Assembly (NCBI RefSeq): GCF_039822205.1
Contig: NZ_JBAGBW010000015.1
Span: forward strand, 1-50,623
Origin: Thermodesulfobium sp. 4217-1
GTDB lineage: Bacteria; Thermodesulfobiota; Thermodesulfobiia; Thermodesulfobiales; Thermodesulfobiaceae
Length of the DNA: 50,623 nucleotides
Reading direction: 5' to 3'
A model generated the notes under the pieces. It was not told the origin of the DNA. It ran no database searches and worked only from the letters and a program-made list of their open reading frames with translations. This document shows, in pieces, positions 1 to 50,623 of the stretch. Position numbers and translations under genes: made by a program. Positions within the stretch are counted from its first letter, which is position 1, and each line of letters begins with the position of its first letter.

Positions 1-162
1 TCTTTGCAAAATCTCATTGAGCTGTTCTTCGCTATACATTCTATGCTTGCCTTTTGTTACATAAGCGGGTTTTAGCTTTCCTTGCTTATCCCACTTACGC
101 AATTTCTGGACTGCAGAGCCTATAAGTTTTGAAAACTCAGTAATGTTAAATATACGGTTATA
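1..162 (-). pseudogene. N-terminal part of an IS607-type serine recombinase (MerR-like HTH), cut by the window edge
   Basis: Read leftward, the frame gives NITEFSKLIG followed by QKLRKWDKQGKLKP and HRMYSEEQLNEIL. This is the MerR-like winged helix that opens IS607-family TnpA resolvases (helix-turn-helix, RWD/KWD box, then the RxYSEEQL segment). No ATG lies in this frame: the nearest ATG (164-166) is one frame off and stops after two codons, so the start is either frameshifted or non-canonical. The recombinase catalytic domain would lie left of base 1. An ordinary MerR regulator is the alternative. Confidence 0.55.
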
Positions 163-166
163 TCAT

Positions 167-523
167 AATACAAAATACTAAAAAGCCAAGAGAAAAATTC
201 ATAATTTCTGATAATTAAACAGATTTGTTGTAACTGTTAAGAGCCTTTCACCTAACAAAAAAATTGTATAATTAAAAAAATATTTTAGGCCCACTAAATT
301 AAATAAAACTGATCATTATAATTTAAAATATTTTAAAAATTTTATATTTAAATTTCCATCAAAATTAATTTGTTCAAAAAAATACCTACAGTTTAAAATT
401 GTATAATAATAACTTTTTGAAGTAAAATAAAAGTTATTTATATTTATCTATGCAAAAGTTTTATATTAACTTAAATTTTTGTTTTATGATATATAAAATC
501 AGATTACAAATTCACTACTAAGC
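167..523. other. AT-rich intergenic stretch without a recognisable gene
   Basis: About 350 bases that are very AT-rich. I see no coding frame of convincing composition and no stable GC-containing hairpin. Several TATAAT-like hexamers occur (for example near 402-410 and 485-495) and one probably drives the metallohydrolase gene, but the composition makes any single choice unsafe. Confidence 0.5.
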
Positions 524-535
524 GAGGTGTATGTT

Positions 536-1393
536 ATGTTAATAAATCCAAGCACAAAGATTACGATCCTTGTTGACAACATAATTCTTTCATCTAGTCC
601 AGCAAATCTTCTTGCAGAACATGGATTTAGTGCGCTAATTGAAACTGAGAAAGAAACCTTCTTGTACGACACAGGCTCTAGTGGCTTTGCCCTTCTAAAC
701 AACGCCCACAGATTAAAAAAGGATCTAAGCAATGTAGATGCAATAATTCTCTCCCACAACCACAGCGATCATACAGGAGGGCTCCTTACCCTACTTGATT
801 ATCTAAGAAAAGATATAAAAATTTATGCCCACAAGAATATTTTCAAAAAAACCTTTTCATCAAAGACAAAAAAGACTACTTTTATAGGAATACCCTTTGC
901 TAAGGATATACTTGAGTCTCTTGGCGCAAACTTCCTATTCTTAGAATCCCCAATCGAAATTAAAGAAAATATCTTTCTATCCTATCAAGTAGATACCTCA
1001 AATAATTTTGAAATAACTGACCAAAAACTCTTAAAGCTTGATACAGATGCCCATCTTGTGCCAGATACATTTGAAGAGGATATGAGCATATATTTCAAGA
1101 GCAACGATAAATTATCTGTACTGACAGGATGTGCCCACAAGGGAATAATAAATATCATTGAACAGGGCAAAAAGATAACAGGGTGTAAGAAATTGGATGC
1201 CGTTATTGGAGGTTCTCACCTTGGACCGGCATCGAAAGAACAACAAGACCAGACGATTGATGCCCTGAAAATCTTAGATCCAGAAAGAGTTGCCTTTGTA
1301 CACTGCACAGGACTTCAGATGATCTCAAGGTGTGCAAACGAACTAAAAGAGAAATTTGTATTTTCAGGCGTTGGCTCAACTTTCGAGGTGTAA
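536..1393 (+). CDS. MBL-fold metallohydrolase (dihydropterin/RFA-P synthase-like subgroup)
   Basis: A metallo-beta-lactamase-fold protein of 285 residues. The metal-binding signature HNHSDHTGG falls at about residues 74-82, preceded by a FLYDTGSSG strand-loop as in the COG1237 group, which includes an archaeal methanopterin-pathway enzyme and many uncharacterised bacterial hydrolases. A GTG at 527 would extend the frame by three residues, but GAGGTG at 524-529 sits six bases before the ATG at 536 and looks like the ribosome-binding site, so I chose 536. The sirtuin gene starts three bases after the stop, so the two are probably co-transcribed. The substrate cannot be told from sequence. Confidence 0.85.
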   Translation: MLINPSTKITILVDNIILSSSPANLLAEHGFSALIETEKETFLYDTGSSGFALLNNAHRLKKDLSNVDAIILSHNHSDHTGGLLTLLDYLRKDIKIYAHKNIFKKTFSSKTKKTTFIGIPFAKDILESLGANFLFLESPIEIKENIFLSYQVDTSNNFEITDQKLLKLDTDAHLVPDTFEEDMSIYFKSNDKLSVLTGCAHKGIINIIEQGKKITGCKKLDAVIGGSHLGPASKEQQDQTIDALKILDPERVAFVHCTGLQMISRCANELKEKFVFSGVGSTFEV

Positions 1394-1396
1394 GAC

Positions 1397-2122
1397 ATGT
1401 TAAACGATGACTATGAGAAAGCAGCTGACATTATTCGAGAGGGAGAGGCAGTCGTATTCTCTGGTGCAGGTATTTCCACAGATTCTGGAATACCAGATTT
1501 TAGATCTCCCACAGGACTGTGGAAACAAGAAAATTTTATCTCGCTTGCCTCTATAGAAGCGCTATACGAGAGAAGAAGCGAGTTTATAAAGTTCTACAGA
1601 GAGAGGCTTTCAAAGATAAAGCTTGCAAACCCAAATAGATCGCACGAGATAATCGCAAAATTCGAAGAAATGGGGCTTGTAACAGACGTAATAACCCAAA
1701 ACATTGACAGATTGCACCATAAAGCAGGATCAAAAAAAGTTATTGAAATACACGGCAATTTAGATGAGGCCTATTGCAGAACCTGCAAGTCTATATTTCC
1801 ATCGAACATTTTAGACGAGGTAGAAATGTGTCCAAATTGCGGTGGAGCAATTGGACCAAACATCGTCTTATTTGGCGAGGCTATGCCTGATAGTTTCAAC
1901 GATGCAATTGAGATTATTAAACAGGCTAAAACTTGTATTGTTATAGGTTCAAGCCTAAGCGTTTATCCAGCTGCAGCTATCCCAGAAACTGCATTAAAGT
2001 TCAATGAAAAGTTAATCATAATTAACAAAACGAGAACTCATTTAGATGGGTTCGCTGATGCGGTATTTAACGAGGACTCAAGCTTAGCCCTTGAAGAAAT
2101 TTATAAAAAACTAACGTCTTAA
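1397..2122 (+). CDS. cobB: NAD-dependent protein deacylase, SIR2 family
   Basis: A 241-residue bacterial sirtuin of normal size. The NAD-binding GAGISTDSGIPDFRS motif is at residues 23-37, TQNIDRLH at 100-107, the catalytic His of IEIHGN at 119, and the structural zinc site is formed by Cys127, Cys130, Cys145 and Cys148. It removes acyl groups from lysine side chains while consuming NAD+. The start lies three bases after the metallohydrolase stop, with GAGGTG upstream, so it is the second gene of a two-gene unit that ends at the 2132-2166 hairpin. Acyl-chain preference (acetyl or succinyl) is not clear from the visible motifs. Confidence 0.93.
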   Translation: MLNDDYEKAADIIREGEAVVFSGAGISTDSGIPDFRSPTGLWKQENFISLASIEALYERRSEFIKFYRERLSKIKLANPNRSHEIIAKFEEMGLVTDVITQNIDRLHHKAGSKKVIEIHGNLDEAYCRTCKSIFPSNILDEVEMCPNCGGAIGPNIVLFGEAMPDSFNDAIEIIKQAKTCIVIGSSLSVYPAAAIPETALKFNEKLIIINKTRTHLDGFADAVFNEDSSLALEEIYKKLTS

Positions 2123-2131
2123 GAACAAAAT

Positions 2132-2166
2132 AATCGCCTTTAGATAATCTCAATCTAAAGGCGATT
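2132..2166. terminator. Bidirectional terminator between the sirtuin gene and pstS
   Basis: Perfect 14-bp inverted repeat (2132-2145 and 2153-2166) with a 7-base loop, placed between two convergent stop codons. AT-rich flanks on each side could supply the U tract in both directions. Confidence 0.8.
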
Positions 2167-2185
2167 AATATATTGCAATTATAAA

Positions 2186-3268
2186 TTATTTTGTAAGGAT
2201 TGGCTTCCCTTCCCAGGTAATTGAATCCAAGATCTTCATATCGTTTGCAACAGCTTCCTGAGGAAGCTTTACATAGCCCAATGCTTCACTATACTTTTGT
2301 CCATCGGTTATTATCCACTTTACCAGATCGAGAACTGCTTTTGCCTTTGCTATATCGTTGCCCTTATAATTCATCTCTTTGTGCAGGAGTATAAATGTGA
2401 ATCCAGTTATAGGATAGCCCGCAGGATTCGATGTATCGAGCACAAGAGCTCTCATATCAGAGGGCAGCTGCACTCCTTCGAATGCCTTTTGGGTGCTTTC
2501 AAGAGTTGGAGCGATAATATTTCCAGATTTATTCTTCACCTTTGCAGTTGTAATATGGTTTTGGATAGCGTATGTTAGCTCTACATACCCTATTGAATAT
2601 GGGTTTTGTTTAATAATAGCGGTAACTCCCTCGCTGCCCTTCCCACCAAGACCTACGGGCCACTTAACTGAAGTTCCAGCTCCAGAAGTACTCTTCCAAT
2701 CAGGGCTCATAAGAGAAAGATAATTTGTAAAGATGAATGTCGTTCCAGAGCCATCAGATCTGTGAGCTACCGTTATGGGCTTGTCTGGAAAGTTTACTCC
2801 AGGATTTAGCTTTTCAAGATATGGGTCATTCCAATTCTTGATCTTCCCAAGATATATATCCGCTATAGCCTTGCCGTCCAAAATAAGGTCTTTGACCCCA
2901 GGTATATTGTAGGCCATAACCACAGCACCTGCAGCATCTGCAATAGTGACCACTCCGCCAGGCACCGTCTGCATCTCTTTTTCTGACATATAAGCATCGC
3001 TTGCCGAAAAGTCTGTAGTACCGTCCTTAAGAGCGTTTATCCCTCCGCCAGAACCTATTGATTGATAGTTTACCTCTACGCCCTTAACATTCTTATAATC
3101 CTCAAACATCTTTGAAAATAGAGGATAAACAAAGGTAGAACCAGCGCCAGTAAGCTGTTTTACCTGAGAAGCTGACTGAGGAGCATTTGAGCCAGAGCAT
3201 CCTGACACATAAAAAACTGCAGCCACAAGCAAAAAGACGCCTAATAAAGAAAGCAAAATTCTTTTCAT
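2186..3268 (-). CDS. pstS: Phosphate ABC transporter substrate-binding lipoprotein PstS
   Basis: A 360-residue phosphate-binding protein. The N-terminus is a lipoprotein signal with a hydrophobic core and a VSGC lipobox, so the mature protein starts at Cys24. The family signature GAGSTFVYPLF begins the mature domain, with the phosphate-loop segments SIGSGGGI and HRSDGSGTTFIFTNYL following. It captures phosphate outside the cytoplasmic membrane for PstCAB. No pstC, pstA, pstB or phoU follows in this window, so the gene stands alone here. A strong AGGAGG precedes the ATG, and four 11-bp-spaced TTAACA/T repeats lie upstream at 3317-3355, which suggests control by a PhoP-type regulator. Confidence 0.93.
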   Translation of the reverse strand: MKRILLSLLGVFLLVAAVFYVSGCSGSNAPQSASQVKQLTGAGSTFVYPLFSKMFEDYKNVKGVEVNYQSIGSGGGINALKDGTTDFSASDAYMSEKEMQTVPGGVVTIADAAGAVVMAYNIPGVKDLILDGKAIADIYLGKIKNWNDPYLEKLNPGVNFPDKPITVAHRSDGSGTTFIFTNYLSLMSPDWKSTSGAGTSVKWPVGLGGKGSEGVTAIIKQNPYSIGYVELTYAIQNHITTAKVKNKSGNIIAPTLESTQKAFEGVQLPSDMRALVLDTSNPAGYPITGFTFILLHKEMNYKGNDIAKAKAVLDLVKWIITDGQKYSEALGYVKLPQEAVANDMKILDSITWEGKPILTK

Positions 3269-3316
3269 AAATAACCTCCTAATAAATTTTGTACCTGAAC
3301 CAATATACAGTCAAAA

Positions 3317-3355
3317 TGTTAATAAGATGTTAATTTTTAGTTAAATTATAGTTAA
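3317..3355 (-). promoter_or_regulatory. Four PhoP-box-like direct repeats upstream of pstS
   Basis: On the minus strand the hexamers TTAACT, TTAACT, TTAACA and TTAACA follow one another with exactly five bases between them (plus-strand positions 3350-3355, 3339-3344, 3328-3333, 3317-3322). The 11-bp period and hexamer match the direct-repeat PhoP box described for Bacillus phosphate genes. A TATATT that could be the -10 follows nine bases after the last repeat, and the pstS ATG is about 49 bases downstream. Confidence 0.65.
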
Positions 3356-3473
3356 TTGTCTGATAGTTTGCTTGGTAATGAAAGTCCCATTTTCTTTGTA
3401 AATTCATCCTCTGACAGAATCAATGATGGTTGACTCATATAAATTGGGGTAAAATAATTACCCTAAAAAGATC

Positions 3474-3912
3474 TTAACAACCACACTCTTCAATTTTAGG
3501 TAAAAGCCTATCATTAAGTTTAGAAATAAGAGAAGGGCTAATGTCCAAATACCATACATGTTAGTCAATACTTCCTGAATGTCTCTTAAGGCCATACCCT
3601 TAGAATACATAGCTATAATCTTACTTTATAAATCATCAATCACAGTTTGGCGCTTAAGAAAAATTCTAGTTTCAAATTCACTATTTCTATCTCTTGGAGT
3701 TTTTAACTTTAATTTCACTCATATCAGTTGTAATGGTTTTAGGAAAATAACTATTTCTGTATTTTTCTTTAGAAGACCTGTCAAACTTTTTATATCCGAG
3801 AAATTCATCAAATTCAGCTTCTAATGCTTTTTATAAAATTTGTTGAATAAGACTTTTTGATTTTTTCTCTAATTTGCTTAGGTTCCAGTACTCTTTTTTT
3901 TGTTTTAAACAT
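3474..3912 (-). pseudogene. Decayed IS256 (Mutator-type) transposase fragment
   Basis: Reading leftward from ATG 3912 (AAGGAGG just upstream), the pieces FDEFLGYKKFDRSS, YRNSYFPKTITTDMSEIKVK, TPRDRNSEFETRIFLKRQ, SKIIAMYSKGMALRDIQEVL and DISPSLISKLNDRLLPKIEE appear in the order found in IS256-family transposases. They are spread over at least three reading frames, with a stop after DDL and an internal deletion near the N-terminus. Homology stops just before the expected Trp after KIEE, so the DDE catalytic domain is gone. The element is dead. It abuts the truncated methyltransferase copy at 3963-4106. Confidence 0.8.
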
Positions 3913-3962
3913 TGGAAATTTTTACCTCCTTATATATGATAGTTTAAATACTCCTACACAGT

Positions 3963-4106
3963 TTAGTAAACAATCCAATGTCCTATCTGATCGAGCAACA
4001 ACCTATGAAACAGCCCATTTTCAATAATTTGGTAGCTAACATAGTATTCTTTTTTCTTATCGCTTTCACAAAACAAAAGATTTGTATTAGCATTGCCTAA
4101 ATTCAT
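3963..4106 (-). pseudogene. Truncated copy of the methyltransferase gene at 27511-28488
   Basis: The frame opens with MNLGNANTNLLFCESDKKK and continues to LLLDQIG, nearly the same as the first ~41 residues of the intact methyltransferase starting at 28488. After that it runs into unrelated sequence and stops at 3963-3965, close to the IS256 remnant. It is the 5-prime end of a second gene carried along in the duplication that also contains the glycosyltransferase at 4115-5026. Confidence 0.85.
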
Positions 4107-5060
4107 ATTTTCCCCTATGTTTTAATTTTAATTTTTCTTACAACATCAATTACATATTTTTTCTGTTCAAGAGATATGCTTTCTTTTTGCAAGATCTCTT
4201 TTAACCAAAGAAGCATCATCTTTTTCCAAAAATCATATAAATTGTTTTGAATACAATAATCTCTCTCGCTTTCCAATAGTTTAATCAAATCTATAAGCAT
4301 CTTATTATGAAAAGAGGTAGAAGTACTTTGAGAATGAATTCTATATCCTGCAACCGATTGATTGAAAAACTTAAACCTATACTTTTTTGAAAGGGCTATC
4401 CAGAGAGGCATATCTTCTACAAAAAAGTCTTCATTAAACCCTCCAACGTCCAAAATGCATTCGGTCTTAGCAAGCCAAGATACAGCAGGCAAATACCCCC
4501 TAAAAAGAGTCTTATATGTCCCGAACTCGTCTTCATTTAGATAGTTAAAGTCGTCTCTATCGGAAGCAAGAATGATCATCACGCTCTCCGACTCAATAGA
4601 ACCCTTTTGCACTCTAACAACTTCTCCATGTTCGTTTATATATGTCGCATCCCCAAAAACAATCACATAGTTATCTGGCAATCTTTCAAGCTCCTTAACA
4701 AGCAAGCTTATCTTATCTCGATAAATGACGTCATCTGATGCGCTAAAAGAACAGTATCTGCCTTGCGCCCATTTTAAGCACTTATTTAATGTCTTTGCTA
4801 TACCGTTATTTTTATCCGAGTTTATGTACTCAAATCTAACGAATCTATTCTTACAGATATCTATCATTTCGCATATCTTGCTGTGTGTATTATCTGTCGA
4901 ACAGTCATTTATAATAATAAATTCAATATTTTCGTAATTTTGATCTATAACGCTTTTTATGGCTTCCTGTACAAATTTTTCGTGATTGTAAGCAGGCATT
5001 GCAATCGTTACAAGAGATTTTTCCATTAATTTCTCCTTAAGGCTATTCTGTAAGATATTA
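3981..5060. repeat. Duplicated segment, copy A (partner at about 28366-29446)
   Basis: About 1.08 kb shared with the flagellin glycosylation locus, in the same orientation. It covers the upstream ribosome-binding site, the entire GT2 gene and the first ~41 codons of the next gene. Copy 4197-4304 is identical base for base to 28579-28686, while the middle of the gene (about 4500-4770) is clearly diverged. The left end is next to an IS256-type remnant. Confidence 0.85.
4115..5026 (-). CDS. GT2-family glycosyltransferase (duplicate copy A)
   Basis: A 303-residue soluble GT-A fold transferase. The nucleotide-sugar half opens with TIAMPAYNHEKFV and IIINDCSTDNT (about residues 7-47), and the metal-binding SDD is at 97-99 in the SASDDV context. 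The ED of VEDMPLW is a candidate catalytic-base region. It probably adds a sugar to a surface glycan. The sister gene at 28497-29408 differs at about 46 of 303 positions by my count, with changes concentrated between residues 92 and 240 and almost none in 1-59 or about 241-286. It lies downstream of the dTDP-sugar genes on the same strand. AAGGAG precedes the ATG. Confidence 0.9.
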   Translation of the reverse strand: MEKSLVTIAMPAYNHEKFVQEAIKSVIDQNYENIEFIIINDCSTDNTHSKICEMIDICKNRFVRFEYINSDKNNGIAKTLNKCLKWAQGRYCSFSASDDVIYRDKISLLVKELERLPDNYVIVFGDATYINEHGEVVRVQKGSIESESVMIILASDRDDFNYLNEDEFGTYKTLFRGYLPAVSWLAKTECILDVGGFNEDFFVEDMPLWIALSKKYRFKFFNQSVAGYRIHSQSTSTSFHNKMLIDLIKLLESERDYCIQNNLYDFWKKMMLLWLKEILQKESISLEQKKYVIDVVRKIKIKT

Positions 5061-5140
5061 TAACTAACTAAAACCTCTCACTTATTTATTTCGATAAAGC
5101 CTTGAAATCTCAACAAATGTTGTAATTATAATAGCAACTT

Positions 5141-5254
5141 TTATGAAGCTTGTAACAATTTTGTAACAAATGCTTTTGGCAGTCTCGATAGAAATAGTTC
5201 AATGAATTTTTTCAGGTTGTTTTCAGTCAATGCAAAGTTTTCAGATATACTCAT
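5141..5254 (-). CDS. Possible small protein or gene remnant, 37 residues
   Basis: A short frame from ATG 5254 with AAAAGGGA directly upstream. It encodes a hydrophilic, helix-prone peptide (MSISENFALTENNL, then FIELFLSRLPKAF). It lies in the 460-base gap between the duplicated glycosyltransferase and the aminotransferase gene. It may be the surviving end of a gene lost when the duplication arrived. I do not recognise the family. Confidence 0.25.
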   Translation of the reverse strand: MSISENFALTENNLKKFIELFLSRLPKAFVTKLLQAS

Positions 5255-5319
5255 TCCCTTTTAAATTTTTACTAAATAATCCCATTAGATTTTCTGAAAA
5301 TTTATACCTATAAAACTCA

Positions 5320-5486
5320 CTAAATTGGATTTATAACATTCACCATTAATTTGTCGTTCAACAAAAAATCTATATCTCCATCTTTATTCTTTCTTACGCT
5401 TTCGCTTATGAAGTCATTGATACCATAAAGCATATTTTCAATAGTGGCCCAATTCCATCCTTAAAGGCTACCACTCTTAATTTCAT
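5320..5486 (-). pseudogene. Small frameshifted gene after the PIN-aminotransferase fusion
   Basis: An ATG at 5484-5486 overlaps the region of the upstream stop (ATGATG, coupled start). The frame reads [11 protein letters not shown] and then breaks; one frame over, it continues WNWATIENMLYGINDFISES through KDGDIDFLLNDKL to a stop at 5320-5322. Joined, these would give a protein of about 55 residues with good coding composition. One indel therefore seems to have broken a short gene or the start of a longer one. I do not recognise the product. Confidence 0.45.
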
Positions 5487-7030
5487 CATTTAAACTTATT
5501 AATTATTTCTACAATTTTCCTTGTGTCATCCAGATTCTGTACCCCACTTATAGGCAAGCTTAAAACTTCTCGATGTATCTTCTCAGTAATTGGCAGAGAA
5601 AGAAGTCCCCATTCTTTGTGTGAACTTTGCTTGTGCGGTGGAATTGGATAATGTATCATGGTTTGAATGCCATTTTCACTCAAATATTTTTGAAAAGTTT
5701 CCCTTTCTTCTGTTCTAACTACAAATAAGTGCCAAACGTGGCCTTTTTCATCTCTTACTTGAGGCAGGATAATTTTATCGTTTTCAATGTTTTCAAGATA
5801 GAACTTTGCAATTTTCCTCCGTTTTTCTATTTCATCGTCTAAATATTTTAACTTAACCCTCAAGAAAGCAGATTGCATCTCATCAAGCCTACTATTAATT
5901 CCTTTATAGATATTTTCATATTTCTTATGACTCCCATAGTTACCAAGTGCTCTTATGCATTCTGATAAATCATAGTCATTTGTAGTAATTGCCCCAGCAT
6001 CCCCTAAAGCGCCAAGATTTTTCCCAGGGTAGAAGCTAAATCCGCTTGCATCTCCAAGATTCCCGCTTCTTTTTTCTTTATAATATGCCCCGTGAGATTG
6101 AGCAGAATCTTCAATTAACTTTAAATCATATTTTTTAACTATTTTATCTATCTTTTCCATTTCACAGGTCTGCCCATAAAGGTGAACTGCTAATATGGCT
6201 TTCGTTTTAGGAGTAATCTTTTCTTTTATTTTAGATGGATCAATTAGATATGTGTTAATGTCTGGTTCTACCAAAATCGGTTTTAAGTTGTTGTGAGAAA
6301 TAGCAAGAATCGAAGCGATATATGTATTTGCTGGAACTATCACCTCATCGCCATCGCTCATAATACCAAGCTCTTTGTACGATCTAAGTATTAAAATAAG
6401 AGCATCAAGACCACTCGCCACTCCTACGCAATATTTTGTCCCACAATATTCGGCAAACTCTTTTTCAAATGCACTGCACTCATTGCCTTGAATATACCAA
6501 CCGCTATTTATCAAATTATCAAAAGCTTTCTCATATTCATTAAAGTATTGAGCGTTAATATTTTTTAGGTCTAAAAATGGTATTTTTGTCTTTCTACTTT
6601 TTAAAAATTCAAAAAAGTTATCAGTATGTACTACAATATCAGGATATTTATTTGACATATCCTTATCTCTAGTAACTACAAATCCACCTATTGCTCTTGT
6701 AGAGGCTATAATCAGGGCATCTTCTAAATCTTGTGTGTTTGTATCTATATAAGAAGGTGTTTTTGCAATTTTAAAGTCTTTTAGTATCTCTGATATAAAA
6801 TTTTGGCTAATTTTCAAGCATTGCTTTTTTGTAATCTGTGGGAAGTCCTGCTTTATTTGAGCATATTTCAAAAAGAGTATGTTGTCCAAAGATGAAGAGG
6901 AAAGATATAATTCTATATTTTTATTATTTTTACAATACTCATAGATCTTTCTTGAGATTTTAAAGAGAATATCCCTTTTTTCACTGCTAAAATCTAAAAC
7001 TACATTTATATCAAAAACTACTTTTAGCAT
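5486..7030 (-). CDS. PIN nuclease domain fused to a DegT/DnrJ/EryC1-type sugar aminotransferase
   Basis: A 514-residue two-domain protein. Residues 1-148 form a complete PIN_3-like toxin domain: VVFDIN with Asp7, Asp13, the DLEDAL block with Glu103/Asp104, and TRDKDM with Asp122. From about residue 150 ([13 protein letters not shown], the usual N-terminus of the aminotransferase family) to the end lies a complete PLP enzyme, with EDSAQSHGA and the PLP lysine at about 337 in [14 protein letters not shown]. The second part resembles FdtB/QdtB, which transaminates dTDP-3-keto-6-deoxyhexose. No separate start codon or ribosome site is visible at the junction. ATG 7030 follows a TTG at 7033. The start overlaps the antitoxin-like gene by 20 bases. 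Confidence 0.85.
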
Positions 7031-7259
7031 CAAGGTATTCTAAGTACGCATCGGGCAAAAAATCATCATCTAAAAAAATATTTCCGCTCGCTTTGTAGGA
7101 TATCTCTTTCCAATGCATCTCTATATATTCATCAGAATAAGTCTTTTTCTCTGGTTCAGATTCTTTAATTATCTCTAAATCATCATTTCCAAAGCTTTTC
7201 AAAATCCCTAATATCTTATTTAATAATTTTTCATTTTTAATATCTAATAACAATTTCAT
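7011..7259 (-). CDS. Small acidic protein, probable antitoxin partner of the PIN domain
   Basis: An 82-residue protein starting [20 protein letters not shown], then NDDLEII and an acidic tail. The pattern of a short beta/helix opening followed by a charged, likely flexible end is that of antitoxins encoded just before PIN toxins. AAAGGAG lies at a good distance before the ATG, and its last codons overlap the start of the PIN-aminotransferase gene, the usual antitoxin-toxin arrangement. I infer the role from position and shape; the sequence does not match a named family I can recall exactly. Confidence 0.55.
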
Positions 7260-7332
7260 TTCTAACTCCTTTAATACATACTTGATATAAATATAAATAT
7301 AAAATTTTATAACTTATAATTATTTAATTAAA

Positions 7333-7854
7333 TCATAGCAAGTATCTCTTATACTTTAACTTTATATTTTCATAATCTTTTTTATCTAAACAAAAATAAT
7401 AATTTAACTCATCTTCACTAACAATCTCAGCCCCAAATCTCTTATGAAAAGCAATAACTTTATCATTATCTTTCCTAACATCGAAGTGCGACTTATCAAA
7501 ACCTAAAGTTTTAAAACCAAATTCATATATTTGAATAACTGATTCGATAGCAGTTGATTTTGGAGCATCATCTTTTATAATCCAACTGCCCCAACAAAAA
7601 GAATTTTGCTTAAAATCATACATCCTTACAAGACCATAACTATCTCCCTCTTTAGACTCAATGACAAAATAAAACTCTTTTCTTTCTTCTTCTCTTTTTT
7701 TATACTCTTTTATCCAGTCTATTTGATTTTTTACAGTACCATTAATTTTTGAAAGATATTTCGCTTTCTTATCTTGCCTCATAAGATAAATAAAATCAGC
7801 ATCTTTAAACTCTACTGTGCGCAAATTAATACTTTTACCAAATAATATCATCAA
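7333..7854 (-). CDS. GNAT-family N-acetyltransferase, likely acting on an amino sugar
   Basis: A 173-residue RimJ/RimL-like GNAT protein. INLRTVEFKDADFIYLMR opens the fold, FYFVIES and YGLVRMYDF form the central strands, and FGFKTLGFDKSHFDVRKDNDKV with FHKRFGAEIV make the C-terminal acetyl-CoA fold. Two ATG codons stand in tandem at 7854 and 7851. Its place between the ketoisomerase and the aminotransferase suggests that it acetylates the new amine, in the role a hexapeptide-repeat FdtC or QdtC usually has. That assignment is an inference. Confidence 0.75.
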   Translation of the reverse strand: MMILFGKSINLRTVEFKDADFIYLMRQDKKAKYLSKINGTVKNQIDWIKEYKKREEERKEFYFVIESKEGDSYGLVRMYDFKQNSFCWGSWIIKDDAPKSTAIESVIQIYEFGFKTLGFDKSHFDVRKDNDKVIAFHKRFGAEIVSEDELNYYFCLDKKDYENIKLKYKRYLL

Positions 7855-7893
7855 AAATATCCAAAAATAATATAAATAATTTACAATATTTAT

Positions 7894-8301
7894 TCATTTA
7901 TTATCTCCTTTCACAAACTTCAAAAACTCATCATAATCTCTAAAATAGTCACTCGGGTCATAATATTTATCAGTCAATACCAATACAACACAATCTGGAG
8001 TAAAATCAAACATTTCATGCCAAACTAAATCCTCTATAAGGATCCCCAATTTTGGAGAATTTAACTCTACAACTTCTTTTTCTGATCCATTATCAAGCAA
8101 GAACTTACAACTGCCGCTTACACAGATAGCTATTTGTTTTAGACTTTTATGAGCATGAAACCCTCTCTTAACTCCATGTTTCGTATCAAATATATAATAA
8201 ACCCTTTTTATTTCAAAAGGAATATTTTTAAACGATTCAATGGCAATTAAAGAGCCTCGCTCATCTCCCTTAATATCAAAATTTATAAATTTAATATCCA
8301 A
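7894..8301 (-). CDS. fdtA: dTDP-4-keto-6-deoxyglucose 3,4-ketoisomerase (FdtA/QdtA, WxcM-like cupin)
   Basis: A 135-residue cupin of the usual size for this family. Residues DERGSLIAIE, RVYYIFDT, RGFHAHKSLKQIAIC (with His49 and His51 in the active site) and LVWHEMFDF match WxcM-like ketoisomerases. The reaction moves the keto group from C4 to C3 of the dTDP sugar, after which a DegT-type transaminase places an amine at C3. The start is TTG at 8301 with AAGGAG upstream. It leads the operon fdtA-acetyltransferase-antitoxin-PIN/aminotransferase. Whether the product is Fuc3NAc or Qui3NAc cannot be told. Confidence 0.88.
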   Translation of the reverse strand: MDIKFINFDIKGDERGSLIAIESFKNIPFEIKRVYYIFDTKHGVKRGFHAHKSLKQIAICVSGSCKFLLDNGSEKEVVELNSPKLGILIEDLVWHEMFDFTPDCVVLVLTDKYYDPSDYFRDYDEFLKFVKGDNK

Positions 8302-8369
8302 CGCCCTACTCCTTAAATATTATTGATAAATACAAATAAGTTTCTTAACTTTAAAAAATTTAGAAGCTT

Positions 8370-8399
8370 ATTATAATTGAAAAATAGAAAATATATCAA
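8370..8399 (-). promoter_or_regulatory. Sigma-70-type promoter for the fdtA operon
   Basis: On the minus strand TTGATA (8394-8399), an 18-base spacer, and a perfect TATAAT (8370-8375), about 70 bases before the TTG start of fdtA. Confidence 0.55.
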
Positions 8400-8435
8400 T
8401 TGTAAATGATAAGTTTTCTCTGCTTTCAAAGCAAT

Positions 8436-9110
8436 TTAAATCTCAAGAACGTATCCAAAACCTCTTCTTGTCTTGAGTATCTGTGGATCCGAAGGATCTG
8501 TTTCTATCTTTTCTCTTAACCTTCTAATATATACGTCTACCATCCTTGCCTCTACAAAATATTCCTCTCCCCAGACCTTATCGATAAGCTTCTCTCTTGA
8601 GTACGTCTTTCCAGAATGCTCAAACAAAAAAACCAACAGTTTATATTCAGTGGCGGTAAGGGTCATCAGATCTCCTTGAAAAAAAATCTGGCTTTTTTCC
8701 AGATCTATCTTAAATGGCCCCTTTTCTGATATTTTATTGAAACCCTCGTTTCTTCTTATAAGGCTTTTTACCCTTGCAAGGAGTTCTCTCATGCCGAAAG
8801 GCTTCGTCAGATAGTCATCAGCCCCCAGGTCCAATAAACTTACCTTATCGTGTTCCTCTGAAAGCGCTGATAGGACTAAAATAGGAGTTTTTGAGCCCCT
8901 TGCCCTTAGAACCTTAAGAACCTCAGACCCAAACATATCAGGAAGCATTAGGTCGAGTATTACAAGAGATGCTTTTGTTTCATCAAAGTTATCAAAGGCT
9001 TGGCTGGCACTAAAAGCCTGAAAGACCTCAAAACCGTTTATATTTAAAAAGGTCTTGATATTTTCAGATATATCTATTTCGTCTTCCACCAAAAGAATTG
9101 TATTATTCAT
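8436..9110 (-). CDS. OmpR/PhoB-family response regulator
   Basis: A 224-residue two-domain regulator. The receiver has the acidic pocket at Glu9-Asp10-Glu11, the phospho-acceptor Asp53 in VILDLMLPD, and the conserved Lys in DDYLTKPFG. The C-terminal winged helix includes LTATEYKLLVFLFEH, VDVYIRRLREKI and the terminal RRGFGYVLEI. It starts 24 bases from the divergently transcribed histidine kinase, its probable partner. It is a plausible reader of the phosphate-box-like repeats at pstS, since OmpR-family proteins bind 11-bp direct repeats, but nothing else ties it to phosphate. Confidence 0.92.
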   Translation of the reverse strand: MNNTILLVEDEIDISENIKTFLNINGFEVFQAFSASQAFDNFDETKASLVILDLMLPDMFGSEVLKVLRARGSKTPILVLSALSEEHDKVSLLDLGADDYLTKPFGMRELLARVKSLIRRNEGFNKISEKGPFKIDLEKSQIFFQGDLMTLTATEYKLLVFLFEHSGKTYSREKLIDKVWGEEYFVEARMVDVYIRRLREKIETDPSDPQILKTRRGFGYVLEI

Positions 9111-9124
9111 ATTTTTATTATAAT
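9098..9124 (+). promoter_or_regulatory. Promoter for the histidine kinase, giving a near-leaderless mRNA
   Basis: A perfect TATAAT at 9119-9124 lies only ten bases before the kinase ATG (9135). A TTGTAT at 9098-9103 could be the -35, with a short 15-base spacer inside the response-regulator gene. No ribosome-binding site is visible between the -10 and the ATG. Confidence 0.45.
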
Positions 9125-9134
9125 ATCAGATATT

Positions 9135-10037
9135 ATGGAAATTTTAAAAGATGTTATTGAACTAATTGAATATCCCGTTTTAATAATTGACAAAAGCGGG
9201 CAAATAGTTTGCTACAACAAAAAGTTCAAAGAATTTTCGTGGATAAAAGATTTAGACGGAAAATATTACTTTGAGGTTCTTAGATTCTCTGAGGCACATG
9301 AAATTCTTAAAGATAATAAAATTAAAGATTTTGAAAAAGAAATATTCCTTGGCATAAATGCAAATAAATATACCTTTATTTTGAAGTCATCACAGGATGT
9401 CAGAATCATAGCCTTGAAGCCAGGAGAAAATAAGGAAGAATCCGAGCTTAGAAAAAAGCTCCTTGGCCAGATCTCTCACGAACTAAAAACACCAATTGCA
9501 GTTATTAGCTCGATTGTCGAAACAGGAGAGGTCACAGGCAAGATAGATTCAATATTTTCAGAAAAGGTACTTGATAAAATAAAAAGACTCGACCTTGCGC
9601 TGAATAATGCCATAGTAATAACAAAGATTCAGTTAGGATTGATACATATTGAGAGGGTCAAGATCAATCTCTTGTCATTTTTAGAAGAGGTGTTAAGGGA
9701 CTCTCTACCAGAGCAATACTATCTAAATGCTATATTGTTTGTTGACAAGGATAGAACTATAGAAACAGATCCATATATATTTAAAACTATAACAAAAAAT
9801 ATTTTTTTAAACTCGTTAATACACGGAAAAGAGCCAATATATGTTAGTTTTGATGGAAATATACTAACAGTAAAGGATGGCGGAATGGGCTTCAAGGAGA
9901 AAGAGCTCATAGAACTAAACAAAGAAGAGGGCTCGGCAGGTCTTGGAACTGCTATAGTTAAAAGCCTTGCAAGGATTTCTGGAATTCGCACACATTTTTC
10001 AAACGAAAACGGTGCCAAAGTAGAATTGAAATTTTAA
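9135..10037 (+). CDS. Soluble sensor histidine kinase with a PAS-like sensor domain
   Basis: A 300-residue kinase without membrane segments, so it should sense a cytoplasmic signal. Residues about 8-95 look like a PAS domain (YPVLIIDKSGQIVCYNKKF). The HisKA helix has the phospho-acceptor His115 in QISHELKTPIAV. The ATPase domain is short: an N box in KNIFLNSLIHG, G1 in VKDGGMGF and G2 in GSAGLGTAIVKSLA. It is transcribed away from the response regulator with 24 bases between the two start codons; most such pairs lie in one operon. The gene ends at a bidirectional terminator. Confidence 0.9.
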   Translation: MEILKDVIELIEYPVLIIDKSGQIVCYNKKFKEFSWIKDLDGKYYFEVLRFSEAHEILKDNKIKDFEKEIFLGINANKYTFILKSSQDVRIIALKPGENKEESELRKKLLGQISHELKTPIAVISSIVETGEVTGKIDSIFSEKVLDKIKRLDLALNNAIVITKIQLGLIHIERVKINLLSFLEEVLRDSLPEQYYLNAILFVDKDRTIETDPYIFKTITKNIFLNSLIHGKEPIYVSFDGNILTVKDGGMGFKEKELIELNKEEGSAGLGTAIVKSLARISGIRTHFSNENGAKVELKF

Positions 10038-10067
10038 ATGTCCCCCAAAAAATTTTGGGGGACATTT
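10036..10067. terminator. Bidirectional terminator between the histidine kinase and the GT2 synthase
   Basis: Fifteen-base perfect arms (10036-10050 and 10053-10067) with five G-C pairs and runs of A and T at the flanks, set between convergent genes and overlapping the kinase stop codon. Confidence 0.85.
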
Positions 10068-10074
10068 ATTTTAA

Positions 10075-11421
10075 TTATTTTATAGTTTGAAAGACTGTTG
10101 AAACGCCTTTTGCAGGCTCTTCTTGCAGACCCTTGTGATGAGTTTTGTCCCAGAAAGGAACCTCATCATTTATCCAGATAAGCCACATCTTCCACATAGC
10201 CTGTACATAGGCAATTAACCAGTGCAGCGAGAAAAACCAATATCTTAGTGGAACATAAAGCAGAGACTTTCTTGGCAGACCTAAGACCCTTGCGCCTACG
10301 CTTGCATTAACTAAGAATGCAAAAGCCAAAAAGTTCAATATAAACGATGGCAATGTAGTGTAAAACATAAATATTCTTGTAATTTCAAGCAAGAGGTAAG
10401 CATAGCCGACCAAGGTCAGATATGGCAAGAAGATTGAGAATAGAGTAAGACTAAGATCGAGCTTTTTGTTAAAAGCCATTTTTGAAAGGAAGATCTTTGG
10501 AGTGTGTTCCATAAGACACTGGAGGTATCCAAGTGCCCACCTAGTACGCTGCCTCACAAGGGCGCCAAAATTTTCGACTCCCTCCTGATAGACAGATGCC
10601 TCAGGGCAAAATCTTATATTGTATCCAGCCTCATATAATCTTAAAGATAGCTCAAGATCTTCAGTAAGAGCGTGCTCGTGCCATCCGCCCACAGAAAGAA
10701 CTGCCTCTTTCTTTGTAATCTGGCCGTTACCACCCAGAGTAGGAGCTCCATCCAGAAAATCTCTGCCCTCTTGATATATTCTTGTAAATATCGCAAATTC
10801 ATCATCCTGCGCCTTTGTAAGAAAGCTCTTCTGTGCGTTGTACATTCTAACTAAGGACTGGACACCGCCAACCTTTGGATCAGATAGATATGGAACACAC
10901 GTGCTTATAAAGTCAGCAGGAATCTTCGTATCAGAGTCAAAAACAGCAATGACTTCACCGTCTGACTCTCTCAAGCCAGCCATCAAGGCAGCAGGCTTAC
11001 CCCTTTTTGCATCCTGTCCCTGGTATACGACCTTTAGATCAGAATATTCGCCCTGCATCTGTTTTAGAATGACAGGGGTATTGTCGCTCGAAACGTTATC
11101 TACGACGATTACCTCAAATAGCCTTTTGCCGCTCTCGTCTCTGTAATCCTGGTTTATAGCATCAAGGATGGTATTTCTTATAACATTCTCTTCATTGTGC
11201 GCAGGTATCAATATGCTCACAAAAGGCCTGTAGCTATCATCTATCTTTTGGACTTCAAATTGTTTTATTATGAATCCGCCCAATATAACAGAACCGTACA
11301 CAATAAAAAACATCATCAACCATTGAAGCCACTCGAAGGTATGCGTGGCAATGCCCTGCAAAAAAGCAAAAAACAGCAGTGAGGTAAAAAAAGGAAGACT
11401 GATCTTAGCAAGTTTTGACAT
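10075..11421 (-). CDS. Membrane-bound processive GT2 glycosyltransferase (polysaccharide synthase-like)
   Basis: A 448-residue protein with two N-terminal membrane segments (about 8-52), a cytoplasmic GT-A domain and three or more C-terminal membrane segments (about 325-420). All the marks of processive beta-glycan synthases are visible: VVDNVSSDNT, DSD at 162-164, the acceptor-site GGNGQI, the catalytic TED at 253-255 and QRTRW at 291-295. This fits chitin/hyaluronan/PNAG-synthase-like enzymes. No accessory export genes lie next to it; secG starts on the same strand nine bases before its start codon, so the two are probably one unit. Confidence 0.88.
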   Translation of the reverse strand: MSKLAKISLPFFTSLLFFAFLQGIATHTFEWLQWLMMFFIVYGSVILGGFIIKQFEVQKIDDSYRPFVSILIPAHNEENVIRNTILDAINQDYRDESGKRLFEVIVVDNVSSDNTPVILKQMQGEYSDLKVVYQGQDAKRGKPAALMAGLRESDGEVIAVFDSDTKIPADFISTCVPYLSDPKVGGVQSLVRMYNAQKSFLTKAQDDEFAIFTRIYQEGRDFLDGAPTLGGNGQITKKEAVLSVGGWHEHALTEDLELSLRLYEAGYNIRFCPEASVYQEGVENFGALVRQRTRWALGYLQCLMEHTPKIFLSKMAFNKKLDLSLTLFSIFLPYLTLVGYAYLLLEITRIFMFYTTLPSFILNFLAFAFLVNASVGARVLGLPRKSLLYVPLRYWFFSLHWLIAYVQAMWKMWLIWINDEVPFWDKTHHKGLQEEPAKGVSTVFQTIK

Positions 11422-11429
11422 AATTTAGC

Positions 11430-11660
11430 CTACCAAAATATTCCCATTAGCAATGCAAGCACTATAAAAACCCCTGCCACATAAGCAGTAATCTTTGTCA
11501 AGCCTGACGCAGAACCTTGAGGAGACGTAAATAGCCTTGCCTCTCCGCCAATGGATCCAAGACCTTCTCCTTTTGGTCCGTGTAAAAGCACTAAAACGAT
11601 CAACAGTATAGCCACTCCTACTTCAAAAAGCAGTATGGCTCCTTTAAAAAATTCAGTCAT
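11430..11660 (-). CDS. secG: Preprotein translocase subunit SecG
   Basis: A 76-residue membrane protein with two hydrophobic helices (about 5-25 and 53-73) linked by a Gly-rich cytoplasmic loop, as in SecG. The loop keeps the family motif LLHGPKGEGLG and the stretch SASGLTKITAYVAG. A longer frame begins at 11699, but AGGAGG lies before the ATG at 11660 and the protein then starts MTEFFK, so I chose 11660. It assists SecYE during preprotein export. Confidence 0.92.
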   Translation of the reverse strand: MTEFFKGAILLFEVGVAILLIVLVLLHGPKGEGLGSIGGEARLFTSPQGSASGLTKITAYVAGVFIVLALLMGIFW

Positions 11661-11754
11661 TTGATAAGCACTTCCTCCTAAAAAAATAAAATTATGCAAA
11701 CTGAGCTAATTTATATATAATATCACATATAAATAAATTCAAGAAGGTGAAATC

Positions 11755-12444
11755 TTGTTCGACAAAAGTAAATTCTTTCAAACGGACCTTGTCTGCCCAA
11801 TATGTAAAATAAAGTTTAAGCAATTGAAGCTAAAGGGTGGCGCCTTCAGAACAAAAACCAGGGACATAGACCTGTGTAATACCTACGAAGGCATAAACCC
11901 AAACCTTTATAGCGCTATTGTATGTCCAGAGTGCGGCTACGCAAATCTTGATCACAGCTTCCAAAATAAGCTTTCAGACGTGGTCATAAGCGTAATGCAA
12001 AAAGAGCTTCCAAAGTCAAAGATCTACAAGAAAGACCTTACAGGAGAAAGAGACTATGAAAGCGCTATAGAGGCCTACGAACAAGCTATTTTCTGTGCTA
12101 ATGCGGCAGGTCATAGCGCAAGCCTTCTTGCAGGGATATATTTCAGAATGACCTGCCTTGCCAAGAGCTTTGGCTCATCAAATGAGGATGAATATAGATT
12201 GAAGGCTGCAGAGTTTTATGAGAAGGCATACGACCACGAAGAATTTCCTTTGGGAGGGAAAATGAGTCAAACCCTTGTAGAATACATGATCTCATCAATG
12301 TATTTCAAGTTAAATAAGCTTGAACAATCGATCTATTGGCTAAACTTCTCTATATCAAGGGATCCAAAAGGACTAACTGACCCCAAGGCTTACGCAATGA
12401 TAAAAGAGCTATGGATGACCGTAAAGAGCATAATAAAAAAATAA
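11755..12444 (+). CDS. DUF2225 zinc-ribbon/TPR protein
   Basis: A 229-residue member of the DUF2225 family, widespread in Firmicutes-like bacteria and of unknown function. The N-terminus has two CxxC pairs (Cys14/Cys17 and Cys57/Cys60) in the contexts VCPICKIKFK and VCPECGYANLDHSF. The rest is a run of TPR-like helices (AIEAYEQAIFCANAAGHSAS and similar). The start is TTG with GAAGGTG upstream. It faces secG and is transcribed alone to an AT-rich hairpin. Confidence 0.85.
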   Translation: MFDKSKFFQTDLVCPICKIKFKQLKLKGGAFRTKTRDIDLCNTYEGINPNLYSAIVCPECGYANLDHSFQNKLSDVVISVMQKELPKSKIYKKDLTGERDYESAIEAYEQAIFCANAAGHSASLLAGIYFRMTCLAKSFGSSNEDEYRLKAAEFYEKAYDHEEFPLGGKMSQTLVEYMISSMYFKLNKLEQSIYWLNFSISRDPKGLTDPKAYAMIKELWMTVKSIIKK

Positions 12445-12456
12445 TTTTATTATGCT
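12427..12456. terminator. AT-rich hairpin between convergent genes
   Basis: Perfect 12-bp arms (12427-12438 and 12445-12456), loop of six, overlapping the DUF2225 stop codon. It has only four G-C pairs, so it is a weak candidate. Confidence 0.4.
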
Positions 12457-12473
12457 AACTTTGTACATTATAT

Positions 12474-12884
12474 TTAAAGATCAAAGTCCTCACTTTTTGC
12501 AGGCTTATTCTGCATTACATCCTTTACAGCCTCAAAAATGCTTTCGGCAGTTGTATCAGGCTCTATCTCTTCCCAATGCAAATCATTTTCATCGCTTTTC
12601 ATATTAAGAAGAAGCCTTCCCTCAGAATCAAAGTAGCCAATAGTAAGTATGGTATATGTCATGTTCTTTGGGTTAAATCTCCACTTCCACAGAGAGTGAT
12701 CAAGATTGATTTCTTCATTTATCTTGGATTTTATAAAATCATTTTCCCGCTTTTTTGCCGATTCGCTTTTTAAAGTCTCTTTTATTATCACCTCTAAAAA
12801 GTTATTTTCTTCCTGGATCGAGTGCATGTCTATAAAATAGTCTTCATCTTCTGTTACCACTGCCAAAAACCATCTATCTTCCAT
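12474..12884 (-). CDS. Conserved-looking hypothetical protein, 136 residues
   Basis: No recognised domain by eye. There is no signal peptide or membrane segment. The middle has an all-beta look (WKWRFNPKNMTYTILTIGYFDSEGRLL), which resembles small proteins described as surface-adhesin-E-like, but the usual signal peptide is absent. It follows flhG by 41 bases and is probably the last gene of the flagellar operon; a flagellar role is guesswork. Confidence 0.6.
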   Translation of the reverse strand: MEDRWFLAVVTEDEDYFIDMHSIQEENNFLEVIIKETLKSESAKKRENDFIKSKINEEINLDHSLWKWRFNPKNMTYTILTIGYFDSEGRLLLNMKSDENDLHWEEIEPDTTAESIFEAVKDVMQNKPAKSEDFDL

Positions 12885-12925
12885 TATTCCTCCAAAAAAG
12901 TTATTTTTTTATTATACGACATAAT

Positions 12926-13912
12926 CTACTTTTTTATCCCAAAAAATTTACAAAATCTTGATACGAAAGAGCCATTTTTGCTACCGTTTGATTCTTCTTG
13001 CTCGTATTCTTTTGATATTTTTGAATCGTCACTTAATTTCTTGTTATAAAAAGTGGGTGTGTTGATAGGAGCCTGGTTTTGATTATAAAGGTTATCCAGG
13101 AGCTTATTCGTAATAATTTCTATCTGCCTTGCAGCATCCGACCTTGGATAGTTTACTATTAGAGGTCTGCTCTGCTTTACCGACAAGACCATTTCTTCAG
13201 AATATGAAATGCTGCCAAGAACTTCAAGGTTTACGTCTAATCTTGATTTTACCATAGGCACGAATACCTCATATATTCTCTTTACCTCTTCAAACGTTCG
13301 AGCCATATTTATAATCAAGTACACCCTTTGATTGTATAGTTTGTTTGATATAACCTTTATAAAACTATATGCGTCAGTAAGAGCAGTTGGATCTGGATTG
13401 GTGACTATTATTATATTGTTTGAAGCTATAGAAAAATTTATGATATTTTCCTGAATGCCTGCGCCCACATCGATTATCAGGGCATCTGTCTGAGACTCAA
13501 GGGTAGCAAGAGACATGAAGAGCTCCTCTTGCTTATATGATGGAAGATTGGCAGCATCTGATATGCCTGATGCCCCCGATATCAATATTGGTCCCTTGTC
13601 GACAAAGTACAATATCTCTTCAAATGGGGTATCGTTATATAAAAAATCTGCCCAGTTTTTTGGGGGTTTCACTCCTAATATAATGTTTGTATTAGCCAGG
13701 CCCACATCAGCGTCAAGAAGGACAGTCTTTATGCCTCTTCTTGACAGAGAAAGAGCCATATTAGCGCTCAATGCCGTCTTGCCAGTACCGCCCTTACCCC
13801 CTGCGAAGGAAATTGACAATTTGTTCTTAAAGGGCTGACGATTTGATTGAGAATATAGAGCATTATTTAGCTTTTCCCTTAACCTCCTTAACTCCTGTGC
13901 CTGATCGCTCAT
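12926..13912 (-). CDS. flhG: Flagellar number regulator FlhG (MinD-like ATPase)
   Basis: A 328-residue ParA/MinD-family ATPase. It begins with the DQAQELRRL motif that in FlhG stimulates the FlhF GTPase, followed by the deviant Walker A GGKGGTGKT at 38-46 and LLDADVGLANTNIIL. The C-terminus (FVSRFCKFFGIKK) is a basic amphipathic helix of the membrane-targeting type. It limits and positions flagella together with FlhF. Its ATG overlaps the flhF stop (ATGA), a tight coupling seen in many flagellar operons. Confidence 0.93.
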   Translation of the reverse strand: MSDQAQELRRLREKLNNALYSQSNRQPFKNKLSISFAGGKGGTGKTALSANMALSLSRRGIKTVLLDADVGLANTNIILGVKPPKNWADFLYNDTPFEEILYFVDKGPILISGASGISDAANLPSYKQEELFMSLATLESQTDALIIDVGAGIQENIINFSIASNNIIIVTNPDPTALTDAYSFIKVISNKLYNQRVYLIINMARTFEEVKRIYEVFVPMVKSRLDVNLEVLGSISYSEEMVLSVKQSRPLIVNYPRSDAARQIEIITNKLLDNLYNQNQAPINTPTFYNKKLSDDSKISKEYEQEESNGSKNGSFVSRFCKFFGIKK

Positions 13913-14967
13913 ACTTTAGACTCTTCAGCGTAGAAATCTCTAAATTTAATATTTAGTTGGTTTGAAAGTGAATCATCTGATGCGACCTCCAGATTTTCTG
14001 GGACGTTTTGACCAGTGCCAAATAGTGATATCGGCAAATTATTTTTTATTGACAGATCTACAATATGTCCGAGCGATATTACTTCGTCAAGCTTGGTCCA
14101 GATAATACTTGCAGGATTTAATGCCTTAAATTTATTTATATACAGGTCTAATTCTTTTGCCTTATAGTTTGCGCAAAGAACCAGATGATGCTCTGTCTTT
14201 ACCCCAGTTGACAAAAAGGCTGAAATTTCCTTAATCTTGTTGTCCAAAAGAGGGGAAAATCCCATTGTGTCTATTAAAAATATATCAATTGAATTCTTCT
14301 CTTTTTTTATAACTTCCTTTAATTCCTTAGGCGAATGTACCACAAAAAATGGTAAGTCCATGATGTCTGCGTATGCTTTTAGCTGATCCAGAGCTGCTAT
14401 CCTGAAAGTATCAAGGGTTATAAGGCAAACCCTTTTTTTCATCAAAAGTGACATCTGTGCTGCAATCTTTGCAATTGTAGTAGTCTTGCCTGCACCAGTA
14501 GGGCCTATAAGGGCTATTGCGCTGGCAGAATCCCTCTCGGTAAAAAATGAATAAAACTTGAGCCCTTTGAAAAAGTATTTCGATTTTCCGTCAATTTCTC
14601 CAGAAGTGCTAACTAATATAGATGATTTTCCCCTTTTTTCCTGAAAGTTATGAAATCTAAGAAAGCTCACTTCATTTTCATCTGTTTTTTCATCTCTTCT
14701 GAGCACTGACAGTTCTTCCTGACTTTTTTTTAGCTCTTGTAATTCTTTTTTAAATTCTTCAACGTCTCTTGCCAATTCATCAAGCTTTTTGCCCTCTTGA
14801 TTAACAGTGGCCATCACCTCAACGGCATCCTGTTTTTTCCAGATCATCCATCGGGGGGCGACATTGATAGATCTTGAGTAGAGTATCAGGGCGTCCTCAC
14901 CTAAGTCTTTTCTGATCATCAAGATTGCTTCGGCAATAGTTTTTGCAATATATCTTTTTGCGTTCAC
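13909..14967 (-). CDS. flhF: Flagellar placement GTPase FlhF (SRP-type)
   Basis: A 352-residue SRP-GTPase. The N-terminal B domain and a charged, coiled-coil-like stretch (about 58-100) precede the G domain, which has the P loop GPTGAGKT at 155-162, LITLDTFRIAALDQL, the DTMGFS switch and TKLDE for guanine recognition. It recruits the first flagellar parts to the membrane. The start is GTG and overlaps the fliI stop (GTGA). It lies in the usual order fliI-flhF-flhG. Confidence 0.94.
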   Translation of the reverse strand: MNAKRYIAKTIAEAILMIRKDLGEDALILYSRSINVAPRWMIWKKQDAVEVMATVNQEGKKLDELARDVEEFKKELQELKKSQEELSVLRRDEKTDENEVSFLRFHNFQEKRGKSSILVSTSGEIDGKSKYFFKGLKFYSFFTERDSASAIALIGPTGAGKTTTIAKIAAQMSLLMKKRVCLITLDTFRIAALDQLKAYADIMDLPFFVVHSPKELKEVIKKEKNSIDIFLIDTMGFSPLLDNKIKEISAFLSTGVKTEHHLVLCANYKAKELDLYINKFKALNPASIIWTKLDEVISLGHIVDLSIKNNLPISLFGTGQNVPENLEVASDDSLSNQLNIKFRDFYAEESKV

Positions 14968-16271
14968 TGAAGTATCTCGCTTAATTTTTTATAGGTGTCA
15001 TCAAAACTTGAGGTGTCATATGGACCCTGTTTTAAAAACTCTTCAATCCTTGATATCTTCTCAATACTCTCATCAATTTTAGGATTGGATCCCTTTTGGT
15101 AAGCTCCAATGTTAATAAGATCGTATGCCTCTTTATACGAGGCTATCAGCTCTTTTATACGGTAACTAAGATTTAAGTGATCTCTGTCGACAATAGAGCT
15201 CATAAGCCTGCTTATGCTCTGTGAAATATCTATAGGTGGATAGTGGCCTCTTTCAGCCAAATCTCTGGACAAAACGATGTGCCCATCCAATATGCTCCTT
15301 GCATGATCGGCTATTGGCTCTGACAGATCGTCTCCCTCGACAAGCACAGTGTATATGCCTGTTATAGATCCCTTATCAGACGTCCCAGCTCTCTCTAAGA
15401 GCCTTGCCATCATAGTAAAAACAGAGGGAGGATACCCTCTTGTAGTAGGCGGCTCGCCAATTGAGAGCCCCAGCTCTCTTTGTGCCATACAAACCCTTGT
15501 CAAAGAGTCCATCACCATAAGCACGTCCATACCCAGATCCCTAAAATATTCTGCGATAACAGTTGCAGTAAAGGCAGAGAGCACCCTTTGTGAGGGAGGA
15601 TTGTCTGAAGTGGACACTATTACCACAGACTTTGCCATACCATCTTCTCCCAAACTCTCTTCCAAAAACTCCCTTACCTCACGACCTCTTTCTCCAACCA
15701 GCGCAATAATGTTTACCTGTGCATTACAAAATCTAGATATCATCCCAAGAAGTGTGGTTTTGCCGATGCCAGAGCCTGCGAAAATTCCTATTCTTTGACC
15801 CTTGCCCAATGTCAAAAGACCGTCAATTGCCCTGATACCTGTGGAAATAGGTTCTCTTATCCTGCCCCTTGTCAGGGGATGGGGAGACTTGTTTTCTATC
15901 GATCTATATTGTGACATATCGTCTCTATCAATGTGATTTACTGACAGAGGTCTTCCCAAACCGTCAAGAATGTGACCCAAGAGCTGTTTCCCTACCCATA
16001 AGCCCAGCTGTTTACCTGTTTTTTTTACTATTGAGCCAGGCTCTATACCCTCAACCGCGTCAAAAGGGGTCAGATATACCTTATTTGACGCAAATCCAAT
16101 AACCAGGCAAGGAACCTGATTTTTCCCAGAGTCAATGTAGACAATCTCACCAATAGATACCTTTGGACCAATTGATTCGACTACGTAACCGCTAATTCTA
16201 TCAATTGTGCCATTCCAGGGAAGATAGTTATAATCGTCAATAAAATCTTTAAGCAAGGCAAGGCTCTTCAT
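14964..16271 (-). CDS. fliI: Flagellum-specific ATPase FliI
   Basis: A 435-residue F1-beta-like ATPase of the flagellar type III export apparatus. The Walker A motif GSGIGKT is at 166-172, followed by ALVGERGREVREFLEE and the Walker B region VLMVMDSLTRV. It unfolds or releases export substrates with FliH. It starts three bases after fliH, at ATG 16271. Confidence 0.95.
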   Translation of the reverse strand: MKSLALLKDFIDDYNYLPWNGTIDRISGYVVESIGPKVSIGEIVYIDSGKNQVPCLVIGFASNKVYLTPFDAVEGIEPGSIVKKTGKQLGLWVGKQLLGHILDGLGRPLSVNHIDRDDMSQYRSIENKSPHPLTRGRIREPISTGIRAIDGLLTLGKGQRIGIFAGSGIGKTTLLGMISRFCNAQVNIIALVGERGREVREFLEESLGEDGMAKSVVIVSTSDNPPSQRVLSAFTATVIAEYFRDLGMDVLMVMDSLTRVCMAQRELGLSIGEPPTTRGYPPSVFTMMARLLERAGTSDKGSITGIYTVLVEGDDLSEPIADHARSILDGHIVLSRDLAERGHYPPIDISQSISRLMSSIVDRDHLNLSYRIKELIASYKEAYDLINIGAYQKGSNPKIDESIEKISRIEEFLKQGPYDTSSFDDTYKKLSEILQ

Positions 16272-16273
16272 AT

Positions 16274-16942
16274 CTACTCGAAAATCCTTTGCAATTCTTT
16301 AATAAAATTATCTTCTATAGATTTTATTCTCCCATCCAGAAACCCAAAATCAGTCTTTATCATAAAATCTCCGCTTTTTACCATTGGATCTACTTCCACA
16401 GGTATGTCAAAATCATTAAATTTATCTGCATCGTCCTTTGAAATCCTTAGCTTTATCTCGACATTTGGCGGAATTTCTTTCAAAAAAACTCCTATGCGCT
16501 CTTTCAGAACGTCAAAGTTTTTTAAAGATTTTGAATGCAAGATCTGCTTTATTGATTTTATTACTATATTAAATGCCTCTTCCTCTAATCTTTTTTCGAC
16601 CTCCAAAAGCAGTTTTCTTTTATCTTCATTTAATTTTTCTATGTTTTCTCTTAAAATTTTTGATCTTTCCTCTTCTTTTGCCTCTGAATCTTCCCTTGCC
16701 TTTTCCAACCCCTCCTTATATCCCAACTCAAAGCCATCTTTTTTGGCCTCTTGTTTTAGCTTTTCTATCTCTGACATTGCCTGGTTTATTAACTCCTGCT
16801 TACTCACAGAATCTTCTTTTTTATCATCAACCTCTGACAAGGCATTGCAGTCAGATCCCTCTATCTGTGCTTTTACTGGAACGATGAATCCTTCATCTAC
16901 TAAACAGACGTTTTTCAAGATCTTAGAGCTTTTTATTTTCAT
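16274..16942 (-). CDS. fliH: Flagellar assembly protein FliH
   Basis: A 222-residue protein whose centre (about 45-125) is a long charged coiled coil rich in Lys and Glu, with a C-terminal FliH/V-ATPase-E-like domain (about 125-222: KDDADKFNDFDI, VDPMVKSGDFMIKTDFGFLDG). Only position and shape identify it, but it sits directly before fliI as in other flagellar operons. Its start overlaps the csrA end by 20 bases and has no strong ribosome-binding site, which suggests coupling to csrA translation. Confidence 0.85.
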   Translation of the reverse strand: MKIKSSKILKNVCLVDEGFIVPVKAQIEGSDCNALSEVDDKKEDSVSKQELINQAMSEIEKLKQEAKKDGFELGYKEGLEKAREDSEAKEEERSKILRENIEKLNEDKRKLLLEVEKRLEEEAFNIVIKSIKQILHSKSLKNFDVLKERIGVFLKEIPPNVEIKLRISKDDADKFNDFDIPVEVDPMVKSGDFMIKTDFGFLDGRIKSIEDNFIKELQRIFE

Positions 16943-17162
16943 CTTTTAACACTTTTAACAAGTTATCAATATCATTCTCTTTAAAAACAGAATCTTTCAT
17001 TGAATCCTTTATCTTATCAACCAGTTCACTTCTTAATACCTTGATGTCTTTTGCAGCATCTATGCCTATTTTTACCACATCTTTATCAATAGCTACTACT
17101 GTAACAGTAATTTTATCCCCTATAATGAAGCTCTGACCAGTCTTTCTGCTAATAACTAACAC
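16923..17162 (-). CDS. csrA: Carbon storage regulator CsrA
   Basis: An RNA-binding repressor of 79 residues from the GTG at 17162. An ATG at 17177 would add five residues, but AAAGGG is six bases before the GTG and the product then starts VLVISRKTGQSFIIGD, as CsrA does. The core strands are TVTVVAIDKDVVKIGIDAAKD. A longer than usual charged tail follows position 60. CsrA typically binds GGA motifs around the flagellin ribosome-binding site; such motifs are present in the fliC leader here. No fliW, its antagonist in many bacteria, lies in the window. Confidence 0.92.
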   Translation of the reverse strand: MLVISRKTGQSFIIGDKITVTVVAIDKDVVKIGIDAAKDIKVLRSELVDKIKDSMKDSVFKENDIDNLLKVLKDENKKL

Positions 17163-18267
17163 TAATGTCCCTTTCATAATCTATAATATTTCCCGATAAG
17201 TCTGTAGAGCCCACTATTACGATATCCAGTGCTCTGAGCAGGTCTATCTCCATATCCCTTTCAAGATAAGTAACGCTACCATCACCTGTCATCTTTGCAA
17301 AAACCCTTACAATCGGTCTTAATGGATAAGATATGTTGACTGACTTTACCACGCCAATTAGGTTATTTGAGAGGATTACCGATGTGCCAGATGGATAAAT
17401 TACTATCTTATTGGAAAAAACCTTTACAATATCCGGGTCAAAAAGCCTGCCAGATTGAGACATAATATATTCATATACCTCACTTGGAAAGAGTGCCTTT
17501 CTGTAAGGCATATCGGAGGTCATGCTCTCAAATACGTCAACCACCGCAATAACCCTTGCAAGTTCAAATATCTCCTCGCCTTTGAGTCCCATAGGATAGC
17601 CGCTTGCATCAAATCTCTCGTGATGTTGCAGAACTGCCTTTCTAACTGATGAAGAAAATTTATTTTTTGCAAGGATAGAGTCTGCAAATTTAGGATGCTG
17701 CCTAATAATTTCTCTTTCTTCTGGTGTGAGCCTGCCCTTTTTATTTCTAATATTTTCATCAATAAATGCATATCCAATGTCGTGTAAAAAGGCAGCCTTT
17801 GCCAGATCCCTCAGCTTGTTTTCACCGTAGCCCAGATTTATGCCCAAGACAGAACAAAACAGCATTGTTCTGGCAAGATGTCTAAAAAGATAGTCAGATG
17901 AGACCATCAGATCGTCGATCACTATTGCGATATTCTTTTTGTTCAGTATTTCGTTCAATACAGTAACCGCAAGATGCTGAATCTTTTGCGGATCCAGCTC
18001 GTGAGATCTCTTTATCTTCCCAAAAACCTCTCTTGAAGTTTTTATTATTTCAAGCTCTGTTGCTTGAGAGATCATCTCGAGCCGCTCAATGTCTTCAAAG
18101 CCTGCTGCGTCAACGTATACATAGTTGAAGCCCAATTCTTTCAAGCGTCTTATGACTATAGCCTTCAGTGGTATATCTGCCCCGATAAGAACACGCCCAG
18201 CCCCATCAATCACAGGATAGGCCAATATATCGCCTTCCTTAAGGTTTTCAACCCTTGTTCTTATCAT
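17149..18267 (-). CDS. HD-GYP domain protein, probable cyclic-di-GMP phosphodiesterase
   Basis: A 372-residue protein. A small N-terminal domain (about 1-90) precedes the HD-GYP domain, with the metal-binding HD at 162-163 in AAFLHDIGYAF and the signature HHERFDASGYP at 215-225, followed by RVIAVVDVFESMTSDMPYRKA. Family members break down cyclic-di-GMP and so favour swimming over attachment. It is the first gene of the csrA-fliH-fliI-flhF-flhG unit, and its last codons overlap the csrA start. GGGAG precedes the ATG. Confidence 0.9.
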   Translation of the reverse strand: MIRTRVENLKEGDILAYPVIDGAGRVLIGADIPLKAIVIRRLKELGFNYVYVDAAGFEDIERLEMISQATELEIIKTSREVFGKIKRSHELDPQKIQHLAVTVLNEILNKKNIAIVIDDLMVSSDYLFRHLARTMLFCSVLGINLGYGENKLRDLAKAAFLHDIGYAFIDENIRNKKGRLTPEEREIIRQHPKFADSILAKNKFSSSVRKAVLQHHERFDASGYPMGLKGEEIFELARVIAVVDVFESMTSDMPYRKALFPSEVYEYIMSQSGRLFDPDIVKVFSNKIVIYPSGTSVILSNNLIGVVKSVNISYPLRPIVRVFAKMTGDGSVTYLERDMEIDLLRALDIVIVGSTDLSGNIIDYERDISVSY

Positions 18268-18323
18268 TAAAGTGAGCTCCCAGTAATAATTTAGACAAAA
18301 GTTATTTTTCGCCTATTAACGCT

Positions 18324-18332
18324 ATTATATCA
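18324..18332 (-). promoter_or_regulatory. Extended -10 promoter for the HD-GYP-csrA-fli operon
   Basis: On the minus strand TGATATAAT (TGn plus perfect TATAAT) lies about 57 bases before the HD-GYP start. No good -35 is visible 17 bases upstream, which fits an extended -10 promoter. Confidence 0.45.
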
Positions 18333-18431
18333 CAAAGAAGCTTAACTTTTAGAACAAATTATTTTATCCAAGGCCGTATAATGCGCTCAGATTTGCGGGT
18401 TAATGACCATAAAACATTCGCTGTCTTTATT

Positions 18432-18785
18432 TTAAGTATTTTGGTCCAATAGATTTTTCTTTTTTTCGGGGACTAAATTTGTTTGGAGGTATTCTCTCTT
18501 TGAGTCTTCATCGAATCTTAATTCCTTAAGATCTTGCTTTACTCTTTCAATCTCTTTGTTTAATATGTCTATGTTTTCACCCTGAATCCTTTTTAACTCG
18601 TTTAGTGCCTCGATAGACTCTGGTTTAAACTTACCAGATTTGGTCTTTATTTCATCCAGCTCTCTGATTACCAAACTTTTTTCTTTTATAAGCTCATCGA
18701 CATCGCTTATCTTTTTCTCTATCAATAGCTCTCTTTCCTGAAGAAGAAGCTTTTTAAACCTCTCAAGAAGCTTATCCTCGCTCAC
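18432..18785 (-). CDS. FliT/FlgN-like flagellar chaperone
   Basis: A 117-residue, strongly charged helical protein from the GTG at 18785, which overlaps the fliS stop (GTGA). A start at 18824 would force a 43-base overlap and lacks support. The sequence is almost wholly coiled-coil-prone (ELLIEKKISDVDELIKEKSL, DILNKEIERVKQDLKELRFD) like export chaperones for FliD or hook-associated proteins. Position after fliD and fliS favours FliT, but sequence conservation in this family is low. It is the last gene of the fliC cluster. Confidence 0.65.
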   Translation of the reverse strand: MSEDKLLERFKKLLLQERELLIEKKISDVDELIKEKSLVIRELDEIKTKSGKFKPESIEALNELKRIQGENIDILNKEIERVKQDLKELRFDEDSKREYLQTNLVPEKKKNLLDQNT

Positions 18786-19168
18786 TTTACCAAAAGCCCC
18801 ATCTTTGAAAATGCCTCTTCCCATGTGCTTCTAAGGGAGGACACAAGCTTAATAACGTTATCTATTCTTTCAACAGAATTTTCTGCGTTAGCAATTGTAA
18901 GCTCCTTGGTATAGTAAAAATATAGCGATGTAAGAGATCCCACAATATCTTTGTCCTGACTTTGATCGAGCATGGATAACAAAGTCAATATTATCATCTG
19001 AGATTTTGATATGCTCCTGCTCTTTATGAATAGATCTTTATTCTTTATCGCCTCTTTGGCAATCTTTAAATTTTTTATAATTGCCTCATACGACATAATT
19101 ATAATCTTCCAGGGTGGAGACGTCTCTAACTCATTTGATTTATATACCTGTGTACCATAAGGTGTCAT
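18782..19168 (-). CDS. fliS: Flagellin export chaperone FliS
   Basis: A 128-residue helical protein of the FliS family: it opens with YGTQVYKSNELETSPPWKII and contains MSYEAIIKNL, then the helices around ELTIANAEN and the C-terminal LVSSLRSTWEEAF. FliS holds the disordered end of flagellin in the cytoplasm until export. AGGAGG precedes the ATG; the gene follows fliD closely. Confidence 0.92.
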   Translation of the reverse strand: MTPYGTQVYKSNELETSPPWKIIIMSYEAIIKNLKIAKEAIKNKDLFIKSRSISKSQMIILTLLSMLDQSQDKDIVGSLTSLYFYYTKELTIANAENSVERIDNVIKLVSSLRSTWEEAFSKMGLLVK

Positions 19169-19189
19169 CTTTTCCTCCTAAATTACCAA

Positions 19190-20992
19190 TTATGATGAAC
19201 TCGAAGAACTTGACGAACCTGATGAGCTTGAAGTACCGCTCGATCCTGTAGCTGAGCTCAGGCCGCCAGCAGAAGAAAGACTCCCCGAAAGAGAGCTTGA
19301 GCCAGACATGGCTGACGTTTGATATCCCAGCCACATATTCTGTAAATCAAGGCTGGCAAGAGTAGACTCCATTTGGGCGAACTGTTGGAGATACAGATTC
19401 CTTCTCTGTTGTACAAAGGAAGTCTGTTGAGTTATCTGACTTTGCAACGCCGTATTGTTGTTTGTAAGGTTGGTAATCACAGAAGATACCTGCCCATAAG
19501 GCTGAGTAATTGGCGTCAGGGCATCCAATACGTTCTGAAATATTCCCTTGTTCATAGTCACCTGAAAACTGCCCGTAAACCCAGAGTTTACGTTTATACC
19601 CAATCCATCAGCAGCCGTGCCAGTTAAACCGTTTATCACGTTACCCTGCCCAGTTACGCTCTGACCGTTTATGGTAGCAAGCGCATTGCCATTCGAATCC
19701 CAACCGGTAACGTTAACTGTATATGTCCCGCCCTTTGTCTGTGAAGCATAGCCTATTACGGTTGCATTGGGGTTATTTGTAGTACCCAAGCCCATCATAG
19801 AGTTAGCCACTGCCTGAGGGTTAGAGCTAAATGCCTTGTCAAAGGTAGATGAGTTAAAACTAAGCTGACCCATAGTAGAAGGGTCGGTAGAGATTGTAAT
19901 CCCCAAATCTGCGATTGAAGCAGGATTTCCCTGCGATATGTTTCCTGTGGCGGCAGAAGATACAGCGCCAGTCAACTGATTCATAAAGTTGTTAAAGCTC
20001 GGATCTCCAAATAGAACGCCTGCTGTCTGAGTAGTAGTGTTGTATGATGCATATTGATTTCTAAAAGCTATTATGTTGTTGTAGTCTGTGACAAAGTTGT
20101 TTATTAGCGTCTTTGTATTTGAATCGCTGTAATTTACGTTCAAAGTAGATTGACCAGCACCCACCAGGTTTATCGAAAGGCCAGGCACAAGGCTGGTAAC
20201 GGTATTTGAACTGCTATCAATAGTCAGCGGGTTAGTTGTTCCCAGTTGCACCTGTGCATCCTGAGCAGTGGTAAGCGTAGTACCTTGAGTATAGTCAGTA
20301 GAACTTGTTGCTCCAGAAAAACTAACCACAGTTCCGCCATTGGTCACGTTATCCGTGACGGTAAAACCGTTTGCTACCCCTGTCTGGTTGGAAGTCAGCG
20401 TTAAAAATGTCCCGTTTGTATTGCTGATAATGTTTGCTGATACAGGAGAGCCCGATGTGCCATTTATAGCATCTGCCAAACCCTGCAGGGTGTTATTGGA
20501 AGAGGTGATATTTATCGTGAGAGGGGTAGAACCAGAGGCGCTTGGTGTAATAGTAAATGTCCCTTGACCGATAGTAGCGCTTGCTGACGAAAAGCTCTGA
20601 GACCTTGAGCTTTGGGCCGTGGCAAGCTGGGTAACATTTAGAACGTATGAGCCAGGTTGCGTAGCGCCCGATGAGGTTGCAGTAAGGACATTTGTATTTG
20701 AGCTCGTAGTAGTAGCAGACAATACATTGTTCTGGTTGGCAAGAGAGGTCGCGTCAGTTTGAAGTTGAGTAAAAAGACTCTCTAAGCCGTTCCATGCCGA
20801 TATCTTATTCTGAAGAGTAGTCTGCTGTGACTGCAGTTGGTTTAGTGTTCCCTCGTCCTGCTGGGTCATAGCGTTCACAAGAGCAGTTGTATCAATTCCT
20901 GAAGCCAAACCGGTGATTGATGCGCTGCCCAAACTCGTATTGCTCAAAAGTGAGCTTACGTTTGAAGAAGAGGTAGAATTAACTGTAGACAT
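19190..20992 (-). CDS. fliD: Flagellar filament cap protein FliD (hook-associated protein 2)
   Basis: A 600-residue capping protein. The conserved N-terminus has GLASGIDTTALVNAMTQQDE and the C-terminal coiled coil lies at about 500-560 (VITNLTNNNTALQSQITQQT). The middle is Thr/Ser/Asn-rich as in exposed cap domains. The last 40 or so residues are unusual: an almost pure Ser-Gly-Ala run ending in eight serines, after the normal FliD end. Five bases separate it from flaG. It probably folds with help from the downstream FliT-like chaperone. Confidence 0.93.
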   Translation of the reverse strand: MSTVNSTSSSNVSSLLSNTSLGSASITGLASGIDTTALVNAMTQQDEGTLNQLQSQQTTLQNKISAWNGLESLFTQLQTDATSLANQNNVLSATTTSSNTNVLTATSSGATQPGSYVLNVTQLATAQSSRSQSFSSASATIGQGTFTITPSASGSTPLTINITSSNNTLQGLADAINGTSGSPVSANIISNTNGTFLTLTSNQTGVANGFTVTDNVTNGGTVVSFSGATSSTDYTQGTTLTTAQDAQVQLGTTNPLTIDSSSNTVTSLVPGLSINLVGAGQSTLNVNYSDSNTKTLINNFVTDYNNIIAFRNQYASYNTTTQTAGVLFGDPSFNNFMNQLTGAVSSAATGNISQGNPASIADLGITISTDPSTMGQLSFNSSTFDKAFSSNPQAVANSMMGLGTTNNPNATVIGYASQTKGGTYTVNVTGWDSNGNALATINGQSVTGQGNVINGLTGTAADGLGINVNSGFTGSFQVTMNKGIFQNVLDALTPITQPYGQVSSVITNLTNNNTALQSQITQQTSFVQQRRNLYLQQFAQMESTLASLDLQNMWLGYQTSAMSGSSSLSGSLSSAGGLSSATGSSGTSSSSGSSSSSSSS

Positions 20993-20996
20993 CTCT

Positions 20997-21449
20997 TTAT
21001 ACCTTCCTATCCACTAAATTTCCAGTGCCATTTATAAAATTAGCAATCATGTTGAGGTATTGTGTAGGAGGGAATTCGCTGATGGTTTCATTTGTCTTAG
21101 TGTTATATGTCCTAATATAATATACTCCCTTCATCTTTTCAAATGCCTCAAATTTGGTTCCTATATCTAAATTATCAGATAGGTTGTTAAGACTCTCTAC
21201 TATCTTTTTTAAAATGTTTGAACTTATAGCACTATTTGTCTTAGTATTTGAAGCGTTATTTAATGCCAGATTGTCAGCAGTTTGGCTGGAGTTAATACCT
21301 GACAGATCAATAGAAATGTTATTTGATTTAGCGTTTGAAGTATTATTGACAGCCACATTCACTATCTGGTTGGATTGAGCCCTTGCCAACACAACCGTGG
21401 ACGGATTGCTATTTGGCGCAACCGTGCTAATTTGACTGTTAACTGCCAT
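20997..21449 (-). CDS. flaG: FlaG-family flagellar protein
   Basis: A 150-residue protein whose C-terminal half is a FlaG domain: EAFEKMKGVYYIRTYNTKT, then ETISEFPPTQYLNM. The first 75 residues are Asn/Ser-rich and low in complexity. FlaG proteins affect filament length and lie between fliC and fliD in many flagellar clusters, as here. AGGGAGG precedes the ATG. Confidence 0.82.
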   Translation of the reverse strand: MAVNSQISTVAPNSNPSTVVLARAQSNQIVNVAVNNTSNAKSNNISIDLSGINSSQTADNLALNNASNTKTNSAISSNILKKIVESLNNLSDNLDIGTKFEAFEKMKGVYYIRTYNTKTNETISEFPPTQYLNMIANFINGTGNLVDRKV

Positions 21450-21477
21450 CTTAATTCCTCCCTAACTTATATTTGAT

Positions 21478-21523
21478 TTTTATATCTTTTATGTAAAAAT
21501 TTATTTACATAAAAGATATAAAA
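21478..21523. repeat. Perfect 20-bp AT-rich inverted repeat between fliC and flaG
   Basis: Arms 21478-21497 and 21504-21523 are perfect complements with a six-base loop. It lies just after the fliC terminator and 29 bases before the flaG start. It could slow polymerase, protect the 3-prime end of the fliC message, or shape the flaG leader. Confidence 0.65.
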
Positions 21524-21543
21524 GCCCGGGGTTTCCCCCGGGC
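21524..21543 (-). terminator. Rho-independent terminator of fliC
   Basis: An 8-bp all-G/C stem (21524-21531 with 21536-21543) is followed on the minus strand by TTTTATAT. It lies six bases after the flagellin stop codon and should make fliC mostly monocistronic. Confidence 0.85.
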
Positions 21544-21549
21544 GAAAAA

Positions 21550-23217
21550 TTATTGCAATAGTGTCAAAAGACTGGATGGGATCTGGTTTGCCTGTGAGAG
21601 CATCGCTATGCCAGACTTCATCAATATTTGAAGTTGTGTAAAGTTTGTCATCTCAGAAGCCATATTTGTATCCTGGATTGCAGCGTTGGATGCAGAGAGA
21701 TTATTTTGTGCTACTGAAAGGGAGTTAACGTTTGACTGTAAGGTGTTTGTCTGGAATGCGCCAAGGCTGGAGGCTATAACCGAGACCTCAGAGTTGGCAG
21801 CATCCAGGACCTGTATTGCATTCTGTGCTCCAGAAAGAGTCTGGACGTTTATCTGAGAAACGCTTTGTCCAAGGCCTGCGCTAAATCCAAGCGCGTCAGG
21901 AGTGAGGTTGTTTATTACCTGGCTCACAAGCTGACCAGCATTTGCGCCTATCTGGAAGGTGGCGCTGTTCTTTGCGAGAACGCCTATGTTAACACCAGTT
22001 GCATTGTTAAGTACGCCCTGTGCAGTCGTCCAGTTCGGATTAGCAGTAGTTGCAAAAGAAGCAGTTAATTCAGCAGAAGCTCCACTAGCGACACCAACTG
22101 TCCCACTTGCGCCTGTTCCACTCGAAGACTGAGTCACTGCAAGATTTGCGTAGAAACCATTAAATTTATTTGTCGATGCAGTATCCGCTATAACGAATTG
22201 GCCTGATGTGCCACTGCTGTTACCAGCAATGTAATTAGCAGTAATAACATCTCCTGCGTTTGCTGCACCCGAGCCTACATTCAAATACACCACAAGGTTT
22301 TGACCTGCCGTTGCAGCCAATCCAGCAGTTCCTACTGCGCCACCGATCGCGCTTACACCACTACTTAATGTAACTGGAGATACAGAAAAGCTTAATTCAT
22401 TCCCATATTGAACTGAACCTAAGTCTATAGTACCTGCAGAAGCGGTACTAATTGCAGCAAACACGTTAGTGGTTCCACTAAATTGGTTGATTGCGTTAGC
22501 AATGTCAAGTGCTGCTGCTGCACTTCCATCGGCACTGCCGATGGTTGCAGTAATAGCCTGTGTGTTTGTAATATTGCCCGCCGAATCAAGAGTATTAAGA
22601 GAAAAGGTAACTGTTCCTCCAGTTCCAGAAGCAAGAGCGCTGGTTTGGAATGCGCCCGTCATATATGCTTGAGTGGCCTGTTGCTTAATTTCCATTGAAA
22701 CGTTGCCAATATAGCTTACATTTGTAGCGCTTGCTGCAATTCCCATACTCGTTATGTCATTTGGCGTGGTAATCTGAGTATTGTATCCAAAATTGCCGTT
22801 TAATAGCTTGACATTACCAAAAGCTGTAGTTGCAGCAATGTTTTTCAAAGACGATATTGCTGAGTTAATCTGATATTGATCAGCCTGTCTTGAAGACGCA
22901 TCGTTCACTGCAGTGTTTGATGCGCTAACCGCAAGGGTTCTCATTGACTGGATAAGGTTTGTAACCTCAGTAAGTGCACCAGCAGCTGTCTGGATCATAT
23001 TTATGCCGTCATTTGAATTCTGAACTGCCTGACCCAAACCTTTAATCTGAGCCTGAAGCGTGTTAGAGATTGTCAACCCAGCCGGGTCATCTGCAGCGCT
23101 GTTGATCCTGAGACCTGTAGAGAGCTTCTCAAGGCTTGAGCTCATTGCATTGCTTGTCTGTGTAAGATTGTAGTTTGCCTGCATAGCAGAAACGTTCGTG
23201 TTAATATAAAGTGCCAT
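21550..23217 (-). CDS. fliC: Flagellin FliC
   Basis: A 555-residue flagellin. The N-terminal D0/D1 region (MALYINTNVSAMQANYNL, LEKLSTGLRINSAADDPAGL) and the C-terminal D1/D0 region (DTNMASEMTNFTQLQIL, LSQANQIPSSLLTLLQ) are both typical. The middle 190-420 is a Ser/Thr/Ala/Gly-rich exposed domain of the kind that is often glycosylated, and a glycosylation island follows upstream on the same strand. A sigma-28-like promoter lies at 23323-23349 and possible CsrA sites lie in the leader. The ribosome-binding site is CGGAGG. Confidence 0.96.
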   Translation of the reverse strand: MALYINTNVSAMQANYNLTQTSNAMSSSLEKLSTGLRINSAADDPAGLTISNTLQAQIKGLGQAVQNSNDGINMIQTAAGALTEVTNLIQSMRTLAVSASNTAVNDASSRQADQYQINSAISSLKNIAATTAFGNVKLLNGNFGYNTQITTPNDITSMGIAASATNVSYIGNVSMEIKQQATQAYMTGAFQTSALASGTGGTVTFSLNTLDSAGNITNTQAITATIGSADGSAAAALDIANAINQFSGTTNVFAAISTASAGTIDLGSVQYGNELSFSVSPVTLSSGVSAIGGAVGTAGLAATAGQNLVVYLNVGSGAANAGDVITANYIAGNSSGTSGQFVIADTASTNKFNGFYANLAVTQSSSGTGASGTVGVASGASAELTASFATTANPNWTTAQGVLNNATGVNIGVLAKNSATFQIGANAGQLVSQVINNLTPDALGFSAGLGQSVSQINVQTLSGAQNAIQVLDAANSEVSVIASSLGAFQTNTLQSNVNSLSVAQNNLSASNAAIQDTNMASEMTNFTQLQILMKSGIAMLSQANQIPSSLLTLLQ

Positions 23218-23226
23218 TTTTTAAAA

Positions 23227-23298
23227 CCTCCGTGTTTTAAATTTTTTCTTCCCTGTATTACAAAAATTAATAACTAAATGTAGAAATTCGACCTCCTT
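23227..23298 (-). promoter_or_regulatory. Flagellin leader with three GGA motifs, possible CsrA target
   Basis: In the transcribed leader there is AAGGAGG at 23292-23298, GGGAAG at 23248-23253, and ACGGAGG at 23227-23233, the last being the fliC ribosome-binding site. The first is a perfect Shine-Dalgarno sequence with no ATG, GTG or TTG placed to use it. CsrA binding to two such GGA sites, one covering the ribosome site, is the known control of the Bacillus flagellin leader. Confidence 0.45.
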
Positions 23299-23322
23299 TC
23301 TAAATTTTAGACTCTACATAGT

Positions 23323-23349
23323 ATATCGGAAAAAATTTAAAAATTTTTA
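23323..23349 (-). promoter_or_regulatory. Sigma-28 (FliA/SigD)-type flagellin promoter
   Basis: On the minus strand TAAAAATT (23342-23349), exactly 11 bases, then TCCGATAT (23323-23330). The flagellar sigma consensus is TAAAGTTT-N11-GCCGATAA. The distance to the fliC ATG is about 105 bases. The -35 overlaps the end of the next gene (23347). Confidence 0.65.
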
Positions 23350-26300
23350 ATAATCAAAATCATTAAAAGAGGAATTTATCATAGGGTTAAAAAATATATC
23401 TGCATCGCTTACTATAAATTTCTTATACCTGGTAAGAATCCTTGAAAGTTCCTTGCTTACAGATTTTCTCTTAAATGCCGAAGAGTCTGATTTAAAGGGC
23501 TCTTCGAAATATGCCACAAGATCCGGTATAATTACTGTTCTCTTACCCAGGTTCAATGCCTTTAGGGCAAGTTCAAACTGGGAAAATGGGGCGTCCGAAA
23601 TACCATTTAATTCAAGAAAAAACTCCCTCTTCATCGCAAAGATCTCTTGTATTGGGGATATAAAGTTGTTTACGACTACCCCCCTCTTAGCAAATCCCTC
23701 TTCATCGATTTGAGAGTAGTGCATAGCATAAGTAACGATGTTCTTTGAGACTATAAGTCCCAGGCCCATAACCAGGTTATTCTGACTGTAGAGCGCCTTT
23801 AAAGAAGTTATGCCTACGCCATCCTTTGCAAGGTATGAGGTTAAACCCGTGACAGCCTCTTTATCAATTCTTCTTATCGAGCTCTTGACTATTAGCATAT
23901 TTTCAGATTTTGACTTCTTAACAGCTTCATTTAACTCCTTAAAATTTAAGACCCTTATAACCTGAAAGTCTCTTGAAAGATAATTTATGACTTCATCATC
24001 TGCACTCTCTCCCACGATGAAAACTTCAGTTGTCTCTTCTTTTACTTTCGGATAGATCCTAAAGCAGTCTCCTATGGTCTCAATTCTGTCATATTCAAAT
24101 CCAACTCTTTTTAGGTGATCAATTAATGCTACCCTTTCCTCCTCAAGGTTTTTGGACGCTTTAGACCTAACCAAATGCATAGGGATTCTAAAGGTTGTGG
24201 GATTCTTTTCAGAAATTCTAAGCAAGAGGTCATAGTGAAAATCAGCAGATGGCCCCTGGAGTTTTTCTATTATCTCATTTTCTATCTCTTGTAAATCTGA
24301 TTCCAAAAGCTCGTCAAATAAGCTGTCCAGATCTGGCATATCTGAAATTCTCTCCTCCAGGACCTGCATTAGCAGTCTCTTTTCTACCACAAAGGTTTTG
24401 CCTATATAGTTATAGCTCTCTAAAAATTCAACTGAGAGCCCAGGGGTACAGATGGGCTCATCTTCAAAAATGTAGTCTACAGTAATTAACTGTACACCCT
24501 GTTCTTTTGCAACTCCATAGATATAAGACAAAAACCACGGGTGAAACCGGGCATCTTTATCTGTAACGACAAAATATTCCTCTTTTGACGAACTCAAATT
24601 GTCTAAAAAACTTTGTGAATCAAGAAATTCTACTACCTGGAATACAGGAAACTGCTGCCAACTAAGTGTTTTGTGCAGATCTCTTAGATCGTTTTCTTCT
24701 TCTTTAAAAACGCCAATGCCTATAAAATCAGATTGAATGTCGTCTTTAAAATATGGCGATAAAACTTTTTGTCCTCTCTCAAAGCTGCTCATCTCTAAAA
24801 CCCTATCCTTATTTGTCAAACCATATTTATATATTCTTGTATCCCACTGATTAGGAACATACCATTTTGAATGTATGTAGAAATCCGGCAGGATCTCTAC
24901 TCTTGAGAAAAGCTTCCTTTGATCGTCTTTCTCCATACCTACGCGATATGCGTGAAGCTGCTGTGAGATGCTCTCTGAAAATGCATAGGTCACCTTACAT
25001 TTTTTTGAGACTCCTACCCAGAGGCTCTCTCTTTTTTTAAGAAGGGTTTCAATGAATGCATACTCACAGTTTTCATAATTCCCAGTCTCAACGCCATTTA
25101 TCTTTTCAATAAAACTCCTTTTGCCAACAAGAAATTTAAAGGGCAAAGCGCTCATAACCTGGGCAACACTATCTACAAATACGGGAGGCGACTCAGCAAG
25201 GAAATATCCAGGCGCCACAGGCCCCGTAAGAGAGTCCATCTCCTTGAAAGCCAGGCCACAGGACAGGATCTTACCTGTCATATCCAGCAAAGTTGGCGAA
25301 ATAACATCTAAGTCATTTTCCTCTAACTCTCTAATCAGGGCCTTAAACACATCGAAATCGGATTCATATGGCAGGAAAATCGGGGTAACAATAGCAAAAT
25401 GTTCTCCTTTTAGATTGCTCTCAATGAAAGAGTAGACATTTTGTATTTTTTCTGGCATTTTTAAAATGTTTAGCTCTGCGTTTAAGTCTTTCGTAAACTC
25501 TTCCAGGAGTTTTATCTCGTCTTCGATTAGAGACTCGTCTACAGGATAGTAAAAATAAAAAATGCTTAATACATCGTCTTTCTTAGGAAAATATTCTATT
25601 TTTTGAAAAGTTTTCTTCGGATGCAGTATGTCTTCTTCGTCAATGCCTACAACATCTTTCAAGTATTTTTCTGCTTTTACCTTAGACCAAATATGATTTT
25701 TAAGAACATCATCTCTTGCATTTTTAGCAATATTTGCCCTAAGATCAGCATTCTCAATAAGCTCACATATTGCATCGAACCATTGATCTCTCCCCTTTAC
25801 AAGAATGCCACATTTTCTGTCCTCGACTTCCAATTCATATGGATCCAGCCTGTCATAAACTCCTGCAAGGTTTGAACAGCCATACTCATAATATTTTAGA
25901 GAAGACCTTGCTCTATTGAATGGATGTTCCAATATAGGCGCAACTGCAATTTGAAATTTTGAGTACTGAAAGGGGTAAATATCAAACGGCAACCAATGAT
26001 GGAAGCTCTTCTTCTCGTCTTTTACCTGCAAATTTATATATGTCTGGAGATCCCCTCCAATGTGAACCTTGACATTGTCGTATTTTAAGACAATTTCTTT
26101 AAGCACATCTCCTACTATGTCAAAGTCACCCACATGAGAGGAAGATCCGAACCAACATATATTTATATCTTCAATACCCAATTGCTTAGCTGGTGTAATC
26201 TTCAAAAATATATCAGGATCGAGATTATTTGGGTTAACCACAATATTTTCATTAAAGTTTTTATAAAAATCTCTCAAGAATCTTGTAGAAACTATCACCT

Positions 26301-26664
26301 TGTCTACCGTTCTAAGCATATCCTCAAAAAAATCTATAGGCCTTTTCTTATAATATTTGTATCTGTTGAGCCAATAAGTTCTTGAAGGATTAAAAGCTGG
26401 CACGTCGTGATAAAAGTCATCAAACTCCAGCATTAACTTCTTTCTCAATTTTTTTATGTATCTAAATTCCTCCAGCCTTTCAGGATATGGCGTTTTTTGA
26501 ATTATTATAAAATCATGCTCTCTCATCAAACTCTCGTTCATCTCATCGGTAATATTAAATTCGATTGAATCGGAAAAATATCTCTCTATAAACTTTGAAG
26601 GAAGCTTCATTCTGTAATAAGGGCAGCCTGTGTGATCACTTACAACGCCTAAAATCTTTATCAT
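23347..26664 (-). CDS. Large multi-domain glycosyltransferase, probably for flagellin
   Basis: A 1105-residue protein without signal or membrane segments. The first ~340 residues look like a GT-B (GT4-type) transferase: DHTGCPYYRMKLPSKF at the start and KYYEYGCSNLAGVYDRL with CGILVKGRDQW at the nucleotide-sugar site. From about 365 onward, two further segments resemble GT2-like or unknown folds (VLSIFYFYYPVDESLIED; SSKEEYFVVTDKDARFHPWF; later YLAKDGVGITSLKALYSQN). It overlaps the preceding methyltransferase gene by ATGA and lies directly upstream of fliC on the same strand. The flagellin target is inferred from place. Confidence 0.72.
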   Translation of the reverse strand: MIKILGVVSDHTGCPYYRMKLPSKFIERYFSDSIEFNITDEMNESLMREHDFIIIQKTPYPERLEEFRYIKKLRKKLMLEFDDFYHDVPAFNPSRTYWLNRYKYYKKRPIDFFEDMLRTVDKVIVSTRFLRDFYKNFNENIVVNPNNLDPDIFLKITPAKQLGIEDINICWFGSSSHVGDFDIVGDVLKEIVLKYDNVKVHIGGDLQTYINLQVKDEKKSFHHWLPFDIYPFQYSKFQIAVAPILEHPFNRARSSLKYYEYGCSNLAGVYDRLDPYELEVEDRKCGILVKGRDQWFDAICELIENADLRANIAKNARDDVLKNHIWSKVKAEKYLKDVVGIDEEDILHPKKTFQKIEYFPKKDDVLSIFYFYYPVDESLIEDEIKLLEEFTKDLNAELNILKMPEKIQNVYSFIESNLKGEHFAIVTPIFLPYESDFDVFKALIRELEENDLDVISPTLLDMTGKILSCGLAFKEMDSLTGPVAPGYFLAESPPVFVDSVAQVMSALPFKFLVGKRSFIEKINGVETGNYENCEYAFIETLLKKRESLWVGVSKKCKVTYAFSESISQQLHAYRVGMEKDDQRKLFSRVEILPDFYIHSKWYVPNQWDTRIYKYGLTNKDRVLEMSSFERGQKVLSPYFKDDIQSDFIGIGVFKEEENDLRDLHKTLSWQQFPVFQVVEFLDSQSFLDNLSSSKEEYFVVTDKDARFHPWFLSYIYGVAKEQGVQLITVDYIFEDEPICTPGLSVEFLESYNYIGKTFVVEKRLLMQVLEERISDMPDLDSLFDELLESDLQEIENEIIEKLQGPSADFHYDLLLRISEKNPTTFRIPMHLVRSKASKNLEEERVALIDHLKRVGFEYDRIETIGDCFRIYPKVKEETTEVFIVGESADDEVINYLSRDFQVIRVLNFKELNEAVKKSKSENMLIVKSSIRRIDKEAVTGLTSYLAKDGVGITSLKALYSQNNLVMGLGLIVSKNIVTYAMHYSQIDEEGFAKRGVVVNNFISPIQEIFAMKREFFLELNGISDAPFSQFELALKALNLGKRTVIIPDLVAYFEEPFKSDSSAFKRKSVSKELSRILTRYKKFIVSDADIFFNPMINSSFNDFDY

Positions 26665-27524
26665 CCTTTTTGCTCCTCTTTAAATTTTTTTACAACACCC
26701 TTTAGCTCTTCAAAATTGTTCACAGAAGACAGATGAACTTTTAGCTTCTCAAATGAAGTAACTGAGCTGTTATAAAGTTCAACTATTTTTTCTTTCACAG
26801 ATTCGTTGCTCTTGCTTATGGCTAAAATATTATCTTTGAGATCCTGCTCTCTGGCAATCAACTCTGAAAAGTAATCCTCTAAACGATTTATCCTATCTTC
26901 ATTAATGGCCAACCGATCTAATATGAGCGAGTAAAGGTTCTGACACAGGCCTTGTTTTTTTAGGTGGACAAAATAATATTCATCATCGCTAACAGGACAC
27001 ACATCGAAAAAGCTGTCGCCCGATGTGATTGATTGAAAACTATCCACGCTAATAACTTCAAGCTTTGATGACCCAAGGGAATCGTTAATTTTTTTTATCC
27101 ACTCAAAAAAGGACAACTTAGTGAAGAATCTAACATAATTCCTACCGTTAAAGACAGATTTGTAAAGCATATCGCCCCTTATTGTCCTCTCTAAAAGATT
27201 CCTTGAAGAGACGTCCTGAAAAATGAGTCTTATATTGCCACCTGGTTTTAGAATGTTCACGCAATCAATGAGAACTATAGCTGGGTCAGTCAATGTGTGG
27301 ATTGTATCTGAAATTATTATATTTCCAAATGAGTTATTGGGTAAATTAAATTTGCTAACAGAGCTTTCGTAATCTGAGGTTTCTATAAATTGAACAGAAC
27401 CTGACGACATTTCATTGCCCATATCCTCTGGAACATCTATCATCAGAGCATCTCTTATATTATTTTTATTTTTTAAAACTTCTTCTCTCAAAAAGTTTTT
27501 TAAATTATGGTTAGTCTTGAACAT
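26661..27524 (-). CDS. Methyltransferase-like protein with a C-terminal coiled coil
   Basis: A 287-residue protein from ATG 27524 (an ATG at 27530 is too close to the GAAGGG site). The middle resembles a class I methyltransferase (NSFGNIIISDTIHTLTDP, NILKPGGNIRLIFQDV), but the SAM-binding GxGxG loop that should come first is not recognisable. The last 80 residues (INRLEDYFSELIAREQDL onward) are a probable coiled coil. It may be a degenerate or structural partner of the neighbouring methyltransferase. It overlaps both neighbours. Confidence 0.6.
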   Translation of the reverse strand: MFKTNHNLKNFLREEVLKNKNNIRDALMIDVPEDMGNEMSSGSVQFIETSDYESSVSKFNLPNNSFGNIIISDTIHTLTDPAIVLIDCVNILKPGGNIRLIFQDVSSRNLLERTIRGDMLYKSVFNGRNYVRFFTKLSFFEWIKKINDSLGSSKLEVISVDSFQSITSGDSFFDVCPVSDDEYYFVHLKKQGLCQNLYSLILDRLAINEDRINRLEDYFSELIAREQDLKDNILAISKSNESVKEKIVELYNSSVTSFEKLKVHLSSVNNFEELKGVVKKFKEEQKG

Positions 27525-28488
27525 AACCATCGCCCTTCATTTCTTTTTTAGCACTGAGAGCCAATTGGTCAAGAAGATCTGAAATATCAAGGCAAAGCTT
27601 TTCTACTTCTTCCTTTTCACCTGTCAAGCTGTCTACAAATGACTTATATTCACTAATTTTCTTTAGTCTCTCATTAATCAGGTCAAGGCTATCAGGGGAT
27701 TCTATTATTCTTTTTAGATTAACTGGATCGCCCATTTTATAAAGTTTAAAACAGTTCTGGAGTGAGAGAGACTCCTGGGTAGAGAAAAGATTATAAAGCA
27801 CATTATGCTTCTCCTTAAATAGAGATAAAAATTCATTTTCAGGAAAGCGAGTAAAGCCCAACCAATATATGTCCAGATTACAGTCTTCAAGAAATTCTTT
27901 ATTTAGGAACTGTACCCATTTTGCAAAGGATCTTCTTGAAAAGAAATTAAGGTTATTGTCATCCAGGATGCCATATTCATTGTAATTAAATTTCCCGTAA
28001 AAAAGATTTAAGATGACGTCCAGGTTTGTTATATTTGGCAAACTCAATAAAATATTAGACTCAGAATCCATTTTATTCAAAAAAGCCCTCAAAACTTCCT
28101 CAGGCTGTGTTAGTTGACAAAAGACGTCGGCCATCAAGATGTGATCAAATTTTATATCCAATTTTTCAAAATCCTGCCACCCAACGTTATCTCTTCTATT
28201 TAAATTGGCCATAAACAAGCCTTCATAAGAATTTGACTCTCTTGCCTTTTTCATAGACTCTTCGCGAGCATCAATTCCATAAACCCTGCATCTTTTTTTA
28301 GAACTTAGGTATCTGCCCAAATCGCTTTCTAAGGATCCCACTTCCAGAACAACGCTTTCAGGCCTAACCTGATCGAGCAGCAACTTATGAAATAGCCCAT
28401 TGTCAATAATCTGCTCGCTCACACTGTATTTCTTTTTTTTATCGCTTTCAGAAAACAAAAGATTTGTCTTAGCATTGCCTAAATTCAT
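27511..28488 (-). CDS. SAM-dependent methyltransferase in the flagellin glycan locus
   Basis: A 325-residue class I methyltransferase. SVVLEVGSLESDLGRYL is motif I, RVYGIDAREES holds the acidic residue for the SAM ribose, and DHILMADVFCQLTQPEEVL with NILLSLPNITNLDV are later motifs; the tail is helical. It probably methylates a sugar of the glycan made by its neighbours, though the substrate is unknown. A truncated copy of its first 41 codons lies at 3963-4106. Confidence 0.75.
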   Translation of the reverse strand: MNLGNAKTNLLFSESDKKKKYSVSEQIIDNGLFHKLLLDQVRPESVVLEVGSLESDLGRYLSSKKRCRVYGIDAREESMKKARESNSYEGLFMANLNRRDNVGWQDFEKLDIKFDHILMADVFCQLTQPEEVLRAFLNKMDSESNILLSLPNITNLDVILNLFYGKFNYNEYGILDDNNLNFFSRRSFAKWVQFLNKEFLEDCNLDIYWLGFTRFPENEFLSLFKEKHNVLYNLFSTQESLSLQNCFKLYKMGDPVNLKRIIESPDSLDLINERLKKISEYKSFVDSLTGEKEEVEKLCLDISDLLDQLALSAKKEMKGDGYVQD

Positions 28489-29446
28489 CTTTCCCCCTAT
28501 GTTTTAGTTTTAATTTCTCTTAAGATATCAATTACATTTTTTTTCTGTTCAGGAGATATACTTTCTTTTTTCAAAATTTCTTTTAACCAAAGAAGCATCA
28601 TCTTTTTCCAAAAATCATATAAATTGTTTTGAATACAATAATCTCTCTCGCTTTCCAATAGTTTAATCAAATCTATAAGCATCTTAATATGGAATGAGGA
28701 AGAAGTATTTCTAAAATGAACCCTATAGCCTGCAACCGATTGATTGAAAAACTTAAACCTATACTTTTTCGAAAGGGCTATCCAGAGAGGCATATCTTCT
28801 ATAAAATAGGCTTCATTGAATCCTCCAACATCTAAGATGTACTCAGTCTTAGCAAGCCAGGATGGAGTGGGTAGATATCCTCTAAAAAGAGTTTTGTAGG
28901 TTCCAAACTCATCTTCATCTAGATAGTTAAAATCATCCCTGTCGGAGGCAAGAACTTCCATTACTCTATCTGACTCAATAGAGCCCGTTCGTACCCTCAT
29001 AGCCAATCCCTGATCGTCGATATATGTCGCATCCCCAAAAACAATTGCATAGTTATCGGGCAGGCTTTCAAGCTCATTAACAAGCAAACTTATCTTGTCT
29101 AAAAAAATAATGTCATCTGAAGCCATTAAAGAAAAATACCTGCCTTGAGCCCAATTTAGACACTTACTTAATGTCTTTGTTATGCCGTTATTTTTATCCG
29201 AGTTTATGTACTCAAATCTAACAAATCTGCTCTTACAAATATCTATCATTTCGCATATCTTGCTGTGTGTATTATCTGTCGAACAGTCATTTATAATAAT
29301 AAATTCAATATTGTCGTAATTTTGATCTATAACGCTTTTTATGGCTTCCTGCACAAATTTTTCGTGATTGTAAGCAGGCATAGCAATCGTTACAAGAGAT
29401 TTTTCCATTAGCTTCTCCTTAAGGCTATTTTGTACAATAGTATAAT
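28366..29446. repeat. Duplicated segment, copy B (partner at about 3981-5060)
   Basis: The partner of the repeat at 3981-5060, in the same orientation. This copy is embedded in an intact gene order with the complete methyltransferase, so it is likely the original. Homology ends in the promoter region to the right of the glycosyltransferase start. Confidence 0.85.
28497..29408 (-). CDS. GT2-family glycosyltransferase (copy B)
   Basis: A 303-residue GT-A transferase, about 85% identical by eye to the gene at 4115-5026. It has the same nucleotide-binding opening, with MASDDI as the metal motif. Differences include the residues flanking that motif (YFSLMASDDIIF here, YCSFSASDDVIY there) and the loop at 130-150. 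It is the first gene of a leftward unit that continues with the methyltransferases and the large glycosyltransferase. AAGGAG precedes the ATG. Confidence 0.9.
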   Translation of the reverse strand: MEKSLVTIAMPAYNHEKFVQEAIKSVIDQNYDNIEFIIINDCSTDNTHSKICEMIDICKSRFVRFEYINSDKNNGITKTLSKCLNWAQGRYFSLMASDDIIFLDKISLLVNELESLPDNYAIVFGDATYIDDQGLAMRVRTGSIESDRVMEVLASDRDDFNYLDEDEFGTYKTLFRGYLPTPSWLAKTEYILDVGGFNEAYFIEDMPLWIALSKKYRFKFFNQSVAGYRVHFRNTSSSFHIKMLIDLIKLLESERDYCIQNNLYDFWKKMMLLWLKEILKKESISPEQKKNVIDILREIKTKT

Positions 29447-29494
29447 TATTATATATATCGACACTCTAAAAGCAAATTTGAAAGAGAGGAGAAG

Positions 29495-30025
29495 TTGAAA
29501 ATTTTAAATAACCCAAGAGGTATAGCCTTTCTTGACAGAGACGGCACGATAAACGAGAGAATTATAGATGGATATGTTACGGATAAACTTGCCTTCAAGT
29601 TCATAAAAAATGCAAAGAAGGCGATAAGGCTGCTCAATGAAGAAAAATTTATTACGGTTCTGATTACCAACCAAAGAGGCATAGCAAGGGGTCTGATGAC
29701 TGAAAACGACCTTGAAGAGATTCACAGCTTTATGCAGGCCGAGCTATTAAAATCAGGCGCTAAGATTGATAAAATATTTTTCTGTCCTCATGATATCTTA
29801 GACAATTGCGATTGCAGAAAGCCAAAACCAGGCATGATCTTTCAGGCACTTCTCGAGTTAGAAAGGGATGAAGTAGATATAAACGTGCCAAAATATTTTA
29901 TAGGCGATACCGATAGCGATATGCAAACGGCAAAGAATGCAGGCATTATAGGCTTAAAAATAGACGCAGAAAATGGGGATTTTGTAGATCTACTTGCTGC
30001 AGTAGAACATTTAATCAAAAGCTAA
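29495..30025 (+). CDS. HAD phosphatase of the GmhB (heptose/histidinol bisphosphatase) type
   Basis: A 176-residue HAD-IIIA phosphatase. FLDRDGTINE holds the catalytic Asp pair, ITNQRGIARG is motif II, and FIGDTDSDMQTAKNAG is the acidic C-terminal motif. FFCPHDILDNCDCRKPKPG contains the zinc-site residues (C, H, C, C) found in GmhB. It could make D-glycero-heptose-1-phosphate for the surface glycan; histidinol-phosphatase is the alternative. The start is TTG with GAGGAG upstream, divergent from the glycosyltransferase. It overlaps the convergent APS kinase gene by four bases. Confidence 0.8.
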   Translation: MKILNNPRGIAFLDRDGTINERIIDGYVTDKLAFKFIKNAKKAIRLLNEEKFITVLITNQRGIARGLMTENDLEEIHSFMQAELLKSGAKIDKIFFCPHDILDNCDCRKPKPGMIFQALLELERDEVDINVPKYFIGDTDSDMQTAKNAGIIGLKIDAENGDFVDLLAAVEHLIKS

Positions 30026-30570
30026 TACTCAGCTACACCTGTAGGCATTAGAAATTTTCTTGTCAAAAAGCCTTCTATCTCCTTAAAGCACTCCTTTACA
30101 TCCAAAATGTCTGTTCTAATCCTGATATCAGGATTAATAGGCTCTTCATATACGTCATCAACCCCTGTAAAATTCTTTATTTCTCCCTTTCTTGCTCTTT
30201 TGTACATCCCCTTTACGTCTCTTTTTTCACAAACCTCCAGCGATACGTCAAGATATATCTCGACAAAGCCATCCCCGATAATCTCTTGTGCCTTCAACCT
30301 TGCCTCAGAATAAGGAGCTACCATAGAAAGTATACATGACGATCCTCTATCCATAAGGTCTCGCGCTCTATTTGCAACTCTGATTATATTTTCTATCCTT
30401 GAAGACCTTGAGAAATCCAAATCCTTAGAGATAGACTCTCTCACTCTATCCCCGTCGAAAAGCTCCACCTCAATTCCCTTGGAAGAAAGATTTTCATACA
30501 AAGTCTTTCCCAGAGTAGTCTTTCCAGAACAGGGCAGACCAGTAATTAGTAAACAGAAAGTTTTTTGCAA
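30022..30570 (-). CDS. cysC: Adenylylsulfate (APS) kinase
   Basis: A 182-residue P-loop kinase. The Walker A is GLPCSGKTTLGKTL, ELFDGDRVR and ENIIRVANRARDLMDRG are the APS-site motifs, and RDVKGMYKRARKGEIKNFTG is the lid typical of CysC. It phosphorylates APS to PAPS, the donor for sulfotransferases. No sulfur assimilation genes are next to it. The surrounding glycan genes suggest use in sulfating a surface sugar, but no sulfotransferase was recognised. Its TTG start has AGGAG upstream. Confidence 0.85.
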   Translation of the reverse strand: MQKTFCLLITGLPCSGKTTLGKTLYENLSSKGIEVELFDGDRVRESISKDLDFSRSSRIENIIRVANRARDLMDRGSSCILSMVAPYSEARLKAQEIIGDGFVEIYLDVSLEVCEKRDVKGMYKRARKGEIKNFTGVDDVYEEPINPDIRIRTDILDVKECFKEIEGFLTRKFLMPTGVAEY

Positions 30571-30594
30571 GATGCACTCCTAAAATTTTATGTT

Positions 30595-30798
30595 TTATTT
30601 CTTCTCAAGAACGTCATCAATAATGTCATCTTCCTTTGTATAAGTTGCTTCATCAGAAAGCTTCACCAGATCATCTTTAAGCAGATTTTTCTTATACAGT
30701 AAAAAGGTCAGATAACTCTCTGCCTTGTCCACATCAGATTCTTGAAGGCTGTCAATAAGCTTTTTCAATTTTAACTTTTTATTATTAATCTTTATCAC
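30595..30798 (-). CDS. Small hypothetical protein, 67 residues
   Basis: A charged, helical peptide (LIDSLQESDVDKAESYLTFLL) with an acidic end. The nominal GTG at 30798 lies inside the ribosome site AAGGAG, so the real start may be further in: either the ATT eight bases after AAGGAG or the TTG at codon 11. It resembles small antitoxin-like proteins, but no toxin gene is adjacent. Function unknown. Confidence 0.45.
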   Translation of the reverse strand: MIKINNKKLKLKKLIDSLQESDVDKAESYLTFLLYKKNLLKDDLVKLSDEATYTKEDDIIDDVLEKK

Positions 30799-30866
30799 TC
30801 CTTTTTGTTAAGACGACTGCACTATTTATTATCATTTGAAAGCTTAGGATTGTCAAAGTCATTGTG

Positions 30867-31919
30867 TCAGGATTTTTTATTCATAAACTTTTCAAATTCG
30901 TTTTTATCAGATTCGAAATACCTTGCAAGATATTTTAGAGCCTTTCTGATCAAAGGGTTCCTCGGATAGACGCAGTGGAGAGTAAAGTTAAAATCAGCTC
31001 CCAAATAAGCCTTAACCTCAGGATTGGTCCACCCTATTACAAATTTTTTTAGCTTGTTATCAAGACAATATTGAAGATTATCAAACCAACTCACAAAATA
31101 TACGCTCATATCGAGCGCCTGGGGATATTTGAACCCTGCAATCTTGTCAATAAGCATATCTTCACCCTGAAAGCATATCTTATACCCTATAAGTTCATTG
31201 GTAGTCTTTGCATAGTATGAGAAAATTTTTGCGCCTAAGGTCTTACTTCTCAAAAGCCCGCTGAAGAAATCAGGAGTCAACTTGTCAAAGTGAACATAGC
31301 TCTTATTGTAAACGTTCTCATACATTTGATAATATTCAGCCAACCTTGGCTCATCAAATGATTCTCCAGAATCCTCTATTTCAAGCTTCAAATCTGGCTT
31401 TTTCTTTAATTTTCTTCTAAAGTCATATCTTCTCTTCTGTGAAAACTTCATCAGATATTCATCAATACTCTCAAAGTCTATAAGCCTATATGCCAAGGCC
31501 TGTCCAGCTATAGTTACGAAGCCTCTTTTTTCAAGAGAGTCTATTAGCCTATCAGAGTAAGCATTTTCTCTTGCTGAAAGGAGGGGTGAATTTTTTGGTA
31601 TGTCCTTTGCTATGAGATATTCAGTATTCCACCCTTCAAATATAGAATCTATAAACAAATCTGTGTCAATATCGGGCAGTACAAGATATTCTGACAGAGT
31701 AGTCCCCACAAAGGTTGCGAATGGCTTAAAAAAACCACTTAATATTGGAAAATTTTCTAAGGCTCTCAATTTTTTAGCGATAGATTCATCAGCAGTCGTA
31801 AGAATGTTAAAAATAGTTTCAAAGAGTATAACGCCGTTATTGTTTCTAACGCGAAAATCATACGGTGGAAATTTTGCAAACAGCTCGATTAACTCGGATG
31901 GTTCTATTTGATTGAGCAT
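30867..31919 (-). CDS. GNAT-superfamily acyltransferase (FemAB/BioF2-like)
   Basis: A 350-residue protein from ATG 31919; a TTG at 31934 would reach into the ftsK end. Residues about 180-320 carry the peptide-bond-forming acyltransferase look: SQKRRYDFRRKLKKKP, YQMYENVYNKSY, KTTNELIGYKICFQGEDML and YFVSWFDNLQYCL. Members of this group acylate peptides or sugars. The N-terminal 150 residues are not recognised. It follows ftsK tightly (TAATATG) and ends just before the small 67-residue protein. Confidence 0.6.
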   Translation of the reverse strand: MLNQIEPSELIELFAKFPPYDFRVRNNNGVILFETIFNILTTADESIAKKLRALENFPILSGFFKPFATFVGTTLSEYLVLPDIDTDLFIDSIFEGWNTEYLIAKDIPKNSPLLSARENAYSDRLIDSLEKRGFVTIAGQALAYRLIDFESIDEYLMKFSQKRRYDFRRKLKKKPDLKLEIEDSGESFDEPRLAEYYQMYENVYNKSYVHFDKLTPDFFSGLLRSKTLGAKIFSYYAKTTNELIGYKICFQGEDMLIDKIAGFKYPQALDMSVYFVSWFDNLQYCLDNKLKKFVIGWTNPEVKAYLGADFNFTLHCVYPRNPLIRKALKYLARYFESDKNEFEKFMNKKS

Positions 31920-31920
31920 A

Positions 31921-33945
31921 TTATTTATCGGCAATCACGTCCCTTGTTCCAGAATTTCCTTTTGGGGCCGACACTATGCCTCTCTTTTCGAGCTGATCCA
32001 TTATTCTGGCAGCTCGGGAAAAACCGATCTTGAGCCTTGTCTGAAGATATGTGGTAGAAGCCCTTTTTGTAGATACAATTATCTCCCTTGCCTCATCAAA
32101 TAGCTCATCAAGTTCGACCTCGTCCTCGTCGTTGTTATTTTTTATCTCAAGGGGAGTCTTGTGCAATGATGGGTATTGTCGCCAATGCTCCACCAGAGCC
32201 TTTATCTCGTCATCGTCTACCAAACAGCCCTGTACCCTAACGGGTTTCAAGACTCCCTGCGGATAGTACAGCATATCGCCTCTACCCAGTAGCCTCTCGG
32301 CTCCGCCAAAGTCAAGAATTGTCCTTGAATCCACAAAACTTGAAACCGCAAAAGCAATCCTTGATGGTATATTCGCCTTTATGGTGCCCGTTATAACGTC
32401 TACCGAAGGCCTTTGTGTAGCGAGTATCAAATATATGCCTGTAGCCCTTGCCATCTGTGCCAAACGGAAGACGACCTCTTCCACCTCTTGTGAAGCAAGC
32501 TTCATCAAATCGGCAAACTCATCTATTATTATGATGATATATGGCATCTTCTCTTCAGGAAATTTTTCGTTAAAGGTTTGAAGGTTTCTGACTCCCTTTT
32601 TCGCAAAAAGATCATATCTCTTCTCCATCTCATTTAAAGCGTATACCTTAAGAAGCTTGGCTGCGTCCTTTGCGTTCACGATAATGGGCGTCCTAAGATG
32701 CGGTATGCCCTCATACAAAGATAACTCCACCCTTTTTGGATCTATCAGAAGAAGTTCGAGGTCCTTTGGCGTATTTCTTGCAAGAAGGCTCATTAATATT
32801 GAATTTACACAAACTGATTTTCCTGCGCCTGTAGCCCCTGCAATGAGCGTATGTGATAGATCGAATATATCTGCAACCACACTGTTTCCCAGCACGTCTT
32901 TGCCAAGCGCTACCAAGAGTTTTGAGGGGTTTTCCTTTACAGATTTGTCCATCAATATCTCAGATAGCCTTACTGCAGATCTCTTGCTCTTTGGTATCTC
33001 TATTCCCAGAGTCCCCCTGCCAGGAATTGGACCATCAATCCTTACAGAGCTTGTAGCCAGACCCAGAGCCACCTCATCAGCAAGAGAGATTACCCTTTGG
33101 AGCTTGGTGCCAGGCGGGAGGGAGATCTCATAAAAAAGCAGAGTGGGTCCCTCATAAAAGCTTACTACCTTCACTTCTATGCCAAAGTCAGAAAATACCT
33201 TTATCAATTTCTCTTTTACCTTAGAGTGGTCAAGGGTAGATTTTGTCTGTATGGGCGGTTTAAAAAGAGATGGATTGGGCAGCTTATAAATTTTTTCAGA
33301 AACATTTGAATTTTGACCTTGAACAGAGCCCTTTTCATAGCTAAAGTCATCAGGCTTTTTCTGCCCTACCGAGCGATTTTTAAACTCAGGTTCTACTGCT
33401 GAGTTGATTTTAGTTTCAAGCGATCTTTTATTTAAATCTTTTTTTTTACCTATTTGATCGTTTTTTTTTAAGAAAGGCGGTAAGGATGGCTTTAATGAAG
33501 GCCATTTTTTATTATAATAATAAATTTTTAGCAAAAGGAAAAAGAATAAAAAGAGCACCAAGAAAGTTGTAGCCCCCTGCACTCCGAAAAAGAATTTCAA
33601 GAAGGGGACGAATTTAGCTGAAATTACAGGTATTGGGCTTGTATTCGTAGGCCATATTGTAAAACCTATATCGTACAAACCCAATAAAAAAACAGAACAA
33701 AGAGAGATGAACAAAGACAAGCCAAGCTCGGTAAAAAAGGTCTTTATGCTTGTGCTTAGTTTTAGATCGATTAAAAAAAGCGTTAAAAATAGAAAGAATG
33801 CAACGCCAAATTGACCCGATATAATTCTCAGATATCTACCCATTTGGCCACTATCGGGCAAAATACCAAAAATGATGACAACAGTGTAAATAAACAGTAC
33901 AACTATTTGAAAGTATTTGGCATTAAACTTGACCGTCTTTCCCAT
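31921..33945 (-). CDS. ftsK: DNA translocase FtsK/SpoIIIE
   Basis: A 674-residue DNA pump. Four or so N-terminal membrane segments (about 10-160) are followed by a short Pro/Lys-rich linker, the beta domain and the RecA-like motor with Walker A GATGAGKSVCVNS and Walker B IIIIDEFADL. The C-terminal gamma domain (DEAREIIVSTKRASTTYLQ) that reads the polar DNA signals is complete. It moves chromosome ends through the division septum. The linker is shorter than in E. coli FtsK, nearer SpoIIIE. Confidence 0.95.
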   Translation of the reverse strand: MGKTVKFNAKYFQIVVLFIYTVVIIFGILPDSGQMGRYLRIISGQFGVAFFLFLTLFLIDLKLSTSIKTFFTELGLSLFISLCSVFLLGLYDIGFTIWPTNTSPIPVISAKFVPFLKFFFGVQGATTFLVLFLFFFLLLKIYYYNKKWPSLKPSLPPFLKKNDQIGKKKDLNKRSLETKINSAVEPEFKNRSVGQKKPDDFSYEKGSVQGQNSNVSEKIYKLPNPSLFKPPIQTKSTLDHSKVKEKLIKVFSDFGIEVKVVSFYEGPTLLFYEISLPPGTKLQRVISLADEVALGLATSSVRIDGPIPGRGTLGIEIPKSKRSAVRLSEILMDKSVKENPSKLLVALGKDVLGNSVVADIFDLSHTLIAGATGAGKSVCVNSILMSLLARNTPKDLELLLIDPKRVELSLYEGIPHLRTPIIVNAKDAAKLLKVYALNEMEKRYDLFAKKGVRNLQTFNEKFPEEKMPYIIIIIDEFADLMKLASQEVEEVVFRLAQMARATGIYLILATQRPSVDVITGTIKANIPSRIAFAVSSFVDSRTILDFGGAERLLGRGDMLYYPQGVLKPVRVQGCLVDDDEIKALVEHWRQYPSLHKTPLEIKNNNDEDEVELDELFDEAREIIVSTKRASTTYLQTRLKIGFSRAARIMDQLEKRGIVSAPKGNSGTRDVIADK

Positions 33946-34738
33946 TCACCACCTCTGAATATTTTAGAAAAAAATCACTACTCTCTTTAAACACCATATC
34001 TCTTTCGTTGTCAAGGGTTACCATATGATATGAATCGTGTAACTCGATAAATTTCTTATCCTTCGAGGACAGCTTGCTAAAAAGGTCTTTTGCATTTTTT
34101 ATATCACAAAGGTCATCCTGTTTAGAATGTAAGATTATAGTTGGGGTTTCAATTTCTTTCAAATAAGGTCTTATGTTCTTTGAAAGTCTTAAAAGCTCTC
34201 TAATTGAAATAGCGCTATAGCTCTCATACACTCCAGAAGATTTATTTTGCATAATCCTTAGAACCTGTCGCCTAACAGATTCGTTTTTTATCCCGTATGG
34301 CTCAGCCTCTGTATAGGAATAAAACCATATAAATGGAGGGACAAATGCAAGCGGAAGCAAAAATTTGTACCACGGGAGATTCCATCCATCTATCGCAAGG
34401 GTCGGCGAAAGCAATGCCTGCGCTTTAACGGGAAATTTTCTACAAATTTCAAGACAAAGCAGCGCACCCAGACATATTCCACTTATAAAAACCTCATCAT
34501 ATTCGTTTGATATCGTCTTATACTTATCTTGTGCAAAATAAGACCAATCTTGCCACACAACCTTATCAAGGGCTGACGGCTTGCTGCAATGACCAGGCAA
34601 ACAAGGAACAAAAACGTCAAATTTTAGAGAAAAAAGATACTTTGCAAACCTTGAAAGCTCAAGAGGGGTTCCTGTCATGCCATGGAACAATATAACAGCC
34701 CTTCTATTGCCAGATTTTAATTCTATATCTTTAATCAA
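33923..34738 (-). CDS. Alpha/beta hydrolase with a cysteine nucleophile elbow
   Basis: A 271-residue alpha/beta hydrolase similar to small carboxylesterases and monoacylglycerol lipases (VILFHGMTGTPLELSRFAKYL). The nucleophile elbow reads SGICLGA, so Cys89 stands where Ser is usual; the codon is TGT. An Asp at 208/209 (HSKQDDLCD) and His238 (HDSYHMVTLD) complete a Cys-Asp-His triad, as in dienelactone hydrolases. The start is TTG. Its end overlaps the ftsK start by 23 bases. Substrate unknown. Confidence 0.8.
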   Translation of the reverse strand: MIKDIELKSGNRRAVILFHGMTGTPLELSRFAKYLFSLKFDVFVPCLPGHCSKPSALDKVVWQDWSYFAQDKYKTISNEYDEVFISGICLGALLCLEICRKFPVKAQALLSPTLAIDGWNLPWYKFLLPLAFVPPFIWFYSYTEAEPYGIKNESVRRQVLRIMQNKSSGVYESYSAISIRELLRLSKNIRPYLKEIETPTIILHSKQDDLCDIKNAKDLFSKLSSKDKKFIELHDSYHMVTLDNERDMVFKESSDFFLKYSEVVNGKDGQV

Positions 34739-34741
34739 TTT

Positions 34742-36106
34742 TTATACCGAAAATTTGGAAAAAAGCTGATCCAAAAGCCCTATAGCAAGATCAATCTCTT
34801 CATCTGTAATATACAATGAGGGCGCAAGTGTAAAGACGTTTTTGTAATATCCCCCGATGTCTAATATAAGGCCATATTTCTTTCCCTTGTATTCCAAATT
34901 GCCTTTCAAGCCCTCTTCAAGAATGGTATCGGTTAGAGCCTTGTTCGGTGTAAAAGAGTCATCCTCGCAGACCTCGATCCTCAACGCAAGGCCAAGCCCT
35001 TCCACGTGTCCAATCACTTTATATTTTTTCTTTAGGTATTCTAAGCCTTCAAGAAAGACCTTTCCCTTTCTGTTCACTTCGCTCTCAAAATGCTCCTCTT
35101 TCATAAGACCCATAACCTCAAGGCCAGCCCTTGCTCCCAAGACATTTGAGGCAAACGTCGAATGAGTAGAGCCTGGTGGGAACATATCAGGGCTGATAAT
35201 CTCTTCCTTCGCCCAAAGTCCAGAAAGGGGATTCATGCCGTTCGTCAAAGACTTACCAAATGTAAGGACATCAGGAGACAAGCCAAAGTGTTCGGCAGCC
35301 CACATCTTGCCAGTTCTGTAAAAGCCCATCTGAATTTCATCATCTACTATAAGTATCTTTCTCTCTCTCAATACCTTGGAGAGCTTTTCAAAGTATCCCA
35401 TTGGAGGTATGACATATCCGCCCGTGCCCTGGATTGGTTCAATAAAAAATGCTGCGTATTCGCACTCTGAAACCTTGGAATCCCAAACGCTATTGTATTC
35501 TGTCTCAAATAGCTTTTCGAACATCTTCAGACAGTAAAAATCACAAGTCTCTAACTTCTTCCCGTAGAAGCACCTAAAACAGTATGGGTATGGATGAAAA
35601 TAAGCCCTATCAGAAAAATGCCCAAACCTCCTCCTGTACCTGTAGCTCGATGTGATTGCAGAAGCGCCAAGAGTTCTACCGTGGTATCCCCCCATAAAGG
35701 CAAACATCAAGCTCTTGCCTGTATAATTTCTCACAAGCTTTAGCGCGTCCTCAGTAGCCTGCGATCCGCCGACGTTAAAATGAACCCTGCCCCTTTTGTT
35801 AAATTTTTCTTGCATAGCAAGAGATATCTCCTTTGACAAAAGGATCTTTGGCTCGCTAAGATATTGAGAGGTTACCTGTGGCAATGTGTCCATCTGATCT
35901 ATCAAGGCATCATTAATCTTTTTATTTTTATATCCGAAATTACATGCGCTATACCACATTTGAAGATCTAAAAATGTGGTGTTTGCAGAATCGTACATAA
36001 AAGATCCCTCTGCACTGCGAAAAATCTTAGGCTCTTTTACATAGTGAACTGTATCCCCAAAGGAACAAAAATCTCTTTCTAATTTGTAAAGCTCTTGATC
36101 TGTCAT
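34742..36106 (-). CDS. Class III PLP-dependent aminotransferase
   Basis: A 454-residue fold-type I aminotransferase of the ornithine/lysine/GABA group. FNVGGSQATEDALKLVRNYTG binds PLP, FIEPIQGTGGYVIPPMGY and VDDEIQMGFYRTGKMWAAEHF precede the PLP lysine in TFGKSLTNGM. A Cys-rich insertion at about 190-208 (YCFRCFYGKKLETCDFYC) resembles a possible metal site in thermophile relatives. The specificity (lysine, ornithine, GABA or other) cannot be assigned. AGGAGG precedes ATG 36106, which I chose over an upstream in-frame start at 36136. Confidence 0.85.
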   Translation of the reverse strand: MTDQELYKLERDFCSFGDTVHYVKEPKIFRSAEGSFMYDSANTTFLDLQMWYSACNFGYKNKKINDALIDQMDTLPQVTSQYLSEPKILLSKEISLAMQEKFNKRGRVHFNVGGSQATEDALKLVRNYTGKSLMFAFMGGYHGRTLGASAITSSYRYRRRFGHFSDRAYFHPYPYCFRCFYGKKLETCDFYCLKMFEKLFETEYNSVWDSKVSECEYAAFFIEPIQGTGGYVIPPMGYFEKLSKVLRERKILIVDDEIQMGFYRTGKMWAAEHFGLSPDVLTFGKSLTNGMNPLSGLWAKEEIISPDMFPPGSTHSTFASNVLGARAGLEVMGLMKEEHFESEVNRKGKVFLEGLEYLKKKYKVIGHVEGLGLALRIEVCEDDSFTPNKALTDTILEEGLKGNLEYKGKKYGLILDIGGYYKNVFTLAPSLYITDEEIDLAIGLLDQLFSKFSV

Positions 36107-36192
36107 TAATTTTCCTCCTAAAGTTGACTGCCTCAAAATATATATAAAGATAAAAAAAGATAAAAACTTATAATATTACCTAATTCTTAAAG

Positions 36193-36870
36193 CTATATTG
36201 ACGCTCTTATTTTAGCAATAGATTCACTCGCCAACAATTCATTGGCAATAAATGCTTTAATTTCAGAAAATTTATCGAAATTATAAAAATTATAACCCTT
36301 TTGGTGAGAAAACTTTGTAAGCTGATCCTTTGAAAATACAAAATCAGCCATGCCCGAAGGACAGAAATCAGATCTCCCATTGCCTATATAGTATATAAAT
36401 TTTTCTTTCGAATACTTCTCTACGATCCTACACTTACAGACTCCTGATGCTACCTTGCAGGACTCATCCCTATATGGAAAGCCTATGGACAATTTCCCAT
36501 CATTAAAACCTAAAGAATTTGAAAAAAACCTTATATTTAGCTTTAGTTTTTTAAATATGTAGTCTATAAATAGATCAAACCCATCGCTTAAAACAATCAG
36601 GTCAATTCCACTGCTTTTTGTAAACTCATAAAACTCTATAAAACTTTCGTCTACTTCTACCGACTCAAGAAAATTATAAATTTTTTCTAAAGTAATGCCC
36701 TTTACACAGGCAAGCTGCCTTTCCAAACACTCATCAGATCCAATAGAGCCATTCTGCCAGATTAGCTCTATTTCTTCCCATTCTGGCACGGCAAATCTCT
36801 TAAAAAAGTCGTCCACAGTGTCCTTTTTCGTTATAGTTCCATCGAAATCACAAAATATAATCTTTTCCAT
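36193..36870 (-). CDS. HAD-family phosphatase (MtnX/phosphoserine phosphatase-like)
   Basis: A 225-residue HAD hydrolase with FCDFDGTITKKDTVDDFF at the start (catalytic Asp8 and Asp10), LIVLSDGFDLFIDYI as motif II, and YIGNGRSDFCPSGMADFVFS as motif IV. The length and the C2 cap resemble MtnX of the methionine salvage route, yet no other mtn gene lies near. A two-cysteine insert (ESCKVASGVCKC) is present before motif IV. No clear ribosome site precedes the ATG. Confidence 0.8.
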   Translation of the reverse strand: MEKIIFCDFDGTITKKDTVDDFFKRFAVPEWEEIELIWQNGSIGSDECLERQLACVKGITLEKIYNFLESVEVDESFIEFYEFTKSSGIDLIVLSDGFDLFIDYIFKKLKLNIRFFSNSLGFNDGKLSIGFPYRDESCKVASGVCKCRIVEKYSKEKFIYYIGNGRSDFCPSGMADFVFSKDQLTKFSHQKGYNFYNFDKFSEIKAFIANELLASESIAKIRASI

Positions 36871-37032
36871 ATTTTTAGCTTATGTAAAATAGATTAAAAT
36901 ATAATTAAAAACAAAACTTAATCATATTCTAATATCCGACAAGAACTCAATTTTTTGCAATTCAAATTGCACCTCATTTATCAATATTTTTTATAAATTA
37001 CAATTGTTAATATTCTTAAAAGATAATATGTC

Positions 37033-37986
37033 TTATTTTATCAATGGACACTTATTTCTTAGCTTTTTTGAGTCATTATCCATAGGACACGCCAGGTTAA
37101 GTCTTTGACAATTATTTGTGCAGGTAGAATTCTCTTCAATACAAGAATCTAATCTGAAAACTATGTCAAGATTGGGAAATTTATTTTTCAAACATGAAAC
37201 CAATTGCTCAGCGCACCTGTTTGCCTGGTAAAGTGTAAAACAAGCAGGAAAGACCAGATGAAGGTCCAGATAGACTTCGTTGCCTGCCATCCTTGTTCTA
37301 ACGTTGTGTACAGACAATAAGCCTGGTATGTGCGTACACTGGGACTTCAGATATGACTCGACCTCTATAACTCTTGTTTCCATTATTGATGACACTGATT
37401 TATAGCCCAGAGAAAGAGATGTTTTCAATATCCAGAAAGATATCAAAATTGACATAAGGGCATCCAAAAAGTGCAAAGAAAATACTTCCTGTATAAATAG
37501 ACCCATCAAAACAGCAAAGCCTACAACTACGTCGGCCATAAGGTGAATCGAATCAGCCCTTAAGACGTTCGAATCAAAGGACTTTGCGCCGAATTTTTCA
37601 AATATAGAACCTGCGAATACCAAAACAAGAGTAAATCCATAAAAAGCCATTGAAAGCGGCTCCATCTTAAATGTGGGCTTATCGACCCTTGAAACTGCCT
37701 CATAAAGAATAAAGGCTGCAAGGGCCAAAAGGACAAGAGCCTCCAGCAATACGAATAAATCCTCTATTCTTCCATGACCATAAGGATGGGATCTGTCAGC
37801 AGGCTTTCTTGCCCCAATACAGGCAACTCCAGCCGCAAAGCTAAGTCCCACATCCGTTATGGCATGAAATCCCTCGGCAGTAATAGCTAGCGATGATGTC
37901 AAAAAACCAGCATAAATCCTGATTATTGCGCTAACAAGAGTCAAAAATGCCGCCGAATATGCAAAATGTTCTTCTTTTTTAAACAA
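37033..37986 (-). CDS. Cation diffusion facilitator (CDF) transporter with a Cys-rich tail
   Basis: A 317-residue CDF protein with six membrane segments. The metal-site motifs HAITD (His41, Asp45) and HLMAD are both present, with the family loop ADRSHPYGHGRIEDLF. The cytoplasmic domain ends at about 280 and is followed by a tail with five cysteines (STCTNNCQRLNLACPM and later KCPL). That tail is unusual for CDFs and may bind or sense metal. Zn, Mn, Fe, Co are possible substrates. The start is TTG. Confidence 0.88.
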   Translation of the reverse strand: MFKKEEHFAYSAAFLTLVSAIIRIYAGFLTSSLAITAEGFHAITDVGLSFAAGVACIGARKPADRSHPYGHGRIEDLFVLLEALVLLALAAFILYEAVSRVDKPTFKMEPLSMAFYGFTLVLVFAGSIFEKFGAKSFDSNVLRADSIHLMADVVVGFAVLMGLFIQEVFSLHFLDALMSILISFWILKTSLSLGYKSVSSIMETRVIEVESYLKSQCTHIPGLLSVHNVRTRMAGNEVYLDLHLVFPACFTLYQANRCAEQLVSCLKNKFPNLDIVFRLDSCIEENSTCTNNCQRLNLACPMDNDSKKLRNKCPLIK

Positions 37987-38008
37987 TAAAACCTGTGTCC
38001 TTTTTATA

Positions 38009-38884
38009 TTATTTGGATCTCTCTTTTCTTCTTTTTCTGAAATTAGTCCAGTCTACGACAAGTGCAGTAGCGTTAAATATAGATGAATATGTTCCGCTAA
38101 TAATGCCGATCAGAAGGGCTACTATAAACCACTTTATGACAGGACTTCCGAAAATAAGAAGTGAAAGCAAAACTAACACAACGGTAAAAGAGGTATTTAT
38201 AGATCTTGAAATAGTTTGAAGTGTGCTGAAATTCGCAATTTCTTCAAATTCATGCTTTTTTATAAACTTCATATTTTCTCTTATTCTGTCAAAAATGATG
38301 ATAGAGTCGTGCATAGAATAACCTATAGTGCTCAAAACAGCCGTAACAAAGAGCGAGTCGACTTCAGCGTGGAAAATCACGCCAAATATTGAAAATAGAC
38401 CCGTTATGACCAATACGTCGTGTAACAGTGCTATTACCCCGCATATAGCAAATACAGGCTTGTATCTAAAGGATAGATACAAAATTATCAAGAAAGATGC
38501 TACTAAAACTAATATGATTGCCTGTCTGACAAGCTCAGCAGATACTGTAGGTCCTATCATATCTATCTTATCGAAGCTAATTTTGCCCAGTTGGGTTTGC
38601 AAGCTTGAAACAAGCGTTCTCTGTTCCTCGATATTTAGCGGCTTTGTTCTAACAATAAACGAATTGCCAGACTGTTGAATCGTCGTATCTTTAAGATTGT
38701 TTGAATCCAATACAGATCTTAGCTTATCAATACTAACAGGATTCTCTGGTCTCATTTGTATCATAGTGCCACCAGTAAAATCAATTGAAGGCCTAAGGCC
38801 AAACATAATAAGAGACATTACCCCTGGCAAGATTATTAACAAAGACAATCCATAAAACCATTTTCTAAGCCCGATTATATTCAC
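38009..38884 (-). CDS. secF: Protein export membrane protein SecF
   Basis: A 291-residue RND-type export protein with six membrane segments. The family features DFTGGTMIQM near the start, the periplasmic domain, and VLSTIGYSMHDSIIIFDRIREN are all present. With SecD it uses proton or sodium force to pull preproteins out. Its GTG overlaps the secD stop by one base (TAGTG). Confidence 0.95.
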   Translation of the reverse strand: MNIIGLRKWFYGLSLLIILPGVMSLIMFGLRPSIDFTGGTMIQMRPENPVSIDKLRSVLDSNNLKDTTIQQSGNSFIVRTKPLNIEEQRTLVSSLQTQLGKISFDKIDMIGPTVSAELVRQAIILVLVASFLIILYLSFRYKPVFAICGVIALLHDVLVITGLFSIFGVIFHAEVDSLFVTAVLSTIGYSMHDSIIIFDRIRENMKFIKKHEFEEIANFSTLQTISRSINTSFTVVLVLLSLLIFGSPVIKWFIVALLIGIISGTYSSIFNATALVVDWTNFRKRRKERSK

Positions 38885-40314
38885 TATTTCTTCCTCCTTT
38901 TAGCTCTTCTGTCTTTCCTGGAGGTGATAGCCTTCTCTGGCTTTTTTTCTATCTCTTCATTTTTATCTCCAATGGGCTCTTCTACAACAGAAGACGGTTT
39001 ATTTTTTTCTGATATGGGCTTTGAGATCTCAGGAACAGGAGAGCCTGGCTCATCTGGCACTTCATCTGTAATTGAAGCGTTTATACCTACCTTTGCCCCA
39101 TAAAAAGCTGGCTTTTTAAAAAATCCAGTATGGACCACAAGGTCCATCAGTGCCCTTGAGATTATAACGGCCGTAAAAAAGCTTATAATGACACCAAAAG
39201 CAAGAGTAACTGCGAAGCCCTTTATTATGCTAGATCCCCATGTAAACAATACAGCAGTCGTAATAAGAGTACTGGCATTGGAATCTATAATTGCTGGCAG
39301 TGCTCTTTTGAAACCCAAATCCATTGCAGAGATCAATGGTATGCCCTTTCTAAGCTCTTCCTTCAACCTCTCAAATATCAATATATTTGCGTCTACCGCC
39401 ATACCAATAGATAGAATAAAACCTGCAATGCCTGGTAGTGTTAAAGTAACAGGTATGAACTTAAATATGCCAAGTACAATTATGCCATACAAAAGCAGCG
39501 CAAAATCGGCAATCAAGCCTGGTAGTCGGTAATACAAGATCATAAAGATAGCGACAAGCAAGAGTCCTATAAATCCAGCTTTCCAGCCAGAGTCTACTGC
39601 GTCTTTTCCAAGCGTAGGACCTACCACCCTTTGTTCCACAAGTTTTACAGGAACAGGCAAGGCACCAGCTTTTATTTGAATTGCGAGCTCCTTTGCGCTT
39701 TGAAGTGTAAAGTTGCCAGATATCTGAGCTTTTCCACCTGTAATAGCCTCTTTTACTACAGGAGAAGATATCTCGTTGTTGTCAAGAAATATCGCTAAAG
39801 GCTTATTTATATTGTTTGCAGTAACCTCAGCAAACTTCTTTGCGCCTTCAGTATTAAATGTAATATCTACGACAGGCCTACTGTTTGTATCGTATCCAAC
39901 TTTTGCATCTTGCAGATCGGCGCCAGTTAGAGCTGTTTTCCAGCCAGTGATCTTCCCTGTCACAGTATCATAAATTGGCTCTTTAAACTCAAGAAACGCA
40001 GTTTTTCCTATAACGTTTAATGCATTTTGATAATCTTTAATGCCAGGTAACTGGACGAGAATAGAGTTGTTCCCCTTCAATTGGATAAGAGGCTCTGATA
40101 CCCCAAGTCCGTTTACCCTGTTTTCAATAACTGCCTTGACCCCTTGCATTACGTCTTTGTTCACAGTAACAGTATTAGTGTTCTGAGCCTCCAGAACAAC
40201 TTCCATTCCACCCTGCAAATCCAATCCCTCTTTAAGAGGCATAAGATAGTTTATAGCAACGGCAGCCGCTAATACTATAAGGATAATGCCCCATCTCAAT
40301 CTTTTAAATGTCAA
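38884..40314 (-). CDS. secD: Protein translocase subunit SecD, with a long basic tail
   Basis: A 476-residue SecD. DLQGGMEVVLEAQ, the P1 domain and VDANILIFERLKEELRKG are typical. After the last membrane helix the protein has an extra tail of about 60 residues, first rich in Pro, Ser and Glu (DEPGSPVPEISKP) and then strongly basic (SRKDRRAKRRKK at the very end). Such a tail is not usual in SecD and lies on the cytoplasmic side. It follows tgt on the same strand; yajC is not present between them. Confidence 0.94.
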   Translation of the reverse strand: MTFKRLRWGIILIVLAAAVAINYLMPLKEGLDLQGGMEVVLEAQNTNTVTVNKDVMQGVKAVIENRVNGLGVSEPLIQLKGNNSILVQLPGIKDYQNALNVIGKTAFLEFKEPIYDTVTGKITGWKTALTGADLQDAKVGYDTNSRPVVDITFNTEGAKKFAEVTANNINKPLAIFLDNNEISSPVVKEAITGGKAQISGNFTLQSAKELAIQIKAGALPVPVKLVEQRVVGPTLGKDAVDSGWKAGFIGLLLVAIFMILYYRLPGLIADFALLLYGIIVLGIFKFIPVTLTLPGIAGFILSIGMAVDANILIFERLKEELRKGIPLISAMDLGFKRALPAIIDSNASTLITTAVLFTWGSSIIKGFAVTLAFGVIISFFTAVIISRALMDLVVHTGFFKKPAFYGAKVGINASITDEVPDEPGSPVPEISKPISEKNKPSSVVEEPIGDKNEEIEKKPEKAITSRKDRRAKRRKK

Positions 40315-40362
40315 ATCCTTCCAACTCCTTTCAAACTAATTTTCAAAAACAAAAACTCTATT

Positions 40363-42258
<1,896 letters not shown>

Positions 42259-42262
<4 letters not shown>

Positions 42263-43806
42263 TTAGCATATTCTACCGATCTGATCTCTCTTACTACAGA
42301 AACCTTTATCTCTCCTGGATAGTCAAGAGATTCCTCAATCCTTTTTGCCATATCCCTTGCAAGCTTTTGCGTCATAAGATCGTCAACTTGATCGGGCTTT
42401 ACTATGACCCTTATCTCCCTGCCTGCCTGTATCGCAAAGCACTTATCAATGCCTTCAAATGAAAGCGCGATCTTTTCAAGATTTTCCAGTCTCTTTATAT
42501 AGGTCTCAAGGGACTCTCTCCTTGCCCCTGGCCTTGATGCAGAAATAGCATCAGCAGCCTGAACCAAAACAGCCTCCAGGCTCGTCGGTTCAACTTCGGC
42601 ATGGTGGGCTGCAATCATATTTACCACAAGTGAATTCTCTTTATATTTTTTTGCAAGATCGGCTCCTATAATTGCATGCGAACCCTCCATCTCAAAGTCC
42701 ACAGCCTTGCCTATATCGTGTAAGAGCCCGCCCCTCTTGGATAGCGTAGAGTCAAGTCCCAGCTCTGAGGCCATTATGCCTGCAAGGTGGGCAACCTCTA
42801 TAGAGTGCTGGTATATGTTTTGACCGTAGCTAGTCCTAAATTTCAATCTGCCTATCAGTTTTACGATCTCTGGATGGAAATTCGGTATCCCCATTTCAAG
42901 ACAGACAGCTTCACCATATTCTTTTATCTCCTGATCGAGTTCTTTTCTGGATTTTTCTACGGTCTCTTCAATTCTCCCGGGGTGTATTCTGCCATCCAAT
43001 ATTAGCTTATCAAGAGATCTCCTTGCGATCTCTCTTCTGATTGGATCGAAGCTGGATATAGTAACCGCCTCAGGCGTATCGTCAATTATAAGCTCTACTC
43101 CTGTCTCAGCTTCAAACGAACGTATATTTCTGCCCTCTCGACCGATAATTCTTCCCTTCATATCGTCGGTAGGCAAGGTTACCACAGAAACAGTAGACTC
43201 CATGGTGTGGTCGACTGCGCACCTCTGGATCGCCAATGACAGTATTTCCCTTGATTTTTTCTCAGATTCCTCTTTTATCTTTGTCTGAGCTTCTTTTATC
43301 TTGTTTGCAATCTCTACATCAAGATCTTTCTCTACCTCAGCCAGCAATATATTCCTTGCCTCATCAGAAGTAAGCCCAGATATCCTCTCAATCTCAATAG
43401 ATCTTTCCTGTACAAGATTCTCAAGCTTTGATTTTAATTCATCAATTTGGAGCTTTCTCTGAGTGATCTGCTCCTCTTTTTTTTCGAGATTCTCAAGCTT
43501 TCTCTCAAGATTCTCTTCCTTGCGAAGGAGTCTTTGTTCGAGCCTGTTTACCTCTATTCTTCTTTCTTTTATTTCTCTTTCCGCCTCAGATTTTAACCTT
43601 ATGGATTCATCTTTGGCTTCGAGAAGTATCTCCTTTTTTCTGCTCTCAGCTTCTTTTATGTTATTCTGGAGAACTTCCTTGGCTTCCTTGCTCAATTTCT
43701 CGGCTTCCAACCTTAGCTCTTGAGTCTTTTTGTACAAATAATATATAACTGCAACGCCAATTATTATCAGTATTATCAGAATTAATGTCAACAAAACGTG
43801 TTCCAC
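42259..43806 (-). CDS. rny: Ribonuclease Y
   Basis: A 515-residue endoribonuclease. An N-terminal membrane anchor (about 3-24) leads into a long coiled coil (25-200), a KH RNA-binding domain ([20 protein letters not shown]) and the HD domain with [14 protein letters not shown]. It starts mRNA decay at the membrane. The start is GTG with AAAGGGG upstream. recA lies just upstream on the same strand, as in many Firmicutes-like genomes. Confidence 0.96.
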
Positions 43807-43878
43807 TTAAGGTATCACCCCTTTCACTTTATCTTAAAGTTAATCTTTTAATCAATCAATTACATCAAAAATCATAAG

Positions 43879-44913
43879 TTACTGTTCTTTTTCACCGCTT
43901 GCAGGCTTCGCCTCTGGCTCGAAATAGGTTCTCACAGCAAGCATAATCTCATTTCTGAGATCCTCATTCTCGTCCAGGAGAGTCCTTGAGGCATCCTTGC
44001 CCTGTCCCATTCTCAGCTCCTTGAAATAATAAAAACTCCCGCTTCTAGTTATAAAACCTAAATTTAGAGCTGTTTCAAACAGATCAGTTGTTCTATCTAT
44101 CCCCTGACCATAGATTAAAATTAGCTCTGTTTCTTTAAATGGTGGAGCCAGCTTATTTTTTACAATCTTAATTCTCATCTTCGCGCCAATAATCTCACCA
44201 GCCGAACTCTTTATGGCCTCGCCTCTTCTGACCTCAATCCTCATAGAAGAATAGAACTTCAGAGCCCTGCCGCCAGGAGTAACCTCAATGGGACCAGAGG
44301 AGTAACCTGTGCTCACCTTTTCTCTTAACTGGTTAATAAAAACACATGCAGTTCTCGACTTATTCACAGTTCCCGTCAGCTTTCTCAAGGCCTGAGACAT
44401 CAGCCTTGCCTGCAGGGCTATTGTTACGTCGCCCATCTCGCCTTCAAGCTCTGACTTCGGTATAAGGGCGGCTACAGAATCGACCACCACAATAGCAACT
44501 GCATTGCTCCTTACAAGGGTATCTGCTATCTCAAGAGCCTCCTCACCAGTCGTAGGCTGGGATATAAGAAGACTTTTAAGGTTTACACCTATTCTTTCTG
44601 CATAATAAACGTCTAAGGCATGTTCGGCGTCAATGAAGGCAGCTACTCCTCCAGCCTTTTGCGCCTCTGCAATGGTATGAAGGGCTACAGTGGTCTTACC
44701 AGAACCCTCAGGTCCATATATCTCAATAATTCTTCCCCTGGGAAGTCCACCAATGCCCGAAATAATATCGATAGCCATAGAACCAGAGCTAATAAAATCT
44801 ACTTTTGGAGGTTCGGCCTCACCCAACCTCATTATTGAGCCCTTGCCAAACCTACGCTCTATTTGAGCTATTGCAGAATCGATACTCTTTTCCTGATCTG
44901 TCTTCTCTGCCAT
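43879..44913 (-). CDS. recA: Recombinase RecA
   Basis: A 344-residue RecA of normal size. GPEGSGKTTVALH is Walker A, LEGEMGDVTIALQARLMSQA includes loop L1 and INQLREKVSTGYSSGP loop L2. It drives strand exchange and, with LexA, the SOS response. I saw no LexA-type box in the 90 bases upstream, so SOS control is not visible here. A strong AGGAGG precedes the ATG. Confidence 0.97.
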   Translation of the reverse strand: MAEKTDQEKSIDSAIAQIERRFGKGSIMRLGEAEPPKVDFISSGSMAIDIISGIGGLPRGRIIEIYGPEGSGKTTVALHTIAEAQKAGGVAAFIDAEHALDVYYAERIGVNLKSLLISQPTTGEEALEIADTLVRSNAVAIVVVDSVAALIPKSELEGEMGDVTIALQARLMSQALRKLTGTVNKSRTACVFINQLREKVSTGYSSGPIEVTPGGRALKFYSSMRIEVRRGEAIKSSAGEIIGAKMRIKIVKNKLAPPFKETELILIYGQGIDRTTDLFETALNLGFITRSGSFYYFKELRMGQGKDASRTLLDENEDLRNEIMLAVRTYFEPEAKPASGEKEQ

Positions 44914-45002
44914 CTTAAACTATCCTCCTAATGAGTTTTTCCTAAACGCTTCTAAAAGAAGATAAACACAACTTGGTAGATAAGCTCTCTAATGCTCACA
45001 AA

Positions 45003-46319
45003 CTAGCTGCTAACTGTTTTAAATTCTTTATTTTCTATCATGTTGCAAATCTCCTCGCAAATTAAATTTGCCTCTTCGAGATTCTTGCACTCCACCATAA
45101 CCCTTACAATAGGTTCGGTGCCAGATGGCCTTACCACTATCCTGCCATCAAAATTCTTTTTTAGCTCTTCAATCTTTTCGACCAATTCACGGCTCAATGA
45201 CGGGATTCTTGATTCCAGTTTTATGCTCTTCATAATCTGATGATGTCTCTTAAACAGGTTTAATTTTTTAAGTCCAAGTTCGTGAACGCTTCTTAGCAGA
45301 TAGATTGCAGCTATCATCCCATCTCCGCACAGTTCATTGCTTATGATTACGTGTCCGCTAGTCTCTGCACCGAGAAGGGCTCCTTTTTCTTTCATCATGT
45401 TATATACGTTCTTGTCGCCCACGTTTGACCTATAAAAAGTAATATTTTCCCTTTTAAGAAATTCTTCAAGGCCCCTATTCGTCATAACAGTTCCTACCAC
45501 AGAAAAATTCCTTTTGCCCATTACTACCTTCAACCACAAGGAAAGCACAGCAAGAAAATCATCTCCGTCTACCACGTTCCCCTTATCATCGCAGGCTATT
45601 ACCCTATCACCATCTCCATCAAAGGCGAATCCGATTGTCGAGGGCTTATTTAGACCCCTGCTCAGATCGCAAATAACCTCAGGGTGAGTACTTCCGCAAT
45701 TTAGATTTATATTGTAACCATCAGGATAACAACCCGCAGTATACAAAAAATCTGGATGCAAAAAGTTAAAAAGCTCAGGCGCATACTGAGTGGTAGATCC
45801 GTTGGCACAATCTAAAACAATTCCCCTGATGATTATCCCTCTTGATCTCTCTTTTAGATAATTAAGGTAAATGTCAGTAAACTTCTTATCCTCATAAATT
45901 CTTGCTGGGGGTTCTTCTGCAAAATCAGAATTTACAAAGCTCTCCACACAGGCCTCTTCATCAGGACTCAATTTAAGTCCGCCCTTTGAAAAAAGTTTTA
46001 TGCCATTGTCAGCAGCCAGATTGTGAGAAGCAGTTATCATAACCCCTGCGCATTCTCTATAAGAACACAGATATTGAAGCCCTGGCGTGGTTATCACGCC
46101 CAAACTTATGACATCAACCCCCTGAGAGCTAAGTCCTGCAGAAATAGCCGACTCTATCATATCTCCAGAGAACCTCGTATCTTTTCCAAGTAAAACGGGC
46201 AAACCAGGTAGATTTCTTCTTAGATAGAAACCAAATGCCCTGCTTACATCAAAGGAAAGATTAGCACTTAACTCTGAGCCAATCTTCCCTCTTATGCCAT
46301 CTGTACCAAAAAGTGCCAA
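45003..46319 (-). CDS. glmM: Phosphoglucosamine mutase GlmM
   Basis: A 438-residue mutase. The phospho-serine Ser98 lies in MITASHNL, the metal-binding loop is FDGDGDRVIA, and the sugar loops GAETSGHV and RPSGTEPIVRVMVE follow. It converts glucosamine-6-phosphate to glucosamine-1-phosphate on the way to peptidoglycan and lipid A sugars. The start is TTG with AGGAGG upstream; the product then begins MALFGTDGIRG as expected. Confidence 0.95.
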   Translation of the reverse strand: MALFGTDGIRGKIGSELSANLSFDVSRAFGFYLRRNLPGLPVLLGKDTRFSGDMIESAISAGLSSQGVDVISLGVITTPGLQYLCSYRECAGVMITASHNLAADNGIKLFSKGGLKLSPDEEACVESFVNSDFAEEPPARIYEDKKFTDIYLNYLKERSRGIIIRGIVLDCANGSTTQYAPELFNFLHPDFLYTAGCYPDGYNINLNCGSTHPEVICDLSRGLNKPSTIGFAFDGDGDRVIACDDKGNVVDGDDFLAVLSLWLKVVMGKRNFSVVGTVMTNRGLEEFLKRENITFYRSNVGDKNVYNMMKEKGALLGAETSGHVIISNELCGDGMIAAIYLLRSVHELGLKKLNLFKRHHQIMKSIKLESRIPSLSRELVEKIEELKKNFDGRIVVRPSGTEPIVRVMVECKNLEEANLICEEICNMIENKEFKTVSS

Positions 46320-46340
46320 ATCAGTTCCTCCTAAAAATTT

Positions 46341-47414
46341 TCATAAACTTTCAAAACCGTATCCTTTTGATTTCATAATAGGCAAAACCACATCAAGAGC
46401 CTGTATAGTCTTCAAAAGGCCCTGATGTCCAAGAAACACATTTCCATCCTTCAAACCAGAAAGATATGAGCTTGCTATCTGCTCTCTGGTAGTTTCTTTT
46501 CTGTAATCTGCAGTATTGACGTTCCACCAGGCTACTTTTAGCCCCAGGTCTTTTACGAGATTTTCCTTCTGACTGTCAAGATCCCCGCCAGGAGGTCTAA
46601 ACCACTTGATATTAGACATATCTAAACCCGCATCCTTAAAGGTGGTGGTTTCAAGGGTAATCTCTTCCTTTGCCTTAAGGTTGTCCAATTTGTTAAAGTT
46701 AAAGTGATCCTCTGAATGGTAACCTATTTCAATACCCCAGTCCTGCAAGATCTTGCCTACATACGGTCTTACTTCCAACATCTTGCCTACAAGAAAAAAG
46801 GTGGCATGGCCATAATGTCTTACCAGATCAGCAAGGAGCAAGGAATACAAGGGGAATGGTCCGTCGTCAAATGTCAAAAATACCTTTTTCTGGCCCTGTT
46901 TTATAGGAGGTGCCTGTTCTACCTTGCCAAATGGGTCCTTGCCCTTGTAATAAGGCTTGCCCTTGTTCCAAGACCAGTAGTAGCCACAGTCTGCAAGAGG
47001 CTCGCTATCCTTGAATGCGCTGTGCGTAGAAAGCGCGGTAAATAGCTCACCGTATCCATATTTATATGGGGCAGGCCTCTCTATAAAGCTTATCTCGACA
47101 AAATCAAGACCTGGTATGGCGAACAAAGAAGTAAATATCTTTTTTGATTCCGACTCAAAAGATACGTCGCTCTGCGGACTCACCTTCAAGGCCACCCATG
47201 CCCCTGTAATGTAGCCATTCGATGCCGACTGAACGTCAAGAACGTCGCCCGTTAACTTTGACTTTATTTGGCTTGTAATGTTATCTGTATTTAGTTTATC
47301 TACCTGCGCAAAGGATACGTGCTCGACTCTATGAGAAAAATGCCAAAAAAGAGCGCCTGCGACAATAAGGATCAAAATAGCGGGTATAACAATCTTTATA
47401 TTTAAAAATTTCAT
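46341..47414 (-). CDS. Membrane-anchored polysaccharide deacetylase (NodB fold)
   Basis: A 357-residue protein anchored by one N-terminal membrane helix (about 8-27). The NodB domain begins with TFDDGPFP (catalytic base and metal Asp), GYHSEDHFNF carries the two metal His residues, and RPPGGDLDS and LGHQG are later motifs. It should remove N-acetyl groups from peptidoglycan or a polysaccharide outside the membrane. The region before the NodB domain (about 30-140) has no known fold that I recognise. It follows lysA and precedes glmM on the same strand. Confidence 0.88.
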   Translation of the reverse strand: MKFLNIKIVIPAILILIVAGALFWHFSHRVEHVSFAQVDKLNTDNITSQIKSKLTGDVLDVQSASNGYITGAWVALKVSPQSDVSFESESKKIFTSLFAIPGLDFVEISFIERPAPYKYGYGELFTALSTHSAFKDSEPLADCGYYWSWNKGKPYYKGKDPFGKVEQAPPIKQGQKKVFLTFDDGPFPLYSLLLADLVRHYGHATFFLVGKMLEVRPYVGKILQDWGIEIGYHSEDHFNFNKLDNLKAKEEITLETTTFKDAGLDMSNIKWFRPPGGDLDSQKENLVKDLGLKVAWWNVNTADYRKETTREQIASSYLSGLKDGNVFLGHQGLLKTIQALDVVLPIMKSKGYGFESL

Positions 47415-47498
47415 AGAAACTCCCTTCTAATTTCTTACAGATACCCAAAAAGTAACACTTATTTTAACACCTGATAAAAAATCAATTATAAATTAATT

Positions 47499-49146
<1,648 letters not shown>

Positions 49147-49172
49147 AAATATTAAAGATCCTAATATTTTAC

Positions 49173-49193
49173 TATACTATGTAGAATAGTATA
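49173..49193. promoter_or_regulatory. Operator-like palindrome between glnB and trmL
   Basis: TATACTAT and ATAGTATA, perfect 8-bp arms with five bases between, in the 94-base region of two divergent genes. It overlaps possible -10 elements for both directions, so a dimeric regulator could bind here; the AT-rich composition weakens this. Confidence 0.35.
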
Positions 49194-49232
49194 AAGTATC
49201 AAAAATGAAAAATGAAGGAGTCATATCATAGG

Positions 49233-49682
49233 ATGAAGATAATATTGGTTGAGCCTGAAATTCCACAAAACACTGGAAACATAGGCAGACTTTGTGTAGC
49301 AGCAGGGGTTTCTCTGGTTGTAGTAGGCCCCACAGGATTTTTAATTGATGACAAAAGGTTAAAGCGCGCTGGAATGGACTATTGGGAGCACCTTGACTTT
49401 ACATTTTATCCGACTTTTGAAGAGGCAAAGCCCAATTTTGACACAGAAAATTTGCTTCTTTTCTCTCCTTCGGGTAAAAATATTTATACAAAGGGGACTT
49501 ATTCTAAAGATAGCCTTATCGTTTTTGGCAAAGAAAGCACAGGCTTGGATGAGAGGATACTCAATGAGTTTGAAGACAAGACATACTTCATACCAATGAA
49601 TAAAGAAGCAAGATCGCTAAATCTCTCAAATAGCGTCGCAATAGCCCTTTACGAGGCTCTAAGACAGATAGAAAAATGGTAG
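49233..49682 (+). CDS. trmL: tRNA (cytidine/uridine-34 2'-O)-methyltransferase TrmL
   Basis: A 149-residue SPOUT methyltransferase from ATG 49233; an ATG at 49212 would add seven unlikely residues, and AAGGAG at 49215-49220 lies between them. ILVEPEIPQNTGNIGRLCVAAG is the conserved start, GKESTGLDE and MNKEARSLNLSNSVAIALYE form the SAM knot. It methylates the wobble ribose of tRNA-Leu. Confidence 0.9.
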   Translation: MKIILVEPEIPQNTGNIGRLCVAAGVSLVVVGPTGFLIDDKRLKRAGMDYWEHLDFTFYPTFEEAKPNFDTENLLLFSPSGKNIYTKGTYSKDSLIVFGKESTGLDERILNEFEDKTYFIPMNKEARSLNLSNSVAIALYEALRQIEKW

Positions 49683-50222
49683 CTAAGAGAGATATCTCTC
49701 AGGGATGTATTTTATCCATTCATGATATTGACTTTTTGCACACCTGATAATATCCAATAAGTTGGAGGGAATTTTGGGCCTCTTCGGACGTCTAAAGAGA
49801 ATCATATTTGCCTCTTCAGGGGTCTTGTTACCCTTTTTCAGGTTGCATGCCTGACAGGCGGCTACTACATTTTCCCATGAAAGATCCCCACCTCTGGATT
49901 TCGGTATCACGTGATCTACAGTTAAATTTGCAGATTTTTTGCCACAATATTGGCATGTATTCTGATCTCTTGCTATTATGTTTCTTCTGGTAAGAGCGAC
50001 ATCTTTATATGGCAAAAATATATTCCTATCGAGCCTTATCACGCAAGGCAGCCTTATATCTTCTCTTAAAAAGTGGCCATTGTATTCAATAACCTCTGCC
50101 TTTTTCTTCCAAACGAGCAAAAAGCCCCTTTTCCAGGAACTCACTCCCAGAGGATAAAATGAAGAGTTCAAAACTAAAACCTTTTCATCAGAAAGCCCCT
50201 TTTTCGTAAGGAAAACTATCAC
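49683..50222 (-). CDS. HNH endonuclease family protein
   Basis: A 179-residue HNH protein. The zinc site is Cys90, Cys93, Cys123 and Cys126; the catalytic core is Asp103-His104 in TVDHVIPKSRGG and Asn117 in WENVV. The N-terminal ~80 residues (VLVLNSSFYPLGV) are shared with a widespread housekeeping-like family. It is not clearly linked to an intron, phage or restriction system here. The start is GTG with GAGGGG close upstream. Its stop lies next to the trmL stop. Function unknown. Confidence 0.8.
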   Translation of the reverse strand: MIVFLTKKGLSDEKVLVLNSSFYPLGVSSWKRGFLLVWKKKAEVIEYNGHFLREDIRLPCVIRLDRNIFLPYKDVALTRRNIIARDQNTCQYCGKKSANLTVDHVIPKSRGGDLSWENVVAACQACNLKKGNKTPEEANMILFRRPKRPKIPSNLLDIIRCAKSQYHEWIKYIPERYLS

Positions 50223-50261
50223 CCCTCAAAAGATTAATGTAATTCTAATAAGACTCTAATG

Positions 50262-50295
50262 ATTATAGCACGGCACAGTGTTAATATTATGTTAA
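50262..50295 (-). promoter_or_regulatory. Promoter with two TTAACA repeats upstream of the HNH gene
   Basis: On the minus strand TTAACA, five bases, TTAACA (50290-50295 and 50279-50284), then 11 bases and a perfect TATAAT (50262-50267). The spacing is that of the pstS repeats. A third, poorer hexamer lies 11 bases further upstream. Confidence 0.4.
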
Positions 50296-50303
50296 TACTT
50301 AGG

Positions 50304-50423
50304 TTACTTTTTCGAACCTTGAGAAAAGATAACATATAAGAAAAAGAGAGCCAACAAGATACGAAATAGATTCGAAGCAATTTTTATAGAATTTAGCATC
50401 CTAAGTTTGTAGTTTTCTAACAT
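50304..50423 (-). CDS. Possible 39-residue membrane peptide
   Basis: From ATG 50423 the frame encodes MLENYKLRMLNS, then a hydrophobic helix (FRILLALFFLYVIF) and a short polar end. A TATAAT lies about seven bases before the ATG, but there is no ribosome-binding site. It may be a leaderless small membrane protein or chance. Confidence 0.25.
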   Translation of the reverse strand: MLENYKLRMLNSIKIASNLFRILLALFFLYVIFSQGSKK

Positions 50424-50507
50424 AGCTTAATTATATCAGCTTCTAGCAAACTATACACAAGAGTTTGGAATCAAGAGAGATAGATAACAAATGTCGTTTA
50501 TTGTGTG

Positions 50508-50572
50508 TGTTATAATATGAGAATATAATATAAGAATAATTGCTTGATTGACACTTGACAAAGGTGTATAAT
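50508..50572 (+). promoter_or_regulatory. Tandem promoters reading out of the window, probably into an rRNA operon
   Basis: An extended -10 TGTTATAAT at 50508-50516, and a second promoter with TTGATT at 50544-50549, 17 bases, and TATAAT at 50567-50572. The following bases include a TTTGACAACTGAATA element like that in the leader of many 16S rRNA genes. No rRNA gene starts before base 50623, so the identity is an inference. Confidence 0.45.
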
Positions 50573-50623
50573 GTTTAATTATTTGAAATATTCTGTCAAC
50601 TTTGACAACTGAATATTGTTTTG

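Follow-up and report, generated by a model that had tools for sequence, protein, structure and literature searches.

A putative antitoxin–PIN cassette fused to nucleotide-sugar 3-aminotransferases

A gene encoding a PIN domain fused to a nucleotide-sugar 3-aminotransferase, with an antitoxin-like gene overlapping its start, lies within a glycan island of the window (the whole 50,623-nucleotide stretch of DNA analysed here). We lean towards reading the pair as a VapBC-like type II toxin–antitoxin cassette whose PIN toxin, attached to the N-terminus of the enzyme, would be held in check by the antitoxin and would make the glycan locus addictive. At the level of sequence the anatomy appears secure: a member of an antitoxin family stands in front, the PIN fold retains most of its active-site acids and the aminotransferase is complete. 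The addiction role is the least tested step; a module for regulation or for phage defence would look no different in anatomy. Fusions of this kind, on two types of sugar enzyme, are present in 15 bacterial genomes, which makes the arrangement a travelling module rather than an accident.

The fusion is encoded on the minus strand in one open reading frame (ORF) of 515 amino acids when read from a TTG codon (5486–7033). An ATG at 7030 provides an alternative start, giving a protein of 514 residues (5486–7030, minus strand), and we judge it the likelier of the two. Numbered from this ATG, residues 1–148 comprise the PIN (VapC-fold) toxin domain and a short linker (6587–7030, minus strand). The nucleotide-sugar 3-aminotransferase domain, of the FdtB/QdtB/WlaRG type, extends from I150 to the stop codon (5486–6583, minus strand). 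Pfam places DegT_DnrJ_EryC1 (PF01041) on residues 166–511 with 352 bits (E 5e-105). PIN_3 (PF13470) matches residues 4–125 at 24 bits (E 7e-5), under its 27-bit cut-off; the PIN part of one relative (L100) clears the cut-off at 32.1 bits and that of another (L073) scores 18.6. No NCBIfam family reached its cut-off for the fusion among the matches listed. The lysine of the PGK/PAKxLG motif (K338 in TTG numbering), which we take to be the PLP lysine, is invariant in the six fused proteins aligned.

The whole fusion was modelled with a mean pLDDT of 87.5 and a pTM of 0.77, and the PIN half alone with a pLDDT of 94 (AlphaFold). A VapC-like toxin fold is predicted for the PIN half: VapC toxins were the top structural matches of its separate model, with Shigella VapC 5ed0 at Z 13.2 (rmsd 2.4, 118 residues). 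The PIN profile gave a single match among PDB sequences (E 0.61), and a fold search of the whole-fusion model against viral structures returned mainly PLP enzymes. The aminotransferase part superposes on Campylobacter jejuni WlaRG (Z 52.2–52.6, 59–60% identity). Taken together, the dTDP-sugar 3-aminotransferases C. jejuni WlaRG, Helicobacter canadensis HCAN_0200 and QdtB (5u1z, 5u20, 5u21, 5u23, 7n63 and 3frk) resemble the whole enzyme of the fusion at Z 51.9–52.7 and 52–60% identity, but they begin where the PIN fusion ends and have no toxin domain. An FdtB/QdtB/WlaRG-type substrate and product would be expected from the identity to WlaRG and QdtB and from the neighbouring FdtA gene. The sequence-only reading, that a single open frame joins a PIN domain to a complete DegT-type sugar 3-aminotransferase, was borne out by Pfam and the models.

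The position of the junction was compared with unfused relatives. The whole fusion protein matched 54 loci in genome contigs, only one of which (L015) is fused. All 51 of the 53 unfused FdtB-type loci that could be parsed by script (the exceptions being L048 and L052) encode free-standing enzymes starting 0–12 residues before an 'IPFLDLK'-type sequence, and it is at this sequence that the fused proteins switch from PIN to enzyme. The junction thus appears to coincide exactly with the natural start of the free-standing aminotransferases, as had been proposed from the window.

VapBC (Shigella flexneri VapC, 5ed0/5ecw/5ecd) resembles the window's pair in its PIN fold and in the overlapping antitoxin gene directly in front, and the N-terminal family of the fusion's antitoxin elsewhere precedes free-standing PIN toxins. 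The window's toxin differs in forming the N-terminal third of a 514-residue biosynthetic enzyme rather than a small free-standing protein, in carrying Asn50 where the classical second-position Glu would presumably stand, and in that all copies found of its PIN subfamily sit on sugar aminotransferases. No description of a PIN–sugar aminotransferase fusion was found among the titles and abstract openings of the open-access papers listed. In the available part of PMC2701414, a class I/II aminotransferase (pfam00155) is one of the genes often found next to PIN genes and is marked as belonging to a wider conserved gene association; it is a neighbour there and not a fusion partner. Matches to 'DegT' in the available parts of PMC10853773 and PMC5379612 were an author's name, not the enzyme family.

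A search for other PIN–DegT proteins with an antitoxin-like gene in front, as suggested from the sequence alone, yielded 14 further fused genes, all in Campylobacterota, or 15 with the window. One is of the FdtB/WlaRG type (dTDP-sugar; L015) and 13 are of the WbpE type (UDP-sugar), the latter assigned by relatedness and gene order, so that 13 of the 15 fused enzymes resemble those of WbpE/WlbC UDP-sugar 3-aminotransferase operons. L015, from an epsilonproteobacterial MAG, matches residues 5–514 of the window's protein, with 38% identity in the PIN domain and 75% in the aminotransferase. Among 60 genomes, none is related to the window's at a rank between genus and domain, so the window's phylum is probably not Campylobacterota and the module has probably crossed phyla. 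Wherever enough upstream DNA was present, the WbpE-type operons of the fusions contain a hexapeptide acetyltransferase and a GFO/IDH/MocA dehydrogenase (confirmed by Pfam in L072), except in L103, where a gene that looks RhuM-like by eye replaces the pair.

The PIN query matched in 11 of the 397 genomes of L015's phylum, comprising five fusions (one being L015 again), two stand-alone PINs and four weak matches. Two of the weak matches (L078 and L079) were chance hits to UvrB, as judged by eye, and the other two (L080 and L081) had similar frames and scores. Three families, of 22, 22 and 175 genomes, were then searched with profiles; matches in 6, 8 and 38 genomes, respectively, added the fusions L083, L089, L090 and L098–L103. 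Seven fusions with the PIN1 subtype that lay outside the profile-building set scored 187–231 bits. L102 and L103, both WbpE-type, carry a second, divergent subtype (PIN2) and scored 61 and 50 bits, with the best stand-alone PIN at 47. Since the fusions outscore every stand-alone PIN, the three family searches revealed no member of this PIN subfamily outside a fusion; related genomes with the two parts as separate genes had been named beforehand as the finding that would speak against the fusion. Among the 19 genomes of the best whole-protein loci, the PIN was found in L015 only, apart from a weak match (E 0.006, 855-residue frame).

All 15 fused PINs formed one clade against 14 stand-alone PINs (14 of 18 unfused PINs parsed, from 35 loci tried) with support of 100/99, subject to a long-branch warning; the window's own branch is long (1.41). 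The phylum also has stand-alone PIN_3 toxins (L076, L077, L104 and others), which share D7, E103 and mostly D122 with the fused domains. They differ in being separate proteins of about 135–147 residues, the 14 sampled falling outside the fused clade, and the antitoxins that precede L076, L077 and L104 look different. Fusion is rare among genomes with either enzyme type, a point against the toxin–antitoxin reading: WbpE-type enzymes occur in 165 of the 397 genomes (E ≤ 1e-110), at least four of them fused, and FdtB-type enzymes in 70, one of them fused. Two long frames in this census (G360, 459 residues; G088, 506 residues) were by eye unfused genes with a frame open upstream by chance.

The fusion is preceded on the minus strand by an ORF of 82 residues (7011–7259), overlapping the ATG at 7030 by 20 bases. 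It had no match in Pfam, NCBIfam, PADLOC or PHROGs, and is 24–40% identical to the ORFs at the same position in nine other fused loci. An ORF of 69–108 residues lies directly before the fusion in all 14 loci with upstream DNA (the contig of L015 begins 21 bases before its gene). It overlaps the PIN start by 1–20 bases in 13 of them, and in L102 it ends two bases before. Unfused WbpE-type loci differ: in none of the 27 considered, the best-scoring subset of those found, is there room for a small ORF, since an ORF of at least 142 residues ends no more than 75 bases from the aminotransferase start. No trustworthy Pfam family was obtained for the antitoxin ORFs of the fused loci, which weighs against the toxin–antitoxin reading, and PHROGs matches for those of L103 (E 6e-4, unknown function) and L073 (E 0.006, portal protein) were weak and were distrusted.

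Antitoxins typically combine a constant N-terminus with a variable C-terminus and are found in front of many toxins. When the 175 genomes of one family were searched with a profile of ten antitoxins from fused loci, 41 gave a match, mostly through the N-terminal ~40 residues, and three of these 41 have a fusion. The antitoxin ORF was located by script in 21 of 30 matched loci, two of them fused and two with no downstream ORF in range. In the remaining 17, which are free-standing, the downstream gene was PIN-like in 13 (short in L182), ParE in one, RelE-like in one (by eye, with no Pfam match) and something else in two. Pfam scans of nine of these 17 genes returned seven PIN and one ParE. The two of the 17 classed as something else (L183 and L192) are not toxin-like, which counts against a toxin–antitoxin reading. 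Because its N-terminal ~40 residues recur before free-standing PIN and ParE toxins, the small ORF is best placed in an antitoxin family, with neutralization of the fused PIN putative; what had been a guess from gene order now has family recurrence behind it. The antitoxins of the fusions fall into three types. Type A is found in ten loci, one of them the window's; L074 and L099 have type B, with 39% identity between the two, and L102 and L103 have type C.

The histories of cassette and enzyme were then compared. Antitoxin type tracks PIN type across the fused loci. On the aminotransferase tree, which included 8 of 46 unfused FdtB-type loci, the fused label needs five changes, four of them forced by well-supported branches. 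In AU tests that omitted the first 40 enzyme residues and included 9 of 28 unfused WbpE-type rows, with several branches weak, the enzyme data rejected the PIN-tree pairs L074+L099 (p = 0.0006), L102+L103 (2e-69), L072+L089 (5e-5) and L090+L100 (0.03). Conversely, the PIN data rejected the enzyme groupings L072+L090 (0.017), L089+L100+L102 (7e-5) and L074+L098+L101 (0.002); the groups were chosen after the trees were seen. Pairwise identities over nine of the 15 fused loci correlated most strongly between PIN and antitoxin (r 0.85), compared to r 0.54 for PIN and aminotransferase and r 0.67 for antitoxin and enzyme. The window was excluded from these correlations for its different enzyme type, L015 for its lack of upstream DNA, and L074, L099, L102 and L103 because their antitoxins are of other types. 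PIN identities also correlated with those of the upstream acetyltransferase (r 0.73, eight loci). Genome relatedness contributes to all of these values, and in view of the last correlation and the antitoxin–enzyme one, the separation of cassette from enzyme is there a matter of degree. The history shared by antitoxin and PIN conflicts with the aminotransferase tree, which argues that the two are inherited together and have been exchanged as a unit among aminotransferase genes of two families. AU tests on whether the PINs of the window and L015 are sisters gave p values of 0.10 and 0.21; FdtB-type enzymes may have captured the PIN either once or twice.

Comparison of the whole aminotransferase revealed two columns, and only two, that mark fused enzymes of both types: D171 and N175 in the first aminotransferase helix (6506–6520, minus strand). 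A marking column was defined as one present in at least 13 of the 15 fused enzymes and in less than a quarter of each unfused group. Both residues are found in 15/15 fused enzymes, compared to 1/28 (D) and 5/28 (N) unfused WbpE-type rows and 2/46 (D) and 1/46 (N) unfused FdtB-type loci (46 of 53, with seven not parsed). The residues preceding them stay FdtB-like in the FdtB fusions, and we therefore read the pair as a probable adaptation of the enzyme to the PIN joined to it, although a short tract of gene conversion could also account for it. An ATG 21–26 codons before the enzyme in 11 of the 15 fused genes made an internal start for free enzyme a candidate. It is not general, as L075 and L103 have no ATG, GTG or TTG from −30 to +11 codons of the junction, but such a start is possible in single genomes.

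Selection was estimated from pairs of fused loci. For the closest pair, L073/L083 (synonymous divergence about 0.4–1.3), dN/dS was 0.07–0.09 for the PIN, 0.08 for the enzyme and 0.10–0.20 for the antitoxin. The ranges of values obtained for four other pairs, some of them saturated, were 0.08–0.26 for the PIN and 0.13–0.58 for the antitoxin. These ratios point to purifying selection on the PIN and weaker selection on the antitoxin. The upper value for the antitoxin, seen in one pair, is a further observation against a toxin–antitoxin reading.

A signature shared by fused enzymes of both families near the PIN junction suggests that the two domains touch or co-adapt and, together with purifying selection on both, would fit regulatory coupling. 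The PIN RNase would then respond to the state of the enzyme, perhaps by substrate- or antitoxin-dependent release, and adjust growth or the expression of the glycan operon to which it belongs, with no addiction involved. The cassette is exchanged between aminotransferase genes and occurs on enzymes of two sugar pathways, however, which ill suits a single-pathway sensor. A further point against it is that the WbpE-type enzyme is found with both PIN subtypes and all three antitoxin types. We consider this explanation unlikely.

The PIN active site bears on whether the toxin is still functional. The window's domain has D7, D101, E103, D104 and D122 (ATG numbering), and to this extent the sequence-only reading, which had credited it with all expected acidic residues, holds. 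It fails at Asn50, which occupies what we take to be the classical second PIN acid position, normally Glu; this Glu is also absent from all four unfused PIN_3 relatives in the alignment, which retain D7 and E103 (4/4) and D122 (3/4). D7, E103 and D122 are present in all 15 fused PINs, as is a KTPSY or KTPTY motif; D101 is present in 14 and D104 in 13. Asp104 presumably corresponds to the catalytic Asp98 of Shigella VapC; L015 has Gly in its place and L075 has Ser, and Asp101 too is missing from L075. Missing catalytic residues had been anticipated as evidence against the toxin; they are found in part in these two relatives and not in the window.

Some fused copies may therefore be dead nucleases, and the two Asp104 losses speak for apparent decay in some lineages. 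Extended to the whole family, this would make the PIN a domesticated remnant, kept as a folding, dimerization or linker domain, and the small ORF a leftover or chaperone. The long branch of the window's PIN and its PIN_3 score below cut-off would agree. Such a remnant would not be expected to keep three acids in every copy and Asp104 in all but two, nor an antitoxin ORF in every locus with upstream DNA whose type follows that of the PIN. PIN dN/dS below 0.1 in the closest pair also argues against it, and we give this explanation a similarly low probability.

Under the toxin–antitoxin reading that we prefer, the antitoxin would be translated first, from the overlapping gene, and would bind and silence the fused PIN while the enzyme works normally in the glycan pathway. 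Loss or silencing of the locus, or the arrival of a different glycan cluster in its place, would make the labile antitoxin disappear while the long-lived enzyme–toxin persists, its freed PIN RNase arresting the cell. Tethering would mean that a stop codon or frameshift could not remove the toxin without loss of the sugar enzyme, and that the amount and persistence of the toxin are set by a stable metabolic enzyme. The outcome would be an addiction module for a swap-prone surface-glycan locus.

Phages exert pressure on surface-glycan loci, and some toxin–antitoxin modules protect against phages. The same parts could thus form an abortive-infection module within a phage-receptor locus, in which the antitoxin runs out upon infection or shut-off and the RNase on the enzyme is released. 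PADLOC has no model for the window's two proteins, and tblastn found no PIN relative in 50,697 phage or 72,556 plasmid records. In IMG/VR, one locus matched residues 139–515 only, and none of 44 pattern matches to the PIN profile was confirmed. With no defence genes recognized by eye in the flanks read either, a defence role seems to us slightly less probable still than regulation or decay.

The genomic setting of the window's fusion is a further point in favour of the toxin–antitoxin reading. The glycan island spans approximately 3358–8434 and is flanked by genes for a phosphate-binding protein and a response regulator. The minus-strand gene order is an FdtA-type dTDP-sugar 3,4-ketoisomerase (7894–8301; PF05523 FdtA, E 5e-49), a GNAT acetyltransferase of the amino-sugar operon (7333–7854; Acetyltransf_3, E 2e-14), the 82-residue ORF and the fusion; a family 2 glycosyltransferase (4115–5026, minus strand; PF00535, E 8e-28) lies in the same island. 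The isomerase and acetyltransferase support the earlier placement of the fusion inside an amino-sugar operon. G+C by kilobase is 0.26–0.34 in the island compared to 0.33–0.44 at 9001–20000, with the window's first kilobase also at 0.29. In two genomes of the same genus the island flanks adjoin each other (separated by 2 bases when aligned to L216), and the gap between the response-regulator and phosphate-binding ORFs is 86 and 91 bases, against 5.2 kb in the window. The closest genome, with a 96% identical regulator, has 8.5 kb of other genes between the flanks, including glycosyltransferase-like and aminotransferase-like genes (by eye and by search). Since same-genus genomes carry either nothing or a different glycan set there, the site appears to be one at which one glycan set is exchanged for another. 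A recent accidental fusion or assembly artefact in this genome alone, initially put forward as the simplest alternative, would suit an island whose PIN is absent from three other genomes of the genus (0/3, with one weak match at E 0.007 in an 804-residue frame), but 14 further fused genes in other assemblies, on two aminotransferase types, joined at the same point and preceded by an ORF, leave it practically no chance.

More tentatively, we suggest a class of enzyme-tethered toxins, in which mobile antitoxin–PIN cassettes weld onto sugar aminotransferase genes and turn glycan synthesis into an antitoxin-checked poison. Because the cassette recurs on enzymes of two families, and its phylogeny conflicts with theirs, the idea is testable with ordinary assays. 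If true, hypervariable glycan clusters would become addictive loci and the toxin gene would be protected from loss. Chromosomal toxin–antitoxin modules are often thought to decay through toxin-losing mutation. A toxin welded to a useful enzyme would be a simple escape from that decay, and would let a surface-sugar locus resist replacement.

Two of the fused loci from Campylobacterota genomes, in which an antitoxin-type ORF is followed by a PIN toxin domain joined to a WbpE-type aminotransferase, carry a second PIN subtype that is paired with another antitoxin type (L102 and L103). The PIN fusion point on the WbpE-type enzyme is identical to that of the other subtype. An antitoxin profile search matched 41 of the 175 genomes of one family. 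The antitoxin family at the matched loci (L174–L200), for which Pfam holds no model, combines a constant N-terminus with a variable C-terminus and precedes both PIN and ParE-type toxins.

Small genes of mobile look accumulate around the fused operons. By eye, RhuM-like genes adjoin L074 (2–400, minus strand) and L103 (2222–3244, minus), and MNT-like nucleotidyltransferase genes adjoin L098 (2093–2380, plus) and L103 (90–380, minus). A small four-helix-bundle-like gene, likewise assigned by eye, is flanked by dehydrogenase and acetyltransferase genes in the fused operons of L100 (260–625, plus) and L102 (368–613, plus). In the window, six-frame translation revealed a frameshifted remnant spread over several frames at the glycan-island border (3269–4114, minus); we take it to resemble an IS256-family transposase, judging its motifs by eye.

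The window was also compared with three same-genus loci (L215, L216 and L217). Directly behind the response-regulator gene the window carries glycan genes (3358–8434), whereas two same-genus genomes are empty at this position and the closest genome holds 8.5 kb with a gene set unlike the window's. The site behind the response-regulator gene is thus probably a place of glycan-island exchange.
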